A stretch of 64,000 bases of DNA from an uncultured Pelagibacteraceae bacterium (GTDB lineage Bacteria; Pseudomonadota; Alphaproteobacteria; Pelagibacterales; Pelagibacteraceae). Positions 1-64,000 of the stretch are shown here, piece by piece (the stretch's first letter is position 1; the number at the start of each line of letters is the position of its first letter). Location: the NCBI GenBank assembly GCA_902588895.1, contig CACIRC010000001.1, positions 205,948 to 269,947 of the forward strand. The letters run 5' to 3'. The translations under genes and the position numbers were made by a program. The notes beneath the pieces are model-generated. The model was not told the DNA's origin. It was given only the letters and a program-made list of their open reading frames with translations, and searched no databases.

Positions 1-386
1 TGAATAAAAATACAACTTCCCATACCACTTTTGGGTTTTTTAAAATTATACTTAATTGGAATTAAGAAATCATATTTGTTGTCTTTTCTTTTTAACTTTT
101 CGTGTTTAATTTTTTTTTCAATTGTAACAAGTTTATTATATTTTTTAGGAAAGCGAATATCATTACACCAACCCATATTTTTTTTAATTTTGATACATTT
201 TAGTAAAGTTGATGGTTTTTTTTTACGGTCTTTTCTAAAATAAAGATTTTCAATTTTAAACGTCCCTTTGGGTGTTTTTTTATCTCCTTCCTTTTTATTC
301 TTAGTTAAACCTTTTTTACCAATACAACACCTGAATTTAAATTCATCTATTTGAAGAGTGTGTTTATTTTTTACAAAAATTGTCAT
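1..386 (-). CDS. L,D-transpeptidase (YkuD-like) family protein, 3' end outside window
   Basis: Reading the minus strand from the ATG at 386 gives an open frame of about 128 residues that leaves the window at base 1, so the C-terminal part, including the expected catalytic His/Cys segment, is not seen. What is seen fits the alphaproteobacterial YkuD-like family: a Cys-Cys-Ile-Gly-Lys-Lys-Gly stretch, then EGDKKTPKGTF near residues 36-46, GWCND near 77, and GSCIFIH at the edge. Family members cross-link peptidoglycan stem peptides or act as related periplasmic enzymes. No clear signal peptide is visible, as is usual in this subgroup. The gene is divergent from the winged-helix gene, with little or no space between them. 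Family assignment is fairly sure; substrate is not. Confidence 0.72.
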   Translation of the reverse strand, partial: MTIFVKNKHTLQIDEFKFRCCIGKKGLTKNKKEGDKKTPKGTFKIENLYFRKDRKKKPSTLLKCIKIKKNMGWCNDIRFPKKYNKLVTIEKKIKHEKLKRKDNKYDFLIPIKYNFKKPKSGMGSCIFI

Positions 387-398
387 ATTCTCTCTTTA

Positions 399-962
399 GT
401 GACTACACAGAATTTAATTATTTATAAGTTTAATGCTTTATATCATATTCTTGAAGAACTTGGTTTAGATTTAAATATTAAGGTTACCTTTGCAGAAACT
501 GAAAATTCTTTAAATGAATGTGTAAAAAATTTAAAAAATTACTTAATTATTTCAAATAAAAAATATTCAGATATTAACAATCAATTAGTTTTAGATAATA
601 CACCTATCAATATTTTTAAACTGGTTGAAAAGATAAATATTGAATTTTTAAAAATACAATTTAGCAGTCAGTCTGAAGTTAAAGTAAGGAATTATATTAT
701 TGATCTAAATTCCAGACAAATGATAATAAATAATATTAAGCTTAAGTTGACTGAAAAAGAGATTAATACAATAATTTATTTATCAAAATCAAAAAAACCG
801 GTAAGTATTGATGAATTACAAGAAAAGGTTTGGAGTTATCAATCTGATATAGAGACTCATACTGTTGAAACACATATCTACCGATTGAGAAAAAAAATTT
901 TATTAACCTTTAAAGATAATGAATTTATAATTAGTGAAAAAAATGGTTATCAAATCAAATAA
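399..962 (+). CDS. orphan winged-helix (OmpR/PhoB-type C-terminal domain) regulator
   Basis: The C-terminal 90 residues form a Trans_reg_C winged helix: KLTEKEINTIIYL, then DELQEKVWSYQ, then the recognition-helix segment THTVETHIYRLRKKI and a closing wing ISEKNGYQIK. The N-terminal ~95 residues are receiver-sized but lack the Asp/Asp/Lys phosphorylation residues, so phospho-control is doubtful. I place the start at GTG 399 because the protein then begins just before the NLIIYKFNALYHIL stretch and clears the divergent gene. A TTG at 351 in the same frame would add 16 residues and overlap that gene by 36 bases. No sensor kinase is adjacent. The target genes cannot be told from sequence. Confidence 0.75.
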   Translation: MTTQNLIIYKFNALYHILEELGLDLNIKVTFAETENSLNECVKNLKNYLIISNKKYSDINNQLVLDNTPINIFKLVEKINIEFLKIQFSSQSEVKVRNYIIDLNSRQMIINNIKLKLTEKEINTIIYLSKSKKPVSIDELQEKVWSYQSDIETHTVETHIYRLRKKILLTFKDNEFIISEKNGYQIK

Positions 963-972
963 GAAAAACCCA

Positions 973-1062
973 ATGGCTAAAGATTTATTTACTAAAAAGT
1001 ATAAATCAAAAATAGTAAAGCCTAAAAAAGGCAAAGGAAGTTTTAAAAGAAAGAAAAGTTAA
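973..1062 (+). CDS. very short ArfA-like alternative ribosome-rescue factor
   Basis: A 29-residue basic ORF from ATG 973 to TAA 1062, starting 10 bases after the winged-helix gene. Its second half, KIVKPKKGKGSFKRKK, closely follows the ArfA signature (a basic stretch, then KKGKGSY/F-x-RK). ArfA recruits release factor 2 to ribosomes stalled on mRNAs lacking a stop codon. At 29 residues it is shorter than the roughly 55-residue functional E. coli form and keeps mainly the ArfA core. A weak GCCT/AGGC hairpin lies inside the ORF at 1020-1032; E. coli arfA carries a stronger internal hairpin. The stop overlaps the end of the convergent kinase gene by 4 bases. The assignment is motif-based; a chance basic peptide is the alternative. 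Confidence 0.6.
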   Translation: MAKDLFTKKYKSKIVKPKKGKGSFKRKKS

Positions 1063-1994
1063 ATTTTAAGTCTCGCTCCGATTTGTTGAATTACCTTTGA
1101 TGACATTTCAGTACCTTTCTCAAGACACTGTTTTGTAGATAGTTTGTTGATGTATCCATGTAAAAATCCTGCAGCAAACAGATCACCTGCACCTGTTAGG
1201 TCAACAATTTTGAGATTTTTTTGGACATTACTTTCAAAAACTTCGTTGCTATTAATTGCAACTGCACCTTTTTCACCTCTAGTTATAATAATTAACTTAT
1301 TAAGTTGTTTTGAAAAATTTATAACCTCATCAAAATTTTTTGCTTCAATTAAAGAGGTGATTTCTTGTTCATTAGCAAAAGTTATATCAAGTTTATTTTT
1401 AACTAAGTTTAAAAAATGAGGTTTATGTCTATCTACACAAAATAGATCAGAAAGTGACATAGCAACTTTATTTGCGTTATTTATAGCTTTATCAAATGCT
1501 TTCTTGGGCTCTCCTTCATCCCATAAGTAGCCTTCTAAAAATATTAATTCACTATTTTTAATTGCATTAGAGCTAACATCATTTTCGTTAATTTTTCCTG
1601 CTGTTCCTAAGAAAGTACACATTGTTCTTTCAGAGTCTGGTGTTACTAATATTAAACATGTTCCAGTTGGCAATTCTTCTTTCTTTTTAAAATAAAAATA
1701 TTCTACATTTTCTTTTTTTAAACCTATTTCATATTCACTACCAAATTCATCATCAGAAACTTTACCAACAAAACCAACTTTATTCCCTAGTTGAGATAAT
1801 CCAACGATTGAGTTTGCTACCGAGCCACCAGAAACTGTTTTTTCAATTTTAAGATTTGCTAATAAACTTTTGAATTCTTTTTCATTGAAAAATAATTTCA
1901 TTGTGCTTTTGGTTAGATTGTTTTTTTCAATGAAATCGTCATCTACTTTGCAGATGACATCAACTATTGCATTTCCTATTCCTAAAATTTTCAT
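1059..1994 (-). CDS. PfkB-family kinase, adenosine kinase-like
   Basis: A 311-residue ribokinase/PfkB-fold enzyme. The N-terminus MKILGIGNAIVDVI and the SGGSVANSIVGLSQLG segment (about residues 55-70) form the sugar-binding part, and DLTGAGDLFAAGFLHG (about 265-280) is PfkB signature 2 with the catalytic Asp and the anion hole. The overall pattern (GNAIVD start, LPTGTCLILVTPDSERTM near 109-126) is that of the alphaproteobacterial adenosine kinase-like group, which phosphorylates adenosine or a related nucleoside to the 5'-monophosphate. It sits 1 base after nth on the same strand, at the end of a dapB-nth-kinase run. Exact substrate is inferred from resemblance and could be another nucleoside or sugar. 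Confidence 0.82.
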   Translation of the reverse strand: MKILGIGNAIVDVICKVDDDFIEKNNLTKSTMKLFFNEKEFKSLLANLKIEKTVSGGSVANSIVGLSQLGNKVGFVGKVSDDEFGSEYEIGLKKENVEYFYFKKKEELPTGTCLILVTPDSERTMCTFLGTAGKINENDVSSNAIKNSELIFLEGYLWDEGEPKKAFDKAINNANKVAMSLSDLFCVDRHKPHFLNLVKNKLDITFANEQEITSLIEAKNFDEVINFSKQLNKLIIITRGEKGAVAINSNEVFESNVQKNLKIVDLTGAGDLFAAGFLHGYINKLSTKQCLEKGTEMSSKVIQQIGARLKI

Positions 1995-1995
1995 A

Positions 1996-2649
1996 TTAAG
2001 CTTTTTTGGTAATAACAGGTTTTTTTCTATTTGGATAGCAAGTAGTACATATTTTACAGCTTAAACCAAAGCAATCTCTAGCCTTGCAATATTGTCTGCC
2101 ATAAAAAATTATTTGTAAATGAAGTTTAGACCAGGTTTTTTTAGGGAATATTTTTTTTAAATCTTTTTCAGTCTGAACTACATTTTTCCCATTTGTTAAA
2201 CCCCATCGTTGTGCAAGTCTATGAATATGAGTATCAACGGCAAAAGCTGGATATCCAAACCCCTGGGACATTACTACGCTTGCTGTTTTGTGTCCTACAC
2301 CAGGTAATTTTTCGAGTTCTTCATACGTATTAGGCACTTTACCTTTGTGTTTTTCTAACAGTTGCTTAGACAATAAGTAGATACTTTTAGCTTTAACTCT
2401 AAAAATACCTATTTTCTTTATTAATTTTTCAATTTTTTTCCTTCCTAATTTTACAAAGTGTTCTGGTTTATAGTATTTTGGATATATATCTTTTGTTACA
2501 TTATTAACGTTTACGTCAGTGCATTGTGCAGAAAGCAGGACAGAAATTAACAGTGTGAAAGTATTTTTACTTTTTAAAGGAACAGGTGCTTTGGGGTAAA
2601 TTTTATTTAAAGTTTTAATAATTACTTTTGCTTTTTGTTTCTCATTCAT
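1996..2649 (-). CDS. nth: endonuclease III, base-excision repair glycosylase/AP lyase
   Basis: A 217-residue HhH-GPD enzyme that removes oxidised pyrimidines and cleaves the resulting AP site. The helix-hairpin-helix LEKLPGVGHKTASVV (about 112-126) carries the catalytic Lys, and AFAVDTHIHRLAQRWGL holds the catalytic Asp. The C-terminal FeS loop has Cys at about 188, 193, 198, 201 and 204. The outer pair span the same 16 residues as the classical C-X6-C-X2-C-X5-C cluster, but the inner cysteines are shifted. The ATG overlaps the dapB stop in a TAATG junction, so the two genes are probably translationally coupled. Confidence 0.95.
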   Translation of the reverse strand: MNEKQKAKVIIKTLNKIYPKAPVPLKSKNTFTLLISVLLSAQCTDVNVNNVTKDIYPKYYKPEHFVKLGRKKIEKLIKKIGIFRVKAKSIYLLSKQLLEKHKGKVPNTYEELEKLPGVGHKTASVVMSQGFGYPAFAVDTHIHRLAQRWGLTNGKNVVQTEKDLKKIFPKKTWSKLHLQIIFYGRQYCKARDCFGLSCKICTTCYPNRKKPVITKKA

Positions 2650-3425
2650 TATGAAAAGTTAAGCAAATCTCTCATCGAATATAAACCTGGTTTTTTTTTC
2701 ATTAACCATTTCGCAGCTGTTAAAGCGCCATCAGAATATAGAGCTCTATCAAAAGCCTCATGGTTTAATGTAATTATTTCTTTTCCACTTGAGAATTTTA
2801 CTTCGTGTTCACCAATAATTTCACCTTTTCTAATCGAGTTAAAATTAATTTTTTTGCCATAAGGAAAGGATTTTTTATTTAAGAATTTTTTACCAATTAA
2901 ATTATACAAATTTTTATTTTTTCCATCAGCAATTCCTTTACCAAGCATTAATGCAGTACCAGAGGGATAGTCTTTCTTATGTTTGTGATGTACCTCAAAT
3001 ATTTTGCTTAAGTATTCATCATTTAGTGATTTTGATGCAATTTCAGTTAGATACATTAACAAATTCACACCTAAGCTCATATTGCCAGCTTTTAAAATTG
3101 GAATTTTTTTTGAGTATTTTTTAATCAGGTTTTCTTGAGATCTACTAAATCCAGTTGTTCCAATTACTACTTTTTTTCTAAGTTTTGACGCTATTTTGAG
3201 TATTTCGAGCGTACAATTTGGTACTGTGAAATCAATAATTACATCAGTTTTTTTAAAAGCTTTATCAGAATTTAATTCAGGTTTAACTCCATTAAACTTT
3301 TTATTTATTAATCTATTTTCTGTAAGTGTAACTAGTTTAAAATTTTTATTTTTCTTAGAAGACTTAATTAATTGCTGGCCCATCCTACCCATGCAACCAG
3401 AAATCGCTAAATTAATTTTTTTCAT
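2649..3425 (-). CDS. dapB: 4-hydroxy-tetrahydrodipicolinate reductase
   Basis: A 258-residue cytosolic enzyme of the diaminopimelate/lysine pathway that reduces the DapA product with NAD(P)H. The Rossmann motif is NLAISGCMGRMGQQLI at residues 4-19. The signature EVHHKHKKDYPSGTALMLGK (about 142-161) contains the catalytic His and the Lys that binds the dicarboxylate. GTTGFS near 92 is also typical. Length is normal. It lies 36 bases after dnaJ on the same strand, and its stop is shared with the nth start. Lysine synthesis is completed by lysA elsewhere in this window. Confidence 0.96.
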   Translation of the reverse strand: MKKINLAISGCMGRMGQQLIKSSKKNKNFKLVTLTENRLINKKFNGVKPELNSDKAFKKTDVIIDFTVPNCTLEILKIASKLRKKVVIGTTGFSRSQENLIKKYSKKIPILKAGNMSLGVNLLMYLTEIASKSLNDEYLSKIFEVHHKHKKDYPSGTALMLGKGIADGKNKNLYNLIGKKFLNKKSFPYGKKINFNSIRKGEIIGEHEVKFSSGKEIITLNHEAFDRALYSDGALTAAKWLMKKKPGLYSMRDLLNFS

Positions 3426-3461
3426 TTAGCTAATATTAACCTTTTTTAGAAGATTAGTCTT

Positions 3462-4589
3462 TTAGTTTTTCCAGAAATCTTTTGCTTTTTGAAAAAATTT
3501 TTTAATACTCGGATTTGACTTATCGTTTTCAATTTCTCTAAATTGTTCCAATAATTCTTTTTGTTTTTTATTTAAATATACAGGTACTTCTGTTTTAACT
3601 TGAACATATAAGTCCCCAAAATCACCTCTTCTCATAAATGGCATACCTTTACCCTTTAATCTAAATTGTTTACCATTTTGAGTTCCATCAGGAATTTTAA
3701 TTTTAGCTTTTCCACCATCAATAGTTGGAATTTCTATCGTTGTTCCTAATGCTGCATCTGCAAGAGAAAGCGGAAATTCAAAAAATAAATTTTCATCAGA
3801 TCTTTTAAATAAGTTATGAGAGTTTACATTAATAAATAGATAAAGATCACCTGTTGCCCCACCTCTTGTTCCTGCTTCACCTTTTCCTGCAAGTCTAATT
3901 CTTGTTCCGTCATCAACACCTTTTGGAATGGTTACAGAAATTTTCTTAGACGCTTGTTTTTTACCTTGGCCATTACAATCATTGCAAGGATTGGTAATTT
4001 CTTCCCCATTTCCATTACATTGAGGACAAGTTTGTTGTACAGTAAAGAAACCTTGATTGGATCTTATTTTACCATTACCACCACAATATGAGCACCTGTC
4101 AGGAGAATAGCCTGGTTTAGATCCATTTCCTCTGCATGTAGCACACTGTTCTGTTGTTGCAAATTTAATATCTTGTTTCTTTCCATGGTAAGCTTCTTCC
4201 AATGAAATAGATAAATCGTATCTTAAGTCAGAACCCCTATTATTTGATTTTCTACTTCTTGATCTTCCACCTCCACCAAAATCTCCAAAGAAATCTTCAA
4301 AAATATCTGAAAAGTCTGCTCCACTAAAACCACCAAAACCTCCACCCGGTCTGCCACCACCATTTTCAAACGCAGCATGACCAAAGTTATCGTAGTTTTG
4401 TTTTTTTTCTTTGTCTGATAGTATTCCGTAAGCCTCACTAGCTTCCTTAAATTTTTCTTCAGCCTTAGTGTCCCCTGGATTTTTGTCAGGGTGATATTTA
4501 ACCGCTAGTTTTCTATAAGCAGATTTTAATTCATCAGGACTTGCGCTTTTATTTACGCCTAGGACATCGTAATAGTCTCTTTTAGCCAT
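3462..4589 (-). CDS. dnaJ: chaperone DnaJ (Hsp40)
   Basis: A 375-residue class I J-protein that delivers substrates to DnaK and stimulates its ATPase. Seen in order: J domain with the HPD motif in [12 protein letters not shown] (about 28-39); a Gly/Phe-rich linker; four CxxCxGxG-type zinc repeats ([42 protein letters not shown]); then the two C-terminal beta domains and dimerisation tail. I use the ATG at 4589 rather than a TTG one codon upstream, because [11 protein letters not shown] is the usual N-terminus. It follows dnaK by 29 bases and is probably transcribed with it. Confidence 0.97.
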
Positions 4590-4618
4590 CAAATTACCCC
4601 AGACAATTAAATGTCAGT

Positions 4619-6544
4619 TTAAGCGCTTTTTTCTTTATTCTCGTCTTTTACTTCTTCGAAATCAGCATCAACAACATTCTCGTCTTTTTTACCTGCATCA
4701 TCTCCACCATCATCTTTTCCAGACTCTGGTTTTGCACTTTGTTGTGATTTGTAGATCGCTTCTCCAAGTTTCATTGAAGCTTGAACTAAAGCTTCAGTTT
4801 TTTTCTTGATATCTTCAATATCTTCACCCTTTAACGCCTCTTTTACAGCAGTTGATGCATCTTCAATTGCTTTTTTCTCTGGATCAGAAATCTTTGATCC
4901 ATGCTCTTTTAAATTTTTTTCAGTGGAATGAATTAGAGTATCTGCTTGGTTTCTAACATCAACAGACTCTCTTTTCTTTTTATCAGCCTCTTTATTAGCC
5001 TCTGCATCTTTAACCATTTTTTCAATTTCTTCATCACTTAGTCCACCTGAAGCTTGAATTTGAATTTTTTGCTCTTTACCAGTTCCTTTATCTTTTGCTG
5101 AAACATTCACTATACCATTAGCATCAATATCAAATGTAACTTCAATTTGAGGCACTCCTCTTGGTGCTGGTGCAATACCTACTAATTCAAAGTTACCTAA
5201 AGCTTTATTGTCAGCTGCCATTTCTCTTTCACCTTGTAGAACTCTAATAGATACAGCTGGCTGATTATCCTCAGCGGTTGAAAACACCTGACTTTTTTTA
5301 GTTGGTATTGTTGTATTTTTATCAATCAGTTTTGTAGAAACACCCCCAAGTGTTTCGATACCAAGTGATAGTGGAGTTACATCTAATAGAAGTACATCTT
5401 TAACATCACCTTGCAGAACACCAGCTTGAATAGCAGCTCCCATTGCAACTACTTCATCTGGGTTTACACTCTTATTTGGATCTTTTCCGAAGAAGTTTTT
5501 CACTTCCTCTAAAACTTTTGGCATTCTAGTCATACCACCAACCATAACCACCTCATCAATTTCACTAGCAGTAATTCCCGCATCTTTTAAAGCAGTTTTA
5601 CATGGGGGCATTGTTTTAGCAATTAAGTCCTCAACCAAAGCTTCAAGTTTTGCTCTAGTCATCTTTAAATTAATATGTTTTGGACCAGTTTTATCAGCTG
5701 TAATGAAAGGTAAATTTATATCGGTTTGTTCTGCAGATGATAATTCTATTTTTGCCTTTTCTGCAGCTTCTTTTAATCTTTGAAGTGCAAGTTTATCTGA
5801 TTTTAAATCAATACCATTATCTTTCTTAAATTCAGAAACTAAGTAATCAACAACAGCATTGTCAAAATCTTCACCACCTAAAAAAGTATCACCATTAGTT
5901 GATTTAACTTCAAAAACACCATCACCTAATTCCAAGATAGAAACATCGAATGTACCACCACCTAAATCGTAAACAGCAATTTTTTTATTTTGTTTTTTAT
6001 CTAAACCATATGCAAGTGATGCAGCAGTTGGTTCATTAATAATTCTTAAAACTTCTAATCCAGCAATTTTTCCTGCATCTTTTGTTGCTTGTCTCTGTGC
6101 ATCATTAAAGTATGCAGGTACTGTGATAACAGCTTTAGTTACAGCTTGACCTAAATATTTTTCTGCAGTCTCTTTCATTTTTTGTAAAATAAACGCTGAT
6201 ATTTGGGAAGGTGAATATTTTTCACCTTTAGCTTCAATCCAAGCATCACCTTTTTCAGAATTAACTATTTTAAAAGGTGCAGCTTCTACATCTTTTTTCA
6301 CAGTTGGATCATCAAAATTTCTTCCAATTAATCTTTTTACCGCAAAGATAGTATTTTCTGGATTTGTAACAGCTTGTCTTTTTGCTGGTTGTCCAATTAA
6401 TTTTTCATTTTCATCTGTAAATGCTACAACTGATGGTGTGGTTCTTGCTCCCTCAGCATTTTCCAATACTTTGGCTTGTGTTCCTTCCATAATCGCAACA
6501 CATGAATTTGTCGTTCCTAAGTCTATTCCAATAATCTTGCTCAT
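4619..6544 (-). CDS. dnaK: chaperone DnaK (Hsp70)
   Basis: A 641-residue Hsp70. The ATPase domain opens with [18 protein letters not shown] and contains [15 protein letters not shown] and the [13 protein letters not shown] phosphate loop. The linker [19 protein letters not shown] leads into the substrate-binding domain, followed by the lid and an acidic tail ending in DENKEKSA. It refolds or holds unfolded proteins using ATP, with DnaJ and GrpE as partners, both encoded next to it. A good RpoH-type promoter lies between grpE and this gene, so it is likely heat-inducible separately from grpE. Full length; no anomalies. Confidence 0.98.
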
Positions 6545-6565
6545 AATATTAATCTCTCTTTCGTC

Positions 6566-6593
6566 ATATAGGGTTTAAATGTGAAACTACAAG
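6566..6593 (-). promoter_or_regulatory. RpoH (sigma-32) type promoter of dnaK
   Basis: On the minus strand CTTG (6593-6590) is followed after 17 bases by CCTATAT (6572-6566). This matches the alphaproteobacterial RpoH pattern CTTG-N17-18-CYTATNT. Transcription would begin roughly 10-15 bases before the dnaK ATG. No comparable site was found before grpE or dnaJ. Confidence 0.6.
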
Positions 6594-6605
6594 TTGATCT
6601 CATGA

Positions 6606-7259
6606 TTATTTATTTTCTGGATTTTCTTGATTTTCCTCAGTTTTTTCCTCTTTAATTGTAACTTTTTTTGACACTCCTACTAATGAAGGTCTAAGTAATC
6701 TGTCTTTTATAGTAAAGCCTTTTTGAATTTCCTGAATTATTGTTCCAGGTTCTTTCGTATCGTCTTCAATTTCCATCATTGCTTGATGAAAGTTTGGATC
6801 TAGTTTTTTGTTAAGGCTATCAATTTGTTTAATGTTATTTTTTTCAAAAATTGAGATTAGATCTTTTTTAATAATGTCTAAATGTTCTAGAGTCTTTTTT
6901 AATGCTTCAGTGTCTTTTAACTTGTCGTCACTTTCAAGAACATGTTTTGATCGATCTAAGTTATCAATCAAATTTAATGCTTCTTTAGCAAAACTATAAC
7001 CACCATATTCAAAAGCATCCTCTTTTTCTTTTTCAAATCTTCTTCTTTGATTTTCCATTTCAGCAAATGTTCTTGCCACCTTATCTTCTAGTTCAGCAAT
7101 TTTTTCTTCTGGAGTAGGTTCTTTAATTTCTTCTTTGGGTTCTTGCTCTGTTTCTTGTTTATTTTCTTCTATTAAATTTTCTTCAGGTTTATCATCTTCT
7201 TTTACGGTATCTTGGTTTTGATCTGCAGAAGTACTATTTTGGTTTTCCTCTTTTTCCAT
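6606..7259 (-). CDS. grpE: nucleotide exchange factor GrpE
   Basis: A 217-residue GrpE that releases ADP from DnaK. The first ~60 residues are a low-complexity Glu/Asn/Gln/Asp/Lys tail, longer than in most relatives. A long helical dimerisation region follows (KIAELEDKVARTFAEMENQRRRFEKE region, about 53-80), and the C-terminal beta-wing carries LDPNFHQAMME and the ending RLLRPSLVGVSKK. It lies directly upstream of dnaK on the same strand, separated by 61 bases that hold the dnaK promoter. It is divergent from rdgB with a 36-base gap. Confidence 0.96.
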   Translation of the reverse strand: MEKEENQNSTSADQNQDTVKEDDKPEENLIEENKQETEQEPKEEIKEPTPEEKIAELEDKVARTFAEMENQRRRFEKEKEDAFEYGGYSFAKEALNLIDNLDRSKHVLESDDKLKDTEALKKTLEHLDIIKKDLISIFEKNNIKQIDSLNKKLDPNFHQAMMEIEDDTKEPGTIIQEIQKGFTIKDRLLRPSLVGVSKKVTIKEEKTEENQENPENK

Positions 7260-7295
7260 AGCCTCTTATATGGTAAGGATTTTAATAATTTCTAG

Positions 7296-7898
7296 ATGTC
7301 TAAACAAAAAATTGATAAATTATTAATAGGTACTAATAACAAGGGTAAATTACGTGAAATCAAGAGTTTGTTGCCAAAAAGCATTAAAATTCATTCTACA
7401 TCCGAATTTAATCTTAAGAGCCCAGATGAAAATGGAAAAACATTTAAAGAAAATTCATTAATTAAATCAAAATATTTTTCAAAAAAAACAGGATTAATAT
7501 GTTTGGCTGACGACTCTGGTTTAGAGGTAGATTTTTTGGATAAAAATCCTGGAATTTATTCTGCAAGGTGGGGTGGAAAGCATGGAGATTTTAATAAAGC
7601 TATAAGAAGGGTTTATAGAGAACTAAATAAAAAGGATAAAAATTGGAAAAATAAAAAAATTAAAGCAAGATTTATTTGTGCACTTTCTATTTCCTATTTA
7701 AATAAAAAAATTGTTTGTGTTCTAGGAAAAGTTGAGGGTCATATTTCAGATAAACCAAAAGGAAAAAATGGATTTGGCTATGATCCAATTTTTATACCTT
7801 TAAAAAAGAGAAAAACTTTTGGAGAGATGAAGCCAACTCAAAAATATAAGATGGATCACAGATATCAAGCTTTTAAAAAAATTAGAAAATTTCTATAA
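7296..7898 (+). CDS. rdgB: non-canonical purine NTP pyrophosphatase (RdgB/HAM1)
   Basis: A 200-residue cytosolic house-cleaning enzyme that hydrolyses ITP, dITP and XTP to the monophosphates. Visible signatures: LLIGTNNKGKLREIKSLL at residues 9-26 (usual SxNxxK region), LADDSGLEVDFLDKNPGIYSAR near 70-90 with the catalytic Asp pair, and GKNGFGYDPIFIP near 155. Many alphaproteobacteria place rdgB beside grpE/hrcA, and here it diverges from grpE. The 3' end overlaps the convergent LpoA-like gene by 17 bases. Confidence 0.95.
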   Translation: MSKQKIDKLLIGTNNKGKLREIKSLLPKSIKIHSTSEFNLKSPDENGKTFKENSLIKSKYFSKKTGLICLADDSGLEVDFLDKNPGIYSARWGGKHGDFNKAIRRVYRELNKKDKNWKNKKIKARFICALSISYLNKKIVCVLGKVEGHISDKPKGKNGFGYDPIFIPLKKRKTFGEMKPTQKYKMDHRYQAFKKIRKFL

Positions 7899-9036
7899 GT
7901 TTTTTATCCTCAATTTTATAAAAATTAAGTCTGTGATTAATTTTATTATTTTTGATATCAAAAATTCCTATTTTTCCTTTGAATGAATTTTTTCTTTTAA
8001 AAATTTTATTTAAGTTTTCTGGATTTGAGTTTATTGATAAATAATAAACTAAGCCAACAAGATCATAACTCAATATAGACAAGTGTGTAGGGTCTTCATT
8101 AAATGCGTTAAAGTATTTTATTTTGTAGCTATCAAAATTTTCTTTATTTATTGATGGATAATATAAAGGTTGGATATCGGTTTCGTTTAAAAGACTCTCA
8201 TCAAACCATTGATTTAAAGTTATAAAATATTTATTTTTAGGAAGTACATCAGTGTATAAAAGTGATGTAGATACACTTTTTAGACTTTCATCAAAATCTG
8301 AAATTACTACAGCATCAAAATTTAAACCACCTAAAGTGTATCTTTTTTCCAGTCTTTTTATTTTTTTTTCTTTATTTGGGTCATTTGAATTTTTTATCCT
8401 TTTTATTTCATCCTCCAAATTTTGCTTTCTTATTCTGTAGTTTGTAATTTCCTCTATTTGTTTTGTTAGTTTTGTAGGCTCTGTATTATATTCATAATCT
8501 TTGTAAATTTTAATTTTTGAATTTTTTATTCCATTTTTAACTTCAAATTCATAATCTTGGATTGGTGTTAAAAAAATAGTTTTTTCTATTTGATTAGTTT
8601 CTAAAAATTTTTTTATTGTATTAAATTGTGATGTAGAATTAATTCCAGCAGAGATCACATTTTTTGGAAGATCTAAAGTTTTATTTGTTAATGATAAAAA
8701 AGTTAATTCTCTCATTTCATCCAAATAAGTTAAACTTTCATAAAATATTGGACCGATAACAACCTTTATGCCCATTTCACTTAATTCAAATGCTGATTTC
8801 AAAGTTTGGTTAGCTTTAGTTGCCGTATCTTTTGGATAGATTTCTATTAGATCATTATCTATATCTTTTACAGCTAATCCAACTGCTTTGATGATTGACT
8901 CTCCAATCTCCTTATTTTCTCCTGTCATAGGTACCAATAATCCTATTTTGATTTTTTCTTGAGCATTAACAGTTGCAAAAAATAGAAAGTAAAAACTTAA
9001 AATAATAAAATAAATAATTTTAATTAATTTAATCAT
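7882..9036 (-). CDS. periplasmic ligand-binding-fold protein, LpoA-like penicillin-binding protein activator
   Basis: A 384-residue exported protein. A hydrophobic signal segment (about residues 5-25, ending FFATVNAQE) precedes a type I periplasmic-binding fold opening IGLLVPMTGENKEIGESI and VVIGPIFYESL. A charged, coiled-coil-like insertion sits near 200-235. It has no lipobox. The fold alone could be an ABC-transporter solute receptor, but no permease genes adjoin. Its neighbours are rsmI (divergent) and a BON lipoprotein, the same partners as lpoA in enterobacteria (yraL-yraM-yraN-diaA-yraP), so I favour the LpoA-like role of supporting peptidoglycan synthases. Confidence 0.7.
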   Translation of the reverse strand: MIKLIKIIYFIILSFYFLFFATVNAQEKIKIGLLVPMTGENKEIGESIIKAVGLAVKDIDNDLIEIYPKDTATKANQTLKSAFELSEMGIKVVIGPIFYESLTYLDEMRELTFLSLTNKTLDLPKNVISAGINSTSQFNTIKKFLETNQIEKTIFLTPIQDYEFEVKNGIKNSKIKIYKDYEYNTEPTKLTKQIEEITNYRIRKQNLEDEIKRIKNSNDPNKEKKIKRLEKRYTLGGLNFDAVVISDFDESLKSVSTSLLYTDVLPKNKYFITLNQWFDESLLNETDIQPLYYPSINKENFDSYKIKYFNAFNEDPTHLSILSYDLVGLVYYLSINSNPENLNKIFKRKNSFKGKIGIFDIKNNKINHRLNFYKIEDKKLIEIF

Positions 9037-9070
9037 TTTGATGCTAGTATAATATTTTTTAAGCTAAATT

Positions 9071-9934
9071 ATGATCATAAAACCACAATTTAAATTAAAA
9101 GAATACGAAAATGGTCTTTATTTGGTATCAACTCCTTTAGGAAATCTAAAAGATATAACTTTTAGAGCAATTGAAGTTTTGCAGCAGTCTCATTATATTT
9201 TATGTGAAGATACTCGTGTTTCAAAAAACCTTTTAGATAAATATCAAATAAAATCAAAATTAATTTCAAATCATAAATTTAATGAAAAAAAAAATGTAGT
9301 AAAAATTATTGAGTATCTAAAATCTGGAAAAATAATTTCTTTGATATCAGATGCTGGTACGCCTAGTATTTCTGATCCTGGTTCAATTTTGGTTAATGAG
9401 TGTATTAATAACGAGATTAAAATATTCCCCATCCCTGGACCTTCGGCTGTTGCTACAGCTATCTCAATCAGTGGTTTTTCAGATAAATTTTTGTTTTGTG
9501 GTTTTTTTTCAGACAAAAAAGAGCAATTATCTAATGAATTAAAAAAATTCTCAGAATTTGGAAATTCCCTAGTTTTTTTTATATCCCCTAAAAAAATTAA
9601 TAAAATTATACCTGAATTAAAAAAGAATTTTAATGGTAGAAAGATAGTTTTTTGTAGGGAAATAACGAAAATATACGAAGAATTTATTAGAAAAGATATA
9701 GATGAATTAGAATTATTTGAAAAAGAACCAAAAGGTGAACTTACAGTTGTTATTTCTGAAAAAAAAATAAATAAAAATTTATCTGAAAAACTAACTGAAT
9801 CAGATATGAATATGATTAAAAAAATGATTAATAAGTTATCTACCAAAGAAATTACAGATATTTTAAGTGAAAGTACAAATGTGCGTAAAAAAGAAATATA
9901 CAATTATTGTTTGGAATTAAAAAATGAAAAATAA
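9071..9934 (+). CDS. rsmI: 16S rRNA (cytidine-1402-2'-O)-methyltransferase
   Basis: A 287-residue SAM-dependent tetrapyrrole-methylase-fold enzyme that 2'-O-methylates C1402 in the ribosomal decoding centre. Motifs: GLYLVSTPLGNLKDITFRA at about 16-34, ILCEDTRVSKNLLDKY near 48-63, LISDAGTPSISDPG near 95-108, and IPGPSAVATAISISGF near 122-137. The C-terminal part after about 230 is the small extension common in RsmI. The last 11 bases overlap the start of the BON lipoprotein gene, implying coupling. Confidence 0.96.
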   Translation: MIIKPQFKLKEYENGLYLVSTPLGNLKDITFRAIEVLQQSHYILCEDTRVSKNLLDKYQIKSKLISNHKFNEKKNVVKIIEYLKSGKIISLISDAGTPSISDPGSILVNECINNEIKIFPIPGPSAVATAISISGFSDKFLFCGFFSDKKEQLSNELKKFSEFGNSLVFFISPKKINKIIPELKKNFNGRKIVFCREITKIYEEFIRKDIDELELFEKEPKGELTVVISEKKINKNLSEKLTESDMNMIKKMINKLSTKEITDILSESTNVRKKEIYNYCLELKNEK

Positions 9935-10517
9935 ATTGTTAATTTTAATATTCGTAAGTTTTATTTTAACTGGATGTGTTGGAGTTGGTTCAAAAGGTCT
10001 TTTCGGAACTGGTGTTTCAGTTGCTTTAGATCCTAGAACAGTTGGTACTCAAATAGATGATTCCATTATGCAAAAAAGCATAAGTGCAAAAATTTTGGCA
10101 AGAGATAAAAAATATCTTTTAGCCGTAAAAACAAAAGTTTTAGATGGGAAAATTTTTGTTACTGGAAAAGTAGATAGCCCAGAAGAAAAATTAATGATTA
10201 CAAAATTGGCATGGGAAACCAAAGGTGCTAGATCAGTAAGGAATGATATTAAAATCAAGGAAGAGTTTAATTTCAAGCAATCTGCAAAAGATATATTAAT
10301 AACATCTCAGCTTAGAACAGCTATAATTGTTAATAAAAATATAAAGGCAACCAATTATCAAATAGATACTTATAAAAAGAAAATTTATATTTATGGAATT
10401 GCTTTAACATCAGAAGAAAAGGATTTAGTTATAAGTGAAGCAAAAGAAATACTTGATGTTGAGGATGTAATTGCCAGTATTATTCTGGTTGAAGATTTAA
10501 GAATTCAAAGAGAATAA
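9924..10517 (+). CDS. BON-domain outer-membrane lipoprotein, DolP/YraP-like
   Basis: A 197-residue lipoprotein. The signal peptide MKNKLLILIFVSFILTGC ends in the lipobox LTGC with the acylated Cys at 18. Two BON domains follow: roughly residues 48-112 (SAKILARDKKYLL to RSVRNDIKI) and 120-192 (ITSQLRTAII to DVEDVIASIIL). In enterobacteria DolP has the same plan and helps envelope integrity and the Bam complex, and its gene lies in the rsmI-lpoA cluster, as here. It ends flush against the convergent maeB stop with no spare base. The DolP role is inferred from architecture plus context. Confidence 0.8.
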   Translation: MKNKLLILIFVSFILTGCVGVGSKGLFGTGVSVALDPRTVGTQIDDSIMQKSISAKILARDKKYLLAVKTKVLDGKIFVTGKVDSPEEKLMITKLAWETKGARSVRNDIKIKEEFNFKQSAKDILITSQLRTAIIVNKNIKATNYQIDTYKKKIYIYGIALTSEEKDLVISEAKEILDVEDVIASIILVEDLRIQRE

Positions 10518-12815
10518 TTATTTTTTGTAGTCAATCACTTGTGAGGAATAAGCAGCAATTGATGCTAAGTTAAGTATCTCAGAGGTTGATGATCTTAATG
10601 GTGCAATTTCTATTGGAAGACCAAGTCCAATTAGTAATGGTCCAATAACTTTTGTGTCCCCAATTGTTTTCATCAGTTTATATGAAATCGCTGCACTATG
10701 TTGTCCAGGCATTATTAAAATATTTGCTTTACCAACTATCTTTGCAAAAGGATAAAGTTCTTCATACTCCGGATTAAGAGCAACATCAGGCTGCATATCT
10801 CCATCAAATTCAAAGTCTACTTTTCTTTCTTTTAATATCTCAACCGCGTTTCGAATATGTTTTGTTCTATTAGTAAGAGGTTGTCCAAAAGTAGAGTGGG
10901 ATACAAAAGCAACTTTAGGATCAAATCCAAAAAGTCTAACCACTCTTGCTGTAGATATAGCAATTTCAGCCATTTGTTCAGAAGTTGGATATTCATGGAC
11001 ACTTGTATCACCAACAAAAATAGTTCTTCCTTTATGAACGATCATATTTAAACCAAACATAATTTCACCTTTTCTTACATCAACAACTTGCTTAATTTTT
11101 TCAAATGAAGCACCAAATCGTCTAGTGTTACCTGTTACAGCACCATCAGCATCGCCACAGGCAACCATACTAGTAGCCCAAACGACTCTATCATTTCTGA
11201 TCATTCGGTCACAATCTCGTTCTAATAATCCTTGCTCTCTTTGTAATTTTTTAAATAAATGCTTAACGTATCTTTTTCTCTTTTCTTCATCTTTTGAATT
11301 AACAATTTCAATATCAAAATTTTCACTATAACCAATATTTTTAATTTGTTCTTTAATTTTACTTTCTTTACCAACCAGGATTGGAATACCTAATTTTGAA
11401 TTTTTGAATGCTATAGCAGCTTTTAAAGTATTTTCATCTTCACCATCTGCAAAAACAATTCTTTTCTGATTTTTCTTAATAAATGAATTTATACCTTGCA
11501 TTATAGTTACTGTTGGGTCTAATCTTTGTTTTAGTTGATCTTTATAAACATCAAAATCATCTATATTTTTTCTAGCTACTCCACTATCTATAGCTGCTTT
11601 TGCTACAGCCGCTGGTATTACACTGATTAATCTTGGATCAAATGTAGATGGAATAATATAATCTTTTCCATAATGAGGTCTTTCTCCACCCATAGCTGCA
11701 ACCACTTCATCAGGAACGTCTTCTCTTGCAAGCTTAGCTATTGCATTAGCCGCAGCAACTTTCATTTCTTCATTTATCGTTTTAGATCTAACATCTAAAG
11801 CTCCTCGAAAAATGTAAGGAAATCCAATTAAATTATTTACTTGATTGGGGTAATCTGATCTCCCTGTTGCAACAATTGCATCATTTCTAACTTCTCTAAT
11901 TTCCTCTGGGGTAATTTCTGGATCAGGATTGGCACAAGCAAATATAATTGGATTTTTTGCCATAGATTTAACCATCTCTTTTTTTAGAACACCTTTTGCA
12001 GATAATCCTAAAAAAACATCTGCGCCTTTAACAGCATCTTCTAAAGTTCTATGTTTAGTTTTAACTACGTATCTCGATTTCCATTGATCAATCCCCTCAG
12101 TTCTTCCTTCGTAAATAACGCCCTTTCTATCTAGCATTATTATATTTTCAGATTTTACTCCTGAATTTTTAAATAACTCAGTACAAGCTTGTGCTGATGC
12201 TCCAGCACCATTAACTACAACTTTAATTTTTTTTATTGATTTATTACAAATATCTAAGGCATTAATTAATGCTGCGGTTGTTATAATTGCTGTTCCATGC
12301 TGATCATCATGAAAAACTGGAATATCTAAAATTTCTTTTAATTTCTGTTCTATTATAAAACAATCTGGGGCCGCTATGTCTTCTAAATTTATTCCACCAA
12401 AGCTAGGCGCAAAATTTTTAATTGAATTGATGATTTCATCTGAGTCTTTACAATCAATCTCTAAATCTATGGAGTCGATATCTGCAAATCTTTTAAATAA
12501 TACGGCCTTTCCTTCCATCACAGGCTTTGAAGCAAGAGCACCTAAATTTCCCATCCCTAATATTGCCGAACCATTACTTATTACAGCAACAAGATTTCCT
12601 TTACTCGTATAATCATAAGCTGCTTCTGGGTTTTCACTTATCTTTTTGACAGGAGCAGCAACTCCTGGAGAATATGCTAACGCAAGATCACGCTTAGTTG
12701 TCATATTTTTTGAAGAAATAATCTCAATCTTGCCTGGTTTTTTGTCTTTATGAAAATCTAAAGCTTCTTTATCTGTGTAATGATCGATTTTTGTTTTTTT
12801 CATTTCTGATAACAA
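10518..12815 (-). CDS. maeB: NADP-type malic enzyme with C-terminal phosphotransacetylase-like domain
   Basis: A 765-residue two-domain protein. The first ~430 residues are malic enzyme: LALAYSPGVAAPVKKI near 42-57, VFHDDQHGTAIITTAALI near 163-180, and the nucleotide-binding VVVNGAGASAQACTELF near 196-212. Residues ~440-765 resemble phosphate acetyltransferase (RIVFADGEDENTLKAA, ending with the VIGPLLIGLGLPIEIAPL region). It decarboxylates malate to pyruvate, giving NADPH. The PTA-like domain is generally regulatory in MaeB. Full length for the family. It diverges from murJ with a 40-base gap. Confidence 0.95.
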   Translation of the reverse strand: MLSEMKKTKIDHYTDKEALDFHKDKKPGKIEIISSKNMTTKRDLALAYSPGVAAPVKKISENPEAAYDYTSKGNLVAVISNGSAILGMGNLGALASKPVMEGKAVLFKRFADIDSIDLEIDCKDSDEIINSIKNFAPSFGGINLEDIAAPDCFIIEQKLKEILDIPVFHDDQHGTAIITTAALINALDICNKSIKKIKVVVNGAGASAQACTELFKNSGVKSENIIMLDRKGVIYEGRTEGIDQWKSRYVVKTKHRTLEDAVKGADVFLGLSAKGVLKKEMVKSMAKNPIIFACANPDPEITPEEIREVRNDAIVATGRSDYPNQVNNLIGFPYIFRGALDVRSKTINEEMKVAAANAIAKLAREDVPDEVVAAMGGERPHYGKDYIIPSTFDPRLISVIPAAVAKAAIDSGVARKNIDDFDVYKDQLKQRLDPTVTIMQGINSFIKKNQKRIVFADGEDENTLKAAIAFKNSKLGIPILVGKESKIKEQIKNIGYSENFDIEIVNSKDEEKRKRYVKHLFKKLQREQGLLERDCDRMIRNDRVVWATSMVACGDADGAVTGNTRRFGASFEKIKQVVDVRKGEIMFGLNMIVHKGRTIFVGDTSVHEYPTSEQMAEIAISTARVVRLFGFDPKVAFVSHSTFGQPLTNRTKHIRNAVEILKERKVDFEFDGDMQPDVALNPEYEELYPFAKIVGKANILIMPGQHSAAISYKLMKTIGDTKVIGPLLIGLGLPIEIAPLRSSTSEILNLASIAAYSSQVIDYKK

Positions 12816-12855
12816 TAAGTGTACAATTGGGGTAAAATTAAGACTAATATGATTT

Positions 12856-14385
12856 ATGAACTTACTTAAGTCAACAGGTACATTTGGTTTTTATACTATC
12901 ATCAGTAGATTGCTTGGTTATTTAAGAGATATTTTAATAGCAATTTTTCTAGGAACAGGGATGTTGGCGGATGCCTTTTTTGTAGCATTTAGAATTCCAA
13001 ATACTTTTAGAAGATTATTTGCCGAAGGCACTTTTAATGCTGCATTTGTTCCAAGTTATTCATCAGAAATGACTAAGGGAAAAAAACAATCAAACAAATT
13101 TGCTAATGATATTTTTAATCTTCTTTTTTTAGGGTTGTTATTTTTAACAATAATAATTGAAATTTTTATGCCTGCATTTGTTTCAATTATTGCTCCAGGA
13201 TTTGTGGGTGATTTAGAAAAAATGGAGGTAGCTATAAATTTAACAAGAATTACTTTTCCTTTTTTATTTTTTATTTGTTTGGCTTCATTTTTTTCTGCAA
13301 TTTTAAATTCACATAATAAGTTTGCGGCTGCAGCAGCAGCACCAATAATTTTAAATATTGTTTTAATTTTAGTTTTGATTTTTTCTAAATCTTTAGGTGA
13401 TCAACTGGTTTATTATTTATCTTATGGTGTTTCTTTTGCTGGTTTTTTACAATTAATATTTTTATATAAATATGTATCAAAATATTATTCGCTTGAATTT
13501 AATTATAAATTAAAAGTAAGTAATAAAGTTAAATTTTTTTTTAGAAAACTTTTACCGAGTATCTTTTCCTCTGGAGTTACTCAAATTAATATTTTAGTAG
13601 GTACAATAATTGCATCATTTCAGGCAAGTGCAGTTTCTTATTTATATTATGCTGATAGAATTTATCAAATTAACTTAGCTATAGCTGGTATTGCTATTGG
13701 TGTTGTAATACTTCCACAGCTTTCAAAACATGTTCAATCTAGAAAAAAAAATAAGATTTTGCTTATACAAAATAAAGCTCTTGAATTAAGTTTATTTCTA
13801 AGTCTTCCAGCGACTATCGCTTTAATTATAGGATCAGAACAAATTATTTCAGCTTTATTTGGCTATGGGTCTTTCAATGAAAATTCTGTGAACAATTCAA
13901 GTTTAGCTTTATATTATTTTGCATTAGGTCTGCCTGCTTTTGCCTTGATAAAAGTTTTTTCAAGCTTTTTCTTTGCAAACCATGATACTAAAACTCCATT
14001 TTACATTTCTTTAATTTCTGTATTAGTAAATATTTTTATTAGTTTGTATTATTTTAGTGAAATTGGTTTTATAATAATTCCAATAGCCACATCCATCTCA
14101 TCTTGGTTTAATTCAATATTGTTATTTTTATTCTTAAAAAATCGACAATTATTTTATTTTAACCAAATATTTTTTATTAAATTTATTAAAATAATTTTTG
14201 CATCAATTATGATGGGTTTATTTTTTAACTTTATGTTAAAATTTTTCCAACATGAATTAGCATTTAATCAATCAATTAAATCTTTTTATTTAGTTTTATC
14301 TGTTATATTAGGATTGTTGTTTTATTTAATTGTGTGTTATTTCATCAAAGCTTTTCAAATGAATGATATTAAATTAAAGTATTAA
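12856..14385 (+). CDS. murJ: lipid II flippase MurJ (MviN)
   Basis: A 509-residue polytopic inner-membrane protein of the MOP exporter superfamily with about 13-14 hydrophobic segments. It flips lipid II to the periplasm for peptidoglycan synthesis. The conserved N-terminus contains [21 protein letters not shown] and [22 protein letters not shown] (split here as two adjacent motifs), with the functionally important Arg residues, and [20 protein letters not shown] near 150. The ATG at 12856 places the first membrane helix at the right position. It lies 4 bases before trpS on the same strand. Confidence 0.95.
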
Positions 14386-14389
14386 TTTT

Positions 14390-15391
14390 ATGGGTAAAAA
14401 AATATTCTCTGGTGTTCAGCCTACAGGTAATCTTCATCTAGGAAATTATTTAGGTGCCATAAAAAACTTTGTAGACTTAAATAACGATAAAGATAACAAA
14501 TGTATTTTCTGTGTAGTTGATCTACATGCCATCACATTAAAGCAAGATCCTAAAGAATTAAAAAATAATATCCGGGAAACTGTTGCAACTTTTATAGCAA
14601 GTGGAATAGACCCAAAAAAAAGTATAATTTTTAATCAATCTAGAGTTGCTGCTCATGCGGAGGGAGCATGGATATTAAGCTGTGTTGCCAGAATGGGTTG
14701 GTTAAATAGAATGACTCAATTCAAAGAGAAAGCTGGTAAAGATAAGGAGAAAGCTAGTATTGGATTATACTCTTATCCAGTTCTAATGGCAGCAGATATT
14801 CTTTTATACGATGCTACTCATGTTCCTGTAGGTGATGATCAAAAACAACATTTGGAGTTGTGCAGAGACATAGCTCAAAAATTTAATAATGATTTTGATG
14901 TAGAAAATTTTCTTCAAGTCCCAGAACCTTTAATTCAAAAAGAGTTTTCTAGGATAATGAGTTTAAAAGATGGTTCAAAAAAAATGAGTAAATCAGAATT
15001 ATCAGATTTAAGTCGAATAAATTTAACAGATGATAAAGATCAATTAATAAACAAAATAAAAAAAGCAAAAACTGATCCTTTACCCATGCCACAAGATATA
15101 AAAGAACTTGATAAAAGATTAGAGGCAAAGAATCTTTTAGGAATTTATTCAAGCTTGAGTAATTTGACATTAGAAAATTCAGTAAAAAAATTTGTGGGTA
15201 AAAACTTTTCAGAATTTAAAGAGCAATTAGCTGAAGAACTTGTCAATAAAATTGAACCTATTTCTAATGAGATAAAAAAACTTTTAGAAGATAAAAAATT
15301 TCTTGATGAAATTCTTCTAGATGGAGTTGAAAAAGCAAATATGATTGCATCTAAAAAGATTGAAAGAATTAAAGAAATAGTGGGTTTTTAA
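14390..15391 (+). CDS. trpS: tryptophanyl-tRNA synthetase
   Basis: A 333-residue class I synthetase charging tRNA-Trp. The N-terminal [19 protein letters not shown] carries the TGNLHLGNY form of the HIGH motif. [22 protein letters not shown] (about 130-150) is the Trp-pocket region, and [14 protein letters not shown] near 190-203 has the KMSKS loop. Normal length. It begins 4 bases after murJ, a pairing common in alphaproteobacteria, where nfuA often follows as it does here. Confidence 0.97.
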
Positions 15392-15443
15392 TAAAAATTT
15401 ATTATCAAGTTTTAATTTTTAAAATATTCACTATATATAATTT

Positions 15444-15986
15444 ATGTTCGTTCAAACAGAAGTAACTCCAAATCCAAATTCTTTGAAATTTCTTCCTGGG
15501 AAGAAAGTTTCGAATAGTGGTCCTTATGAAATCACAAATAAAGAAGACATTCAAAATGAGTTAGTAAGAAATATATTGTCTATAAATGGTGTTGAGGGAA
15601 TTTTTTTGGGTCAAGATTTTATTTCAGTGAATAAGAATGATAATGTTAAGTGGGAAGATATAAAACATATAGTAATTTCCCTGATAAATGATTTTTACGC
15701 AGATGGTAAAGAGTTTGTAATTGACGAAAATATAAAAGAAAAGGATTTAGATTTAAGCGAAATTGAATCAAAAATAGTAAAAATTTTAGAAGAAAAAATA
15801 AGACCTGCTGTTGCTAGAGACGGTGGAGATATAAAATTTAAAGAGTTTAAGGACGGAATTGTTAAGGTACAATTACAAGGTAGTTGTTCAGGCTGTCCTA
15901 GTTCAACAATGACTTTAAAACAAGGTGTTCAAAATCTTTTATGTCATTACTTGCCAGAGGTAAAAGAGGTTGTTGCTATACAATAA
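15444..15986 (+). CDS. nfuA: NfuA/Nfu-type iron-sulfur carrier
   Basis: A 180-residue Fe-S carrier that passes [4Fe-4S] clusters to apo-enzymes. The N-terminal Nfu domain (FVQTEVTPNPNSLKFLPGKK) spans about residues 1-85. The C-terminal NifU-like domain follows, with RPAVARDGGDIKFKEF near 113 and the cluster-binding CxxC in GSCSGCPSSTMTLKQGV. The start is fixed by the MFVQTE-type N-terminus typical of the family. It is 6 bases upstream of the glucosaminidase gene, so the two are likely cotranscribed. Confidence 0.93.
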   Translation: MFVQTEVTPNPNSLKFLPGKKVSNSGPYEITNKEDIQNELVRNILSINGVEGIFLGQDFISVNKNDNVKWEDIKHIVISLINDFYADGKEFVIDENIKEKDLDLSEIESKIVKILEEKIRPAVARDGGDIKFKEFKDGIVKVQLQGSCSGCPSSTMTLKQGVQNLLCHYLPEVKEVVAIQ

Positions 15987-15992
15987 TTAATT

Positions 15993-17057
15993 ATGAGAAA
16001 ATTTAAAAAATCAGGTTTTTTAAAAAATAAAATCCTTAATATAATTTCACGGTTTTTTTTAAGTTCTTTTATTTTAATTTCATTCTTTTATGTAGCGCCG
16101 ATAATTATTAATTTTACTGATAAAAATTTTCTTAATAAAGAATTTACAAATAATTCAAAAAATATTTTAAATAGAGCTCTAAACAAAGATCAACTAATAG
16201 AGGAAGATTCGGTAGCAGATACTGATGAAAGAGATTTATTATATGATATTTTAGAAGAAAATAATTCTGAAATTAATTTAGTCAGATATACAACATCTGA
16301 GATTGACTCGTTATTTAAAGAGGTAAATTATAATTTAAAAGATGTAAGGGATACAAAATTAGTAAAACCAATAGATATTGGTCTTCTACCAAATGAAATT
16401 AAAAATATTGGAAACACTAAAAAAAGAAAAGATATGTTTATAAAAATTGTTCTCCCTTTAATAGTTAAGGAAAACAACAAAATTAGAGTTGATAGAAAAA
16501 GATTATTCACAATTTTAAATAAAAATAGTAACTCTGATATTGAAAAAAAATGGTTAGAAAAAAAGTATAAACAATACGGTGTAAGAAAAAATGATTTATC
16601 TACCTTGAAAGTAAGAATGGATGAAATACCAGTTTCATTAGCAATAGCTCAAGCTGCTAAAGAAACTGGCTGGGGTACTTCAAGGTTTGCTTTAAAGGGA
16701 AATGCTTTATTTGGACAATGGACTTGGTCTGGCGAAGGATTAAAACCTAAAAATGCTGATGAGGGTAAAGATCATAAAGTTATGAAATTTCATAGCTTAC
16801 AATTATCTGTAAGAGCGTATTTAAGAAATTTAAATACACACTCAACGTATAAAAATTTAAGAAAAGCGAGAACAGAATTTAGAAATAAAAATAAACCTTT
16901 AGATAGTTTAATTTTGTCTAAACATTTAGATAAATATGCAGAAACAGGAAGTCAATATATAGAGGTTTTACAAAAAATTATTGAACAGAATAAATTAAAA
17001 GATTTTGATGAGGCAAGATTGTTGCCTTCAAGTAAAGATTTAGAAAGTTTAATTTAA
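15993..17057 (+). CDS. Bax-like endo-beta-N-acetylglucosaminidase, membrane-anchored
   Basis: A 354-residue protein with one N-terminal membrane segment (about residues 17-42, IISRFFLSSFILISFFYVAP) and a charged linker. A C-terminal glucosaminidase domain carries VSLAIAQAAKETGWGTSRFA near 211-230, with the likely catalytic Glu, and GNALFGQWTW. This matches the Bax/FlgJ-type muramidase fold acting on peptidoglycan in the periplasm. DUF-type family names exist, but the local context gives no more specific role. It is convergent with the polysaccharide deacetylase gene, 7 bases apart. Confidence 0.83.
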   Translation: MRKFKKSGFLKNKILNIISRFFLSSFILISFFYVAPIIINFTDKNFLNKEFTNNSKNILNRALNKDQLIEEDSVADTDERDLLYDILEENNSEINLVRYTTSEIDSLFKEVNYNLKDVRDTKLVKPIDIGLLPNEIKNIGNTKKRKDMFIKIVLPLIVKENNKIRVDRKRLFTILNKNSNSDIEKKWLEKKYKQYGVRKNDLSTLKVRMDEIPVSLAIAQAAKETGWGTSRFALKGNALFGQWTWSGEGLKPKNADEGKDHKVMKFHSLQLSVRAYLRNLNTHSTYKNLRKARTEFRNKNKPLDSLILSKHLDKYAETGSQYIEVLQKIIEQNKLKDFDEARLLPSSKDLESLI

Positions 17058-17064
17058 TTTTCAT

Positions 17065-18123
17065 TTATTTTTTTATAGGGAATTGAACACCAAACCATCT
17101 CCATTTTCCATTATCATTCAGAGAACAATTAATTCTACCTCTTCTTGGTTTGAATGGTTCTCTAAATTCGATCGTTAAAGAGTTGTTGATAAAGCTTGTT
17201 TTTGATTTTTTCCAAACATCTCCCTCATTAGAATAACAATTGATATTAGATAAATTTTTTTGCTCCATGAAAAATTCAACTTTAAAATTTGGAGGGTTTG
17301 TATTTTCGAATAATTGTTTTTCCTCAGGAAGTATTCTTTTATATTGAAGTGGAAAATAATTTATTATTGATCTAAATCTTTTTAACTCTCCATATTTTTC
17401 ATTAATTGGAAATCTAGGTAATTCAAATTTATCTTTATTTAAATCAATTACACCAGAATGCTGACCAAAAGCATATTTGAAATTTTCAGATATATAGTCT
17501 TTCATAAATTTAGAGTATTCACCAAATGGATATGAAAATAGACTAGGTACGTAACCAAGTTCTCTAAGGAAAATTTTATTAGCTGTTTCAATATCTAAAA
17601 TAAAATTGTCATTGCTTTCATCTATAAGATATTCATGAGTATGAGAATGATGACCTATAATTGCAAAATCATTACTCCCAACTTCTTTAATTTGCTCCCA
17701 AGTCATATAACCTCTTTTTCCTACTGGCTCAGTTGAAACAAATAAAATAAATGGAATTTTATTTTTTTTTAGATAAGGCCATGCTTCAGTATAAAAAGAT
17801 TCAAAAGCATCATCGATAGTTATAAGAATTTCTTTTTTTGATTTTGGTTTATTAAATTGTTCATCAAAATTATTTGGATTATGAAAATTAAAATCTGAGT
17901 TCTTAATAATATTTATATGTTCCTCAAATATATCCATTTTAATATTAGTCGAAGGGTACTTATTCTCATTAAAACGATGATACATTATTGATAGAACCCC
18001 TTCATCATTAGAATAGTATTTGATATTATTTTCATCTGATTTAGAACTGATACTAGAAAATAAAATAAATATGAATAAACTGATAATTGATGTAGCTAGT
18101 GAAAAAATTTTTTTAATGATCAT
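17065..18123 (-). CDS. exported polysaccharide deacetylase (NodB-like)
   Basis: A 352-residue protein with an N-terminal signal/anchor (MIIKKIFSLATSIISLFIFI). The NodB homology domain (about residues 45-230) has EILITIDDAFESFYTEAWPY with the Asp-Asp metal/catalytic pair and IIGHHSHTHEYL with the metal-binding His residues. Such enzymes remove N- or O-acetyl groups from surface glycans. The C-terminal ~110 residues are a separate beta-rich region of unknown role. The 5' end overlaps the divergent tsaB start by 53 bases. No other in-frame start would keep the signal peptide, so the overlap looks real. Confidence 0.88.
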   Translation of the reverse strand: MIIKKIFSLATSIISLFIFILFSSISSKSDENNIKYYSNDEGVLSIMYHRFNENKYPSTNIKMDIFEEHINIIKNSDFNFHNPNNFDEQFNKPKSKKEILITIDDAFESFYTEAWPYLKKNKIPFILFVSTEPVGKRGYMTWEQIKEVGSNDFAIIGHHSHTHEYLIDESNDNFILDIETANKIFLRELGYVPSLFSYPFGEYSKFMKDYISENFKYAFGQHSGVIDLNKDKFELPRFPINEKYGELKRFRSIINYFPLQYKRILPEEKQLFENTNPPNFKVEFFMEQKNLSNINCYSNEGDVWKKSKTSFINNSLTIEFREPFKPRRGRINCSLNDNGKWRWFGVQFPIKK

Positions 18124-18457
18124 TACTAATAATGATATTTATAATATTACTAAAGAGAATACTAAAATTAATTATGAAAAATTAACTTTGATTATTAATG
18201 ATTTTTTAAATTCTCATCAATTAAACTTGAAAGATATTAATACAATTTATTTAAATAGAGGGCCTGGTAGCTTTGCGGGAATACGAAATTCGCTCTCTAT
18301 AGTTAAAGCATTTAATTTAACTAATAATATTGATTACTATTGTTATAGTGTTCAAGATTTTAAAGGTGAAAAAGACATAAAATACGAAAATATCCCTGAT
18401 TTGTGCGATAAATTTAATATTAAAAAAAATTTGATTAACCCTATTTATTTAAGTTAA
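18071..18457 (+). CDS. tsaB: TsaB-like protein, shortened
   Basis: Starting at ATG 18071, a 128-residue protein opens MNKLIIDVASEKIFLMII and carries YLNRGPGSFAGIRNSLSIVKAF near 70-90, the hallmark GPGSFTGLR segment of TsaB (YeaZ). TsaB dimerises with TsaD to make the t6A modification at A37 of ANN-decoding tRNAs. TsaB is usually about 200-230 residues; this one lacks most of the C-terminal half and may be a minimal scaffold. An upstream in-frame ATG at 18020 is rejected because the family N-terminus begins at 18071. It lies 9 bases before fur. Confidence 0.82.
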   Translation: MNKLIIDVASEKIFLMIITNNDIYNITKENTKINYEKLTLIINDFLNSHQLNLKDINTIYLNRGPGSFAGIRNSLSIVKAFNLTNNIDYYCYSVQDFKGEKDIKYENIPDLCDKFNIKKNLINPIYLS

Positions 18458-18466
18458 AATTATTTT

Positions 18467-18880
18467 ATGTCAGAAACAATAGAGCAAAAATGTTTAGCAA
18501 AAGGGGTTAAATTAACCGATCAAAGAAGAGTAATTGCACAAGTAATGTCTGAGTCATCCGATCATCCAGATGTAGATGAGCTTTATAATAGAGTATCTAA
18601 AATTGATCCAAAAATAAGTATCGCAACTGTTTATAGAACTGTGAAATTATTTGAAGAAACAGGAATATTAACAAAGCATGAGTTTAAAGGTGGAAAAGCT
18701 AGATATGAAGAGCTAAATGAAGGCCATCACGATCATTTAATTGATGTGAAAACTGGTGAAATTATCGAATTTGTAGATGAAGAAATTGAAAAGCTTCAAA
18801 AAAAAGTTGCAGAAAAATATGGATATACACTAGTGGACCATAAATTAGAATTATATGGGGTTAAGAAAAAATCCCAATAA
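18467..18880 (+). CDS. fur: Fur-family metal-responsive repressor (Fur/Mur)
   Basis: A 137-residue Fur protein. The winged helix is in the first ~80 residues (LTDQRRVIAQVM, ISIATVYRTVKLFEETGIL). The metal-binding dimerisation domain follows with EGHHDHLIDVKTGEIIEF. It lacks the C-terminal CxxC zinc motifs, as alphaproteobacterial Fur/Mur often does. In alphaproteobacteria such proteins sense Fe or Mn. A second family member in this window (irr) may take over heme-iron control. It lies just upstream of miaB with a 2-base gap. Confidence 0.92.
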   Translation: MSETIEQKCLAKGVKLTDQRRVIAQVMSESSDHPDVDELYNRVSKIDPKISIATVYRTVKLFEETGILTKHEFKGGKARYEELNEGHHDHLIDVKTGEIIEFVDEEIEKLQKKVAEKYGYTLVDHKLELYGVKKKSQ

Positions 18881-18882
18881 TT

Positions 18883-20211
18883 ATGAATCAAAAAATATTT
18901 ATTAAAACTTTTGGATGTCAAATGAATGAGTATGACTCTAATAGAATATATGATTCAGTTAAAAAAATTGGTTATGAAAAAACAGAGAAATATGAAGAAG
19001 CAAACTGTTATCTCTTAAATACGTGTCACATCAGAGATAAGGCAAAAGAAAAAGTTTATCATGAAATAGGTAGAGTAAAAAAAATTTTTAGATCTAAAAA
19101 AAAACCATTGGTGATCATTGCGGGGTGTGTAGCTCAAGCAGAAAATCAGGAAATGCTTAAAAGAGAACCTTATATAGATTTAGTTATTGGTCCTCAAGCT
19201 TATCATAAAATTAATGATACAATTTTAAATTATGCTGAAAAAAAGAAAAAAATAGAAGAGACAGAGTTTGATGCAGTTTCTAAATTTAAATATTTAAGTA
19301 AGATAAAAAATCAAGCTGGAAAAGTTTCATCCTTTTTAACCATACAAGAAGGATGTGATAAATTTTGTCATTTTTGTGTAGTCCCATATACAAGAGGACC
19401 AGAATATTCTCGACCATTTAATCAAATTTTAGATGAAGCAAAATATTTAGCTGATAACGGTGCAAGAGAAATAATTTTACTTGGTCAAAATGTTAATGCT
19501 TATGATAATCAAGGGTATAGATTATCAGATTTGATTTTAAATATTGAACAATTATCTGAAATTAAGAGAGTTAGATACACAACATCTCACCCAAAAGATA
19601 TGACAGAGGATTTAATTGAAGCATATAAAACTTCTAAAAAGTTAATGCCACTTGTACATTTACCTGTTCAAAGTGGATCTAATAAAATTTTAAAGTCGAT
19701 GAATAGAAAACATACTATTGAAGAATATCTAAGCACTTTTGATAAATTAAAAGAAACTAATCCAAATATAGAATTTTCAAGTGATTTTATAATAGGTTAT
19801 CCTGGTGAAGAAGATCAGGATTTTAGGGATACCATCAGATTAATTGAAAGGATTAAATTTATTAACTCTTATTCATTTATATTTAGTCCAAGACCTGGAA
19901 CAGTAGCTGAAAATTTAGACTTAATTGAAAAAAAAGTTTCTGTTGAAAGATTAGAAAAAATTCAAACTATTTTATTCGAAAATCAAATCCAAATGAACAA
20001 ATTATCGGAGGGTAAAGTTATTGATGTTTTGGTTGAAAATTTAACCGACGATAAAAGCAAAGCTTTTGGTAGATCTGAGTATATGACATCTGTAATTTTT
20101 AATGGTAAAAAGAACGACATTGGTAAAATAGTGCAGGTAAAAATTAAAGACAGTAATAGAAATACTTTATTTGGCGAAATTATTGCTAATTCAGATCAGA
20201 AGGTTGCATAG
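18883..20211 (+). CDS. miaB: tRNA-2-methylthio-N6-dimethylallyladenosine synthase
   Basis: A 442-residue radical-SAM methylthiotransferase acting on i6A37 of tRNAs. The UPF0004 domain has Cys in KTFGCQMNEYDSNRI, NTCHIRDKAK and IIAGCVAQAE, binding the auxiliary cluster. The radical-SAM CxxxCxxC is in GCDKFCHFCVVPYTRGPEYS near 155-175. A C-terminal TRAM domain (about 375-435) binds RNA. The downstream phoH, ybeY and lnt genes are the usual miaB operon partners. Confidence 0.96.
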   Translation: MNQKIFIKTFGCQMNEYDSNRIYDSVKKIGYEKTEKYEEANCYLLNTCHIRDKAKEKVYHEIGRVKKIFRSKKKPLVIIAGCVAQAENQEMLKREPYIDLVIGPQAYHKINDTILNYAEKKKKIEETEFDAVSKFKYLSKIKNQAGKVSSFLTIQEGCDKFCHFCVVPYTRGPEYSRPFNQILDEAKYLADNGAREIILLGQNVNAYDNQGYRLSDLILNIEQLSEIKRVRYTTSHPKDMTEDLIEAYKTSKKLMPLVHLPVQSGSNKILKSMNRKHTIEEYLSTFDKLKETNPNIEFSSDFIIGYPGEEDQDFRDTIRLIERIKFINSYSFIFSPRPGTVAENLDLIEKKVSVERLEKIQTILFENQIQMNKLSEGKVIDVLVENLTDDKSKAFGRSEYMTSVIFNGKKNDIGKIVQVKIKDSNRNTLFGEIIANSDQKVA

Positions 20212-20214
20212 AAT

Positions 20215-21210
20215 TTGAGTGGAATAAATAAAAAAAATATCGATCAGTCTTTAAAATTTGTTTATTCTGATAACAATTCTTTAAGTGTTATATTTCATGA
20301 TAATAACTTGTTAATGGGTGTTGTTGGGGAATTTAATAAAAATTTACAAGAATTAGAAAAAATTACAAATTGTCGCTTATATTCAAGGGGAAATTCAATT
20401 TTAATTAAATCAACACATGAAAAGAATGAAAAAATTAAAAATGCTATTCAATTTTTGGCTAATCAGTTTATTAATAATGGAAGTATAGAGAATAAAGATA
20501 TACTTTCATCGCTTGATAACTTTATGATTAATGAAAAAGTAAAAAATAATAACGTTACAGATATTATCAAAACTCCTAAAAAATCTATTATTCCTAGATC
20601 TGAAAAACAAAAAATTTATGTGAGGGCTTTGAGAGAGAGTGATATTGTAATTTCAGCTGGACCAGCAGGAACAGGAAAAACTTTTTTGGCAGTAGCTGTA
20701 GGTTTAACTATGCTTTTAGAAAAAAAGATTGAGAGAATTATCCTTTCAAGACCGGCTGTAGAGGCAGGTGAGCGTTTAGGATTTTTACCTGGTGATATGA
20801 AGGAAAAAGTAGATCCTTATCTTAGACCTTTATATGACTCTTTATATGATCTCTTTGACTTTGAAAAAATACAGAGAATGATTGAGATTGGAGATATAGA
20901 GATTGCACCTTTAGCTTTTATGAGAGGTAGAACTCTTAAAAATTCCTTTGCAATTTTAGATGAAGCGCAAAATGCTACGGATACTCAGATTAAAATGTTT
21001 TTAACACGTATTGGAGAAAATTCAAAAATAGTAGTTAATGGAGACCCTTCTCAAATTGATTTACCAAATAAGAGCATGTCGGGGTTAGTCCGATCAAAAG
21101 AGTTGCTTGGACATTTAAAGGAAATATCCATAGTTGATTTTGATCACTCAGATGTAGTTAGACATCCGCTTGTATCTAAAATAGTTAAAGCATACTCTAA
21201 TAATGATTAG
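20215..21210 (+). CDS. ybeZ: PhoH-like ATPase (YbeZ)
   Basis: A 331-residue PhoH-family P-loop protein starting at TTG 20215. The Walker A motif is VISAGPAGTGKTFLAVAVG near 143-161. Walker B is SFAILDEAQNAT near 240-251, and RPAVEAGERLGFLPGDM is typical. The N-terminal part contains a KH-like region. YbeZ works with YbeY in rRNA processing and ribosome quality control, though the exact reaction is unsettled. Its end overlaps ybeY by 8 bases. Confidence 0.94.
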   Translation: MSGINKKNIDQSLKFVYSDNNSLSVIFHDNNLLMGVVGEFNKNLQELEKITNCRLYSRGNSILIKSTHEKNEKIKNAIQFLANQFINNGSIENKDILSSLDNFMINEKVKNNNVTDIIKTPKKSIIPRSEKQKIYVRALRESDIVISAGPAGTGKTFLAVAVGLTMLLEKKIERIILSRPAVEAGERLGFLPGDMKEKVDPYLRPLYDSLYDLFDFEKIQRMIEIGDIEIAPLAFMRGRTLKNSFAILDEAQNATDTQIKMFLTRIGENSKIVVNGDPSQIDLPNKSMSGLVRSKELLGHLKEISIVDFDHSDVVRHPLVSKIVKAYSNND

Positions 21211-21664
21211 TATTAATGTCTTCTCTGAGGAGAAGGCTTGGTCAAAAAAGCTTAAAAATAAAGATATTTTTTTTAAAAAAATATGCAAAGCTTTTCCAAA
21301 AAAATATAAATTTTTAAATAAACAAGTAACCTTCACTCTATTACTTTCAAATAATAAGAATATTAAGAAATTAAATAAGGTTTTTAGAAAAAAAAATAAA
21401 TCTACCGATATTTTATCTTTTCCCTTAGATAAAAAAATAAAGATTTCAAAAAATACTTATCTCGGAGACATTATCATCAGCTATAATTATCTAGATAAAC
21501 CAAGATCACAAGATTTAAAAATTTTTAAAGAAAAAGTTACTAAATTATTCATACATGGTTTTCTTCATCTTTTAGGTTTCAATCATAAAAAAAGTAAAGA
21601 TTATTACAAAATGTTAAAAGAAGAAAATTTATTATTTAAATCTGTACAATCAAAAATAAATTAA
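21203..21664 (+). CDS. ybeY: endoribonuclease YbeY
   Basis: A 153-residue metal-dependent RNase for 16S rRNA 3'-end maturation and ribosome quality control. The zinc motif is LFIHGFLHLLGFNHKKSKDY near 118-137, supplying the three His ligands. STDILSFPLD near 62 is the other family signature. It overlaps phoH/ybeZ by 8 bases and is followed directly by lnt; the usual intervening CorC/YbeX gene is absent. Confidence 0.95.
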   Translation: MISINVFSEEKAWSKKLKNKDIFFKKICKAFPKKYKFLNKQVTFTLLLSNNKNIKKLNKVFRKKNKSTDILSFPLDKKIKISKNTYLGDIIISYNYLDKPRSQDLKIFKEKVTKLFIHGFLHLLGFNHKKSKDYYKMLKEENLLFKSVQSKIN

Positions 21665-21665
21665 A

Positions 21666-23210
21666 TTGAAAAATAAATTTTATATTGAATTAATTTATTT
21701 AATTTCATTAGGGGTACTTACCTCCTTAAGTTTACCTCCATTTAATTATGTTGTAATAAATTTTTTAACTTTCAGTTTGTTTTATATATTTTTAGTAAAA
21801 AAAATTGAGTTTTATAAAAATAAAAGAATATTTTTTCTTTATGGTTGGTTATTTGGGTTTGGTTATTTTGTAAGTAATTTATATTGGATCTCAATATCAT
21901 TAACCTTTGATCAAAATTTTAAGTTTTTAATACCTTTAACAATAATTTTAATACCTGGTTTCTTGGCTTTATTTTACGCTTTAATCGCTTACTTATTTGT
22001 GGTTTTAAAACCAAATAAAAATTTGAGTTCATTTTTTCTTTTTTCTTTAATATTTGGAATAGTAGAATTTCTAAGAGGATCAATACTCACTGGCTTCCCT
22101 TGGAATTTAATTGCTTATAGTTTCTCTAATCAAATCGAAATTTTAAACATTACATCAATAATAGGTACTTACAGCTTTAATCTTTTTTGTATTTCATTAT
22201 TTACAAGCCCATCAATTTTTATTTTAAGAGAAAATAAAAAAGATATTAGTATTTGTGTTGCATTTCTTATTACAACAATTTCATTTTATGTACTTGGTTC
22301 ACAAAATTTAGAAAAATTTAATAATCAACAGGAAACAAAGCTAGATTATAAAATAAGAATTTTAAGTTCAAACATAAGTATAGATAGATTTTATAACAAC
22401 ATTGATCCGATATTAGCAATAGAAGAGTTAATTGAAATTAGTTCACCTAAAAAAAATGAAAAAATAATTTTTATTTGGCCAGAAGGTATAATTCCAGGTA
22501 TTTCACAAGATCAACTAAAAGAATACAAATGGTTATTTGAAAATAAATTCAACGAAAATCATTTGTTAGCAATTGGAATTAATAGCAAAGAAGATGAAAA
22601 TAAAAATATTAAATATTTTAATTCACTATCTATTTTTGATCACAACCTAAATATAATAGACACATATAAAAAAATTAATCTTGTTCCTTTTGGTGAATTT
22701 TTACCTTTTGAAAAATTATTAAAAAGTTTTGGTTTAAAAACAATTACTAATGATTACCAATCATATTCAAAAGGTGAAGAAAGAAAGATAATTAATTTAA
22801 AATATAATAATTTATCAGTGAAAATATTACCCCTTATTTGTTATGAGATAATTTATTCAGGTAAAATTTTCATAAATAGTAACTTTGATTATATTGTAAA
22901 TATTTCTGAAGATGGTTGGTTTGGTAAATCAATTGGTCCAGAGCAACATTTTACCCATAGTACTTTTAGGGCTATAGAGAGTGGGAAATATGTTTTAAGG
23001 TCTGCAAATAATGGAACAACAGCAATTATTAATCCAATGGGAGTTATTGAGCAAAAGATTGATATTAATAAATCTGGTTATATAGATTTAAGCGTGTCAA
23101 GGAAAATTGAGATGACTCTATTTGCAAAACTTGGAAATAAAATTTTTGGATTTATAATTTTGTTGTATATTTTTTTAATTTTTTCATTTAAGAAACTTAA
23201 AAATGAGTAA
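21666..23210 (+). CDS. lnt: apolipoprotein N-acyltransferase
   Basis: A 514-residue inner-membrane enzyme that adds the third acyl chain to lipoproteins; it is predicted to start at TTG 21666. Six to seven hydrophobic segments fill the first ~210 residues, with the conserved [10 protein letters not shown] near 146. A nitrilase-like periplasmic domain follows with Glu in [11 protein letters not shown], Lys in [12 protein letters not shown], and Cys in [13 protein letters not shown], forming the catalytic triad. A last membrane helix ends the protein. Lipoproteins that could be substrates include the BON and LptM-like proteins here. Confidence 0.95.
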
Positions 23211-24372
23211 TTTAAAAAATTATCTTTTCACAAGCGAATCTGTATCTGAAGGCCATCCAGATAAAGTGTCTGATAGGATTTCAGATATGGTTGTTGATAG
23301 TTTTATTTCTGGGGATCCATATTCAAGAGTTGCCTGCGAAACACTAACTACGACAAATAAAGTTGTTTTAGCTGGTGAAGTAAGAGGACCAGAAATTAAA
23401 AAAGATGAATTAATTGAAAAAGTAAGAAGTTGTATTAAAGATATTGGTTATGACCAACAAGGATTTACTTGGAAAGAAGCTACAAAAATTGAAAGCCATT
23501 TACATTCCCAATCAGCTGATATTGCTATGGGTGTTGACTCCTCTGGCAACAAAGATGAAGGAGCTGGAGATCAAGGTATTATGTTTGGATACGCATGTGA
23601 TGAAACAGATGTTTTAATGCCAGCACCTATACATTATTCTCATAAAATTCTTAGATTAATGGCTGAAGATAGAAAATCTGGAAAATTAAAAAATATTGAA
23701 CCAGACTCAAAAAGTCAGGTAACATTTGAATATGTTGATGGAAAACCTTCAAAAGTTAAATCGGTAGTTATCTCTTCACAGCATTCACCAGATGTTAATC
23801 AATCTCAAGTTAGAGATTTACTAAGACCTTATATGCTAAAGTCTATTCCAGACAATTTTCTAGAAGGGTTTGATGAAAATGAATTTTATGTAAATCCGAC
23901 GGGTAATTTTGTAATTGGTGGTCCTGATGGAGATTGTGGTCTTACAGGTAGAAAAATTATTGTTGATACATATGGTGGAGCTGCACCACACGGTGGTGGT
24001 GCTTTTTCAGGGAAAGATCCAACTAAGGTCGACAGGTCGGCAGCCTACGCGGCAAGATATATTGCTAAAAACGTTGTTGGTTCTAAAATTGCTGAAAAAT
24101 GTTTAATTCAGTTAGCTTATGCTATTGGTGTATCAAAACCATTATCTATTTATGTCGATTTATTTGATAACGATCTAGAAAAAAATAAATTTGTTGTAGA
24201 AAAGATTAAAGAAAATTTTGATTTGAGCCCTAGAGGTATCAGAGAAATGTTAAATTTAAATAAACCAATATATGAAAAAACAGCAGCTTATGGTCATTTT
24301 GGTAGAGCACCTGAGCAAAATGGTTCATTTTCATGGGAAAAAACAGATAAAACCGTCGTTTTTTCTAAATAG
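23203..24372 (+). CDS. metK: S-adenosylmethionine synthetase
   Basis: A 389-residue enzyme making SAM from methionine and ATP. Seen: [20 protein letters not shown] at 9-28 (ATP/K+ site), [12 protein letters not shown] near 120-131 and [20 protein letters not shown] near 265-284 (P-loop-like). It overlaps lnt by 8 bases, so there is no room for a SAM riboswitch of its own. SAM made here serves RsmI, MiaB, UbiE and others in the window. A new promoter follows it. Confidence 0.98.
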
Positions 24373-24378
24373 TTTCAG

Positions 24379-24406
24379 TTGAATTAAAAAAAAACTTTAC
24401 TATATT
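24379..24406 (+). promoter_or_regulatory. sigma-70 type promoter before nusA
   Basis: TTGAAT at 24379-24384 and TATATT at 24401-24406 with a 16-base spacer, in the 99-base gap between metK and nusA. The predicted start (about 24413) leaves a short leader whose main feature is the hairpin at 24430-24456. Assigned by eye from -35/-10 resemblance. Confidence 0.45.
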
Positions 24407-24429
24407 GCTCTTACATTATTGAATTTTAC

Positions 24430-24456
24430 AAAATGGGCTTTAGCCCATTTTTTTTT
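24430..24456 (+). terminator. intrinsic terminator / leader attenuator before nusA
   Basis: A perfect stem AAATGGGC/GCCCATTT with a TTTA loop, followed by a run of nine T, ending 15 bases before the nusA ATG. It lies downstream of the predicted promoter at 24379-24406, so it could act as an attenuator in the nusA leader as well as end metK transcripts. An in-frame ATG at 24433 lies within the stem and is not the likely start. Confidence 0.72.
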
Positions 24457-24471
24457 GGAGCAAACAAAATT

Positions 24472-26025
24472 ATGCTGAATAAAAGAGCAGATAAACTTGA
24501 ATTGTTAAGAATTGCTGAAGCTGTAGCTTTAGAAAAATCAATTGATAAAGAACTAATTATCAGTTCTATGGAGACCGGTATTGCTAAAGCTGCAAAATCT
24601 AAATTTGGACAGGAAAATGAAATTAAAGTTTCTATTAATAGAGACAATGGAGATATTGAGCTTTTCAGAAAATTGGTCATTACTGAAAATCCTGAAAATG
24701 CAAATACAGAGATCAAATTAGAGGATGCAATTAATTTAAATGAATTAAACAAGGATAAGTCTGTAGGTGACGAAGTGTTACAACCACTTCCTTCATTTGA
24801 TTTTGGAAGAATAGCTGCACAAACTGCAAAGCAAGTAATTAGTTTTAATGTAAGAGAAGCTGAAAGAGAAAGACAATTTAACGATTTTATAGATAAGAAA
24901 GACTCAATTTTAAGCGGAATTGTAAAAAGATTAGAATTTGGAAATGTAATTGTTGATCTAGGAAGAACTGAAGCAATAATTCAAAAAAATGAATTGATAC
25001 CTCGTGAAAACATTAAAGCAGGCGACCGAATAAAAGCTTATTGTTATGATGTTAGAAGAGAGCCTAGAGGACAACAAATATTTCTTTCTAGAGCTCATCC
25101 TAAATTTATGGAAAAACTTTTTTTTCAAGAAGTCCCAGAAATTTATGATGGATTAATAGAAATTAAGTCTTCTTCAAGGGATCCCGGAAGTAGAGCAAAA
25201 ATATGTGTTAAAGCGGTTGATACATCTTTAGATCCAGTTGGTGCTTGTGTGGGTATGAGAGGTTCAAGAGTGCAGGCTGTTGTAAATGAACTTCAAGGAG
25301 AGAAAATTGACATAGTTAATTGGTCAGAAGATCCTGCTATTTTAGTTTCAAATGCGCTATCCCCTGCTGAAGTACAAAGAGTAAACGTTGATACTGAGAG
25401 AAAAAAACTTGATGTAATTTTAACTGAAGAAAACTTAAGTAAAGCAATTGGAAGAAGAGGTCAAAACGTCAGACTTGCGACAAAACTCTTAAATTTTGAA
25501 ATCAACATAATGACAGATGCGGAGGACTCTGAACGAAGACAATTAGAATTTAAAGAAAAAACAGAGAACTTTGTAAAAAATTTAGAATTAGACGAAACGT
25601 TGGGTCAGTTACTTGTTGCAGAAGGTTTTTCAACTATTGACGATATCAAAGACAGTTCAGCTGAAAATTTAATAAAGATAGAAGGTATAGAAGAAGATAC
25701 TGCTAAAGCATTGATAGAAAGAGCTAAGGAGTTTTATGAAAAGGATCAGGAAGATATTTCTCAAAGAATTAAAGAATTAGGTCTTGAAGATGCCTTGATT
25801 AATTTAAAGGGATTAACTCCAGGAATGTTAGTTACACTTGGTGAGCAAAAAATTCTAAGTTTAGAAGATTTTGCAGACTTAGCATCTGATGAACTAACTG
25901 GTGGTTATGATGTGGTTAAAGGTGAGAGAGTAAAAATTCAAGGTTATCTGGAAGATTTTGCTTTATCTAAAGAAGAAGCAGATGAATTAATTATGTCTGC
26001 TAGAAACATTGTTTATAAAGATTGA
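24472..26025 (+). CDS. nusA: transcription elongation/termination factor NusA
   Basis: A 517-residue NusA when started at ATG 24472 (MLNKRADKLELLRIAEAVA). Domains in order: N-terminal RNAP-binding domain (~1-125), S1 (~130-200, SILSGIVKRLEFGNVIVDLG), two KH domains (~200-345, with GACVGMRGSRVQAVVNEL and AIGRRGQNVRLATKLL), and two C-terminal helical repeats of the alphaproteobacterial type. It controls pausing, termination and antitermination. An upstream ATG at 24433 lies inside a terminator hairpin and is rejected. RimP, normally encoded just before nusA, is absent. Confidence 0.96.
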   Translation: MLNKRADKLELLRIAEAVALEKSIDKELIISSMETGIAKAAKSKFGQENEIKVSINRDNGDIELFRKLVITENPENANTEIKLEDAINLNELNKDKSVGDEVLQPLPSFDFGRIAAQTAKQVISFNVREAERERQFNDFIDKKDSILSGIVKRLEFGNVIVDLGRTEAIIQKNELIPRENIKAGDRIKAYCYDVRREPRGQQIFLSRAHPKFMEKLFFQEVPEIYDGLIEIKSSSRDPGSRAKICVKAVDTSLDPVGACVGMRGSRVQAVVNELQGEKIDIVNWSEDPAILVSNALSPAEVQRVNVDTERKKLDVILTEENLSKAIGRRGQNVRLATKLLNFEINIMTDAEDSERRQLEFKEKTENFVKNLELDETLGQLLVAEGFSTIDDIKDSSAENLIKIEGIEEDTAKALIERAKEFYEKDQEDISQRIKELGLEDALINLKGLTPGMLVTLGEQKILSLEDFADLASDELTGGYDVVKGERVKIQGYLEDFALSKEEADELIMSARNIVYKD

Positions 26026-26035
26026 GTGATGAGGT

Positions 26036-28255
26036 ATGGAGAAAAAAACAAAATTAACAATTTCAGGCTCAGCCAAAAAATCAATCAAGAATATTGAGAT
26101 TGCCAAAACTCATGGAAAACATTCTGTAGTAATTGAAAAACAAACAGGAAAATTCTCTAGTAGAGGTGGATCATTTAGATCTAATACGAATAAGCCAAGA
26201 GCAACATCAACCTTCAAAAGAGGAGCTCCGTTAAAACCTTCATTTAATTCTAAATTACCACCTATAACAAACGATTTTGAAAAAAGAAAACTAGCAGAGC
26301 AAAGAGCTACTAAAAGACTTAAGGGAGACGGAGAAAACAAAGATAAAAAGACTTTAAAAGTAGGTACGAAGAAAAGAGAACTAAAATTAACAGTTTCAAG
26401 AGCGTTAAGTGATGAGATTGACGCAAAACAAAGAAGTTTAGCATCAGTTAAGAGAGCAAGACAAAAAGAAATTAAAAACGCTACAAAAGATGATCCTCAA
26501 GAAAATTCAAAACCAATTAAAAGAGATGTTAACATTCCCGAAGCAATTACGGTAAGAGAATTGGCTAACAGGATGGCCGAACAATCAAGCAATGTAATTA
26601 AGCATTTATTTGGTATGGGTGTTACTGTGACTATCAATCAAACCTTAGCTGCAGATACTGCAGAATATTTAGTTAAAGAATTTGGTCACAATCCAATAAG
26701 AGAAGAAAAAGCAGAAGAAATAATTCAAAAAATAAAAGCCTCAAGAACCGAAAATTTAAAAAATCGACCACCAATAGTTACGGTCATGGGCCATGTTGAT
26801 CATGGTAAGACCTCAGTACTAGATGTGCTCAGAAGTGCAAATGTAGTTTCAGGAGAATTTGGAGGAATAACTCAACATATTGGAGCCTATCAAATTGAAA
26901 GCCAAGATAATAAATTAACATTTATCGATACTCCGGGTCATGCTGCTTTTACAGAGATGAGAGCAAGAGGATCAAAATTAACAGATGTGGTTGTATTAGT
27001 GGTTGCTGCAGATGATGGAGTTAAACCTCAAACTGTTGAGTCTATTAAACATGCTAAAGCCGCAAAGGTCCCAATTGTTGTAGCTATAAATAAATGTGAT
27101 CTACCAGAGGCAGATCCTCAGAAAATAAAAAATCAGTTATTAGAGCATGAATTAATCGCTGAAGATTTATCCGGTGATACTTTAATGGTTGAAATCTCAA
27201 CTAAAACAAAACAAAATTTGGATAAATTAGTAGAGTCTATAATACTTCAATCAGAGATTTTAGATCTTAAAACAGATTATGAATCTAAAGCCACGGGTAT
27301 AGTTTTAGAGTCTAAAATTGATGTTGGTAGAGGTCCAGTTGCAAATATAATTGTAACAACCGGAACACTAAAGAGAGGTGATTTTTTTGTAAGTGGTTTA
27401 AAGTGGGGAAAAGTAAGAGCCATTATTAATGACAAAGGTAAAAATATTAATGAAGCATTACCTTCTACTCCTGTTGAAATCTTAGGAATAAATGGTGCAG
27501 CAAAAGCTGGAGACGATTTTATTGTTCTTGATACAGAAAAAGAAGCTAAGACACTTAGTGAAAATAGAGCTCAAGAAAGTAAGGATGGAAAAAATCCACT
27601 AACTTTTGCAACTCAAGACTCTGCTTTTTCAGATAAATCTACTGAAGAATTAAATTTAATTATTAAATCTGATGTACATGGATCATCTGAAGCAATTAAA
27701 AATGCGATTAGTCAAATCAAGCATGATGAAGTTAAACCTAAAATAATTTTAGCAGATATTGGAATGGTAACTGAGACTGACGTCTCATTAGCAAAAGCAT
27801 CAAATGCAGTATTAATAGCTTTCAATGTTAAACCAAGTAAAGAAGCCAAAAAACTTGCTGAAAATGAGAAGATAAAAATATCTTCATACAATATTATTTA
27901 TGAAGTTTTAGATTACATTAAACAAAGAATGTCAGGTTTATTGGCACCGGATGTTCAAGAAAAAATTACTGGTACAGCACAAATTTTGGAAATATTTAAA
28001 GTTTCAGGTGCTGGAAAAGTTGCTGGCTCGAAAGTAACTGAAGGAGAAATTAATAGTACTTCGGATGTAAGAATTATAAGAGACGGAGCTATTATTTATA
28101 CCGGAAAAGTTTCATCAATATTTAGAGAAAAAGATCAGGTGAAACAGGTAAGTAGTGGTCAAGAATGTGGAATTACAGTCAAAGATTATATGGATTTCCA
28201 AAAAAATGATACAATAGAGGCTTTTAGTGTTACATCTACAGAGAGGTCAATTTAA
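26036..28255 (+). CDS. infB: translation initiation factor IF-2
   Basis: A 739-residue GTPase that brings fMet-tRNA to the 30S subunit. A basic, low-complexity N-terminal region (~1-150) precedes the IF2_N motif (AITVRELANRMAEQ). The G domain follows: VTVMGHVDHGKTSVLDVL (G1), FIDTPGHAAFTEMRARG (G3), VAINKCDLPEAD (G4). Domains II-IV and the C2 tRNA-binding domain complete the chain. It starts 10 bases after nusA and overlaps rbfA by 1 base. The YlxR gene often found between nusA and infB is missing. Confidence 0.97.
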   Translation: MEKKTKLTISGSAKKSIKNIEIAKTHGKHSVVIEKQTGKFSSRGGSFRSNTNKPRATSTFKRGAPLKPSFNSKLPPITNDFEKRKLAEQRATKRLKGDGENKDKKTLKVGTKKRELKLTVSRALSDEIDAKQRSLASVKRARQKEIKNATKDDPQENSKPIKRDVNIPEAITVRELANRMAEQSSNVIKHLFGMGVTVTINQTLAADTAEYLVKEFGHNPIREEKAEEIIQKIKASRTENLKNRPPIVTVMGHVDHGKTSVLDVLRSANVVSGEFGGITQHIGAYQIESQDNKLTFIDTPGHAAFTEMRARGSKLTDVVVLVVAADDGVKPQTVESIKHAKAAKVPIVVAINKCDLPEADPQKIKNQLLEHELIAEDLSGDTLMVEISTKTKQNLDKLVESIILQSEILDLKTDYESKATGIVLESKIDVGRGPVANIIVTTGTLKRGDFFVSGLKWGKVRAIINDKGKNINEALPSTPVEILGINGAAKAGDDFIVLDTEKEAKTLSENRAQESKDGKNPLTFATQDSAFSDKSTEELNLIIKSDVHGSSEAIKNAISQIKHDEVKPKIILADIGMVTETDVSLAKASNAVLIAFNVKPSKEAKKLAENEKIKISSYNIIYEVLDYIKQRMSGLLAPDVQEKITGTAQILEIFKVSGAGKVAGSKVTEGEINSTSDVRIIRDGAIIYTGKVSSIFREKDQVKQVSSGQECGITVKDYMDFQKNDTIEAFSVTSTERSI

Positions 28256-28623
28256 TGGCAGATAGAATAGGAAAACCAGTATCTCAAAGACAGCTTAGAG
28301 TAGGAGAAATGATTAAGCAGTCTTTAAGCATGATTTTTATAAGAAATGAGGCTAAGGTGCCGAATTTAGAAACAAACACTATAACGGTTACCGAGGTTAG
28401 AATGAGTCCAGATTTAAAAATTGCTAAAGCATATGTGCTTCCATTAGGAGGAAAAGATGCGGAGGAAACAATTAATGTTTTAAAGGAATACTCATTTTTA
28501 ATTAGAAAAATTTTATCACAAAAAGTGGTTATGAAATTTTTACCAAAATTACTTTTTAGAAAAGACGAATCTTTTGAGTATGCGGAAAAAATAGAAAACT
28601 TAATAAAACAAACAAATAAATAG
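28255..28623 (+). CDS. rbfA: 30S ribosome-binding factor RbfA
   Basis: A 122-residue KH-fold protein needed for late 16S rRNA/30S maturation. Signatures are RQLRVGEMIKQSLSMIF near 14-30, ITVTEVRMSPDLKIAKAYVLPLG near 43-64 (shown in part), and PKLLFRKDESFEYAEKIENL near the end. It starts on the infB stop (TAATGG junction), implying coupling. The usual next gene, truB, is absent and rpsO follows after 12 bases. Confidence 0.94.
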   Translation: MADRIGKPVSQRQLRVGEMIKQSLSMIFIRNEAKVPNLETNTITVTEVRMSPDLKIAKAYVLPLGGKDAEETINVLKEYSFLIRKILSQKVVMKFLPKLLFRKDESFEYAEKIENLIKQTNK

Positions 28624-28635
28624 GAAGAAAGAGGC

Positions 28636-28884
28636 ATGAACAAAAAGGTACAAGAATTAGCAATGCACGATAAAGACACTGGATCTTCAGAGATACAGAT
28701 CGCTTTGCTAACAGAGAAAATTGAAACTCTCTCCAAACATATAAAGCAATTCAAAAAGGATAAACATTCATCTGTTGGATTGTTGAGAGCAGTAAATAGA
28801 AGAAAGAAATTGTTAGAATACCTTAAGAAAAATAAAATGGATTCTTACAAAAATGTACTGTCGAAATTGAATTTAAGAAAATAG
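28636..28884 (+). CDS. rpsO: 30S ribosomal protein S15
   Basis: An 82-residue S15, about 7 residues shorter at the N-terminus than the usual 88-89. The core is intact: HDKDTGSSEIQIALLTEKI near 10-28 and HSSVGLLRAVNRRKKLLEYL near 44-63, contacting 16S rRNA helices 20-22. A good ribosome-binding sequence (AGGAAGAAAGAGG) precedes the ATG. rpsO-pnp is a classic pair, also present here. Confidence 0.96.
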   Translation: MNKKVQELAMHDKDTGSSEIQIALLTEKIETLSKHIKQFKKDKHSSVGLLRAVNRRKKLLEYLKKNKMDSYKNVLSKLNLRK

Positions 28885-28899
28885 AAGTCAAGTTAGATA

Positions 28900-28941
28900 G
28901 AACGGAATGGAACGAAACGAACGAAACGAAATGGAAATGAA
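28900..28941 (+). repeat. GAACG/GAATG-type purine-rich repeats before pnp
   Basis: The rpsO-pnp gap and pnp leader are built from GGAATG, GAACG and AAACG units almost without T. AACGAAACG occurs twice in tandem (28911-28919 and 28920-28928). It looks unlike other gaps here and also serves as the pnp ribosome-binding region. Function unknown; a PNPase autoregulatory site is one idea. Confidence 0.6.
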
Positions 28942-31014
28942 ATGTTTAAAGTATATAAGAAGGAAATTGAAGTAGCGGGAAAGAAGATAAGTTTAGAAAC
29001 AGGTAAAGTAGCAAGACAGGCAGACGGTGCAATAATCGCAACATGTGGAGAGACCGTTGTTTTAGCAACAGTAGTGGGAGCAAAAAAAGTAAATCCTGAT
29101 ATGGATTACTTTCCATTATCTGTAAATTACCAAGAAAAATATTATGCAGCTGGAAAAATTCCAGGTGGATATTTTAAAAGAGAAGCAAGACCAACTGAGA
29201 GTGAAACATTAATCTCTAGATTAATTGACAGACCAATCAGACCTTTGTTTCCAGATGAATTTAAAAATGAAGTACAGTTGTTACCAACTGTAATTTCCTA
29301 TGACAAAGAAAATGAGCCAGATATTTTATCAATCACTGCTTCATCAGCAGCATTAGCCATATCAGGAATGCCATTTATGGGTCCTGTAGGAGCTTCAAGG
29401 GTTGGATTTATTGATGGAAAATATGTTTTAAACCCATCTAAAGCAGAATTAGAAAAATCTAAATTAGATTTAGTTGTAGCGGGTACAAAAGATGCTGTGC
29501 TTATGGTTGAGTCTGAAGCAAATGGTTTAACAGAAGAAGAAATGTTAAATGCAGTTAAATTTGGTCACGAAGGTTTTGTTCCAGTGATTGAAATGATTGA
29601 GGAACTTGCAAAAGAATGTAGAAAACCAGAGTGGACAGTTGAAAAAAAAGATTTATCTGAAGTTAAGAAAAAACTTGAGGAAACTTTTACAGAAGATCTT
29701 AAGAAAGCTTTTGCAACAAGAGACAAACAAGATAGATCAAATCAAATTTCAGAGATTACTGATAAAGCTAAAAAGCTTTATGAAGAAGATGAAAACTACA
29801 CTGATCTTGATGTTAACAGTCAGTTAAAAAATCTTGAAAAATCAATTGTTAGAACTGATATTCTAAAAAATAAAAATAGAATTGATGGTCGAGGTTTATC
29901 AGATGTAAGACCTATCGAATGTGAAGTTGGTGTTTTACCAAGAGCACATGGTTCTGCATTGTTTACTAGAGGAGAAACACAAGCAATTGTTGTTGCAACT
30001 TTAGGAACATCTGATGATGAACAAAGAATTGAAAGTTTAGATGGATTGCAAAGAGAACGATTTATGCTTCACTATAACTTTCCTCCTTTTTCAGTTGGAG
30101 AAACTGGAAGAATTGGAACTGGTAGAAGAGAAATCGGACATGGTAAACTAGCATGGAGAGCAATCAATTCTTCATTGCCTACAAAAGAAGCATTTCCATA
30201 TACTTTTAGAGTAGTTTCAGAGATTACTGAATCTAATGGTTCTTCTTCAATGGCTACTGTTTGTGGAACTTCTTTAGCATTAATGGATGCAGGAGTACCA
30301 ATAAAAGAGCCAGTTGCAGGTATTGCGATGGGATTAATTAAGGAAGGTGATGATTTCAGCGTCCTTTCAGATATTTTAGGTGATGAAGATCACTTAGGCG
30401 ATATGGACTTTAAAGTTGCTGGAACTAAAGATGGAATTACTTCTCTTCAAATGGATATCAAAATTACAGGTATTACTTTTGAAATTATGGAGCAGGCATT
30501 GAGCCAAGCTAAAGACGGAAGAGTTCATATCTTAGGAGAAATGAATAAAGCATTGTCAGCTTCAAGATCTGATGTTGGAAAACATACTCCAAAAATGGAA
30601 CAAGTTAATGTTGATAAAAAAGATATTGCAGCTGTGATTGGAAAAGGTGGTGCAACAATTAGAGAGATAGTTGAAAAATCAGGTGCGAAAGTAGATGTAA
30701 ATGATGAAGGTGTAGTAACAGTTGCTGCGCCAGATGAAGAGTCTAGAAATATCGCAATGCAAATGATCAAAGACATCACTGCAAAAGCTGAATTAAATAA
30801 AATTTATTCAGGTAAAGTAATGAAGATTATGGAGTTTGGTGCATTTGTTAATTTCTTAGGAAAACAAGATGGACTTGTTCATATCTCAGAACTTGCAGAT
30901 AAAAGAGTAGCTAAAGTTACTGATGTTGTTAAAGAAGGCGATGAAGTAAAAGTTAAAGTGATTGGTTTCGATAGAGGTAAAGTTAAACTATCTATGAAAC
31001 AAGCTGCTGAATAA
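28942..31014 (+). CDS. pnp: polyribonucleotide nucleotidyltransferase (PNPase)
   Basis: A 690-residue phosphorolytic 3'-5' exoribonuclease and degradosome component. Two RNase PH domains are visible: the first includes [20 protein letters not shown] and [12 protein letters not shown]; the second includes [20 protein letters not shown] and the catalytic region [20 protein letters not shown] near 480-500. KH ([20 protein letters not shown]) and S1 ([18 protein letters not shown]) follow, and the chain stops soon after S1. A strong terminator follows. Confidence 0.98.
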
Positions 31015-31038
31015 TTAATAGTTTAAATTAAAATTCTA

Positions 31039-31071
31039 AACCCCTGGAATGAAAGTTCTGGGGGTTTTTTT
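31039..31071 (+). terminator. intrinsic terminator after pnp
   Basis: An 11-bp stem AACCCCTGGAA/TTCTGGGGGTT (two G-T wobbles), a 6-base loop and a seven-T run. It closes the nusA-pnp operon. It overlaps the end of the convergent acetyltransferase gene. Confidence 0.88.
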
Positions 31072-31720
31072 ATTCAAAATATAATCCAGAAATATCTGCA
31101 ACCATATCAGTACTTTTTTTATCGATTAATTTAAAACCACAAGTTTGATATAGCTCAATTAATTTTTTTTGAGATTGATCTTTAGTTCTGTTTTTAAATT
31201 CAGAGTTATCAATCTTTTTTAATTTATCATCATCATACAGACGATTATTAAATTGAAGTGGAATAGCATTCAAAAATGCAAAATTAGCATCACGCTTACA
31301 ATCGTTTAGAAGTGCCTGAATTAATAATTTGCCAATATTTTTCCCTCTATAATTTTTATCTACTTTAAGTATATGCAGGTAAATAAAATTAGCACTCATT
31401 TGCATTAATTCTTCTTTATCATAATTAAATATTTTTCCTATTTTGGGGGTAACTCTTTTATAATCTAAATCAAAATAACTTATTAAAGTTGCAGTATCAC
31501 CATCAATGCTATCTAGTACTTCGTAAATTGGAACGTCAGAGGTTTCAATATCAAAAAAATAGGCATCTAATTCACCAACAGAAAAATAGTCTTCTTTTTT
31601 TTCGTTATAAACCATGGCTTCTGCTCTAATAGCATCATAATTATTCTGAAAATCATCAGTGGTAGTTGATTTTCGATATTTGAAATCGATCGAATCAACT
31701 ATATCGTGCTCAAAATTCAT
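31070..31720 (-). CDS. GNAT-family N-acetyltransferase-like protein, substrate unknown
   Basis: A 216-residue protein. YLHILKVDKNYRGKNIGKLLIQALL (about residues 113-137; core YRGKNIG) matches GNAT motif A, the acetyl-CoA pyrophosphate loop, and LIELYQTCGFKLI near 187 matches the C-terminal GNAT motif. The first ~100 residues are an unusual acidic extension. It is the last gene of an accessory minus-strand block and lies 91 bases downstream of the GIY-YIG gene. No antitoxin-sized ribbon-helix-helix partner adjoins, so a toxin role is not supported. The acceptor is unknown. Confidence 0.65.
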   Translation of the reverse strand: MNFEHDIVDSIDFKYRKSTTTDDFQNNYDAIRAEAMVYNEKKEDYFSVGELDAYFFDIETSDVPIYEVLDSIDGDTATLISYFDLDYKRVTPKIGKIFNYDKEELMQMSANFIYLHILKVDKNYRGKNIGKLLIQALLNDCKRDANFAFLNAIPLQFNNRLYDDDKLKKIDNSEFKNRTKDQSQKKLIELYQTCGFKLIDKKSTDMVADISGLYFE

Positions 31721-31765
31721 ATTAAAAGATTTAGCTTACAATGTAATAATTAACATTTAAATGCT

Positions 31766-31801
31766 CAATAAAATTTTATTGGAGGGGGGTTTAACCCCTC
31801 C
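31766..31801 (-). terminator. hairpin after the GIY-YIG gene
   Basis: On the minus strand GGAGGGG and CCCCTCC (31781-31787 and 31795-31801) form a G/C-only stem, immediately followed by the perfect palindrome CAATAAAATTTTATTG (31766-31781). The T content after the stem is moderate, so termination is probable but not certain. Confidence 0.55.
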
Positions 31802-31811
31802 ATATACTATA

Positions 31812-32528
31812 TTAGTTTGAAGACCTCCCATTAATTGCATTAAATGGTGGAAGAGCTCCTTTTTCACCTACATATTTGGTAATATGAAATCCTTCCCATT
31901 TTCTCCTTTCATCATCAGATATTCCATTCATTACCGAATACCTAACTTCATCGAAAGACATCGTTTCATCTCTTAAATGTTCTTTTATCCTTCTTGACAG
32001 GTTATTAGTTTCACCAATGTATAAGATTTCATTATCTAATACACATTGATAAATACCAGGGGCTGTTACCAAACTTTTTAATTCATTAGTTTTAAATTCA
32101 AAACTAGGAACTAAAGGTAAGTACCAAAGCTTCAATTCATCATCAAATTCGAGAAATATCCTTCTTTCATTTCTTGATAATTGAGTCAGCCTTTTGAGCT
32201 TAGGTATTTGATTAACAACTGTTGTTGTTCCACTTAAAGAAACTCCAGGTTTATTTTGACTAATAATAAAAGTGCAGTTTTCTTGGCTATCTTGTTCATT
32301 ATTAAGTTCTAAATATACTCTTAAAGCATCAACACCGTTTAACCCATCTTCAATTGATAAATAACAATGACTGTATTTATCAATTTCAAGTGCTGTTCTA
32401 GCACTTGAATTAAAATAGATTGTTGCTTCTCTAAGTGTTACAGATGGTTTATCCATTAGATAATGACTTTGTTTTTGAAGTCTTTTTAACTTTCTGGATT
32501 GTCCATTCATACTTATGAGTTGTGGCAT
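31812..32528 (-). CDS. GIY-YIG endonuclease-domain protein with unknown N-terminal domain
   Basis: A 238-residue protein. The C-terminal ~85 residues are a GIY-YIG domain: APGIYQCVLDNEILYIGETNNLSRRIKEHL (about 152-181) holds both tyrosines, the Arg and the His of the fold, and a later Glu (RKWEGFHITKY) fits the metal site. Such domains cut DNA. The N-terminal ~150 residues (VTLREATIYFNSSARTALEI, RRIFLEFDDELKLWYLPL) are not recognised and may be a specificity domain. The start overlaps the stop of the 114-residue gene by 1 base, so the two are made together. Confidence 0.75.
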   Translation of the reverse strand: MPQLISMNGQSRKLKRLQKQSHYLMDKPSVTLREATIYFNSSARTALEIDKYSHCYLSIEDGLNGVDALRVYLELNNEQDSQENCTFIISQNKPGVSLSGTTTVVNQIPKLKRLTQLSRNERRIFLEFDDELKLWYLPLVPSFEFKTNELKSLVTAPGIYQCVLDNEILYIGETNNLSRRIKEHLRDETMSFDEVRYSVMNGISDDERRKWEGFHITKYVGEKGALPPFNAINGRSSN

Positions 32529-32872
32529 TAGTTTAACTCCTTTCTTCTGATGATTGTTGCTTTGAAGTTGACTAGAACTTGTGGTTCTAAATTAACTATG
32601 TCAGATACATAGTCTACAAAGTTCCCTGTTAGCATTACTTCAGGGGTATCAATACGGATCATTCTGGAACAGACATCTCCATATTTGTCAGCAATTTCAT
32701 GAACTTCGTCATAAAATTTCTGTAGTTCAGCAGCTCGCCATAAGTGATCCTCTTCTACCTTTCGTTGGTTTGCTACTGCATGTTTAACAACAAGAATATT
32801 GCCATCCTCGTTGGTTATTGTTTGTGCACCTATCTCTTCGATAGGCACACCTTTCTCACATTTGTAAGTCAT
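32528..32872 (-). CDS. hypothetical protein coupled to the GIY-YIG gene
   Basis: A 114-residue acidic, soluble-looking protein with no signal peptide or membrane segment. I do not recognise a family. Most striking are a helical middle (EEDHLWRAAELQKFYDEVHE) and a C-terminal strand-rich part (VLVNFKATIIRRKELN). Its bases look less AT-rich than flanking core genes, suggesting transfer. It is translationally coupled (1-base overlap) to the GIY-YIG protein, so it may be a subunit, regulator or immunity partner; this is inference. The 124-base gap before it is full of inverted repeats. Confidence 0.6.
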   Translation of the reverse strand: MTYKCEKGVPIEEIGAQTITNEDGNILVVKHAVANQRKVEEDHLWRAAELQKFYDEVHEIADKYGDVCSRMIRIDTPEVMLTGNFVDYVSDIVNLEPQVLVNFKATIIRRKELN

Positions 32873-32898
32873 AAATGACTCCTTTATTTAATGGGCTT

Positions 32899-32967
32899 GC
32901 AACTTAAAAAATTGTAAGGTAATAAAACCTTGTATCTACAATTTTAAAAGGCCTCTAATTAAGTTGC
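32899..32967 (-). other. nested inverted repeats, candidate structured RNA leader or terminator
   Basis: Three stems nest here: GCAACTTAA/TTAAGTTGC (32899-32907 with 32959-32967), AAAATTGTA/TACAATTTT (32908-32916 with 32937-32945), and AAGGT/ACCTT (32916-32920 with 32927-32931, sharing one base). AAGGCC at 32948-32953 can alternatively pair with GGCCTT further on (about 32985-32990). The region lies between the HTH gene and the 114-residue gene on the minus strand, so it would be the 3' end of one or the leader of the other. Confidence 0.5.
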
Positions 32968-32996
32968 TAAGCATTTTATTTATTGGCCTTAATTCT

Positions 32997-34271
32997 TTAA
33001 TTATCATTTTCATTATTATTCTTTTTTGTTTCGTCAATTATCTTTTCAGATCCATATAACTGAACAGTTTTACCAGTTTCTTTAGAAAACATTCTAGAAA
33101 CTGCTTCTTCAAATGTTTTTGATTTTCCATAAATAATTTTAAAATCTTCAGAGTCTAAATAATTTTTTGGGACACGATTATCACTCTGTACTTCTTTTAA
33201 AACTTTAGAATATGACCCATTATAATATTTTCCAAAAAGATATTCCTCAGTTTCTTCAGGTACTCCATAAATAATATCAGCTGTTTCTTTTTCTATTATC
33301 GTTTGAAGTTTATTAGGATGATACATGATATCAATTTCCTCTGATGAAATTATAAAAATTGAGTAATTCATTAAGACAGGGGTCAACCTATAATTTTCAT
33401 CACTTTCAGGCATAAATATTTTTGGCATATCCCCTGGTTCTGGATTTTCGATATATGATTCTTCTTTAGGATAATAAATATCGTGTAAGAAAGGTTTTTC
33501 TTCATTAGTTAACATATATTTGTTGTATAAAAATTCTGGATAAGGCCAGTATGTTGTATATTCATAATTAGTTCCATAAAGATACAAAGGATTTATTTTT
33601 TTATTATCTTTATGCAATTCATTTTCATTACATAAATATTCCAGCTCATTTTCTAAATCATCAAACTCATAATCTCCTACCCAACCATAACCTTTTTTTA
33701 GCATTTGGATGCAATAATCTAAGTTACTTAAATTTTTTAATTCATCACTTGTTTTCAGTGCGTTAGAGGAGCTAAAATTTTGATTTGTAACTATTTCCAA
33801 AGCATTTTGTTGATTAGATGCATAATTATCAATTAAGTTAAATAATTGCCCAATTCCTTTTTCTTGATTACGTGAAAGGTCTTCAGGATTATAATCAAAC
33901 AATATTATTCTTTTATTTGATTTTGAAATTAAATTTTTAATTTGCTTTGAATTTTCAATTATGAACGGTCTATTAAAAGCATTGTTCATAAAAGGAACTT
34001 CACTTTTATTATCTTTTAGTTTTTCAGAAATTTCATTTTTTTCTATTAGGTCTTCTTGAGATATACCTAAAAATTCACTTATTAATTTAATACTTTTGTC
34101 AGAAAACTTATTATTTTTTTCCATTCGCTGAATAGTTTTGTAGTGAGGCAATTCTTTTTCTCTTTTTTGTTTTTCTAAATAAACTTTGAGATTTTGGAAA
34201 AAACTGTCTCTAGTTTTGTATCCAGCCTTAGTTCTTGCTTTTACTAATTGTTTTCCTGAGTAATTTTTCAT
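32997..34271 (-). CDS. large HTH protein of unknown function, possible island regulator
   Basis: A 424-residue protein. The first ~80 residues look like an XRE-type helix-turn-helix variant (QLVKARTKAGYKTRDSFFQ, HYKTIQRMEKNN, KLISEFLGISQEDLIEKN). The rest is unrecognised: a strand-like IILFDYNPEDLS near 122, a segment rich in Tyr/Trp/Pro (YWPYPEFLYNKYML near 246), NYSIFIISSEEIDIMYHP near 307, and a charged tail. It is much larger than a plain repressor, so it likely senses something or has an enzymatic domain. Inverted GGACAT/ATGTCC repeats lie just upstream, suggesting autoregulation. A possible promoter (TTGTTT-N16-TATATA) would give a nearly leaderless mRNA. Confidence 0.55.
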   Translation of the reverse strand: MKNYSGKQLVKARTKAGYKTRDSFFQNLKVYLEKQKREKELPHYKTIQRMEKNNKFSDKSIKLISEFLGISQEDLIEKNEISEKLKDNKSEVPFMNNAFNRPFIIENSKQIKNLISKSNKRIILFDYNPEDLSRNQEKGIGQLFNLIDNYASNQQNALEIVTNQNFSSSNALKTSDELKNLSNLDYCIQMLKKGYGWVGDYEFDDLENELEYLCNENELHKDNKKINPLYLYGTNYEYTTYWPYPEFLYNKYMLTNEEKPFLHDIYYPKEESYIENPEPGDMPKIFMPESDENYRLTPVLMNYSIFIISSEEIDIMYHPNKLQTIIEKETADIIYGVPEETEEYLFGKYYNGSYSKVLKEVQSDNRVPKNYLDSEDFKIIYGKSKTFEEAVSRMFSKETGKTVQLYGSEKIIDETKKNNNENDN

Positions 34272-34316
34272 ATAATTTTTATATAGTTATCAATTGGTCA
34301 AAAACAAGAAATTAAT

Positions 34317-34368
34317 GTGGACATATTAATAGACATTATTAATGTCCATATTGTAATTATAAGTGTCC
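34317..34368 (-). promoter_or_regulatory. putative operator of the HTH gene
   Basis: GTGGACAT (34317-34324) faces ATGTCC (34342-34347), with AGACAT between them and a further GTGTCC at 34363-34368. The inverted GGACAT/ATGTCC pair is 46 bases upstream of the HTH gene start. Position and symmetry fit an autoregulatory operator; not proven. Confidence 0.45.
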
Positions 34369-34416
34369 AAAAGAAAAATATTTAACTAAAATTAACTAAA
34401 TTTCATTGATTTTGAT

Positions 34417-34597
34417 GCTATCTAATAGTGAAACTTTACTAAACGTGTACCTATTAATGGTCCCTTATCTACTAAGGGTACTTTATTAATTTCGTTAGTA
34501 TTTACGTAGTTTTTGGTAATCTTATCTAATAGTGTAACTTTAGTCGAAGTTCTTACACTAATAGTGCAGGTTTACTTTCTATAAGGGATACTTTAGT
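34417..34597 (-). repeat. five degenerate ~24-bp direct repeats (iteron-like)
   Basis: In the 350-base gap between fabI and the HTH gene, five copies occur at 34417-34440, 34464-34487, 34521-34544, 34552-34576 and 34575-34597. On the minus strand the shared core resembles TAAAGTTTCACTATTAG followed by ATAAG. Spacing is irregular (about 23-57 bases start to start). The gap codes for no convincing protein. The repeats could bind the HTH protein or mark an integration or replication element. Confidence 0.6.
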
Positions 34598-34621
34598 AAA
34601 AAACCCTGATTTTACTGGTTT

Positions 34622-35407
34622 TTAGGTAATATTCTTAGGATCTGGCATCCCAACCTTGTTATATCCAGCATCTACGTAGTGAATTTCTCCAGTAACTCCG
34701 TTTGCAAGGTCACTTAATAGATATAACGCTGAATTTCCAACATCATGGATATCCACATTTCTTTTCAGAAAAGAATGATCTTCATTCCATTTATAAAGGA
34801 ATTTTGCGTCTCCAATTGCAGAGGCAGCCAATGTCTTGATAGGTCCTGCACTTATAGCATTTACTCTCATGCCTTTAGCACCCAAATCTCTAGCTAAATA
34901 TTTAACACTGGCCTCTAAAGCTGATTTACAAACACCCATTACGTTATAATTTGGAATTGCTTTCGTAGACTCATAAGTTAAAGTTAATAAGCTTCCACCT
35001 TGTTTCATTACTTTTGAAGCTTCTTTTGCTACTTCAGTAAATGAAAAGCATGAAATTAACATACTTCTTAAAAAGTTTTCTCTAGTCGTATTTAAATATT
35101 CACCTGATAACTCTGATTTATCAGAGAAAGCAACTGCATGAACTACAAAATCAATTTCACCCCATTGGGATTTAATATCTTCAAATAGTTTTACAACTTC
35201 TTCTTTTTTTTCAACATCACAACTAAATGTAACATTTGAATTTAATTTTTCTGCTAAAGGAACTACTCTTTTTTTTAAAGCATCACCTAAATAAGTAAAT
35301 GCTAGTTCCGCTCCAGCTTCAGCAAGTTTTTGAGATATGCCCCAGGCAATAGATCTTTCATTAGCGACACCCATGATTAATCCTTTTTTACCTTTCATCA
35401 AACTCAT
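34622..35407 (-). CDS. fabI: enoyl-[acyl-carrier-protein] reductase (NADH)
   Basis: A 261-residue SDR-fold enzyme completing each round of fatty-acid elongation. The N-terminal KGLIMGVANERSIAWGISQKL is the FabI variant of the cofactor motif. The catalytic Tyr-x6-Lys is in PNYNVMGVCKSALEASV near 150-166, and INAISAGPIKTLAASAIGD near 188 is typical. It follows fabB by 3 bases. The gene order irr-fabA-fabB-fabI is also that of many rhizobia. No strong terminator follows; the repeat array starts soon after. Confidence 0.96.
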   Translation of the reverse strand: MSLMKGKKGLIMGVANERSIAWGISQKLAEAGAELAFTYLGDALKKRVVPLAEKLNSNVTFSCDVEKKEEVVKLFEDIKSQWGEIDFVVHAVAFSDKSELSGEYLNTTRENFLRSMLISCFSFTEVAKEASKVMKQGGSLLTLTYESTKAIPNYNVMGVCKSALEASVKYLARDLGAKGMRVNAISAGPIKTLAASAIGDAKFLYKWNEDHSFLKRNVDIHDVGNSALYLLSDLANGVTGEIHYVDAGYNKVGMPDPKNIT

Positions 35408-35410
35408 AAA

Positions 35411-36622
35411 TTAAACCTTTTCAAAAATTAAAGCCGCATTAGTTCCACCAAAACCAAAGCTATTTGACATTACTGTATTTAAATTTGCTCCCGTTTCAGT
35501 TTTTGAAACTATAGGAAATTTTTTAGCATCATCATCCATATCGGTAATATTTGCAGAGCCTGTAATGAAATTATTTTTCATCATTATTAAACAATAAATT
35601 GCTTCATGAACAGAAGCCGCTCCCAGAGGGTGACCTGATAATGATTTTGTTGAACTTATTTTAGGAACATTGTCTACAAAAGTTTCTTTAATGGCATTGA
35701 GTTCAGTGATATCCCCTACTGGAGTAGATGTTCCATGCGTATTAATATAATCAATTTTATTTTTAGCAGTTGCCATAGCCATTTTCATACATCTTACAGC
35801 ACCTTCACCAGATGGTGCTACCATGTCGTATCCATCTGAAGTTGCTCCATAACCAGTTAATTCGGCGTATATTTTGGCCCCTCTTGCTTTGGCATGTTCG
35901 TATTCCTCAAGCACTAACACACCAGCGCCACCTGCGATTACAAATCCATCTCTTGTTTTGTCGTAAGCTCTTGAGGCTGATTCAGGTGTATCATTATATT
36001 TTGAGGACAATGCAGTCATTGCATCAAACATTGCAGTCATTGCCCAGTGAATTTCTTCACTACCCCCTGCAAATACAATATCTTGTTTACCCATTTGAAT
36101 TAATTCCATAGAATTTCCTATGCAGTGCCCACTAGTTGCACATGCAGAACTCATTGTGTAATTAGTTCCTTTAATTTTAAATGGCACCGCAAGTGTTGCT
36201 GAAGCAGTACTCGCCATTGTTCTTGGAACAATAAAAGGCCCCATCAGTTTTGGTGTCTTCGCCCTAGTTTTATCTGCTGCTAGAATTACGTTTTCAATTG
36301 ATGGGCCACCAGAGCCCATTACAATCCCAGTTTTAAAATTGCTTACTTCACTTTCCTCTAATCCAGAGTCTTCAATAGCCTCTTTCATTGCAATATAATT
36401 GTAAGCTGAGCCTGAACCCATAAACCTAATTGTTTTTCTATCAATATGATCTTCAAGTTTAATATTTGGTTTACCATGAACATGGCTTTTCAAGTTATGT
36501 TCTTTATAATCTTCAGCATAAGAAATTCCTGATTTAGAATTTAATAAAGATTGACGAACTTCCTCTTGATTATTTCCTAAACAAGAAACTATTCCTAAAC
36601 CAGTGATAACTACTCTTCTCAT
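35411..36622 (-). CDS. fabB: beta-ketoacyl-ACP synthase I
   Basis: A 403-residue condensing enzyme that elongates unsaturated acyl chains. The Cys-His-His triad is visible: [15 protein letters not shown] near 160 (Cys), [14 protein letters not shown] near 296 (His), and [17 protein letters not shown] near 332 (His). Pairing with fabA and the usual alphaproteobacterial order favour FabB over FabF. The start overlaps the fabA stop by 1 base. Confidence 0.95.
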
Positions 36623-37122
36623 TATTTAAACAACCCTACTTTTAAACTTTCTGCTGAATATATTTTTTTATTATCTGCAAGAACAATTCCATTTGCAAGC
36701 CCAACAGTTGTTCCTCCTGGAGACATAATTTTTTTCATATCTATTTCATATCTTACATTTTTTACATTCTGCAAAACTTCACCTGTAAATTTTACAGTAC
36801 CCACACCTAAAGCTCTTCCTTTTCCAGGATTTCCTAGCCAACCTAGAAAAAAACCTACCAGTTGCCACATAGCATCTAAACCTAAACATCCTGGCATAAC
36901 CGGATCTTTTTTAAAATGACAATCAAAAAACCAAAGATCATCTTTAATATCTAATTCAGCTTTTAAAGAGCCCTTATTAAATGTACCATTATTTTCATTA
37001 ATTTCAGTTATTCTGTCAAACATAAGCATTGGTGGAAGAGGTAATTTTGCATTGCCAGGTCCAAAAAGATCACCATTTCCACAAGTTATTAAATCATCAT
37101 AGGAATATGAGTTTTTTTTCAT
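36622..37122 (-). CDS. fabA: 3-hydroxydecanoyl-ACP dehydratase/isomerase
   Basis: A 166-residue hot-dog enzyme that introduces the cis double bond for unsaturated fatty acids. [20 protein letters not shown] carries the catalytic His and Asp. I start at ATG 37122 ([17 protein letters not shown]), matching other FabA N-termini. A 20-residue upstream extension to 37182 looks spurious and would use most of the promoter region shared with irr. It is divergent from irr. Confidence 0.95.
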
Positions 37123-37192
37123 AATTCGAGCACCCTTAATACTTGATTTAATCCTAATATAATATAATAAAACATCATACATTTATTCATAC

Positions 37193-37209
37193 TTTAGAAT
37201 AGTTATAAA
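37193..37209 (+). promoter_or_regulatory. ICE-like (Irr) box before irr
   Basis: TTTAGAATAGTTATAAA matches the rhizobial iron control element TTTAGAA-N3-TTCTAAA at 13 of 14 fixed positions. It ends 5 bases before the irr ATG and faces the divergent fabA gene, so Irr may repress its own gene here. Confidence 0.5.
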
Positions 37210-37214
37210 AAAGA

Positions 37215-37643
37215 ATGCCAAAAAACTGCAATTTTATTGAAAAATTAAGAGAAGCTGGGCTTAGACCAACTAAGCAAAGAATAAAAATGTGTGAAGTTTT
37301 GTATAATAGAGAGAAAACTTTCCATTTCACAATTAACGATCTTGTTAAAATTATATCTGAAAAAATGAATGAAAAGATATCTCTAGCCACAGTTTATAAT
37401 ACAGTTCATGCATTTGAAAAAAAAGGATATTTAAAAGAAATTTCAATTGATAGTCACAAAAGTTATTTTGATACAAACACATCAGCACATCATCATTTTT
37501 TTGATGAAGATACACACGAGCTAATTGATTGTGACGAGAGTGATATAGACAAAATAAATATTAGAAAAAATATTAAAGGAAAAAAGATAAATTCCGTTGA
37601 AGTGCTGGTTAGAGTTGCGAGTGATAATCAAACTCAAAAATAA
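37215..37643 (+). CDS. irr: Fur-family iron response regulator Irr
   Basis: A 142-residue Fur-superfamily protein distinct from the Fur at 18.5 kb. The winged helix includes LRPTKQRIKMCEVL and ISLATVYNTVHAFEKKGYL. The dimerisation domain has an SAHHHFFDEDTHELIDC segment with the three-His run that in Irr takes part in heme/metal binding. In rhizobia Irr senses iron through heme and is degraded or released when iron is ample, and its gene adjoins fabA as here. The identification rests on the His run and gene order; PerR-like is the alternative. Confidence 0.85.
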   Translation: MPKNCNFIEKLREAGLRPTKQRIKMCEVLYNREKTFHFTINDLVKIISEKMNEKISLATVYNTVHAFEKKGYLKEISIDSHKSYFDTNTSAHHHFFDEDTHELIDCDESDIDKINIRKNIKGKKINSVEVLVRVASDNQTQK

Positions 37644-37672
37644 TTCTTTTAAATCAATAACTTAAAATCTAC

Positions 37673-37689
37673 ATTATAATAATTCTAAA
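37673..37689 (+). promoter_or_regulatory. ICE-like (Irr) box before the rubrerythrin gene
   Basis: ATTATAATAATTCTAAA matches TTTAGAA-N3-TTCTAAA at 12 of 14 fixed positions, with a perfect right half. It lies 3 bases before the -35 element of the rubrerythrin promoter, a position more consistent with activation, or with weak repression, than with blocking the -10. Confidence 0.42.
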
Positions 37690-37692
37690 CTA

Positions 37693-37720
37693 TTGACATA
37701 CTGTCAAGATGCATTATATG
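37693..37720 (+). promoter_or_regulatory. rubrerythrin promoter with palindrome over the -35
   Basis: Consensus -35 TTGACA at 37693-37698 and TATATG at 37715-37720 with a 16-base spacer. The -35 is part of a perfect inverted repeat TTGACATACTGTCAA (37693-37707), which could be an operator. A ribosome-binding sequence AAAGGAG precedes the ATG at 37749. Confidence 0.6.
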
Positions 37721-37748
37721 ATTTGTTTATCATTATAAAGGAGAAAAA

Positions 37749-38165
37749 ATGTCTTTAAAAGGAAGTAAAACAGAAGAAAATTTAAAAGAAGCATTTGCTG
37801 GTGAAAGTCAAGCAAATAGAAGATATCTTTATTTCGCACAAAAAGCTGACATAGAAGGTTACAATGATGTAGCTGCAGTTTTTAGATCAACAGCCGAAGG
37901 TGAAACTGGTCACGCACATGGTCATTTGGAGTATCTAGAAGAAGTTGGTGATCCAGGAACTGGTATGCCAATTGGTGAAACAAAAGCAAATTTAGCTTCG
38001 GCAGTACAAGGCGAAACTCATGAATACACTGATATGTACCCTGGTATGGCTAAAACAGCTAGAGAAGAAGGCTTTGAAGAAATTGCTGACTGGTTTGAAA
38101 CTTTAGCTAAAGCTGAAAAATCACACGCTGGTAAATTTCAAAAAACTTTAGAGTCTATTAGCTAA
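37749..38165 (+). CDS. rubrerythrin-like diiron protein without rubredoxin domain
   Basis: A 138-residue four-helix ferritin-like protein. Diiron ligands are visible in [19 protein letters not shown] (Glu), [19 protein letters not shown] (Glu and His), [14 protein letters not shown] (Glu) and [16 protein letters not shown] (Glu, His). Rubrerythrins reduce peroxide. The C-terminal rubredoxin domain with two CxxC motifs is missing, so electrons must come from a partner, perhaps the FeS protein encoded next. It has its own strong promoter and an adjacent ICE-like box, pointing to iron/oxidative-stress control. Confidence 0.92.
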
Positions 38166-38174
38166 TAAAATTTC

Positions 38175-38199
38175 TTAGTGGGCGACTAACGCCCACTAA
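38175..38199 (+). terminator. strong hairpin after the rubrerythrin gene
   Basis: A perfect 10-bp stem TTAGTGGGCG/CGCCCACTAA with a 5-base loop. It is followed by AAAACAATT rather than a T run, so it may stabilise the abundant upstream mRNA or only partly terminate it before the FeS gene. Confidence 0.55.
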
Positions 38200-38230
38200 A
38201 AACAATTCGAATTTCAAAAAACTTAATTAT

Positions 38231-39562
38231 ATGAGCAAAGAAGGAAGTTTAGGTGCACCTATACGACATCCTATAGATTTTGAGCATCCTGATTTTTTAA
38301 ATCCTGAAAAATTAGATGCTGAAATGAGAAGAGTGTTTGATATTTGTCATGGATGCAGAAGATGTTTTAATCTCTGCGATTCATTTCCTAAACTATTTGA
38401 CATGATTGATGAGTCTAAAAATGAGGATGTTGAAAGCTTATCTAGTGATCAATTTGCTCCTGTCGTTGATGCATGCACTTTGTGCGATATGTGTTTTATG
38501 ACTAAATGCCCATATGTTCCACCTCATGATTTTGATTTGGATTTTCCACATTTAATGCTGCGATATAGAACGGCTCAAAAAAAATTAGGTAAATTACCAA
38601 GCGTACCAACACAATTAGCTCAAATAGATCGAAACGCTAAAATTGGTATTATGTTCTCAAAAATAGTTAACTGGGCATCAAATATTAAAAATAAATTAAT
38701 TAGAAAAATCTTAGAACTAATTACTGGAATAGATAAAAGAGTTCAGTTACCAAAATATAACTCAGAAACTTTTTCTAATTTTTTTAAAAAAAATAAAGAT
38801 AAGATAAATTATGCAACACCTTCTAAAGATAGAAAAGTAGTTATTTATTCAACTTGTTTTGTAAATTTTAATAAAAAAAATACGGGTGTTGCTTCTTTAA
38901 AAGTTTTAAAGAAAAATGGTGTAGAGGTTCAAGAAGCTTATCCTGGTTGTTGTGGGATGCCATTTTTAGAGCAAGCAGATCTGCCAAAAGTTGTTGAACA
39001 AGCGAAAAAAGTTTCTAAAGATTTAATTAAATGGATTGATAAAGGATATAAAGTAGTAACCTTAACAGCTAGTTGTGGATTGATGTTAAAATTCGAATGG
39101 CCCTTGTTATTACCAAACGATGAAAAAATTAAAAAATTATCTTCAAATGTTATGGATATTGATGAGTATGTTGTGGATATTGCAAACAATGAGGGATTAG
39201 CAGAAGGATTAAATGAGATTGATGGAGGAGTAACTGTGCATCATGCTTGTCATGCTAGAGCACAGAATATGGGTATTAAAGCAAGAGATATGTTAAAATT
39301 GATACCAAACATTAAAATTGATGTAGTTGAAAGATGTGCAGGTCATGGAGGAACTTTTGGAGTAATGAAAGAAACTCATGATTTAGCAAATAAAGTTGGA
39401 AGACCTACAGCTAGACAAATAAAAACTAAAAATAATAAGTATATGGCTTCTGATTGTCCTTTAGCTGGTAAACATTTAAAACAGTTAGAAGTTGATACAA
39501 ACATATCTAATGATGAGGCACTACACCCTATCGAATTGGTGGCAAAAAGTTATAACTTATGA
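38231..39562 (+). CDS. GlpC/HdrD-like iron-sulfur oxidoreductase subunit
   Basis: A 443-residue protein with two 4Fe-4S motifs, CHGCRRCFNLC near 39-49 and CTLCDMCFMTKCPYVPP near 80-96. Two Cys-rich CCG-type modules follow (PGCCGMPFLEQADL near 237, and VERCAGHGGTFG near 371), as in GlpC, heterodisulfide reductase and glycolate oxidase FeS subunits. No catalytic flavoprotein partner adjoins. It lies between a rubrerythrin and a DUF3501 gene, a grouping seen in many proteobacteria, so it probably passes electrons to the diiron protein; the donor is unknown. It overlaps the DUF3501 gene by 4 bases. Confidence 0.85.
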   Translation: MSKEGSLGAPIRHPIDFEHPDFLNPEKLDAEMRRVFDICHGCRRCFNLCDSFPKLFDMIDESKNEDVESLSSDQFAPVVDACTLCDMCFMTKCPYVPPHDFDLDFPHLMLRYRTAQKKLGKLPSVPTQLAQIDRNAKIGIMFSKIVNWASNIKNKLIRKILELITGIDKRVQLPKYNSETFSNFFKKNKDKINYATPSKDRKVVIYSTCFVNFNKKNTGVASLKVLKKNGVEVQEAYPGCCGMPFLEQADLPKVVEQAKKVSKDLIKWIDKGYKVVTLTASCGLMLKFEWPLLLPNDEKIKKLSSNVMDIDEYVVDIANNEGLAEGLNEIDGGVTVHHACHARAQNMGIKARDMLKLIPNIKIDVVERCAGHGGTFGVMKETHDLANKVGRPTARQIKTKNNKYMASDCPLAGKHLKQLEVDTNISNDEALHPIELVAKSYNL

Positions 39563-40158
39563 TCATGCCTAGAGAAAAAAGAGAAATTCAAAAAGAAGAC
39601 ATCATGCCTTTAGATGTTTATATAGAAAAGAGACGTGAATTAAGAAAAAGTATTGTTGATTATAAAAAAAATAGAAGAGTTGCTTTAGGGCCTTATGCTA
39701 CTTTTTATTTTGAAAGTTATGAAACAATGTTAGCTCAAGTACAAGAAATGCTATACATTGAAAAAGGTGGTGATGAGCAACTTCAGGATGAGTTAACTGC
39801 TTACAATCCTTTAATACCTAACGGCAAAGAACTAACAGCAACTTTAATGTTTGAAATAGACAATCCTATATCAAGGGCTGCGTTTCTAGGAAAAGTTGGT
39901 GGAATAGAAGAAACAGTATTTATGAAAATAAATGGTGAGAAAATTAAAGCAGTTCCCGAAGAAGATGTTGATAGAACTTCTTCTGAAGGAAAAGCTTCAT
40001 CAGTACAGTTTATTCATTTTAATTTTACTGATGATCAAATAGAAAAATTTCAATCTAATAGCTCAGAAATTGAGCTTGGAATTGACCATAAAGAGTATTC
40101 TCATAGCACAAAATTATCTAAAGAAAATATAGCCTCTTTATCTTCTGATTTTAGTTAA
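39559..40158 (+). CDS. DUF3501 family protein
   Basis: A 199-residue soluble protein of the DUF3501 family: the opening REKREIQKEDIMPLDVYIEKR, then GPYATFYFESYETMLAQVQEML near 49-70, and NPLIPNGKELTATLMFEIDN near 90. Its role is unknown. Family members regularly adjoin rubrerythrin and GlpC-like genes, as here, suggesting a part in the same redox pathway. The start overlaps the previous stop (ATGATCATG), so translation is coupled. An ATG two codons downstream is the other possible start. Confidence 0.85.
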   Translation: MIMPREKREIQKEDIMPLDVYIEKRRELRKSIVDYKKNRRVALGPYATFYFESYETMLAQVQEMLYIEKGGDEQLQDELTAYNPLIPNGKELTATLMFEIDNPISRAAFLGKVGGIEETVFMKINGEKIKAVPEEDVDRTSSEGKASSVQFIHFNFTDDQIEKFQSNSSEIELGIDHKEYSHSTKLSKENIASLSSDFS

Positions 40159-40607
40159 TTTAGTCCCCAAATATTATCTGTTTTAATCCAACCTTCAAAT
40201 TCTTCTGATATAATTTTACACCAATTTTGTTCACATTTTTCTACAATTAATAATCTTCCCTCTTTTATTTGAGCAATTGGTTTAGCAAAAGATGTAGGTT
40301 TTTTAAATAAAACTTTATCTTTAGTAGCTATTACAGAATTACTTTTTTTTAATTGAGAGATATGAATCCACCCACTGTTATTTTTTAAATCTATAATTCG
40401 CCTGAAATTCTCTTTTTTATCGATTTGTTTTAATGGAAGATTTATTTTTTTATAAACGTATTTAATATCAGATTCAAAACTTGGTCCGTAACGAACGTTT
40501 ACTTTATTTTTTTTAAGAGAGACAAAAATTTCATTAGCAAACGAAATGTGAGTAAAAAATAACAAAAAAAATACTATATAAATTTTTTTTATTATTTGCA
40601 TGAGCAT
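40155..40607 (-). CDS. exported SH3-domain protein
   Basis: A 150-residue protein with a signal peptide (IIKKIYIVFFLLFFTHISFA, cleavage after about residue 24) and two bacterial SH3-like repeats: one beginning NKVNVRYGPSFESDIKYVY, the other ALLKPTSFAKPIAQIKEGRL-like (residues about 95-115) and ending GWIKTDNIWGLN. Such domains usually bind peptidoglycan. The gene overlaps the ThiF-like gene by 16 bases and converges on DUF3501 with a 4-base overlap. Function otherwise unknown. Confidence 0.8.
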   Translation of the reverse strand: MLMQIIKKIYIVFFLLFFTHISFANEIFVSLKKNKVNVRYGPSFESDIKYVYKKINLPLKQIDKKENFRRIIDLKNNSGWIHISQLKKSNSVIATKDKVLFKKPTSFAKPIAQIKEGRLLIVEKCEQNWCKIISEEFEGWIKTDNIWGLN

Positions 40608-41347
40608 TTTTTTCTTTTATTAATTTTTGCTTTTCTGAAATTTAAATTTAATAGATCTAGAATTAGAATGTATCCATTTAAATTTTGTCCAATATTTAAT
40701 ATTTTTTTTAAAACTTCATTAGCTTGTAACGTACCTATTATTCCTGCAACGGTTCCTAAAATTCCCTCATATTCACAATTTAAAATTTCATCAGATATTG
40801 TTTCTTCTTGATAAAAACATCTCAAGCAAGGATCTTTTTTGTTGGTAAAATTAAAAGTAAAAATGTGACCATCAAACTTACTTATAGCACCAGTAACTAG
40901 AAATTTTTTATATTTTAGACTTAAATCATTTATTAAAAATTTACTTTCAAAGTTATCAGTTCCATCAACAATATAGTCATAATTTTTAATAATTTTTTCA
41001 AATGTAGTTTTATTTAATTTTAAATTAAAAATATTTATTTTTGTCTTTGGATTAATTTTATTTAATTTTTTTTTTGCAATCTTTACTTTAGATTGATTTA
41101 TATCTTTTTCATTATACAGGCTTTGTCTGTGGATATTAGAGAGACTTACAGTATCACGATCTGCAATCCCAAGTGTACCAATACCCGATCTAGTTAAAAA
41201 TTCTGCTACTGGACAACCTAGACCACCCATACCAATTATCAATACTTTTGAAGATAAAATTTTTTTTTGACCTGTTGCACCAATATTTTTAAGAATTATT
41301 TGCCTCGAGAATTTCTCTATTTCTTTGTTGTTTAAATTTTTGCTCAT
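40592..41347 (-). CDS. ThiF/MoeB-family adenylyltransferase (E1-like)
   Basis: A 251-residue E1-like enzyme that adenylates the C-terminal Gly-Gly of a sulfur-carrier protein. ATP-binding GMGGLGCPVAEFLTRSGIG is near 39-57 and the Arg-finger SLSNIHRQSLY near 68. Zinc ligands are in CLRCFY near 175 and the terminal KKCSCK. It could be MoeB (molybdopterin) or ThiF (thiamine). SAR11 lacks full thiamine synthesis in many strains, so MoeB-like or general sulfur transfer is possible; sequence alone does not settle it. It overlaps dut by 4 bases. Confidence 0.88.
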   Translation of the reverse strand: MSKNLNNKEIEKFSRQIILKNIGATGQKKILSSKVLIIGMGGLGCPVAEFLTRSGIGTLGIADRDTVSLSNIHRQSLYNEKDINQSKVKIAKKKLNKINPKTKINIFNLKLNKTTFEKIIKNYDYIVDGTDNFESKFLINDLSLKYKKFLVTGAISKFDGHIFTFNFTNKKDPCLRCFYQEETISDEILNCEYEGILGTVAGIIGTLQANEVLKKILNIGQNLNGYILILDLLNLNFRKAKINKRKKCSCK

Positions 41348-41781
41348 TTTCCTGTTGAGCCAAACCCACCTTCTCCTCTAATTGTTTCTGGTAGATTATC
41401 AGTTTCCTCAAGATCCATTTTAATTACAGGAGTTAAAATCATTTGTGCTATTCTATCCTTATTATTTATTAAAAAATCACTTTTTCCGTGATTAAAAAGG
41501 ATTACTTTTATTTCTCCCCTGTAATCACTATCAATAGTTCCAGGTGTATTTAAAACACTAATGTTGTTTTTTGCAGCTAAACCAGATCTTGGTCTTATTT
41601 GGATTTCGAAATCACTTGAAAATGCAACAGCAAGCCCTGTTGGTACTAAGCATGATGAGTTTGGTTTAAGATTAATAGGTTCTTTTAATAATGCCATCAA
41701 ATCCATACCTGATGCACCTTCTGTTTTGTAAGAGGGTAATTCAACCGCAGGGTCTAACTTTTTGATAAGAACTTTTGCCAT
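41344..41781 (-). CDS. dut: dUTP diphosphatase
   Basis: A 145-residue trimeric dUTPase that keeps uracil out of DNA. Five family motifs are seen, including EGASGMDLMA (I), PRSGLAAKN (II), NTPGTIDSDYRGEIKV (III) and the C-terminal GEGGFGSTGK (V), which closes over the substrate. It shares 1 base with coaBC upstream and overlaps the ThiF-like gene downstream. The order ubiE-ubiB-coaBC-dut next to mutM is typical of alphaproteobacteria. Confidence 0.97.
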   Translation of the reverse strand: MAKVLIKKLDPAVELPSYKTEGASGMDLMALLKEPINLKPNSSCLVPTGLAVAFSSDFEIQIRPRSGLAAKNNISVLNTPGTIDSDYRGEIKVILFNHGKSDFLINNKDRIAQMILTPVIKMDLEETDNLPETIRGEGGFGSTGK

Positions 41782-42986
41782 TAATTTAATTGATCAATTA
41801 TTCTATCAACTATTTCATCAGAAATTCCAGATTTTTTTTTGTACGAAAGTTTTTCTTTTTTAACGTCTTTGTTTTTATAATGAATTGTTACTTCATTATA
41901 ATCAGAATTAAATCCTATATCTTTATTTGATACATCATTAGAAATTATCCAGTCACAACTTTTCTTATTTAATTTTTCCTCTGCATTTTTATCAATCTCA
42001 TTAGTTTCTGCTGCAAATCCAATGACAAGTTCAGGTCTCATAGAGTTATGGTTAGACACATAATGAAGTATATCTACATTCTTTTCTAAATTTAAGTTTA
42101 AGTTCTCTTGTTTTTTAATTTTATTTTCATACTTTTTGTTAATTTTAAAATCAGCTACCGCAGCAGAAAAAATTGCTACATCAACAGGTAAATTTTCTTG
42201 AGTAGCAACTAACATTTCATCTGCTGTTTCAACTTTTATAAGATTAATATCTTTAGTTATTTCAAGATTAGTTGGACCTGATATTAATGTTGTATCAAAA
42301 CCTTTTTTGGATAATGATTTTGCTAATTCATATCCTTGTTTGCCACTTGATTTATTTGTAATAAAACGAACTGGATCTATGTACTCATTAGTTGGACCTG
42401 CTGTAACTAATGCTTTAAATTTTTTGTTATTTTTTTGAGTTAAGAAATATTTATCAACTTCTTCAGCAATTAATGATGGGTCTGACATTTTACCCTCTCC
42501 ATATTCACCACATGCCATATCACCAACCTCTGGACCTATTAGTTTATATCCAAACCCTATTAATTTTTTTATATTTGTTTTAGTAGTTGGATGCTCCCAC
42601 ATTCTTACATTCATTGCTGGTGCTAAAATAATGTCTTTATCTGATGCCAAAACAACAGTGGATGCTAAATCATCAGTTGTTCCTTGAGCCAGTTTCGAAA
42701 TTGTATTTGCCGTTGCAGGTGCAATTACAATTATATCTGCCCATCTTGAAAGTGAAATATGATCCATTTCAGCCTCATTTTCTACACTAAATAAATCACT
42801 ATAAACTTTACCTTGAGAAAGTGATGTTATTGAAAGTGGAGTTACAAACTCTTTTGCACTTGTTGTGAGAATTGTCTTTATTTCTGCACCATTCTTTTTA
42901 AAAAGTCTAATTGTTTCAAGACTTTTATAAGCAGATATTCCTCCACAGATAATAAATAGTATTTTTTTATTTAACAAATTTTTCAT
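41781..42986 (-). CDS. coaBC: phosphopantothenoylcysteine synthetase/decarboxylase
   Basis: A 401-residue bifunctional enzyme of coenzyme A synthesis. The N-terminal CoaC flavoprotein (~1-185) has ICGGISAYKSLETIRLF, the substrate-clamp PAMNVRMWEHPTT, and the catalytic Cys in DMACGEYGEGKM. The CoaB part (~190-401) has ALVTAGPTNEYIDPVRFITN and SSGKQGYELAKSL. It starts 8 bases after ubiB and ends on the dut start. Confidence 0.96.
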   Translation of the reverse strand: MKNLLNKKILFIICGGISAYKSLETIRLFKKNGAEIKTILTTSAKEFVTPLSITSLSQGKVYSDLFSVENEAEMDHISLSRWADIIVIAPATANTISKLAQGTTDDLASTVVLASDKDIILAPAMNVRMWEHPTTKTNIKKLIGFGYKLIGPEVGDMACGEYGEGKMSDPSLIAEEVDKYFLTQKNNKKFKALVTAGPTNEYIDPVRFITNKSSGKQGYELAKSLSKKGFDTTLISGPTNLEITKDINLIKVETADEMLVATQENLPVDVAIFSAAVADFKINKKYENKIKKQENLNLNLEKNVDILHYVSNHNSMRPELVIGFAAETNEIDKNAEEKLNKKSCDWIISNDVSNKDIGFNSDYNEVTIHYKNKDVKKEKLSYKKKSGISDEIVDRIIDQLN

Positions 42987-42994
42987 CTGCAGAA

Positions 42995-44563
42995 TTAAAA
43001 TACTATAAGGCCAAAAATTACAAGAATTAATAAACCAATAATAGATTGATTTCTAAATGCTATCATTTCTGATTTCTTATCATTCAGAGCGGTGTAAGAA
43101 TTTGAATTTTGTGGAATTTGACCACTAGCTAAAAACGTTAATGCTTGATTTGCTTTATCCATAATCTCAGGAAATTCTGGTAAACGTTTAATCACTTCAG
43201 ATGTATTTTTTAAAGTTTCATTTAAATTATTAATTGGATCTTTGGTTTCTTTAAGCCAATTTTCTAGTACAGGCTTTGAAGTTGTCCAAATATTTGTGTT
43301 TGGATTTAACTTTCTTGCTACACCTTCAACAACAACCATAGTTTTTTGCAACATTAATAATTGAGGTTGAGTTTGCATATTAAACTTTTCTGTTACATCA
43401 AACAATTGTTTGAGTAATTTACCTCCCGAAATATCTTTTACTTCCTGACCAAATATAGGCTCACCAATTGATCTCAAAGCTTGAGCTAGATCATCGATTG
43501 GTACTTCTTTTGGAACTAATCCAGCCACTAAATGAACTTCAGCTACTTTACGATAATCTCTTTGAATAAATCCAAATAAAATTTCTGCTAAAAACCTTTT
43601 ACTAAGTTTGTCTAACCTGCCCATAATCCCAAAATCTATAGGTACAATTTGGCCACTATTATCAACAAAAATATTTCCTTGATGCATATCTGCATGAAAA
43701 AAACCATCTCTTACAGCATGTCTTAAAAAATGTTGGATAATATCTTCAGCTATTTTGTTAGTATCTAAATTTCTTTTCTTTAGCTCCTCAGCTTCTCTTA
43801 TTGAAATTCCATCTATCCAATCCAAAGTCATTACATTTTCACTAGTAAAATTCCAATAAATTTCAGGAACTTTAAATCCAGCATCATTTTTAGTGTTTTC
43901 AGCATATTCATTAGCCGCAGCAGCTTCGAATCTTAAATCCATTTCAAGATTAGTTATTTCTTTAAGTAAAAAAACAACTTCAACAAGTTTTAATCTTTTT
44001 GTTTTTTTTACAAATGACTCAATAATAAATGCAAATAACATCATTGCATCTATTTCCTCATTGAATATTTTTTTTATATTTGGTCTTAAAATTTTTATTG
44101 CTACATCTTTAATTGTTCCATTATCATTTATTTTTGCTTTATGAACTTGTGCAATTGATGCAGCAGCAACTGGTTCACTTAAATCAATTATTGAATTAAA
44201 TGCATCAACTCCAAGATCTTCTTTAATAATTTCTTTTGCTTCATGAATTGAAAAAGGTGGTAATCGATCTTGAAGTTTTTCTAGCTTTAAAGATAATTCT
44301 TTTCCAATTATATCTGGTCTAGTAGCAAGAAATTGACCAAGTTTGATGAATGTTGTACCCATAGATTCTAATGACCTAGATAGTCTTTCACCATCATCCT
44401 CAATTAAATTACTTTGTTCCTTTTTTTTAAATGAAATAGATAAAATTTGGAATAATATTGTTACAGCTAAAGGAGGTTTTTTAAATTTTGATGCAATTTT
44501 TAAAATATCTGATTTTGCAATTTTTCTACCTAATTTAAATAAAGTAATAAGTTTTTTAATCAT
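42995..44563 (-). CDS. ubiB: UbiB-type atypical kinase for ubiquinone synthesis
   Basis: A 522-residue ABC1/ADCK/UbiB protein supporting aerobic ubiquinone synthesis as an ATPase/atypical kinase. LGQFLATRPDIIGKELSLKL near 73-92 has the KxGQ-type family motif. Kinase-like residues include AAASIAQVHKAKI and the metal-binding FFHADMHQGNIFVDN and VPIDFGIMGRL. One membrane helix ends the protein (SIIGLLILVIFGLIVF). I start at ATG 44563, which overlaps the ubiE stop as TAATG. A start 4 codons upstream is possible. Confidence 0.94.
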   Translation of the reverse strand: MIKKLITLFKLGRKIAKSDILKIASKFKKPPLAVTILFQILSISFKKKEQSNLIEDDGERLSRSLESMGTTFIKLGQFLATRPDIIGKELSLKLEKLQDRLPPFSIHEAKEIIKEDLGVDAFNSIIDLSEPVAAASIAQVHKAKINDNGTIKDVAIKILRPNIKKIFNEEIDAMMLFAFIIESFVKKTKRLKLVEVVFLLKEITNLEMDLRFEAAAANEYAENTKNDAGFKVPEIYWNFTSENVMTLDWIDGISIREAEELKKRNLDTNKIAEDIIQHFLRHAVRDGFFHADMHQGNIFVDNSGQIVPIDFGIMGRLDKLSKRFLAEILFGFIQRDYRKVAEVHLVAGLVPKEVPIDDLAQALRSIGEPIFGQEVKDISGGKLLKQLFDVTEKFNMQTQPQLLMLQKTMVVVEGVARKLNPNTNIWTTSKPVLENWLKETKDPINNLNETLKNTSEVIKRLPEFPEIMDKANQALTFLASGQIPQNSNSYTALNDKKSEMIAFRNQSIIGLLILVIFGLIVF

Positions 44564-45267
44564 TAAATTTTCCAACCACTATGAATTGAAACAATACCAC
44601 CAGAAAGATTTCTATAAGAACATTTATGAAAATTATTTTTTTCCATCAACTCTATTAATTCATCTTGATTAATAAATTGTTCAATACTTTTGATTAAGTA
44701 TTCGTAAGGTTCTTTTTCTCCAACTACAAACTGACCAATAATAGGAATAAGTTTTGAATAATTTTTATATACAAAATCAAGATTTGAATTTTGAATCTTA
44801 GAAAATTCCAGACATAGATAGCGTCCACCAGGCTTTAAAACTCTATAGGCTTCCGAAAGTGCTTTATTTAAATTTTTTGTATTTCTGAGCCCAAAGCTAA
44901 TAGTGTAATAATCAAATGAATTGTCTGTTATTGGTAATTTTTCTGCTGGAGAAATAACCCATTTTACATTTTTGTAATTAGATAATTTTTGCTTTCCTTG
45001 ACTAACCATTCCTTTATTAGGGTCTACACAAGTAATTTCAGCCTCTTTATTTGTGCTATCTAAAAATAACTTTCCAACATCCCCCGTCCCACACGCAACA
45101 TCTATTAATTTTCTATTCACTCTTGGATTCATCATATTGATTAAACTTTTTTTCCAATATCTATGTACACCCATAGACATAAAGTCATTCATCAAGTCAT
45201 ATTTGTTGTAGACTTGATTAAAAACATTTTCTACAAGTCCTTTTTTATTTTGAAGATTTTGTTGCAT
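44563..45267 (-). CDS. ubiE: ubiquinone/menaquinone C-methyltransferase
   Basis: A 234-residue SAM-dependent methyltransferase of quinone synthesis. Motif I is KLIDVACGTGDVGKLFL near 55-71, and ISFGLRNTKNLNKALSEAYR near 128 and LKPGGRYLCLEFSK near 149 are UbiE hallmarks. It heads the ubiE-ubiB-coaBC-dut operon and is divergent from mutM, 29 bases away. UbiB and Coq7 in this window act in the same pathway. Confidence 0.96.
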   Translation of the reverse strand: MQQNLQNKKGLVENVFNQVYNKYDLMNDFMSMGVHRYWKKSLINMMNPRVNRKLIDVACGTGDVGKLFLDSTNKEAEITCVDPNKGMVSQGKQKLSNYKNVKWVISPAEKLPITDNSFDYYTISFGLRNTKNLNKALSEAYRVLKPGGRYLCLEFSKIQNSNLDFVYKNYSKLIPIIGQFVVGEKEPYEYLIKSIEQFINQDELIELMEKNNFHKCSYRNLSGGIVSIHSGWKI

Positions 45268-45296
45268 AAAAAAATATATATTGAATATAGTATCAA

Positions 45297-46160
45297 ATGC
45301 CAGAATTACCAGAAGTAGAAATTGTTAGACAATCCCTTCATAAAAAGATCAAAAAAAAAAGCATAAAAAAAGTAATAATCAGAAACAGGAATTTAAGGTT
45401 TAAAATACCAAGTCATTTTGAAAGTTTTCTTAAAAATAAAAAAATAATTAAAGTTAGTAGATTTTCTAAATATTTGATTATCCATTTTCAAAATAAGGAC
45501 TACTGTTTAATTCATTTAGGAATGTCAGGAACAATCCATATTCTTGATAAGAAAAATCCTCTAAAATTTACGAATACTAGTTTTTATCATTCACCTTTTT
45601 TACCTAAAAAACACAATCATGCAGAGTTTGTATTTGATAGCTTGAAAGTAATTTATAATGATCCAAGACGTTTTGGATTTTTTGAAATAATTAAAAATTA
45701 TCAAGATCTACAGAGAAAATTTAAATCAATGGGACCTGAACCTTTTAGTGACAAATTTAACTTAAATTATGTAGTTAATTATTTTAAGAAAAAAAATAAG
45801 GATATAAAAAGTTTCTTACTTGATCAGAGATTTGTTTCTGGAATAGGTAATATTTATGCAAGTGAAATTCTTTTCGCTAGTAAAATAAATCCATTTAAAA
45901 AGGCAAAAAGACTTAACAAAAATGAATGTTTAAATATTATTTTAAATTCAAAGAAAATACTTCAACAGGCAATTAATAAGGGAGGTTCAAGTATAAGAGA
46001 TTTTAAAGATATTTCAGGTAACAAAGGTAACTTTCAAAAAGAGTTTAAAGTTTATCAGCAAGACGGCACTGGTTGCAAGCGTACGCAGTGCAAGGGTATT
46101 ATAAAAAAAAAAATTACATCAAATAGATCAACTTTTTTTTGTATTTCTTGTCAAAAATAG
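45297..46160 (+). CDS. mutM: formamidopyrimidine-DNA glycosylase
   Basis: A 287-residue Fpg that excises 8-oxoguanine and FapyG and nicks the AP site. The catalytic N-terminus is PELPEVEIVRQSL (Pro after Met removal, Glu). YNDPRRFGFFEI near 120 is the helix-region motif, and the C-terminal zinc finger has Cys in TGCKRTQCKGII and TFFCISCQK. It precedes rpsT and dnaA, as in many alphaproteobacteria. Confidence 0.96.
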   Translation: MPELPEVEIVRQSLHKKIKKKSIKKVIIRNRNLRFKIPSHFESFLKNKKIIKVSRFSKYLIIHFQNKDYCLIHLGMSGTIHILDKKNPLKFTNTSFYHSPFLPKKHNHAEFVFDSLKVIYNDPRRFGFFEIIKNYQDLQRKFKSMGPEPFSDKFNLNYVVNYFKKKNKDIKSFLLDQRFVSGIGNIYASEILFASKINPFKKAKRLNKNECLNIILNSKKILQQAINKGGSSIRDFKDISGNKGNFQKEFKVYQQDGTGCKRTQCKGIIKKKITSNRSTFFCISCQK

Positions 46161-46210
46161 TTAAATATTTAGTTGACCACTTTAAATTCTCAAGCTATAC
46201 CCCTGCGCAG

Positions 46211-46471
46211 ATGGCAAACACAAAATCAGCAATTAAGAGAATTAGAAGAATTTCTAAACAAACAGCGGTAAATAAAGCTAGAAAGAGCAGGTTTAGAAAT
46301 GCTCTTAAGAAAATGAACCTTTTAATTGATGGTAAAAAGAAAAATGAAGCTTTAAAATTTTTACCAAAGTTAAACTCTGAGTTGATGAAAATTGCAAAAA
46401 CAGGAATAATAAAAAAACAAAATGCTTCTAGAAATGTTTCTAGAATTACAAAAAAAATTGCTGCAATCTAA
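46211..46471 (+). CDS. rpsT: 30S ribosomal protein S20
   Basis: An 86-residue S20 beginning MANTKSAIKRIRRISKQ at ATG 46211. This start gives the standard length and N-terminus, so a 24-residue upstream extension to 46139 (inside mutM) is rejected. Three basic helices bind 16S rRNA; FRNALKKMNLLIDGKK and KKQNASRNVSRITKKIAAI are typical. The 314-base gap before dnaA follows. Confidence 0.96.
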   Translation: MANTKSAIKRIRRISKQTAVNKARKSRFRNALKKMNLLIDGKKKNEALKFLPKLNSELMKIAKTGIIKKQNASRNVSRITKKIAAI

Positions 46472-46502
46472 ACGTTAGTTAAAATTTTTTAAACAACTCC
46501 TG

Positions 46503-46511
46503 ATATCCACA
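46503..46511 (+). promoter_or_regulatory. near-consensus DnaA box upstream of dnaA
   Basis: ATATCCACA differs from the DnaA box TTATCCACA at one base. It is a lone match in the 46472-46785 gap. One site alone is weak evidence but its place before dnaA fits autoregulation or an origin. Confidence 0.4.
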
Positions 46512-46575
46512 TTATATATTTAAGTTTTGTGTAAAGTTACTATATTTAGATTTAGTAAATATTTGGATTATAGTC

Positions 46576-46667
46576 ATTCAATCTATGTTTGATTCAATTT
46601 TAATTCAATCAATTAATTGATTCAATCTATATTTGATTCAATTTATAATTTTAAATTTAAGTTCAAT
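46576..46667 (+). repeat. TTCAAT repeat array in the dnaA upstream region
   Basis: TTCAAT occurs six times in 91 bases, at 46577, 46593, 46604, 46621, 46637 and 46662. The first two and the fourth/fifth belong to a 25-base direct repeat (46576-46600 and 46620-46644) with one mismatch. Between them lies the perfect palindrome AATCAATTAATTGATT. The rest of the 314-base rpsT-dnaA gap is AT-rich without a convincing ORF. This resembles iterons or regulator boxes of an origin or dnaA promoter. Confidence 0.65.
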
Positions 46668-46785
46668 TTAGAATTAATTTTTTTAAATCTAAATCACAAT
46701 CATAGATTTTATTTTTTTTTTAATTTCTTTATTAACTTGTTGCAAATTTTTTTAAATAGTTCTAACTGAGATTTCCCCTTAAGGT

Positions 46786-48204
46786 ATGAATAAATTAACA
46801 AATACAAAAAATATTAACAATTTTTCTTCTGAAGGCTTTGAATGGAAGCAAGTGCAGAATGAAATGAAAAATAAACTAGGCTTAGAAATTTATGAGAGCT
46901 GGTTAAAAAAGATTTCTTTTGTAGAGGAATTCAATAATTATTTATTATTATCAGTTCCAACAAGGTTTATTAGAGATTGGATTACATCAAGGTATTTAGA
47001 CCAAATATTGCAGATAATTAAAGTATATAAAAAAGACATTATTAGAATTGAGTTCAAAATAGTTGAAAAAGCTCAAGATATCACTTTAAAGGAAAATAAT
47101 ATTAATGAGAACAATACTAATGAAAATGTCTCATTTATTAAAGACTCTTACCTTCAATATAATCGAATTGATCCAAATAAAAGATTTGATAATTTTATAA
47201 CAGGTTCAAGTAACAAATTAGCTTACGAAGCTTCTTTAAAAGTTTCAGAAAATATTTCTCATTATAATCCACTTTATATTTATGGTGGTGTTGGAATGGG
47301 AAAAACTCACTTATTAAATTCTATAGGTTTAGAGCTTAAAAAAAACAATAAAGTAATGTTTATTTCCGCTGAACGTTTCATGTATCAGTTTGTAAAATCA
47401 ATTAAATCAAACGACATGGTTAAGTTTAAAGAATATTTTAGAAACACAGATATTTTATTAATCGATGATATCCAGTTTATAAGTGGAAAAGAAGCTATGC
47501 AGGAGGAGTTCTTTCATACGTTTAATGCATTACTTGATAAGGGATCTCAAATAATTGTTTCAGCTGATCGAGCACCAAACAAATTATCAAGAATTCAAGA
47601 AAGAATTAAATCAAGATTTTCCGGTGGATTAGTTGTTGATATTCAAAAGCCAGACCTTGAGCTAAGAAAAAAAATAGTTGAGAAAAAAACTGAAGAATTA
47701 AATGCTTTATATTCTGAAAAATTACAGGTTTCTAGAGAAATTCAAGATTTTATAAGTAATGAAATAACTGGAAGTGTAAGGGAAATAGTTGGCGCAATAA
47801 ACAGAGTTGTATCATTTTCAAGAATTTACAACAAAATCCCAAATCTTGCTGAAACAAAAGTAGTTTTAAAGGATTTATTAAATTTTGCAGAAAACAAGGT
47901 AACAATAGATCTAATTCAGACAATTGTTTGTAAATTTTTCAAAATCAGCAAAAATGAAATGTTATCATCTAGAAGATCAAGATATTTAGTAAGACCAAGG
48001 CAAACAGCAATTTATTTAACTAAAATTTTGACTTCTAAATCATTACCTGAAATCGGAAGGGAATTTTCTAACAGAGATCATACAACAATAATTCACTCAG
48101 TAAAAACGATTGAAAAGATAAAAGAAAAAGATCCTGAGATGGTCGATAATATAAATAAATTAAAAAACCAGATTTTATACAATAATAAAGAAAATGAAAT
48201 TTAA
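46786..48204 (+). CDS. dnaA: chromosomal replication initiator DnaA
   Basis: A 472-residue initiator. Domain I (~15-90, GFEWKQVQNEMKNKLG) is followed by a short linker. The AAA+ domain III has Walker A GGVGMGKTHLLNSIG near 166-180 and Walker B ILLIDDIQFISGKE. Domain IV DNA-binding signature FSNRDHTTIIHSVKTIEKI follows SSRRSRYLVRPRQTAIYLT. It opens or controls the replication origin. It overlaps dnaN by 11 bases, so the clamp is translated with it. Confidence 0.97.
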   Translation: MNKLTNTKNINNFSSEGFEWKQVQNEMKNKLGLEIYESWLKKISFVEEFNNYLLLSVPTRFIRDWITSRYLDQILQIIKVYKKDIIRIEFKIVEKAQDITLKENNINENNTNENVSFIKDSYLQYNRIDPNKRFDNFITGSSNKLAYEASLKVSENISHYNPLYIYGGVGMGKTHLLNSIGLELKKNNKVMFISAERFMYQFVKSIKSNDMVKFKEYFRNTDILLIDDIQFISGKEAMQEEFFHTFNALLDKGSQIIVSADRAPNKLSRIQERIKSRFSGGLVVDIQKPDLELRKKIVEKKTEELNALYSEKLQVSREIQDFISNEITGSVREIVGAINRVVSFSRIYNKIPNLAETKVVLKDLLNFAENKVTIDLIQTIVCKFFKISKNEMLSSRRSRYLVRPRQTAIYLTKILTSKSLPEIGREFSNRDHTTIIHSVKTIEKIKEKDPEMVDNINKLKNQILYNNKENEI

Positions 48205-49306
48205 CGTTAATCAACAAGAGCTGCAGCAAGCATTAAATTATTGCCAAGGCGTTATTGAAAAAAGAAACACATTACCAATACTTTCTAATATTTTGTTAGA
48301 TGCAAGCAATTCAAAACTCACTATCACTGCGACTGATCTAGATTTAATATTTATACATCAATTAAATAATATAGAAATTTTAGAGGATGGAAAAACAACT
48401 ACAACTTCCTCAATCATGTATGATATTATAAGGAAGTTTAACTCAGGAAAAAAAATAAATCTTTCTCTAACAGATATAAGTAAATTACAAGTAGAGTCTG
48501 AAAAATCTATTTTTAATTTAAATTGCATAAGTGCAACAGAGTTTCCACTAACAGATGAAAATTTTAATCAAAATGAATTTATAATTAAATCAAAACAATT
48601 ATTGAAATTATTAAATAAGTGCAAATTTTCAGTTTCTAATGACGAAACAAGGCATTATCTAAGTGGAATTTATTTTCATCAAACAGAAGTTGAAGATAAA
48701 AATTATTTAACAGCAGTTGCAACTGATAGTCATAGAATGTCTATTTCAAAAGTTAGATTAGAGGATAAAATTGATTTTGATCCAATAATTTTACCTAAAA
48801 AAACAATTTTTCAACTTTGTTCTTTATTAGATAATTATGATGGAGATGTAAAAGTTTCTAATGTGAAATCAAAAATAAAATTTGAATTAAATAACAGTAT
48901 TTTAATTTCAAAACTTATTGATGGAAAATTTCCTAATTACATTCAAGTTATACCTAAAAATAATCAAAAAAAATTAGAAATAGATTTAAAATTATTTTTA
49001 GATTCTGTTGATAGAGTAGCGTCAGTTTCATTAGATAAAAAAGATGGTGTGAAATTCAATTTATCTAAAGATACTCTAGATCTGTCCGTAAATAATACTA
49101 ACAGTGGTGACGGTAAAGAAACTTTAAGTGTTAATTTTGATCATGATTTAGAGATAAGTTTTAATTCTAGATATTTGATAGATGTTGCCTCACAGTTAGA
49201 TGGAGATAGAGTTGAAATTTTTTTTAATGACACTGGTTCACCAGCATTAATAAAAGATCCAGGTGATTTTGATAGTATTTTTGTTGTTATGCCTATGAAG
49301 GGCTAA
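48194..49306 (+). CDS. dnaN: DNA polymerase III beta subunit (sliding clamp)
   Basis: A 370-residue clamp made of three similar domains of about 120 residues. The start MKFNVNQQELQQALNYCQGV and RNTLPILSNILLDA are standard. TAVATDSHRMSISKVRL near 178-194 and the C-terminal VVMPMKG near the hydrophobic pocket are conserved. Dimeric clamps tether Pol III to DNA. The 3' end overlaps plsC (convergent) by 4 bases. Confidence 0.96.
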   Translation: MKFNVNQQELQQALNYCQGVIEKRNTLPILSNILLDASNSKLTITATDLDLIFIHQLNNIEILEDGKTTTTSSIMYDIIRKFNSGKKINLSLTDISKLQVESEKSIFNLNCISATEFPLTDENFNQNEFIIKSKQLLKLLNKCKFSVSNDETRHYLSGIYFHQTEVEDKNYLTAVATDSHRMSISKVRLEDKIDFDPIILPKKTIFQLCSLLDNYDGDVKVSNVKSKIKFELNNSILISKLIDGKFPNYIQVIPKNNQKKLEIDLKLFLDSVDRVASVSLDKKDGVKFNLSKDTLDLSVNNTNSGDGKETLSVNFDHDLEISFNSRYLIDVASQLDGDRVEIFFNDTGSPALIKDPGDFDSIFVVMPMKG

Positions 49307-50013
49307 TTAATCAAGTCTAACTCTGAATAAATACTTTTTTCAAGAATTTGAATAAAATTTTCTTTAGTTAACCCAGAAGGAATTGGTTTTAGAATAGAGA
49401 TTGTAATTGTTTTATTAGATTTCTTTTTACCTTTTTTAGGCCACACATATCCAGAGTTAATTGCAACTGGCTGACAAGAAACATTTAGTTCTTCATAAAT
49501 TCTCGAAGCACCTTTTTTAAAAGGTGGTCTTTCATCTGGAAGAACTCTGGTTCCTTGAGGAAAAATAATTAAAGGTCTATTAGAAGTAGCTATCATTTTT
49601 GAAATATCATCAAAAAAACCCAAGTTATCTTTTGTAACTTTGTTTCTTTTTATTGAAATTGATCCTATTTTTTTTAAGTACCAACCAAAAATTGGAATTA
49701 ACAATAATTCTTTTTTTAGAATAAATACAGGTGAGTTAAAGATTGTTTGTAAATAAAAAGTTTCAAACATTGATTGATGAGATGCTGCTATAAAAAATTT
49801 TTCATTATTAATAATATTTTCTCTTCCTTTGATTGAAATTTTTACTGAAAGAACAAACCTTAAACAAAAACTGGCCCAATGGCCCATTAATTTACCCCCC
49901 ATTAAAACAACCTGTTTAGGCAAAAAAAATGATGGTAAAAAAATTATCGAAATAAAGATGATTCCAGTGAAAAACAATATTGAAAATAGAAAGTTTCTTA
50001 TCATTTTTGTCAA
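49303..50013 (-). CDS. plsC: 1-acyl-sn-glycerol-3-phosphate acyltransferase
   Basis: A 236-residue membrane-associated acyltransferase forming phosphatidic acid. An N-terminal hydrophobic segment (FLFSILFFTGIIFISIIFL) precedes the catalytic motif AASHQSMFETF near 75, in which Glu replaces the usual Asp of the HX4D pair, as in several alphaproteobacteria. FPQGTRVLPDERPPFKKGAS near 140-159 is motif III. Downstream of lysA with a 3-base gap. Confidence 0.92.
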   Translation of the reverse strand: MTKMIRNFLFSILFFTGIIFISIIFLPSFFLPKQVVLMGGKLMGHWASFCLRFVLSVKISIKGRENIINNEKFFIAASHQSMFETFYLQTIFNSPVFILKKELLLIPIFGWYLKKIGSISIKRNKVTKDNLGFFDDISKMIATSNRPLIIFPQGTRVLPDERPPFKKGASRIYEELNVSCQPVAINSGYVWPKKGKKKSNKTITISILKPIPSGLTKENFIQILEKSIYSELDLIN

Positions 50014-50016
50014 AAG

Positions 50017-51231
50017 CTAAATTATATCTTTATGCTTTTGTCTTTTTCTTATTACTTTAATTTTTGATCCCTTTATTAATAATTCTATTGGCTTAGGTCT
50101 TAAATTATAATTTGAGCTTAGTGACATTCCATAAGCTCCCACATCACATATCGCTATTAAATCTTTTTCATTCAACACTTGAAATTTTTTTAATGTAACA
50201 AATTTATCTGTACTTTCACAAATAGGACCTACAAATTCATATGGTTTTTTAGACGTTTTGTTAGATTTGGTAACAGGTAAGGTTTTATGAAACGCACCAT
50301 ACAAAGCAGGTCTCATTAAATCGTTCATTGCTGCATCTAAAATTATAAATTTTTTACTTCCACTATCTTTTATATAGATTATTTTTGACACTAATGTCCC
50401 GGTATCACCAATAATTGATCTACCTGGCTCAAATATAATTTTAACTTTATGTTTTCTTAAAAATTTAAGAATAGCCGTGTTGTATTTTTTATAATTAAGT
50501 TTTTTATTTTTATCAGTGTAAGTAATGCCCATACCTCCACCTAAATCTATAAATTCAAATTTATGATTTGTTTTATTGAGAATTTGACTGACCGCTTTAA
50601 GCATTTTTTCATAAGGTCTATGGTCTAAAATTTGACTGCCTATATGAACGCTTAGACATTTTAAATCAATATTTTTTGAATTATTGCAATAATTTATAAT
50701 TTCATAGAATGTATTTTTATTTACACCAAATTTATTTTCTTTTTTCCCAGTTGATATTTGGCTTAATGTTTTTGCATCAGTATTAGGGTTTAGTCTTACA
50801 CCAATTTTTATTCTTTTATTTTTTGATTTTGCTATTCGATTTATTTCTTTTATTTCACTTAAAGACTCTGCGTTAATAAGCAATATTTTTTTATCAATAG
50901 CAAAGCCGATTTCAGTTGTTGTTTTGCCAACACCAGAAAATACTATTTTGCTTGGATTAATTCCTGCTTTTAGTGCCATCATCAGTTCTCCTATTGAAAC
51001 AACATCAGCACCTAATCCAAATTTTTTAATTTCTCTAATTATATTAACATTTGTGTTGGATTTGACTGCAAAGCAGATAAGTGGTGAAAAAGATCTAAAG
51101 CTTTTTTTAAAATTATTAATATTTTCTTTTAATTTAGAATAAGAATAAGAATAAAATGGAGTTCCAAATTTACTTGCAATTTTTTGGAGACTAATTTTTT
51201 CTATTGTTAATCTTCTATTTATGTATTTCAT
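50017..51231 (-). CDS. lysA: diaminopimelate decarboxylase
   Basis: A 404-residue PLP enzyme for the last step of lysine synthesis. The PLP Lys is in ICFAVKSNTNVNIIREI near 52-68, SVHIGSQI near 198 holds the active His, and FIDLGGGMGITYTDKN near 231 binds phosphate. The active Cys and Tyr regions are in GPICESTDKFV and CDVGAYGMSLSSNYNLR. It shares TAATG with the LptM-like gene upstream. The order argH-lptM-lysA is common in alpha- and gammaproteobacteria. Confidence 0.96.
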   Translation of the reverse strand: MKYINRRLTIEKISLQKIASKFGTPFYSYSYSKLKENINNFKKSFRSFSPLICFAVKSNTNVNIIREIKKFGLGADVVSIGELMMALKAGINPSKIVFSGVGKTTTEIGFAIDKKILLINAESLSEIKEINRIAKSKNKRIKIGVRLNPNTDAKTLSQISTGKKENKFGVNKNTFYEIINYCNNSKNIDLKCLSVHIGSQILDHRPYEKMLKAVSQILNKTNHKFEFIDLGGGMGITYTDKNKKLNYKKYNTAILKFLRKHKVKIIFEPGRSIIGDTGTLVSKIIYIKDSGSKKFIILDAAMNDLMRPALYGAFHKTLPVTKSNKTSKKPYEFVGPICESTDKFVTLKKFQVLNEKDLIAICDVGAYGMSLSSNYNLRPKPIELLIKGSKIKVIRKRQKHKDII

Positions 51232-51362
51232 TAAGTTAAGTTAATTGAAACTTTATTTATTTCTGCTTTTTTATCTGGATCTACGTATTTAGGATCACCT
51301 TTCTTTCCACAAGAAATAACTACACAAAATAACAATATAATTATGGTAAATTTTTTTATCAT
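51231..51362 (-). CDS. lptM: LptM (YifL)-like small lipoprotein
   Basis: A 43-residue lipoprotein between argH and lysA. After the signal peptide MIKKFTIIILLFCVVIS comes the acylated Cys at 18 and CGKKGDPKYVDPDKK, matching the LptM/YifL signature CGxKGPLYxP(x)D. In E. coli LptM assists maturation of the LptDE outer-membrane translocon. Its ATG overlaps the argH stop (ATGA), and its TAA overlaps the lysA ATG (TAATG). The known link of yifL with lysine genes supports the call. Motif and context agree, though the sequence is short. Confidence 0.78.
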   Translation of the reverse strand: MIKKFTIIILLFCVVISCGKKGDPKYVDPDKKAEINKVSINLT

Positions 51363-52750
51363 TTTACTTTTTTATATTTCATTATCATTTTTTTAATATT
51401 ATCAAAAGAAGTTCCACCATAAGATTTTTTCGAATTAATTGAATTTTTTAAGTTAAATACTTTCAATACATCTTCTTTAAGTTTAGGTTCAATTTTTTTT
51501 AACTCATCTAAAGTTAATTCATTTAACTTCTTTTTTCTTTTTTCAGCAAAATTAACTATAGCAGCAGTTTTTTGATATGCTTTTCTAAACGACATTGAGT
51601 GATTTTTTACAAGATAGTCAGCTAAATCAGTGGCTGTAATGTATCCAGAATTAGCAAGTTCTAACATTTTACTCTTATTTGGATTGCAATTTTTTAGTAC
51701 TTCATCAAAAATTTTTAAACAATTATTAAGATTATCGTTTGATTTAAAAATAATTTCCTTGTCGTCTTGTAAATCTTTAAAATAAGACAATGGTAAACCT
51801 TTTAAAATTGTAAGCATCGAAAATAAATTTCCATAAGCACTTCCTGATTTTCCACGCAAATATTCTAAAAGATCAGGATTCTTCTTTTGTGGCATTATCG
51901 ATGATCCAGTAACAACTTTATCAGATAAATTGATCAAGTTAAAACCATCAGAATTCCAAATAATTAACTCTTCAGCAATTCTAGAAATATGCATAGCACA
52001 CACAGATGAAGCATATAAAAAATCTAGAACAAAATCTCTATCCGAAACTGTATCAATAGAATTATTTGTAGGTATTTTAAAACCAAGTTTTTTGGTTGTA
52101 TATTTTCTATCTATATTAAATGATGTTCCTGCTAAAGCTGCAACACCTAGAGGATTTTCATTTAAACTGTTTAAATTATTAGAAAATCTCTTTTTGTCTC
52201 TATTAAACATTTCTACATAAGACATTAAATAATGTGCAAAAGAGATAGCTTGGGCATTTTTAAGATGTGTAAAACCAGGCATGATAGTCTCAACATTCTT
52301 TTCAGCTAACTTGATTGTGCTCTTAATAACTTTATTAATATTGCTATTTATTTCGTTGGTCGAATTTTTCATCCAAATTTTAAAATCAGTAATTACTTGA
52401 TCATTTCTTGATCTTGCAGTGTGAACATAGCCAGCTTCTTCACCTATTATTTGAAAAAGTCTTTTTTCGATATTCATATGAATATCTTCATATTTTTTAT
52501 TAAACTCAAATTTATTTTTTGCGATTTCCTTATCAATTTTTGTTAGTCCATAAATAATTTTATTTTTTATTTTAAATGAAATTATTTTTTGCTTAAAAAG
52601 CATCTCAACATGAGCAATTGATCCTTGAATATCTTCTTTATAAAGTCTTTTATCAATATCTATTGAATTACCGACTTTTTGAAACAAACTTGACGCATTT
52701 TTTTTTATCCGTGTGTTCCAGATTGCTTGGTTGTTTTTATTTTTTGCCAT
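51359..52750 (-). CDS. argH: argininosuccinate lyase
   Basis: A 463-residue enzyme splitting argininosuccinate into arginine and fumarate. Signatures: GYVHTARSRNDQVITDFKIW near 104-123, GFTHLKNAQAISFAHYLMSY near 155 with the catalytic His, and TGSSIMPQKKNPDLLEYLRG near 280-299, with the catalytic Ser on the flexible loop. It overlaps the LptM-like gene by 4 bases and diverges from the TlpA-like gene. Confidence 0.97.
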   Translation of the reverse strand: MAKNKNNQAIWNTRIKKNASSLFQKVGNSIDIDKRLYKEDIQGSIAHVEMLFKQKIISFKIKNKIIYGLTKIDKEIAKNKFEFNKKYEDIHMNIEKRLFQIIGEEAGYVHTARSRNDQVITDFKIWMKNSTNEINSNINKVIKSTIKLAEKNVETIMPGFTHLKNAQAISFAHYLMSYVEMFNRDKKRFSNNLNSLNENPLGVAALAGTSFNIDRKYTTKKLGFKIPTNNSIDTVSDRDFVLDFLYASSVCAMHISRIAEELIIWNSDGFNLINLSDKVVTGSSIMPQKKNPDLLEYLRGKSGSAYGNLFSMLTILKGLPLSYFKDLQDDKEIIFKSNDNLNNCLKIFDEVLKNCNPNKSKMLELANSGYITATDLADYLVKNHSMSFRKAYQKTAAIVNFAEKRKKKLNELTLDELKKIEPKLKEDVLKVFNLKNSINSKKSYGGTSFDNIKKMIMKYKKVK

Positions 52751-52774
52751 GATATTTAATTATACCTATTTAAC

Positions 52775-53284
52775 ATGAGATTTTTAATAATATTTATTTT
52801 TTTGATAACAAATGTTGTAGCTGAAGAACTATCTGGTATTAAAAATATTGTAATCCATAAAATACCAAAAACATATGATAATGTTATTTTTTTAGACAAA
52901 AATGATCAAAAAATTAATATTAATGAATATAAGGGTAAAGTATTATTATTGAATTTTTGGGCGACTTGGTGTGAACCTTGCAAAGAAGAAATGCCATCTT
53001 TAGATAAACTCCAAGTTAACCCAGAATTGGATAAAATAAAAATTTTCGCAATAAATATTGGGAAAGAAACTTTAGGTAAAGTCAATAAATTTTTTATAGA
53101 TCTCAACATTAAAAATTTTGAACCTTATTTTGATCCACCTACTACATTAGCAAAAATGTTTTCTTTAAGAGGTGTCCCTACATCAATTCTAATTAATAAA
53201 GAGGGCCAAGAATTTGCAAGAATAATGGGTTCAATTGATTTTGAAGATAAAAATTTTATTAATTGGATAAAAAAATATAACTAA
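52775..53284 (+). CDS. TlpA-like thiol:disulfide oxidoreductase
   Basis: A 169-residue exported thioredoxin-fold protein. The signal sequence (FLIIFIFLITNVVAEE) spans about residues 3-18. LLLNFWATWCEPCKEEMPSL near 58-77 contains the CEPC redox pair, with the cis-Pro in LRGVPTSILINKEG near 130. Such proteins keep Cys reduced in the periplasm, for example in cytochrome maturation. The adjacency of tlpA to argH/lysA is an alphaproteobacterial trait. Convergent with the HIG1-like gene with a 4-base overlap. Confidence 0.9.
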   Translation: MRFLIIFIFLITNVVAEELSGIKNIVIHKIPKTYDNVIFLDKNDQKININEYKGKVLLLNFWATWCEPCKEEMPSLDKLQVNPELDKIKIFAINIGKETLGKVNKFFIDLNIKNFEPYFDPPTTLAKMFSLRGVPTSILINKEGQEFARIMGSIDFEDKNFINWIKKYN

Positions 53285-53484
53285 TTTTTAAAAAAATAAG
53301 CAAAGCCAACTAAAGCAATAATAGCAATAAACTGTAAAATAACTCTTAACTGCATTAATTTATTTGAATATTTTTTACTTGTCTCTCCACCCTTAAAAAG
53401 AGTCCCTATACCTAAGATTAAAACTATCCCTACGGCTATCAAAAGAGCTATTGATAAAATTTTTACTAATATTCCTGAAATCAT
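53281..53484 (-). CDS. twin-transmembrane HIG1-domain protein
   Basis: A 67-residue protein with two membrane helices (VKILSIALLIAVGIVLILGI and LQFIAIIALVGFAYFF) joined by a loop containing KYSNKLMQLRVILQ, close to the HIG1/RCF1 signature. Mitochondrial HIG1 proteins help respiratory supercomplexes; the bacterial role is less known. It stands alone on the minus strand between tlpA and the esterase gene, with a 49-base gap upstream. Confidence 0.75.
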   Translation of the reverse strand: MISGILVKILSIALLIAVGIVLILGIGTLFKGGETSKKYSNKLMQLRVILQFIAIIALVGFAYFFKN

Positions 53485-53533
53485 TTTTTTATTTTAGATT
53501 GTGTTTTGACATAAAAAACATAATTTATCTACT

Positions 53534-54184
53534 ATGACATTTTGCCTAGATTCCATAATTATTAAACCAGAAAATGGTGCTGAAATTAAAAAAGCAATTA
53601 TTTTGCTTCATGGTTATGGAGGTGATGGAAAGGATATTAGCATGCTGTCTTTAAACTGGAAAAGACATATGCCCAATACAGTCTTTATCTGTCCTAATGG
53701 TCATGAGCCATGCTCTATAAATCCTTCTGGTTATCAGTGGTTTGATTTAACAAAAGATGATTCTGATTACATATTAGAGCAATCAATTAAGGCTGAAGAA
53801 GTTTTAAAAAAATTTATTAATGAAATAAAACAAGAGTTCAAATTATCAAACAATCAAATCTGTTTATCAGGATTCAGCCAGGGATGTATGATGTCTTTAA
53901 ATGTTGGTCTTACAGCTGAAGAAAAATTTTTATGTATAGTTGGTTTTTCTGGAAAGATAATAAATCAAAAGGATTTAAAAAACAGAATCAAAAATAATAC
54001 TGAAACATTACTTATACATGGCGATGCTGATCAAATTGTCTCATCAACACATTTACTAGAAGCAAAAGATTTTTTAATTAGAAACAATGTTAAAGTTGAT
54101 ACATTACTAATAAAAAATTGTGATCATCATATTCCTATTGAGGCATCAAGTACAGCTTTAAATTTTATTTTAAAAAAAATTTAA
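53534..54184 (+). CDS. phospholipase/carboxylesterase family hydrolase
   Basis: A 216-residue alpha/beta hydrolase. KAIILLHGYGGDGKDISML near 20-38 forms the oxyanion side, ICLSGFSQGCMMSLNVGL near 113-130 carries the nucleophilic Ser, and HGDADQIVSSTHLLEA (Asp) and NCDHHIPIEA (His) complete the triad. It has no signal peptide, so it acts in the cytosol on short-chain or lysophospholipid esters; the real substrate is unknown. The HNH gene follows after 47 bases. Confidence 0.9.
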   Translation: MTFCLDSIIIKPENGAEIKKAIILLHGYGGDGKDISMLSLNWKRHMPNTVFICPNGHEPCSINPSGYQWFDLTKDDSDYILEQSIKAEEVLKKFINEIKQEFKLSNNQICLSGFSQGCMMSLNVGLTAEEKFLCIVGFSGKIINQKDLKNRIKNNTETLLIHGDADQIVSSTHLLEAKDFLIRNNVKVDTLLIKNCDHHIPIEASSTALNFILKKI

Positions 54185-54231
54185 CCTCTCTTATTATTGA
54201 TAAAATTGTTTAACTAAGTTAAAATTAGTTA

Positions 54232-54801
54232 ATGGATAATTTTATTGAACAAAATGTTTCATTAGAAAAGTGCCCTGCGCTAGTACTCAATGCAGACTAT
54301 AGACCTTTGAGTTACTACCCTTTGTCTTTATGGTCATGGCAGGATACTGTTAAATCAGTTTTTCTTGATAGAGTTATTATTGTTAGTAATTACGATAGAA
54401 CTATAAGAAGTCCATCATTTAATATGAAATTACCAAGTGTCATCGCATTAAAGGATTATATCGTTCCTCAAAGCAAGCCGAGTTTTACTAGATTTAATGT
54501 GTTTTTAAGAGATAAATTTTCCTGTCAATATTGTGGAAGTAACGAAGAGTTAACTTTTGATCATCTATTACCTAGATCAAAAGGAGGCGAAACTAATTGG
54601 GATAATGTTGTAACAGCTTGTTCTGCATGCAATGTGAAAAAGGGAGGAAAACTATTAAAACATTCAGGTATGAAGCTGCATCAGTACCCTTATCGACCAT
54701 CAACAGAGGATCTACATAAGAATGGTAAAAATTTTCCACCAAATTTTTTGCATAAAAGCTGGATGGATTACTTATATTGGGATGTAGAACTAGAATCTTA
54801 A
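54232..54801 (+). CDS. HNH endonuclease-family protein
   Basis: A 189-residue HNH protein of the conserved bacterial type that opens with CPALVLNADYRPLSYYPLSL. The HNH core is FSCQYCGSNEELTFDHLLPR near 97-116, then GGETNWDNVVTACSACNVKKG, with two CxxC zinc pairs and the catalytic His. Members are widespread in non-mobile contexts and may act in DNA repair; no mobile partner is present. It converges on coq7 with a 4-base overlap. Confidence 0.9.
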   Translation: MDNFIEQNVSLEKCPALVLNADYRPLSYYPLSLWSWQDTVKSVFLDRVIIVSNYDRTIRSPSFNMKLPSVIALKDYIVPQSKPSFTRFNVFLRDKFSCQYCGSNEELTFDHLLPRSKGGETNWDNVVTACSACNVKKGGKLLKHSGMKLHQYPYRPSTEDLHKNGKNFPPNFLHKSWMDYLYWDVELES

Positions 54802-55331
54802 ATTTTCTCAGAAATATTTATTGCAATTTTTGATCCAGTTTTAATAATTTTATCTAATATAGAGTATGGACCTTCTTTTGTAGCCCCTTTTTCATAGGCA
54901 ATATCTTTATGACTTAATTCATCTTCTCTAAATTTAATTATTTTTTTTTTAAGTTTTGATTCACTATTATCAAGTTGTTTTATTTGGTTTAAATAATGCT
55001 CATCTATCACTTCTTCAACGGAAGCAGTGCAAAGCATAGCTGCTTTCTTACCAAGTAAAGTTGAACCAAAACCCAACCCTACACCTAATAAATCCCATAA
55101 GGGTAAAAATTTTGTCGGTTTTATATTTCTTTTTTTAATTTCTTCTTCAAAAAAATTAGAATGTTCTTTTTCATGAACTTTCATTTCTTCAATTGTTTTT
55201 TTTAAAGCTTCATCTTTAACTAGTGTGTTTAGAGCAAGTAATTGTCCCTCATAAATTTTAACAGCACCACGCTCCCCAGCATGATCAACTCTAATAAATT
55301 CTTCTATTTTTTTTTTATTTATTGTTGTCAT
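54798..55331 (-). CDS. coq7: demethoxyubiquinone hydroxylase (Coq7)
   Basis: A 177-residue membrane-bound ferritin-like diiron monooxygenase hydroxylating demethoxyubiquinone. Iron ligands appear in DHAGERGAVKIYEGQ (Glu), MKVHEKEHSNFFEEE (Glu and His), SVEEVIDEHYLNQI (Glu, Glu, His) and EDELSHKDIAYEKG (Glu, His). It complements the UbiE/UbiB genes. Start overlaps dsbB by 17 bases. Confidence 0.95.
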   Translation of the reverse strand: MTTINKKKIEEFIRVDHAGERGAVKIYEGQLLALNTLVKDEALKKTIEEMKVHEKEHSNFFEEEIKKRNIKPTKFLPLWDLLGVGLGFGSTLLGKKAAMLCTASVEEVIDEHYLNQIKQLDNSESKLKKKIIKFREDELSHKDIAYEKGATKEGPYSILDKIIKTGSKIAINISEKI

Positions 55332-55800
55332 AACTTAAATAAACCCTTGTTGTAAAATATACTATTAATATTGATATTATAATGTTGTAACTTGTAAGTG
55401 ATAATCCTAAAATTTTAAATGTAACATCTTTGCAGCTTACATTCTTTTCTTGTAACTGTCTTAATATATCTTCTTTTGATAGTAAATTAGAGCCATTTTT
55501 TAAATCGCAAACCAATGATTCTTCAATAAAACCTTGCTCAATACCTAAATGATATAAAGATAAAATAGTAGCAGCTAAAAAAATTAAAATAAGAGAAAGA
55601 ATGAAATGTTTTTCAAGTTTTTTAAATTTATAATTTAATACAATAATTATTAATGCTAATAGGTATGGAATTCTTTCCAATATACACAAGTTACAAGGTT
55701 GATGACCTAAAATATATTCAATAAAAAATGCTGAAGATAAAGCAATAATACTAATTAAAAAAATTAATTTTAATGTAATTGTTTTGTTAAGCTCAACCAT
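55315..55800 (-). CDS. dsbB: disulfide bond formation protein DsbB-like
   Basis: A 161-residue inner-membrane protein with four hydrophobic segments. The first periplasmic redox pair is in GHQPCNLCILERIPYLLAL near 32-50. A second Cys pair (ESLVCDLKN and KNVSCKDVTF) lies in the second periplasmic loop. DsbB passes electrons from DsbA to quinone, matching the quinone genes nearby only loosely. Overlaps yqaA by 8 bases and coq7 by 17. Confidence 0.88.
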   Translation of the reverse strand: MVELNKTITLKLIFLISIIALSSAFFIEYILGHQPCNLCILERIPYLLALIIIVLNYKFKKLEKHFILSLILIFLAATILSLYHLGIEQGFIEESLVCDLKNGSNLLSKEDILRQLQEKNVSCKDVTFKILGLSLTSYNIIISILIVYFTTRVYLSYDNNK

Positions 55801-56398
55801 TAAATTTCAAAAATAAATAAATAATAATAAATATTATAACTATAATAATTCCAATTATTGTGAACCATTTTGATCCATGTTTTTCCATGTACTCTGTAAA
55901 TAATTCTCCAAATCTATAAGATAAATAGGCAACTATAAAAAATCTCAGGCTTCTTGAAATTAAACTAACAATTATAAAAACAGGTAGATTAAAAGCAATT
56001 AAACCACTTGAAATCGTAAAGGCTTTATAAGGTAATGGAGTAAAGCCAGCTAAAAAAAGAATACTCAGCCATGCGAGGAATCCACTACCTTGAGACATGC
56101 TTAATTTTAAATTTTCAACTTTATCTTGATAACCATAAAATTCGATTAAATACATTGCTAAATCAAAAAATAAATAACCTATCAAATATCCAAAGATTCC
56201 TCCAAGAACTGAAAATATTGATGCTATTAAAAATATTTTCAGATATTCCTTTTTTTTAGCAATAACCATTGGGATTATCATTGCATCTGGAGGTATAGGA
56301 AAAAAAGAACTTTCTATAAAAGATACAAGCCCTAAATAAAAATTTGAACTTTTATGTGCGGCTAATTCTAAACATTTTTTGTAAAGTGTTTGAAACAT
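55793..56398 (-). CDS. yqaA: YqaA/DedA-family membrane protein
   Basis: A 201-residue integral membrane protein with about five hydrophobic segments. FIESSFFPIPPDAMIIPMVI near 27-46 and FLAGFTPLPYKAFTISSGLI near 115-134 are the paired re-entrant motifs of the VTT/DedA superfamily, YqaA branch. Related proteins have lipid scramblase or undecaprenyl-phosphate flippase activities; here the role is not fixed. It heads the yqaA-dsbB-coq7 run and is divergent from the tRNA. Confidence 0.85.
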   Translation of the reverse strand: MFQTLYKKCLELAAHKSSNFYLGLVSFIESSFFPIPPDAMIIPMVIAKKKEYLKIFLIASIFSVLGGIFGYLIGYLFFDLAMYLIEFYGYQDKVENLKLSMSQGSGFLAWLSILFLAGFTPLPYKAFTISSGLIAFNLPVFIIVSLISRSLRFFIVAYLSYRFGELFTEYMEKHGSKWFTIIGIIIVIIFIIIYLFLKFNG

Positions 56399-56439
56399 TT
56401 TTTGGTTTTAATATAAATTTAGTTCTTATACTATTTAAA

Positions 56440-56445
56440 TATAAT
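56440..56445 (+). promoter_or_regulatory. -10 element of the tRNA-Leu promoter
   Basis: A perfect TATAAT at 56440-56445, about 15 bases upstream of the tRNA 5' end. The -35 region is poor (TTTAGT at 56418-56423 with a 16-base spacer is the nearest fit). Confidence 0.4.
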
Positions 56446-56460
56446 TTAATTGAATACCTA

Positions 56461-56545
56461 GGGCGAATGGCGGAACTGGTAGACGCGCACGACTCAAAAT
56501 CGTGTTTCGCAAGAAGTGAGAGTTCGATTCTCTCTTCGCCCACCA
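56461..56545 (+). tRNA. tRNA-Leu (anticodon CAA)
   Basis: An 85-base tRNA with the acceptor stem GGGCGAA/TTCGCCC and encoded CCA end. The anticodon stem CACGA/TCGTG encloses loop CTCAAAA, anticodon CAA, decoding UUG leucine. A long variable arm (class II) follows, and the T arm is GAGAG-TTCGATT-CTCTC. fadD starts 8 bases later. Short reading frames on either strand through this gene are artefacts. Confidence 0.95.
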
Positions 56546-56552
56546 AGTAACT

Positions 56553-58283
56553 ATGAATTTAAATAATTTAAATAATTTGATCGAATTATTTGTCAATCAA
56601 GCAAATAAACAAAATAAAAAAGATATTTTTTTAGAATGGCTAAACCCAAGCAATAAAAAAACATATACATGGGAACAAACTGAAAAGAATATTTTAAAAT
56701 TATCAAAAGTTATTAAAGAAAATATAAATGAAGGTGATAGATGTCTTTTAGTTTCGGAGAATAGACCAGAGTGGTTTGTTTCTGATTTAGCTATTATGGT
56801 AGCTGGTGGGATTACAGTTCCAGCATACACAACTTATACAGAAGATGATTATAAGTACTTGATAGAAGATTGTGAGCCTAGCTTAGTTGTTGTTTCTAAT
56901 AATGAAATATTAAAAAAACTAAATAATTCAATTAACGAAAAAGACTTTATCAAAAAAGTTATTACTTTGGATGAAAAAACCAAGGTAACAAATAGTTTAA
57001 ATATGATTAACAAAGAAAAATATTTAGATTTTAATTTAATTATAAATAATAATTTATTAGCAGAAGATAAAATTGAAAATAATAAATTAAAAAGAAATTC
57101 TCCAGCATGTATCATTTATACTTCCGGAACTGGAGGTAATCCTAAAGGAGTAATTTTAAGTCATGGTGGAATTTTAAATAATCTCGTAGGAGCATGTGAA
57201 ATTATGAAACCATTGTTTAACTCAAGACCAGTATTTTTAACTTGGCTTCCTCTTTCACACTCTTATGAGCATTGTGTTCAATTTGTACAGATAGCTGTAG
57301 GAGCAAAAGTATTCTATGCAGAAAAAATAGAAAAACTTTTAGAAAATATATCTGAGGCAAAACCCACAATTATGACAGCAGTTCCAAGGTTCTACCAAAA
57401 CCTTTACAACAAAATAAACATAAATTTAAAAAAACAAACAGGTTTTAAAGCAAAATTAATTGAAGCAACTCTTCGTTTGGGAAGAAAAAAACTATTAAAT
57501 CAAAAAATGACATTTTCTGAAAAATTACTCAATTTTATAGTTGATAAATTAGTTAGAAAAAAAATAAAAAAACAGTTTGGTGGAAATTTGAAAGCTTTCG
57601 TTTCAGGCGGTGGTGCTCTAGACAAAGAAATAGGAGAATTTTTGAATTCTGTGGGGCTGCCTACTCTTCAGGGTTATGGTTTAACAGAAACATCACCAGT
57701 AGTAAGTTGCAATCCAATACATAAAATTAAAGTGGAAACTGTAGGACCTCCATTTAAAGGGAATGAAGTTAAAATTGCTGAAGATGGAGAAATTTTAGTT
57801 AAAGGCGAAAATGTAATGTTAGGATATTGGAACAAAAAAGAAGAAACTGATAAAGTAATTATAAATGGATGGCTTCATACAGGTGATATTGGAGAGATAG
57901 ATCCAAATGATGGTTATTTAAAAATTACTGATAGAAAAAAAGATATCATAGTAAGTGCTGGTGGAGATAATATTTCACCTGCTAAAATTGAAAATATGAT
58001 TACAAATGAGCCCGAGATAGATCAATGCATGGTTTATGGAGATAAAAAAAATTACTTAGTTGCTTTAATTGTTCCTAATAAAGATTTTTTAAATGAAAAA
58101 GAAAAAATAAATAAAGTAATTGAAAAAATAAATACAAAATTAACTTTATTAGAAAAGATAAAAAGAATTCAATTAATAGATGAAAATTTTTCTATTGAAA
58201 ATGGTTTAATGACACCAACAATGAAAGTAAAAAGAAAAAAAGTTACAGAAAAATATAAAAATCAGCTAGAGAATCTTTATTAA
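56553..58283 (+). CDS. fadD: long-chain acyl-CoA synthetase
   Basis: A 576-residue ANL-superfamily adenylate-forming enzyme. ACIIYTSGTGGNPKGVILSH near 187-206 is the ATP-binding P-loop (Gly in place of the second Thr of TSGTTG). LQGYGLTETSPVVSCNP near 370 and YLKITDRKKDIIVSAGGDNI near 452 are further core motifs. It most resembles the eukaryote/AMP-forming long-chain type activating fatty acids to CoA thioesters. A 200-base gap with promoter elements follows. Exact chain length is not predictable. Confidence 0.9.
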   Translation: MNLNNLNNLIELFVNQANKQNKKDIFLEWLNPSNKKTYTWEQTEKNILKLSKVIKENINEGDRCLLVSENRPEWFVSDLAIMVAGGITVPAYTTYTEDDYKYLIEDCEPSLVVVSNNEILKKLNNSINEKDFIKKVITLDEKTKVTNSLNMINKEKYLDFNLIINNNLLAEDKIENNKLKRNSPACIIYTSGTGGNPKGVILSHGGILNNLVGACEIMKPLFNSRPVFLTWLPLSHSYEHCVQFVQIAVGAKVFYAEKIEKLLENISEAKPTIMTAVPRFYQNLYNKININLKKQTGFKAKLIEATLRLGRKKLLNQKMTFSEKLLNFIVDKLVRKKIKKQFGGNLKAFVSGGGALDKEIGEFLNSVGLPTLQGYGLTETSPVVSCNPIHKIKVETVGPPFKGNEVKIAEDGEILVKGENVMLGYWNKKEETDKVIINGWLHTGDIGEIDPNDGYLKITDRKKDIIVSAGGDNISPAKIENMITNEPEIDQCMVYGDKKNYLVALIVPNKDFLNEKEKINKVIEKINTKLTLLEKIKRIQLIDENFSIENGLMTPTMKVKRKKVTEKYKNQLENLY

Positions 58284-58402
58284 ACAATTAAAATTAAATT
58301 GTTTATTAACCGCATAAACATTAACTAAATTAATAAAAAAAGTTTTATAAAAATAAAAAATTAAAATAAAAATTTTATAAAATTTAACTTTTAATTAAAG
58401 AA

Positions 58403-58431
58403 TTGACATAACTTATAGAAAAAAATAAAAA
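58403..58431 (+). promoter_or_regulatory. promoter of the basic peptide gene
   Basis: Consensus -35 TTGACA (58403-58408), a 17-base spacer and TAAAAA (58426-58431) as the -10. It lies in the 200-base gap after fadD, about 50 bases before the ATG of the 30-residue gene. Confidence 0.5.
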
Positions 58432-58442
58432 TATGTTAATAG

Positions 58443-58459
58443 CGAATCAATTTGATTCG
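58443..58459 (+). promoter_or_regulatory. palindrome in the leader of the basic peptide gene
   Basis: CGAATCAATTTGATTCG has perfect 8-base arms around a single T. It sits just past the predicted start site and before the ribosome-binding sequence AAGGGAG, so it could be an operator or a short 5' hairpin. Confidence 0.45.
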
Positions 58460-58483
58460 TTTAACTAAAAAAGGGAGCTAAAG

Positions 58484-58576
58484 ATGCCTAAGAAAAGAAA
58501 AAAAGCGGCAAAGAAAACTAAGAAAAAAGCTAAGAAAAAAGCTAAGAAAAAAGCAAAAAAAAGAAGAAGAAAATAG
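58484..58576 (+). CDS. 30-residue Lys/Arg/Ala peptide, histone H1-like
   Basis: ATG 58484 to TAG 58576 encodes a peptide made almost wholly of Lys (19), Ala (6) and Arg (4), with repeating KKAK/AKKK units. It starts with MPKKRKKAAKKTKKK and resembles the lysine-rich tails of bacterial histone H1-like or nucleoid proteins. A good Shine-Dalgarno (AAGGGAG), its own promoter, palindrome and terminator argue that it is a real, independently expressed gene. It could bind DNA, RNA or the ribosome; no family is recognised. Confidence 0.72.
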   Translation: MPKKRKKAAKKTKKKAKKKAKKKAKKRRRK

Positions 58577-58598
58577 TAACTTAGTATTCTTTACAAAA

Positions 58599-58639
58599 AA
58601 CGCTTCTCATTACAGTTTGTGTGAGAGGCGTTTTTTTTT
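58599..58639 (+). terminator. intrinsic terminator after the basic peptide gene
   Basis: An 11-bp stem AACGCTTCTCA/TGAGAGGCGTT (one T-G wobble), a 12-base loop and nine T. It is very clear and also marks the end of the convergent carD gene. Confidence 0.88.
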
Positions 58640-59516
58640 ACTCGTCAATCGGTTCGTCGTTATCAGAAATTGGCTCATCTACAGGTAGTTCACTAGTTGG
58701 AGCTTTTGCAGTTGTAACTGGTTGGGGCTGTACACCTAAATTCCTTTTTAGGGCTTTATCTAATTTCTTCTGAGTATCCTCTAAAGAAACATTTAAAACA
58801 ATCTGAAATTCAGACAAAATTCTTTCATAAGCTTTTTCAAACAATTGTCTTTCACTATAAGATTGATCAACCATTAGATCATCACCTTTATTTAAATCTC
58901 TGACAACTTCAGCTAACTCATATATTTTTCCTGATGAGATTTTAGCTTCATATTCTTGTGCTCTTCGACTCCACATTGATCTTTTAATTTTTGGCTTACT
59001 TTTTAATATTGAGATACACTTGTTAACCTGGTTGATAGTTGCTAAGGGCCTTAAGTGAGACTGCTTGTTTACAGGAACCATTCCATTGGCTTTATCTTTT
59101 TCAAATTTAATAACATATGTTTCAACATCAATTCCACCAATGCTAATTTTCTTAAATTCAGTTATTTGGCCTACTCCATGTTTTGGATAAACAACATGAT
59201 CTTTAATCTTGTATTCTCTTTTTTCAGTTTCTTGTTTTTTAACTTTTTTTATTTCAGGCTTAACTTCATTTGTTTTAGAAATTCTTAAATTTTCTACTTT
59301 TGGTTCAGCCGTTTTTTCTACAACTTTAACTGTTTTTTTTAATTTAGTTTTTTTAGTTGAAGCTTTTTTTAAAACTTTTTTAGTTTTTTTTGAAATTATT
59401 TTTTTTGTTTTTTTTGCTTTTACGACTTTCTTTTTAGAAACTTTTTTTTTCACCTTTTTATCTTTCTTGCCTTTAAAGATTTTCTTTAAAATATTTTTCG
59501 TACTTATTTTGCTCAT
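58638..59516 (-). CDS. carD: CarD/CdnL-family transcription regulator with Lys-rich N-terminal tail
   Basis: A 292-residue protein. The CarD domain begins near residue 104 ([19 protein letters not shown]), with a Tudor-like RNAP-interacting fold, followed by a helical DNA-binding part ([27 protein letters not shown]). Before it lie ~100 residues rich in Lys/Thr, like a histone tail, which typical CarD proteins lack. CarD stabilises open promoter complexes, especially rRNA promoters. I start at ATG 59516, which overlaps the fdxA end by 44 bases. A further 14-residue upstream extension to 59558 is less likely. Confidence 0.85.
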
Positions 59517-59799
59517 TTTTAAATTCTTCGTGATCCGCTGGTGGATCTTTTTTTTCATTTATGTTTGGCCAGATTTCAGAGTATTTCTTATTGATCTCTA
59601 ACCATTTTTCACTTCCAGGTTCAGTATCTGCTTTTATGGCATCGACAGGGCATTCTGGCTCGCAAACGCCACAATCTATACACTCATCGGGTTTAATTAC
59701 AAGCATATTTTTACCTTCGTAAAAGCAATCAACCGGGCACACATCAACACAGTCTGTTAATTTGCACTTAATACATTTGTCATTAACGATATATGTCAT
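59473..59799 (-). CDS. fdxA: 7Fe ferredoxin (FdxA type)
   Basis: A 108-residue ferredoxin with a [3Fe-4S] and a [4Fe-4S] cluster. N-terminal [20 protein letters not shown] and [16 protein letters not shown] supply the cysteines. The C-terminal extension to [19 protein letters not shown] is typical of the alphaproteobacterial FdxA. It lies in the conserved helicase-fdxA-carD order. It overlaps the TerB-like gene by 4 bases and carD by 44 bases. Confidence 0.95.
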
Positions 59800-60206
59800 T
59801 TTGAATTTTGTTTAATTTTTTCTTTAATATCTCCCATAGTTTTGTTGTCAATATAAAGTAGCCCCGCAAGTCGTCTCATTAAATTAGTTTCATATATATC
59901 AGCATCTTTATTTGAATAAATTATAGACCACAAAGCTTCTATGATTGTAATTTTATCTTGCTCAGGCAAATTTTTCACTTCTCGTGTAAAATCTAAAATT
60001 TGATTTGAGTTTTCCTCTATTACTTTTGCATCTTCAATTGTTTTAGAAATATTTTTATCTTCTACACCAAGCTCTTTAAGTGTTTTTTTAATAATTTCTT
60101 CTTCTTTATCTGTGTAATTCTCATCAATTTTAGCAGCATGAATTAATAAAGCACAAATTTTTGTTAGAAATTCGTTATTTTTTACTTTTTCCTTTTTAAA
60201 AAACAT
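59796..60206 (-). CDS. TerB-family protein
   Basis: A 136-residue helical, acidic protein of the TerB/TerB-like family: [28 protein letters not shown] near 15-43 (core [14 protein letters not shown]) and [27 protein letters not shown] near 91-117 with the acidic metal-binding pairs. The family's function is unknown. It follows the helicase by one base and precedes fdxA. In many alphaproteobacteria an S4-domain RNA-binding gene takes this position, so this is a variation. Confidence 0.85.
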
Positions 60207-60207
60207 T

Positions 60208-62688
60208 TTAACTCAAATTTAAATTTTTTAATATTTTAAATGGATTTTCATTTGAGATTTTCTTTGTAGTAATTTTTTTAAATTTCTTAGCAGGACTATA
60301 TTTAAAAAATGTTTCATTTTCTTTATCAAATATTTTGTAATTCATCTTTTGAAGTAATCTTTTGAAATTATCTTTACTACATCCTAAAAGATTTAACATT
60401 TCTGGAACTAATTTTATTTCAGAATTTTCTTTTGTACTAGAATTTATTATTAATACAAATAATCTTTCCAAAATATCAATTCTTACAAAAAAATTATCAA
60501 ATCTCTCAAATCCGCACAAAAGCATAAAGTTTTTATTTTTTATTTCTTTATCGTCTAAAAAATTCAAACCAAATGTAGGTGGTTTTAAATTGTGAAATTT
60601 TTGATAAAAATTTTTCCACAATAATGTTCGCAAAGATACTGCTTCTGGCTTAATTAATTGATAAAGAAAAACATGGTATCTTCCAAACTTTACACCTAAT
60701 TCTCTAAGAATTTTTCTCTCATTTTGTTTTAGGTTTTTTAGGTATTCAGAAACTTGATCTCGTTTTAACACCCCATTATTTTCATAAAGTTGGTATGCAA
60801 GTGCTTTAATTGATGAATTATTTTCTTTTATATTTTTTAAATCTATTAAACTTTTAAGAACGTTATTTATTTTTGCATGTACCCATCTGTTAATAAAATC
60901 GTTTAATTTTTGTTTAGTGTTTTGTTCAATAATATCATCAACGATTAAATCAAAATTAGGATTTAAATAATCACTACCTGTTGTTAATTTGGCAATTGGG
61001 AAATCATTCCAGTAGATTTTAAAATCATCATTCAAACTAATTAATCCTGTATCAATTATTGATTGAACACGTTTTTCTAATTCCGGACCAATAGTTTGCC
61101 TGGCAGCTTTTTTTAAAGATTTAATATCAGTTTCTAAAGCACCTTTTTTTAGGTCTAGTTCTAATTTTAATCCTTTAATCTTTCCAATGAATTGATCGTC
61201 AATTTTAACGTCATTGTTTTGTAAAATTTCAGTTTTAAATTCCATATCTTGTTTTAAACCTCTAGCAAGTACACTTGCTCTTTTGTCGATAAAAGTTTTA
61301 GTAAGTTCTTCATGCAATCTGTCTGAAAGTCTATCTTCTAAGTGTTTAGTTTTTTCTATCCAATAACTTTGATTTTCTACCCAATTATTTTTATTTGAAA
61401 CATATGACCAAGTTCTGACATTTGCAATTCTATTTGATAAAGAATCTACATTTCCGTCTAATTTATCGAGTTTCATTAGTTGTAATCTCATATAATCTTC
61501 AGAAATCAGTCCTTTTTTGCTAGTTAAAAATTTAAATACATTTCCAATAACTTCAAAATGATTTCCGTAAGTTTTTTTAACAAAATCAGGTATTTGGCAA
61601 CATTCCCATAAAAGTATTAAAGTTTTTTTATCAAATCCTATATTTAAAATTTTTTGATCTTTTAAAAAATATTTAAGTGCTTTTTCATCCTCACATTCAT
61701 GAATTTTTCTTAGCCATTCCACCTGAGGTTTTTCCTCTAAACTTTTAATTAAACTAGTTGGGTTATTGAAATTAAGATTTGAATTCCTCCAAAACAAAGT
61801 TCTAATCTCCTCGAATTTATGATTTTCTAACAATTCTACCTCCTCTGGAGATATTTCTTTACAATCACCAGTAATACCGAAACCTCCATCGTTAAGGTAT
61901 CGACCAGCTCTACCAGCTATTTGGCCTATTTCGGATAGATTTAATCTTCTTAATTTTTTACCATCAAATTTCTTAATATTTGAAAAATAAACAAAATCTA
62001 AATCCATATTTATTCCCATTCCAATTGCATCTGTTGCAACTAGGAAATCAACATCCCCAGATTGATATAATTCAACTTGAGCATTTCTTGTTTTTGGACT
62101 TAGTGATCCCATTACAATAGCGGCACCACCCTTTTGTCTTCTTATTAACTCAGCAATGGCGTAAACCTCCTCTGCTGAAAACGCAATGATTGCTGTTTTT
62201 CTGTCAATTCTCGATATTTTTTTATGACCAGCGTAGGTAAGTTTAGATAGTCTTTCTCTATTTATAAATTCAATATCTCCATCTAATTTTGAAATGATAT
62301 TTTTAATGGTACTTGAGCCCATTAGCATTGTAAGTTTTTCTCCTCTTATATTTAAAAGTCTATCAGTAAAAATATGACCTCTTTCATGATCAGCACACAT
62401 TTGAATTTCATCCACACCAACAAACTCTAGATGTTTGTCAATTGGCATAGACTCAACAGTACACAAAAAATATCTAGCATTAGATGGAATTATTTTTTCC
62501 TCACCAGTTATTAGTGCAACTTTATCTAAACTTATTTTCTTGATTACTTTGTCATATACTTCTCTTGCAAGTAATCTAAGTGGAAAACCAATCATTCCAC
62601 TTTCAAAAGAAAGCATGGTTTCGATAGCAAGATGGGTTTTACCTGTATTAGTAGGACCGAGAACAGCTGTAATTTTATTTTTAGTCAT
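60208..62688 (-). CDS. SUV3-like superfamily 2 RNA/DNA helicase
   Basis: An 826-residue helicase. Walker A is AVLGPTNTGKTHLAIETML near 8-26, the DExH-like motif is VGVDEIQMCADHERGH, and C-terminal motifs include LVATDAIGMGINMDLDFVYF and GQIAGRAGRY near 265. The ~500-residue C-terminal part is less conserved, with SUV3-like helical and long coiled regions. Mitochondrial SUV3 works with PNPase in RNA decay, and a pnp gene is also in this window; the bacterial role is inferred. It starts the helicase-TerB-fdxA-carD operon. Confidence 0.92.
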   Translation of the reverse strand: MTKNKITAVLGPTNTGKTHLAIETMLSFESGMIGFPLRLLAREVYDKVIKKISLDKVALITGEEKIIPSNARYFLCTVESMPIDKHLEFVGVDEIQMCADHERGHIFTDRLLNIRGEKLTMLMGSSTIKNIISKLDGDIEFINRERLSKLTYAGHKKISRIDRKTAIIAFSAEEVYAIAELIRRQKGGAAIVMGSLSPKTRNAQVELYQSGDVDFLVATDAIGMGINMDLDFVYFSNIKKFDGKKLRRLNLSEIGQIAGRAGRYLNDGGFGITGDCKEISPEEVELLENHKFEEIRTLFWRNSNLNFNNPTSLIKSLEEKPQVEWLRKIHECEDEKALKYFLKDQKILNIGFDKKTLILLWECCQIPDFVKKTYGNHFEVIGNVFKFLTSKKGLISEDYMRLQLMKLDKLDGNVDSLSNRIANVRTWSYVSNKNNWVENQSYWIEKTKHLEDRLSDRLHEELTKTFIDKRASVLARGLKQDMEFKTEILQNNDVKIDDQFIGKIKGLKLELDLKKGALETDIKSLKKAARQTIGPELEKRVQSIIDTGLISLNDDFKIYWNDFPIAKLTTGSDYLNPNFDLIVDDIIEQNTKQKLNDFINRWVHAKINNVLKSLIDLKNIKENNSSIKALAYQLYENNGVLKRDQVSEYLKNLKQNERKILRELGVKFGRYHVFLYQLIKPEAVSLRTLLWKNFYQKFHNLKPPTFGLNFLDDKEIKNKNFMLLCGFERFDNFFVRIDILERLFVLIINSSTKENSEIKLVPEMLNLLGCSKDNFKRLLQKMNYKIFDKENETFFKYSPAKKFKKITTKKISNENPFKILKNLNLS

Positions 62689-62861
62689 TTCTATCTTTTG
62701 TGCTTCTTTTTTTTTACCTACCAGATATTGTTACTGCTAAAGAACAAAAATAGACTAAAACATGACCGAATCGGAGGGTAAAAAGTTCTCATTTTCTTTT
62801 AAATGTTAGTGAGATTATCATAAATAAGATTAATTCTATAACAGTAATTTAATTTAATAAA

Positions 62862-64000
62862 ATGAGTAAAAAACTTTGGCAACCTTCTCTAATTTTAAAA
62901 AAAAATTCAAATTTATTTGCTTTTGAAAATTACATTTCAAAAAAATTAAAAATAAAATTTAATAGAAGTTATAAAAAATTATTAAATTGGAGTATTAAAA
63001 ATTCTCCTGAGTTTTGGAGTAGATTTTGGGATTTTAGCAAAATTAAGGGAATTAAAAGTAATAAAAATTTTAGAAAATCAAAGATTTTTTATAAAAATTT
63101 ATTTTTACCAGGTAGCAGACTAAATTTTGGTGAAAATTTATTATCTAAAAACAACAATGAAAAAGCAGTAACATTTATTAGTGAAAATGGATTTAGGGAA
63201 GAAAGATCATGGAGACAATTAAATTTAAATACTAATAAAATTTCAAAGTTTCTAAAAAAAATAAATATTAAAAAAGGAGATAGAGTAGCTGCATATATGC
63301 CAAATACTATTGAAACTGTTGAAGCATTCATTGCTACAACTTCTTTGGGAGGTATTTGGTCTTCTTGTAGTCCTGATTTTGGTTCTAAAGGTGTTATAGA
63401 AAGATTTTCTCAAATTAATCCAAAAGTTTTATTCATTACTGATCAGTATTTTTATAATGGAAAAAAAATAGATATTTTAAATAGACTTCCAGAGATTTTA
63501 AAATTAATCCCATCAATTAAAAGTGTTGTAATTAGTAACTATCCTGGAAAAAAATTTATTAAAAATAAATATAAATTTAAAAAAATTAATTTATTTAAAT
63601 GGAATGAATTAATGCAAACTAATGCTGAAAAAATTGATTTCAAAAGATTTGATTTTGAAAAAGAGTTAGCAATATTATATTCAAGTGGAACTACTGGAAA
63701 ACCTAAATGTATTTGTCATCGATCTGGTGGTGTTTTAATCCAGCATATGAAGGAACATCAATTACATTGTAATATTAAAGAAAATGATAACGTTTTTTAT
63801 TTTACCACATGCGGATGGATGATGTGGAATTGGTTAGTTAGTTCATTGGCCTCTAAGGCATCTATTGTTCTTTTTGATGGATCTCCAATGTTTAAATCAT
63901 CTGATTTGCTTTTGAAAATAGCACAAAGAGAAAAAATAACTTTATTTGGAATAAGTGCGAAGTATGTAGATGCTTTAAGAAAATTTAAACCAAAATTAAA
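62862..64000 (+). CDS. acetoacetyl-CoA synthetase, 3' end outside window
   Basis: From ATG 62862 the frame stays open to the window end, giving ~379 residues of an expected ~650. The opening KKLWQPSLILKKNSNLFAFE and NSPEFWSRFWDFSKI are typical of acetoacetyl-CoA synthetase. The P-loop is ILYSSGTTGKPKCICHRSGG and the substrate region TCGWMMWNWLVSSLAS. It activates acetoacetate to acetoacetyl-CoA, linking to PHB/ketone metabolism. The C-terminal lid is not seen. The 173-base gap upstream, divergent from the helicase, holds no other gene; no firm promoter was identified. Confidence 0.9.
   Translation, partial: MSKKLWQPSLILKKNSNLFAFENYISKKLKIKFNRSYKKLLNWSIKNSPEFWSRFWDFSKIKGIKSNKNFRKSKIFYKNLFLPGSRLNFGENLLSKNNNEKAVTFISENGFREERSWRQLNLNTNKISKFLKKINIKKGDRVAAYMPNTIETVEAFIATTSLGGIWSSCSPDFGSKGVIERFSQINPKVLFITDQYFYNGKKIDILNRLPEILKLIPSIKSVVISNYPGKKFIKNKYKFKKINLFKWNELMQTNAEKIDFKRFDFEKELAILYSSGTTGKPKCICHRSGGVLIQHMKEHQLHCNIKENDNVFYFTTCGWMMWNWLVSSLASKASIVLFDGSPMFKSSDLLLKIAQREKITLFGISAKYVDALRKFKPKL

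Follow-up and report, generated by a model that had tools for sequence, protein, structure and literature searches.

A recurring gene unit with a predicted GIY-YIG nuclease and a replaceable upstream gene in Pelagibacteraceae

Background

What is the block of four genes that stands between pnp and fabI in an uncultured Pelagibacteraceae bacterium, and do these genes belong together? The block lies in a stretch of 64,000 nucleotides (contig CACIRC010000001.1), here called the window. A first-pass annotation had placed four same-strand open reading frames between the two flanking genes, and all four were found, on the minus strand; it had taken them as a four-gene module that resembles a defence or selfish element. 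SAR11 bacteria are among the most abundant marine cells, with very small genomes and under heavy phage pressure, and to our knowledge few defence systems have been recognised in them. The features discussed below are the following, with X denoting the replaced gene.

28942-31014, plus strand: pnp, one flank of the four-gene block
31070-31720, minus strand: GNAT acetyltransferase gene, 216 aa, a neighbour outside the unit (Pfam E 3e-6, above cut-off)
31812-32528, minus strand: predicted GIY-YIG nuclease, 238 aa, which also has an N-terminal domain without a family assignment (Pfam match above cut-off, E 8.5e-6)
32528-32872, minus strand: small protein, 114 aa (open reading frame; profile matches in other modules)
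32873-32996, minus strand: leader that separates X from the small gene, with a possible pseudoknot (pairing and folding tests)
32985-32990 with 32948-32953: stem a of the window leader
32959-32972 with 32895-32907: stem b of the window leader (hairpin between stems a and b)
32997-34271, minus strand: X, 424 aa, a putative HTH protein; variable member of the unit, subject to replacement (open reading frame, AlphaFold N-terminus)
34299-34371, no strand assigned: operator-like block before X, with the palindrome GACATTAATAATGTC at 34332-34346 (alignment to the L299 X promoter)
34422-34595, minus strand: five motif copies in the fabI-X gap, two exact and three with 2-3 mismatches
34622-35407, minus strand: fabI, the other flank of the block

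Results

The pnp-fabI site and the recurring unit

In SAR11 the cargo between pnp and fabI varies. The interval measures 3,610 bp in the window against 41-2,658 bp in 99 comparison intervals, where open reading frames were scanned in gaps of 150 bp or more, and the synteny comparison found genes of the unit in 0 of the 99. The comparison of such intervals had been proposed in the first-pass annotation; by its outcome the genes are not fixed at this site, and they are not scattered singly either. The pnp terminator that it had pointed out is discernible in the sequence at ~31040-31072. Names of flanking and cargo genes were read from the sequences, except where a database match is given.

Judged from sequence, there is a recurring unit made up of X, a foldable leader, the small protein and the nuclease. 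The order X, leader, small gene, nuclease is shared by 13 genomes of Pelagibacteraceae, spread over four sites that are unrelated to one another, L021 being the single other locus with the whole unit between pnp and fabI. A gene for a Cas4-like nuclease comes after the unit in 4 of the 13 genomes, and umuDC-like genes lie near six modules. The nuclease gene also occurs solo, in three further genomes of the genus and, outside its class, in a single genome; one of those from the genus sits in a HerA/NurA island, between NurA-like and HerA-like genes and beside a defence-type ATPase. Occurrence is patchy, with 8 of 399 genomes in one search and 11 of 257 in another. In the 399-genome search for the nuclease, 76 genomes matched at 1e-7 and 68 were set aside to leave the 8; the best matches of these 68 were weak (E 7.5e-9 or higher), lay mainly over the GIY-YIG stretch and were mostly in frames of ~610-630 aa, read as UvrC-like. 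The GNAT gene was rejected as a member of the unit on two grounds, that it is absent from L021 and that it has no relative among the clustered proteins of the other pnp-fabI intervals. What stands of the proposed four-gene module is that the HTH, small and nuclease genes recur together, patchily and at several unrelated sites.

Pfam, NCBIfam, PHROGs and PADLOC gave no named system for the unit, in line with the earlier remark that no known system matched, and the arrangement is apparently undescribed. Phage records contained no relative of the nuclease or of X, and plasmid records none of the nuclease, so that no direct phage link emerges; scanning viral contigs by pattern for the nuclease, X and the small protein yielded nothing that was confirmed, and distant relatives would escape the phage, plasmid and viral searches alike.

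The nuclease and its small partner

The assignment of the 238-aa protein to the GIY-YIG nuclease superfamily, made in the first-pass annotation, agrees with its Pfam match. Tyr160, Arg180, Glu212 and Asn230, which we take to be the catalytic residues of the GIY-YIG active site, are invariant in 17 of 17 relatives. The second motif tyrosine (YIG) is present in the window nuclease and in 8 of 17 overall, with Arg, Glu or Asn at this place in the other 9, some of which could thus have an altered activity or none. Between paired loci the nuclease is 92% (window/L021), 99% (L281/L282), 100% (L293/L294) or 78% (L295/L296) identical, and a dN/dS of 0.056 for the window against L021 indicates purifying selection. 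The AlphaFold model of the nuclease has a mean pLDDT of 34.

The 114-aa protein is 90% identical in L021. A profile for it matches 11 of the 13 modules, 7 of which were used in building that profile, and the small proteins of the remaining 2 were assigned from position and size. Its best Pfam match lies below the cut-off (E 0.059), and a PDB profile search returned one meaningless match (E 0.87). The stop codon of its gene and the ATG of the nuclease gene overlap by one base (TAATG), which makes the translational coupling proposed for this pair plausible.

Replacement of X and the region upstream of it

Three features go beyond what the first-pass annotation had described: X is replaced repeatedly, an operator-like block precedes it, and a leader separates it from the small gene. 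X itself had been called a large HTH protein. The 424-aa reading frame is there, and its AlphaFold model has a helical N-terminus (residues 1-77, pLDDT ~58-77), the rest being mostly below 50. Matches to PHROG repressor families are weak (E 0.0024 and 0.0047), as are those of two X relatives to HTH_3/HTH_19 (E 0.0013 and 0.011, below cut-off); in Pfam the best match of X is to nSTAND3 at E 0.02, again below the cut-off, and a PDB profile search found none. The modelled N-terminus and these sub-threshold repressor and HTH matches weakly suggest an HTH protein.

X is replaced between similar flanks in four pairs of loci (window/L021, L281/L282, L293/L294 and L295/L296), and in all four the replaced stretch spares the nuclease gene. 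By blastp the window X does not match its counterpart in L021, which occupies the same site; the X of L299, from another genus and another site, is related to it (27% over 396 aa, E 5e-22). Where complete, X ranges from 279 to 489 aa. The X of 5 of the 13 modules matches neither X profile, two X are linked by marginal blastp matches only (E 0.001 and 0.002), and one X is an 89-aa end piece. The exchange of X would equally fit a gene under some other diversifying selection.

The block at 34299-34371 aligns to the L299 X promoter with a score of 58, against 48 for the best of 1000 shuffles that preserve base composition only and 19-34 for nine other X promoters, and its palindrome occurs at one place in its own genome when up to one mismatch is allowed. 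Common to two related X genes, the block is a candidate operator. Some X promoters have no clear operator, and none was found in that of L125. The five motif copies in the fabI-X gap were rejected as an X operator, since they persist in L021 although X is replaced there, and were left out of the general unit. By eye the motif was not seen in other X upstream regions; among the matches listed in viral contigs it is scattered, and it was dropped.

The leader

The leaders carry an excess of pseudoknot-like pairing, with a mean z of -3.77 in 13 leaders against 0.03 in 22 controls. In this test 11 of the 13 reached p ~0.05 or less, L279 (0.28) and L293 (0.13) being the two that did not; under earlier settings 7 of 13 had p <0.05, and L021 was missed (p 0.88). 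The best arrangement in L282 differs from that in its close relative L281. Combined p values count related leaders separately, except in the test in which the crossing stem a of the window, taken alone, is not significant (p 0.36). Leaders with differing stem sequences retain the order a-b-a'-b'. The stem-exchange test is partly circular, as its stems were picked for pairing, and it includes L279 and L294 without stem a. In 12 leaders the end of stem b lies 4-23 nt upstream of the start codon. Single-strand folds of seven leaders gave z values from -0.56 to -6.13, with no excess stability in L279 and L281.

In L281/L282, 68 nt of the leader are kept while X differs, and in L293/L294 the leader and the small gene change jointly. 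Rfam gave two sub-threshold matches in window positions 30900-34700, none of them inside the leader, and no match for the leaders of L125, L297 and L299.

Discussion

The interpretation that we favour, and hold with as much doubt as belief, is that the unit is a tightly controlled nuclease of a conflict system, most likely anti-phage, with exchangeable sensors. Such a conflict unit would be carried at variable chromosomal sites. X would bind DNA and regulate its own promoter by way of an operator that moves along with it, and the part of X beyond the HTH would sense something fast-changing, probably phage-derived. The conserved effector would be the GIY-YIG nuclease together with the small protein, joined by the Cas4-like nuclease in some copies, and its production would be held down by X and by the folded leader that lies immediately upstream of the small gene's ribosome site. 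On meeting its trigger, X would allow the nuclease to be made or set free, and the enzyme would then cut invading or own DNA. Specificity would change by recombination of a new X cassette between the conserved flanks. Of the first-pass likeness to a defence or selfish module, the recurring and patchy gene set stands; the defence role we infer, as we do sensing, repression, nuclease activity, leader function and phage as the target.

SNIPE and CMoRE are known examples of GIY-YIG nucleases that serve in defence and have sensing parts (PMC13190303, PMC12923530, as far as the excerpts of these two sources go). The excerpt on SNIPE describes a conserved GIY-YIG nuclease paired with a fast-changing part, which is the likeness to our unit, but within a single membrane protein with DUF4041 (PMC13190303). 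What changes in the window unit is a gene of its own, for an HTH protein, and the four window proteins have no Pfam match to DUF4041. CMoRE / PD-T4-3, a GIY-YIG nuclease in phage defence, is likewise described in its excerpt as a single protein, with an N-terminal nuclease domain followed by a sensing domain and with a GIYxY-YIG motif (PMC12923530), whereas the window unit has several genes, a C-terminal nuclease domain and the motif GIYQC, without the third tyrosine at that place. In the case of Uzume, the UzuA model (PADLOC PDLC03975) matches the GIY-YIG stretch of the window nuclease at E 7.5e-7 and equally far from the N-terminus (residues 147-195 in both), but the match spans 49 of 277 model positions and is found in 2 of 8 relatives, the comparison being made through the UzuA model alone. 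In Caulobacter, transcripts of GIY-YIG genes rise when XRE factors are lost and fall under an XRE factor from a phage, but the excerpt of that study describes no linked unit, leader or regulator replacement (PMC10688885).

A nuclease gene preceded by a folded leader and an HTH gene would also suit a toxin-antitoxin or addiction unit, in which the nuclease and the small protein are the toxin, X and/or the leader provide the control, self-stabilisation keeps the unit in place and diversification lets X evade cross-control. A parallel is timPR, where, in the excerpt of the source, an RNA pseudoknot close to the ribosome site of the toxin mRNA is considered to gate toxin translation, but where the partners are a membrane toxin and an antisense RNA, without a nuclease or HTH gene (PMC11228461). 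The type III system ToxIN has a pseudoknot RNA upstream of its nuclease gene, but with RNA repeats and an endoribonuclease toxin, again according to excerpts (PMC5772629, PMC5086642); in the window unit there is one leader copy, followed first by the small gene, the enzyme is of the GIY-YIG type, and an HTH gene lies upstream. None of 20 of the 24 direct-repeat families listed falls within 32873-32996, and the window proteins have no match to a ToxN-like endoribonuclease in Pfam, NCBIfam or PADLOC. With three protein genes, the replaced one being large, and with no toxin-antitoxin match in those same three databases, we regard this explanation as rather unlikely. We give still less credence to the leader RNA as a working partner that forms a complex with the small protein and the nuclease and inhibits or guides the latter: the joint change of leader and small gene in L293/L294 and the a-b-a'-b' order, kept despite differing stems within the limits of the partly circular test, would agree with it, but the closeness of stem b to the start codon fits a cis element of translation, the 68 nt in L281/L282 stay while X changes, and no repeat- or spacer-like part was seen in the leader.

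A selfish homing unit, whose GIY-YIG enzyme cuts empty or different alleles and so spreads its own neighbourhood, would account for a free-standing GIY-YIG gene at fixed sites and for the solo nuclease of L298, which adjoins a 425-bp copy of the 3' portion of fabI. X replacement would then be a by-product of repair, but it leaves the nuclease gene untouched in the four pairs, and homing has no need of an HTH gene, a small partner or a leader, which makes this explanation improbable. GIY-YIG and Cas4-like enzymes also act in repair and recombination, and this general knowledge, together with the umuDC-like genes near six modules, could speak for a role of the housekeeping type, for instance in repairing, recombining or taking up DNA, in which X would simply be a common regulator; against the patchy occurrence and the repeated replacement of X, we find such a role very doubtful.

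If the favoured interpretation of a controlled nuclease with exchangeable sensors is true, the unit would be a concrete, testable candidate for resistance in SAR11, in which a sensor gene is exchanged at fixed sites, carrying its promoter along and, in some pairs, the leader. The nuclease profile, the small partner and the pseudoknot-like leader offer signatures by which further units may be searched for. Some of the gene turnover at pnp-fabI and similar sites would also find an explanation in such a unit.

Recurrence of the unit and replacement of X

The first-pass annotation read four genes between pnp and fabI as a possible module, and an ORF check recovered all four as claimed; the operator-like block that closes the list comes from the later analysis:

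31070-31720, minus strand, GNAT gene
31812-32528, minus strand, GIY-YIG nuclease gene (238 aa)
32528-32872, minus strand, small gene (114 aa)
32997-34271, minus strand, X, a putative HTH gene (424 aa)
34299-34371, operator-like block before X

Pfam named the GNAT and GIY-YIG genes and gave no match above the cut-off for the 114-aa protein and X. The first-pass annotation recognised no known system by eye, and searches of the window proteins against PHROGs, PADLOC and NCBIfam named none. The window (G000:C1:205948-269947) comes from a genome of 36 contigs that is 79.6% complete. Its closest named relative at this site is the uncultured Pelagibacteraceae single-cell genome AG-390-G11 (L021; same contig as G659:C15), which upholds the assignment to SAR11. 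AG-390-G11 has three genes there, of 387 aa (HTH-type), 114 aa and 238 aa, and lacks the GNAT gene, so that the module idea held for X, the small gene and the nuclease and was dropped for the fourth gene. Between the two loci the small gene is 90% and the nuclease 92% identical, with dN/dS of 0.14 and 0.056, respectively, by a simple count method; the blastp match between window X and the HTH protein of L021 was not significant (best E 0.35).

Full-length relatives of the nuclease turned up by profile search in 8 of 399 genomes of the genus and 11 of 257 of the order; the two draws overlap and amount to 16 genomes combined. The order X, leader, small gene, nuclease is present in 13 of these, at the sites listed below.

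Genomic sites of the modules
Site; modules; remark
pnp-fabI; window, L021
Beside tolC-like and umuDC-like genes; L279, L280, L293, L294, L295, L296; alaS/recA opposite where the contig reaches
argG/photolyase-like region; L125, L281, L282, L297; PD-(D/E)XK gene after each (Pfam E 3.9e-8 in L125; Cas4 models match)
mnmE-mnmG, another genus; L299

The small-gene profile matches 11 of the 13 modules (7 of the 11 built it), and the small genes of L293 and L299 were recognised from their position and size. Eight of the 13 X genes match one or other of two X profiles; those of L280 (gene end only), L293, L295, L297 and L299 were assigned by position, with blastp links from L299 to the window (E 5e-22) and from L297 to L282 (E 5e-9), and weaker ones for L293 (E 0.001) and L295 (E 0.002). 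Contig ends cut X in L279 and L280. The X gene of L296 (G872) is broken into two frames, which may reflect decay or a sequencing error. In L293, L294 and L295, three of the six tolC-like-site modules, the next gene after the nuclease is a small related ORF (66-89 aa), which may be an optional extra part.

Pairwise DNA comparison, with positions counted relative to the nuclease start, located the exchanged segments. The window and L021 are 85% identical up to -1853 and 87% from -327 on, with no likeness in between, a stretch that takes in X with its promoter and the leader. L281 and L282 (93-96% identity) are unlike from -1313 to -391; X differs (279 vs 333 aa) and 68 nt of leader are retained. 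Outside X, the leader and almost the whole small gene, L293 and L294 are 95% and 99% identical, their small proteins being 22% and their nucleases 100% identical. L295 and L296 (68-86% outside) differ in X and retain the leader and both later genes (79.5%), and L125 and L297 have X proteins 20% identical (E 0.002), unlike leader sequences and later genes at 85%. The likeness of X is independent of site: the best relative of window X is in L299, and that of L021 X in L279 (34%, E 4e-46). A distant common kinship of all X (9-37% in forced alignment) is possible. In the nuclease tree the full modules cluster by site; L298, which has its solo nuclease at pnp-fabI, falls with L124 instead. We regard it as firm that the arrangement recurs and that X is replaced.

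The pnp-fabI site and solo nucleases

We detected pnp in 167 of 201 genus genomes, and drew 100 other loci for comparison from the 150 pnp places listed. Both pnp and fabI are present in 99 of them, 41 to 2,658 bp apart; the spacing is 2,871 bp in AG-390-G11 and 3,610 bp in the window. By reading of the sequences, the cargo varies between genomes and includes methyltransferases, rhodanese, MsrB, superoxide dismutase and a SulP transporter. A 742-744-aa protein with a signal-like start occupies the interval in four genomes (L054, L057, L058, L079). The synteny scan proposed as a check in the first-pass annotation found the 114/238 pair in none of the 99 comparison intervals, and the pair is therefore not fixed here. 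The interval is a variable-cargo site, and shared position alone is thus no evidence that neighbours function jointly. Between fabI and X, at 34422-34595, the window holds five copies of the 17-bp motif TAAAGTNNCACTATTAG, two of them exact and the only exact occurrences in its genome; copies are retained in L021 despite its different X.

Three genomes carry the nuclease without X or the small gene (L124, L298, L300). In L298 (G892) part of fabI is present twice: besides a whole fabI, a second copy of 425 bp of its 3' part (87% like the window's) lies between 491 and 67 bp upstream of the solo gene, which we read as the footprint of a recombinational insertion at this site. In L124 (G004, 3202-11242), in an island beside his-like genes, the sister GIY-YIG gene lies between a NurA-like and a HerA-like gene, in a row of genes with a defence-type ATPase that matches many defence models. 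An earlier four-row nuclease profile matched only the window's own genome among 385 class genomes; among 200 phylum genomes the matches were the own genome and G1082, which has a solo 213-aa relative near transporter-like genes.

Leader, probable regulator and nuclease

The spacing from X to the small gene is 94-204 nt in the 13 modules. We searched it for stems in the order a-b-a'-b', a pseudoknot-like pairing with b' near the start codon, with 22 further intergenic stretches from these loci as controls. The mean z was -3.77 in the 13 leaders vs 0.03 in the controls (Mann-Whitney p 7e-6). When b is held constant, the crossing stem a scores better than shuffled sequence (p<0.05) for 7 of 13 leaders (Fisher over 10 leaders, 8e-5); that of the window is not significant (p 0.36). 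Between L125 and L297, 6 of 12 b pairs changed on both sides and none is broken, and 1 of 6 a pairs changed on both sides. L279 and L294 show one double change among 7 b pairs, and L295 and L296 one one-sided change among 10, with an identical a stem. The end of b' lies 4-23 nt upstream of the start codon in the 12 leaders listed. Rfam gave no match for the leader of the window or in L125, L297 and L299. The leader probably folds, and we read it as a candidate cis-acting translation element; a free RNA is the less probable alternative.

The AlphaFold model of X is usable for residues 1-77 only, a helical domain. A block of ~73 nt is common to the promoters of X in the window and in L299, which differ in genus and in site; it scores 58, against a maximum of 48 over 1000 shuffles and 19-34 for nine further X promoters. 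Within the block is the palindrome GACATTNATAATGTC: with up to one mismatch allowed, it has a single place in the window's genome, and the L299 locus has one copy without mismatch. The block fits an autoregulator whose operator travels along with it, and X probably regulates itself.

All 17 nuclease relatives share Tyr160, Arg180, Glu212 and Asn230. The second tyrosine of the motif (YIG) is retained in 8 of them, with Arg, Glu or Asn in its place in the other 9. The best solved relative by profile is T4 endonuclease II (E 4e-4). The N-terminal domain of the window nuclease had no match above the cut-off in Pfam, PHROGs, PADLOC or NCBIfam, and AlphaFold gave no usable model of the protein.

Discussion

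Among the literature matches listed, such a unit is described nowhere; subscription journals were mostly outside this scope, hence this is no proof of novelty. Membership of the type III toxin-antitoxin systems and of Uzume fails on the features tested. SNIPE resembles the unit in having a conserved GIY-YIG nuclease with a fast-changing part, but unlike the unit joins both within one protein (PMC13190303).

It can be hypothesized that the nuclease is the constant effector and that X, the exchanged gene, is a regulator carrying an operator-like block of its own. Together with the leader, which is likely to fold, the patchy spread over several sites and the sister nuclease in the HerA/NurA island, this fits a candidate conflict-system nuclease, an effector that would be kept under tight hold and most likely directed against phages.
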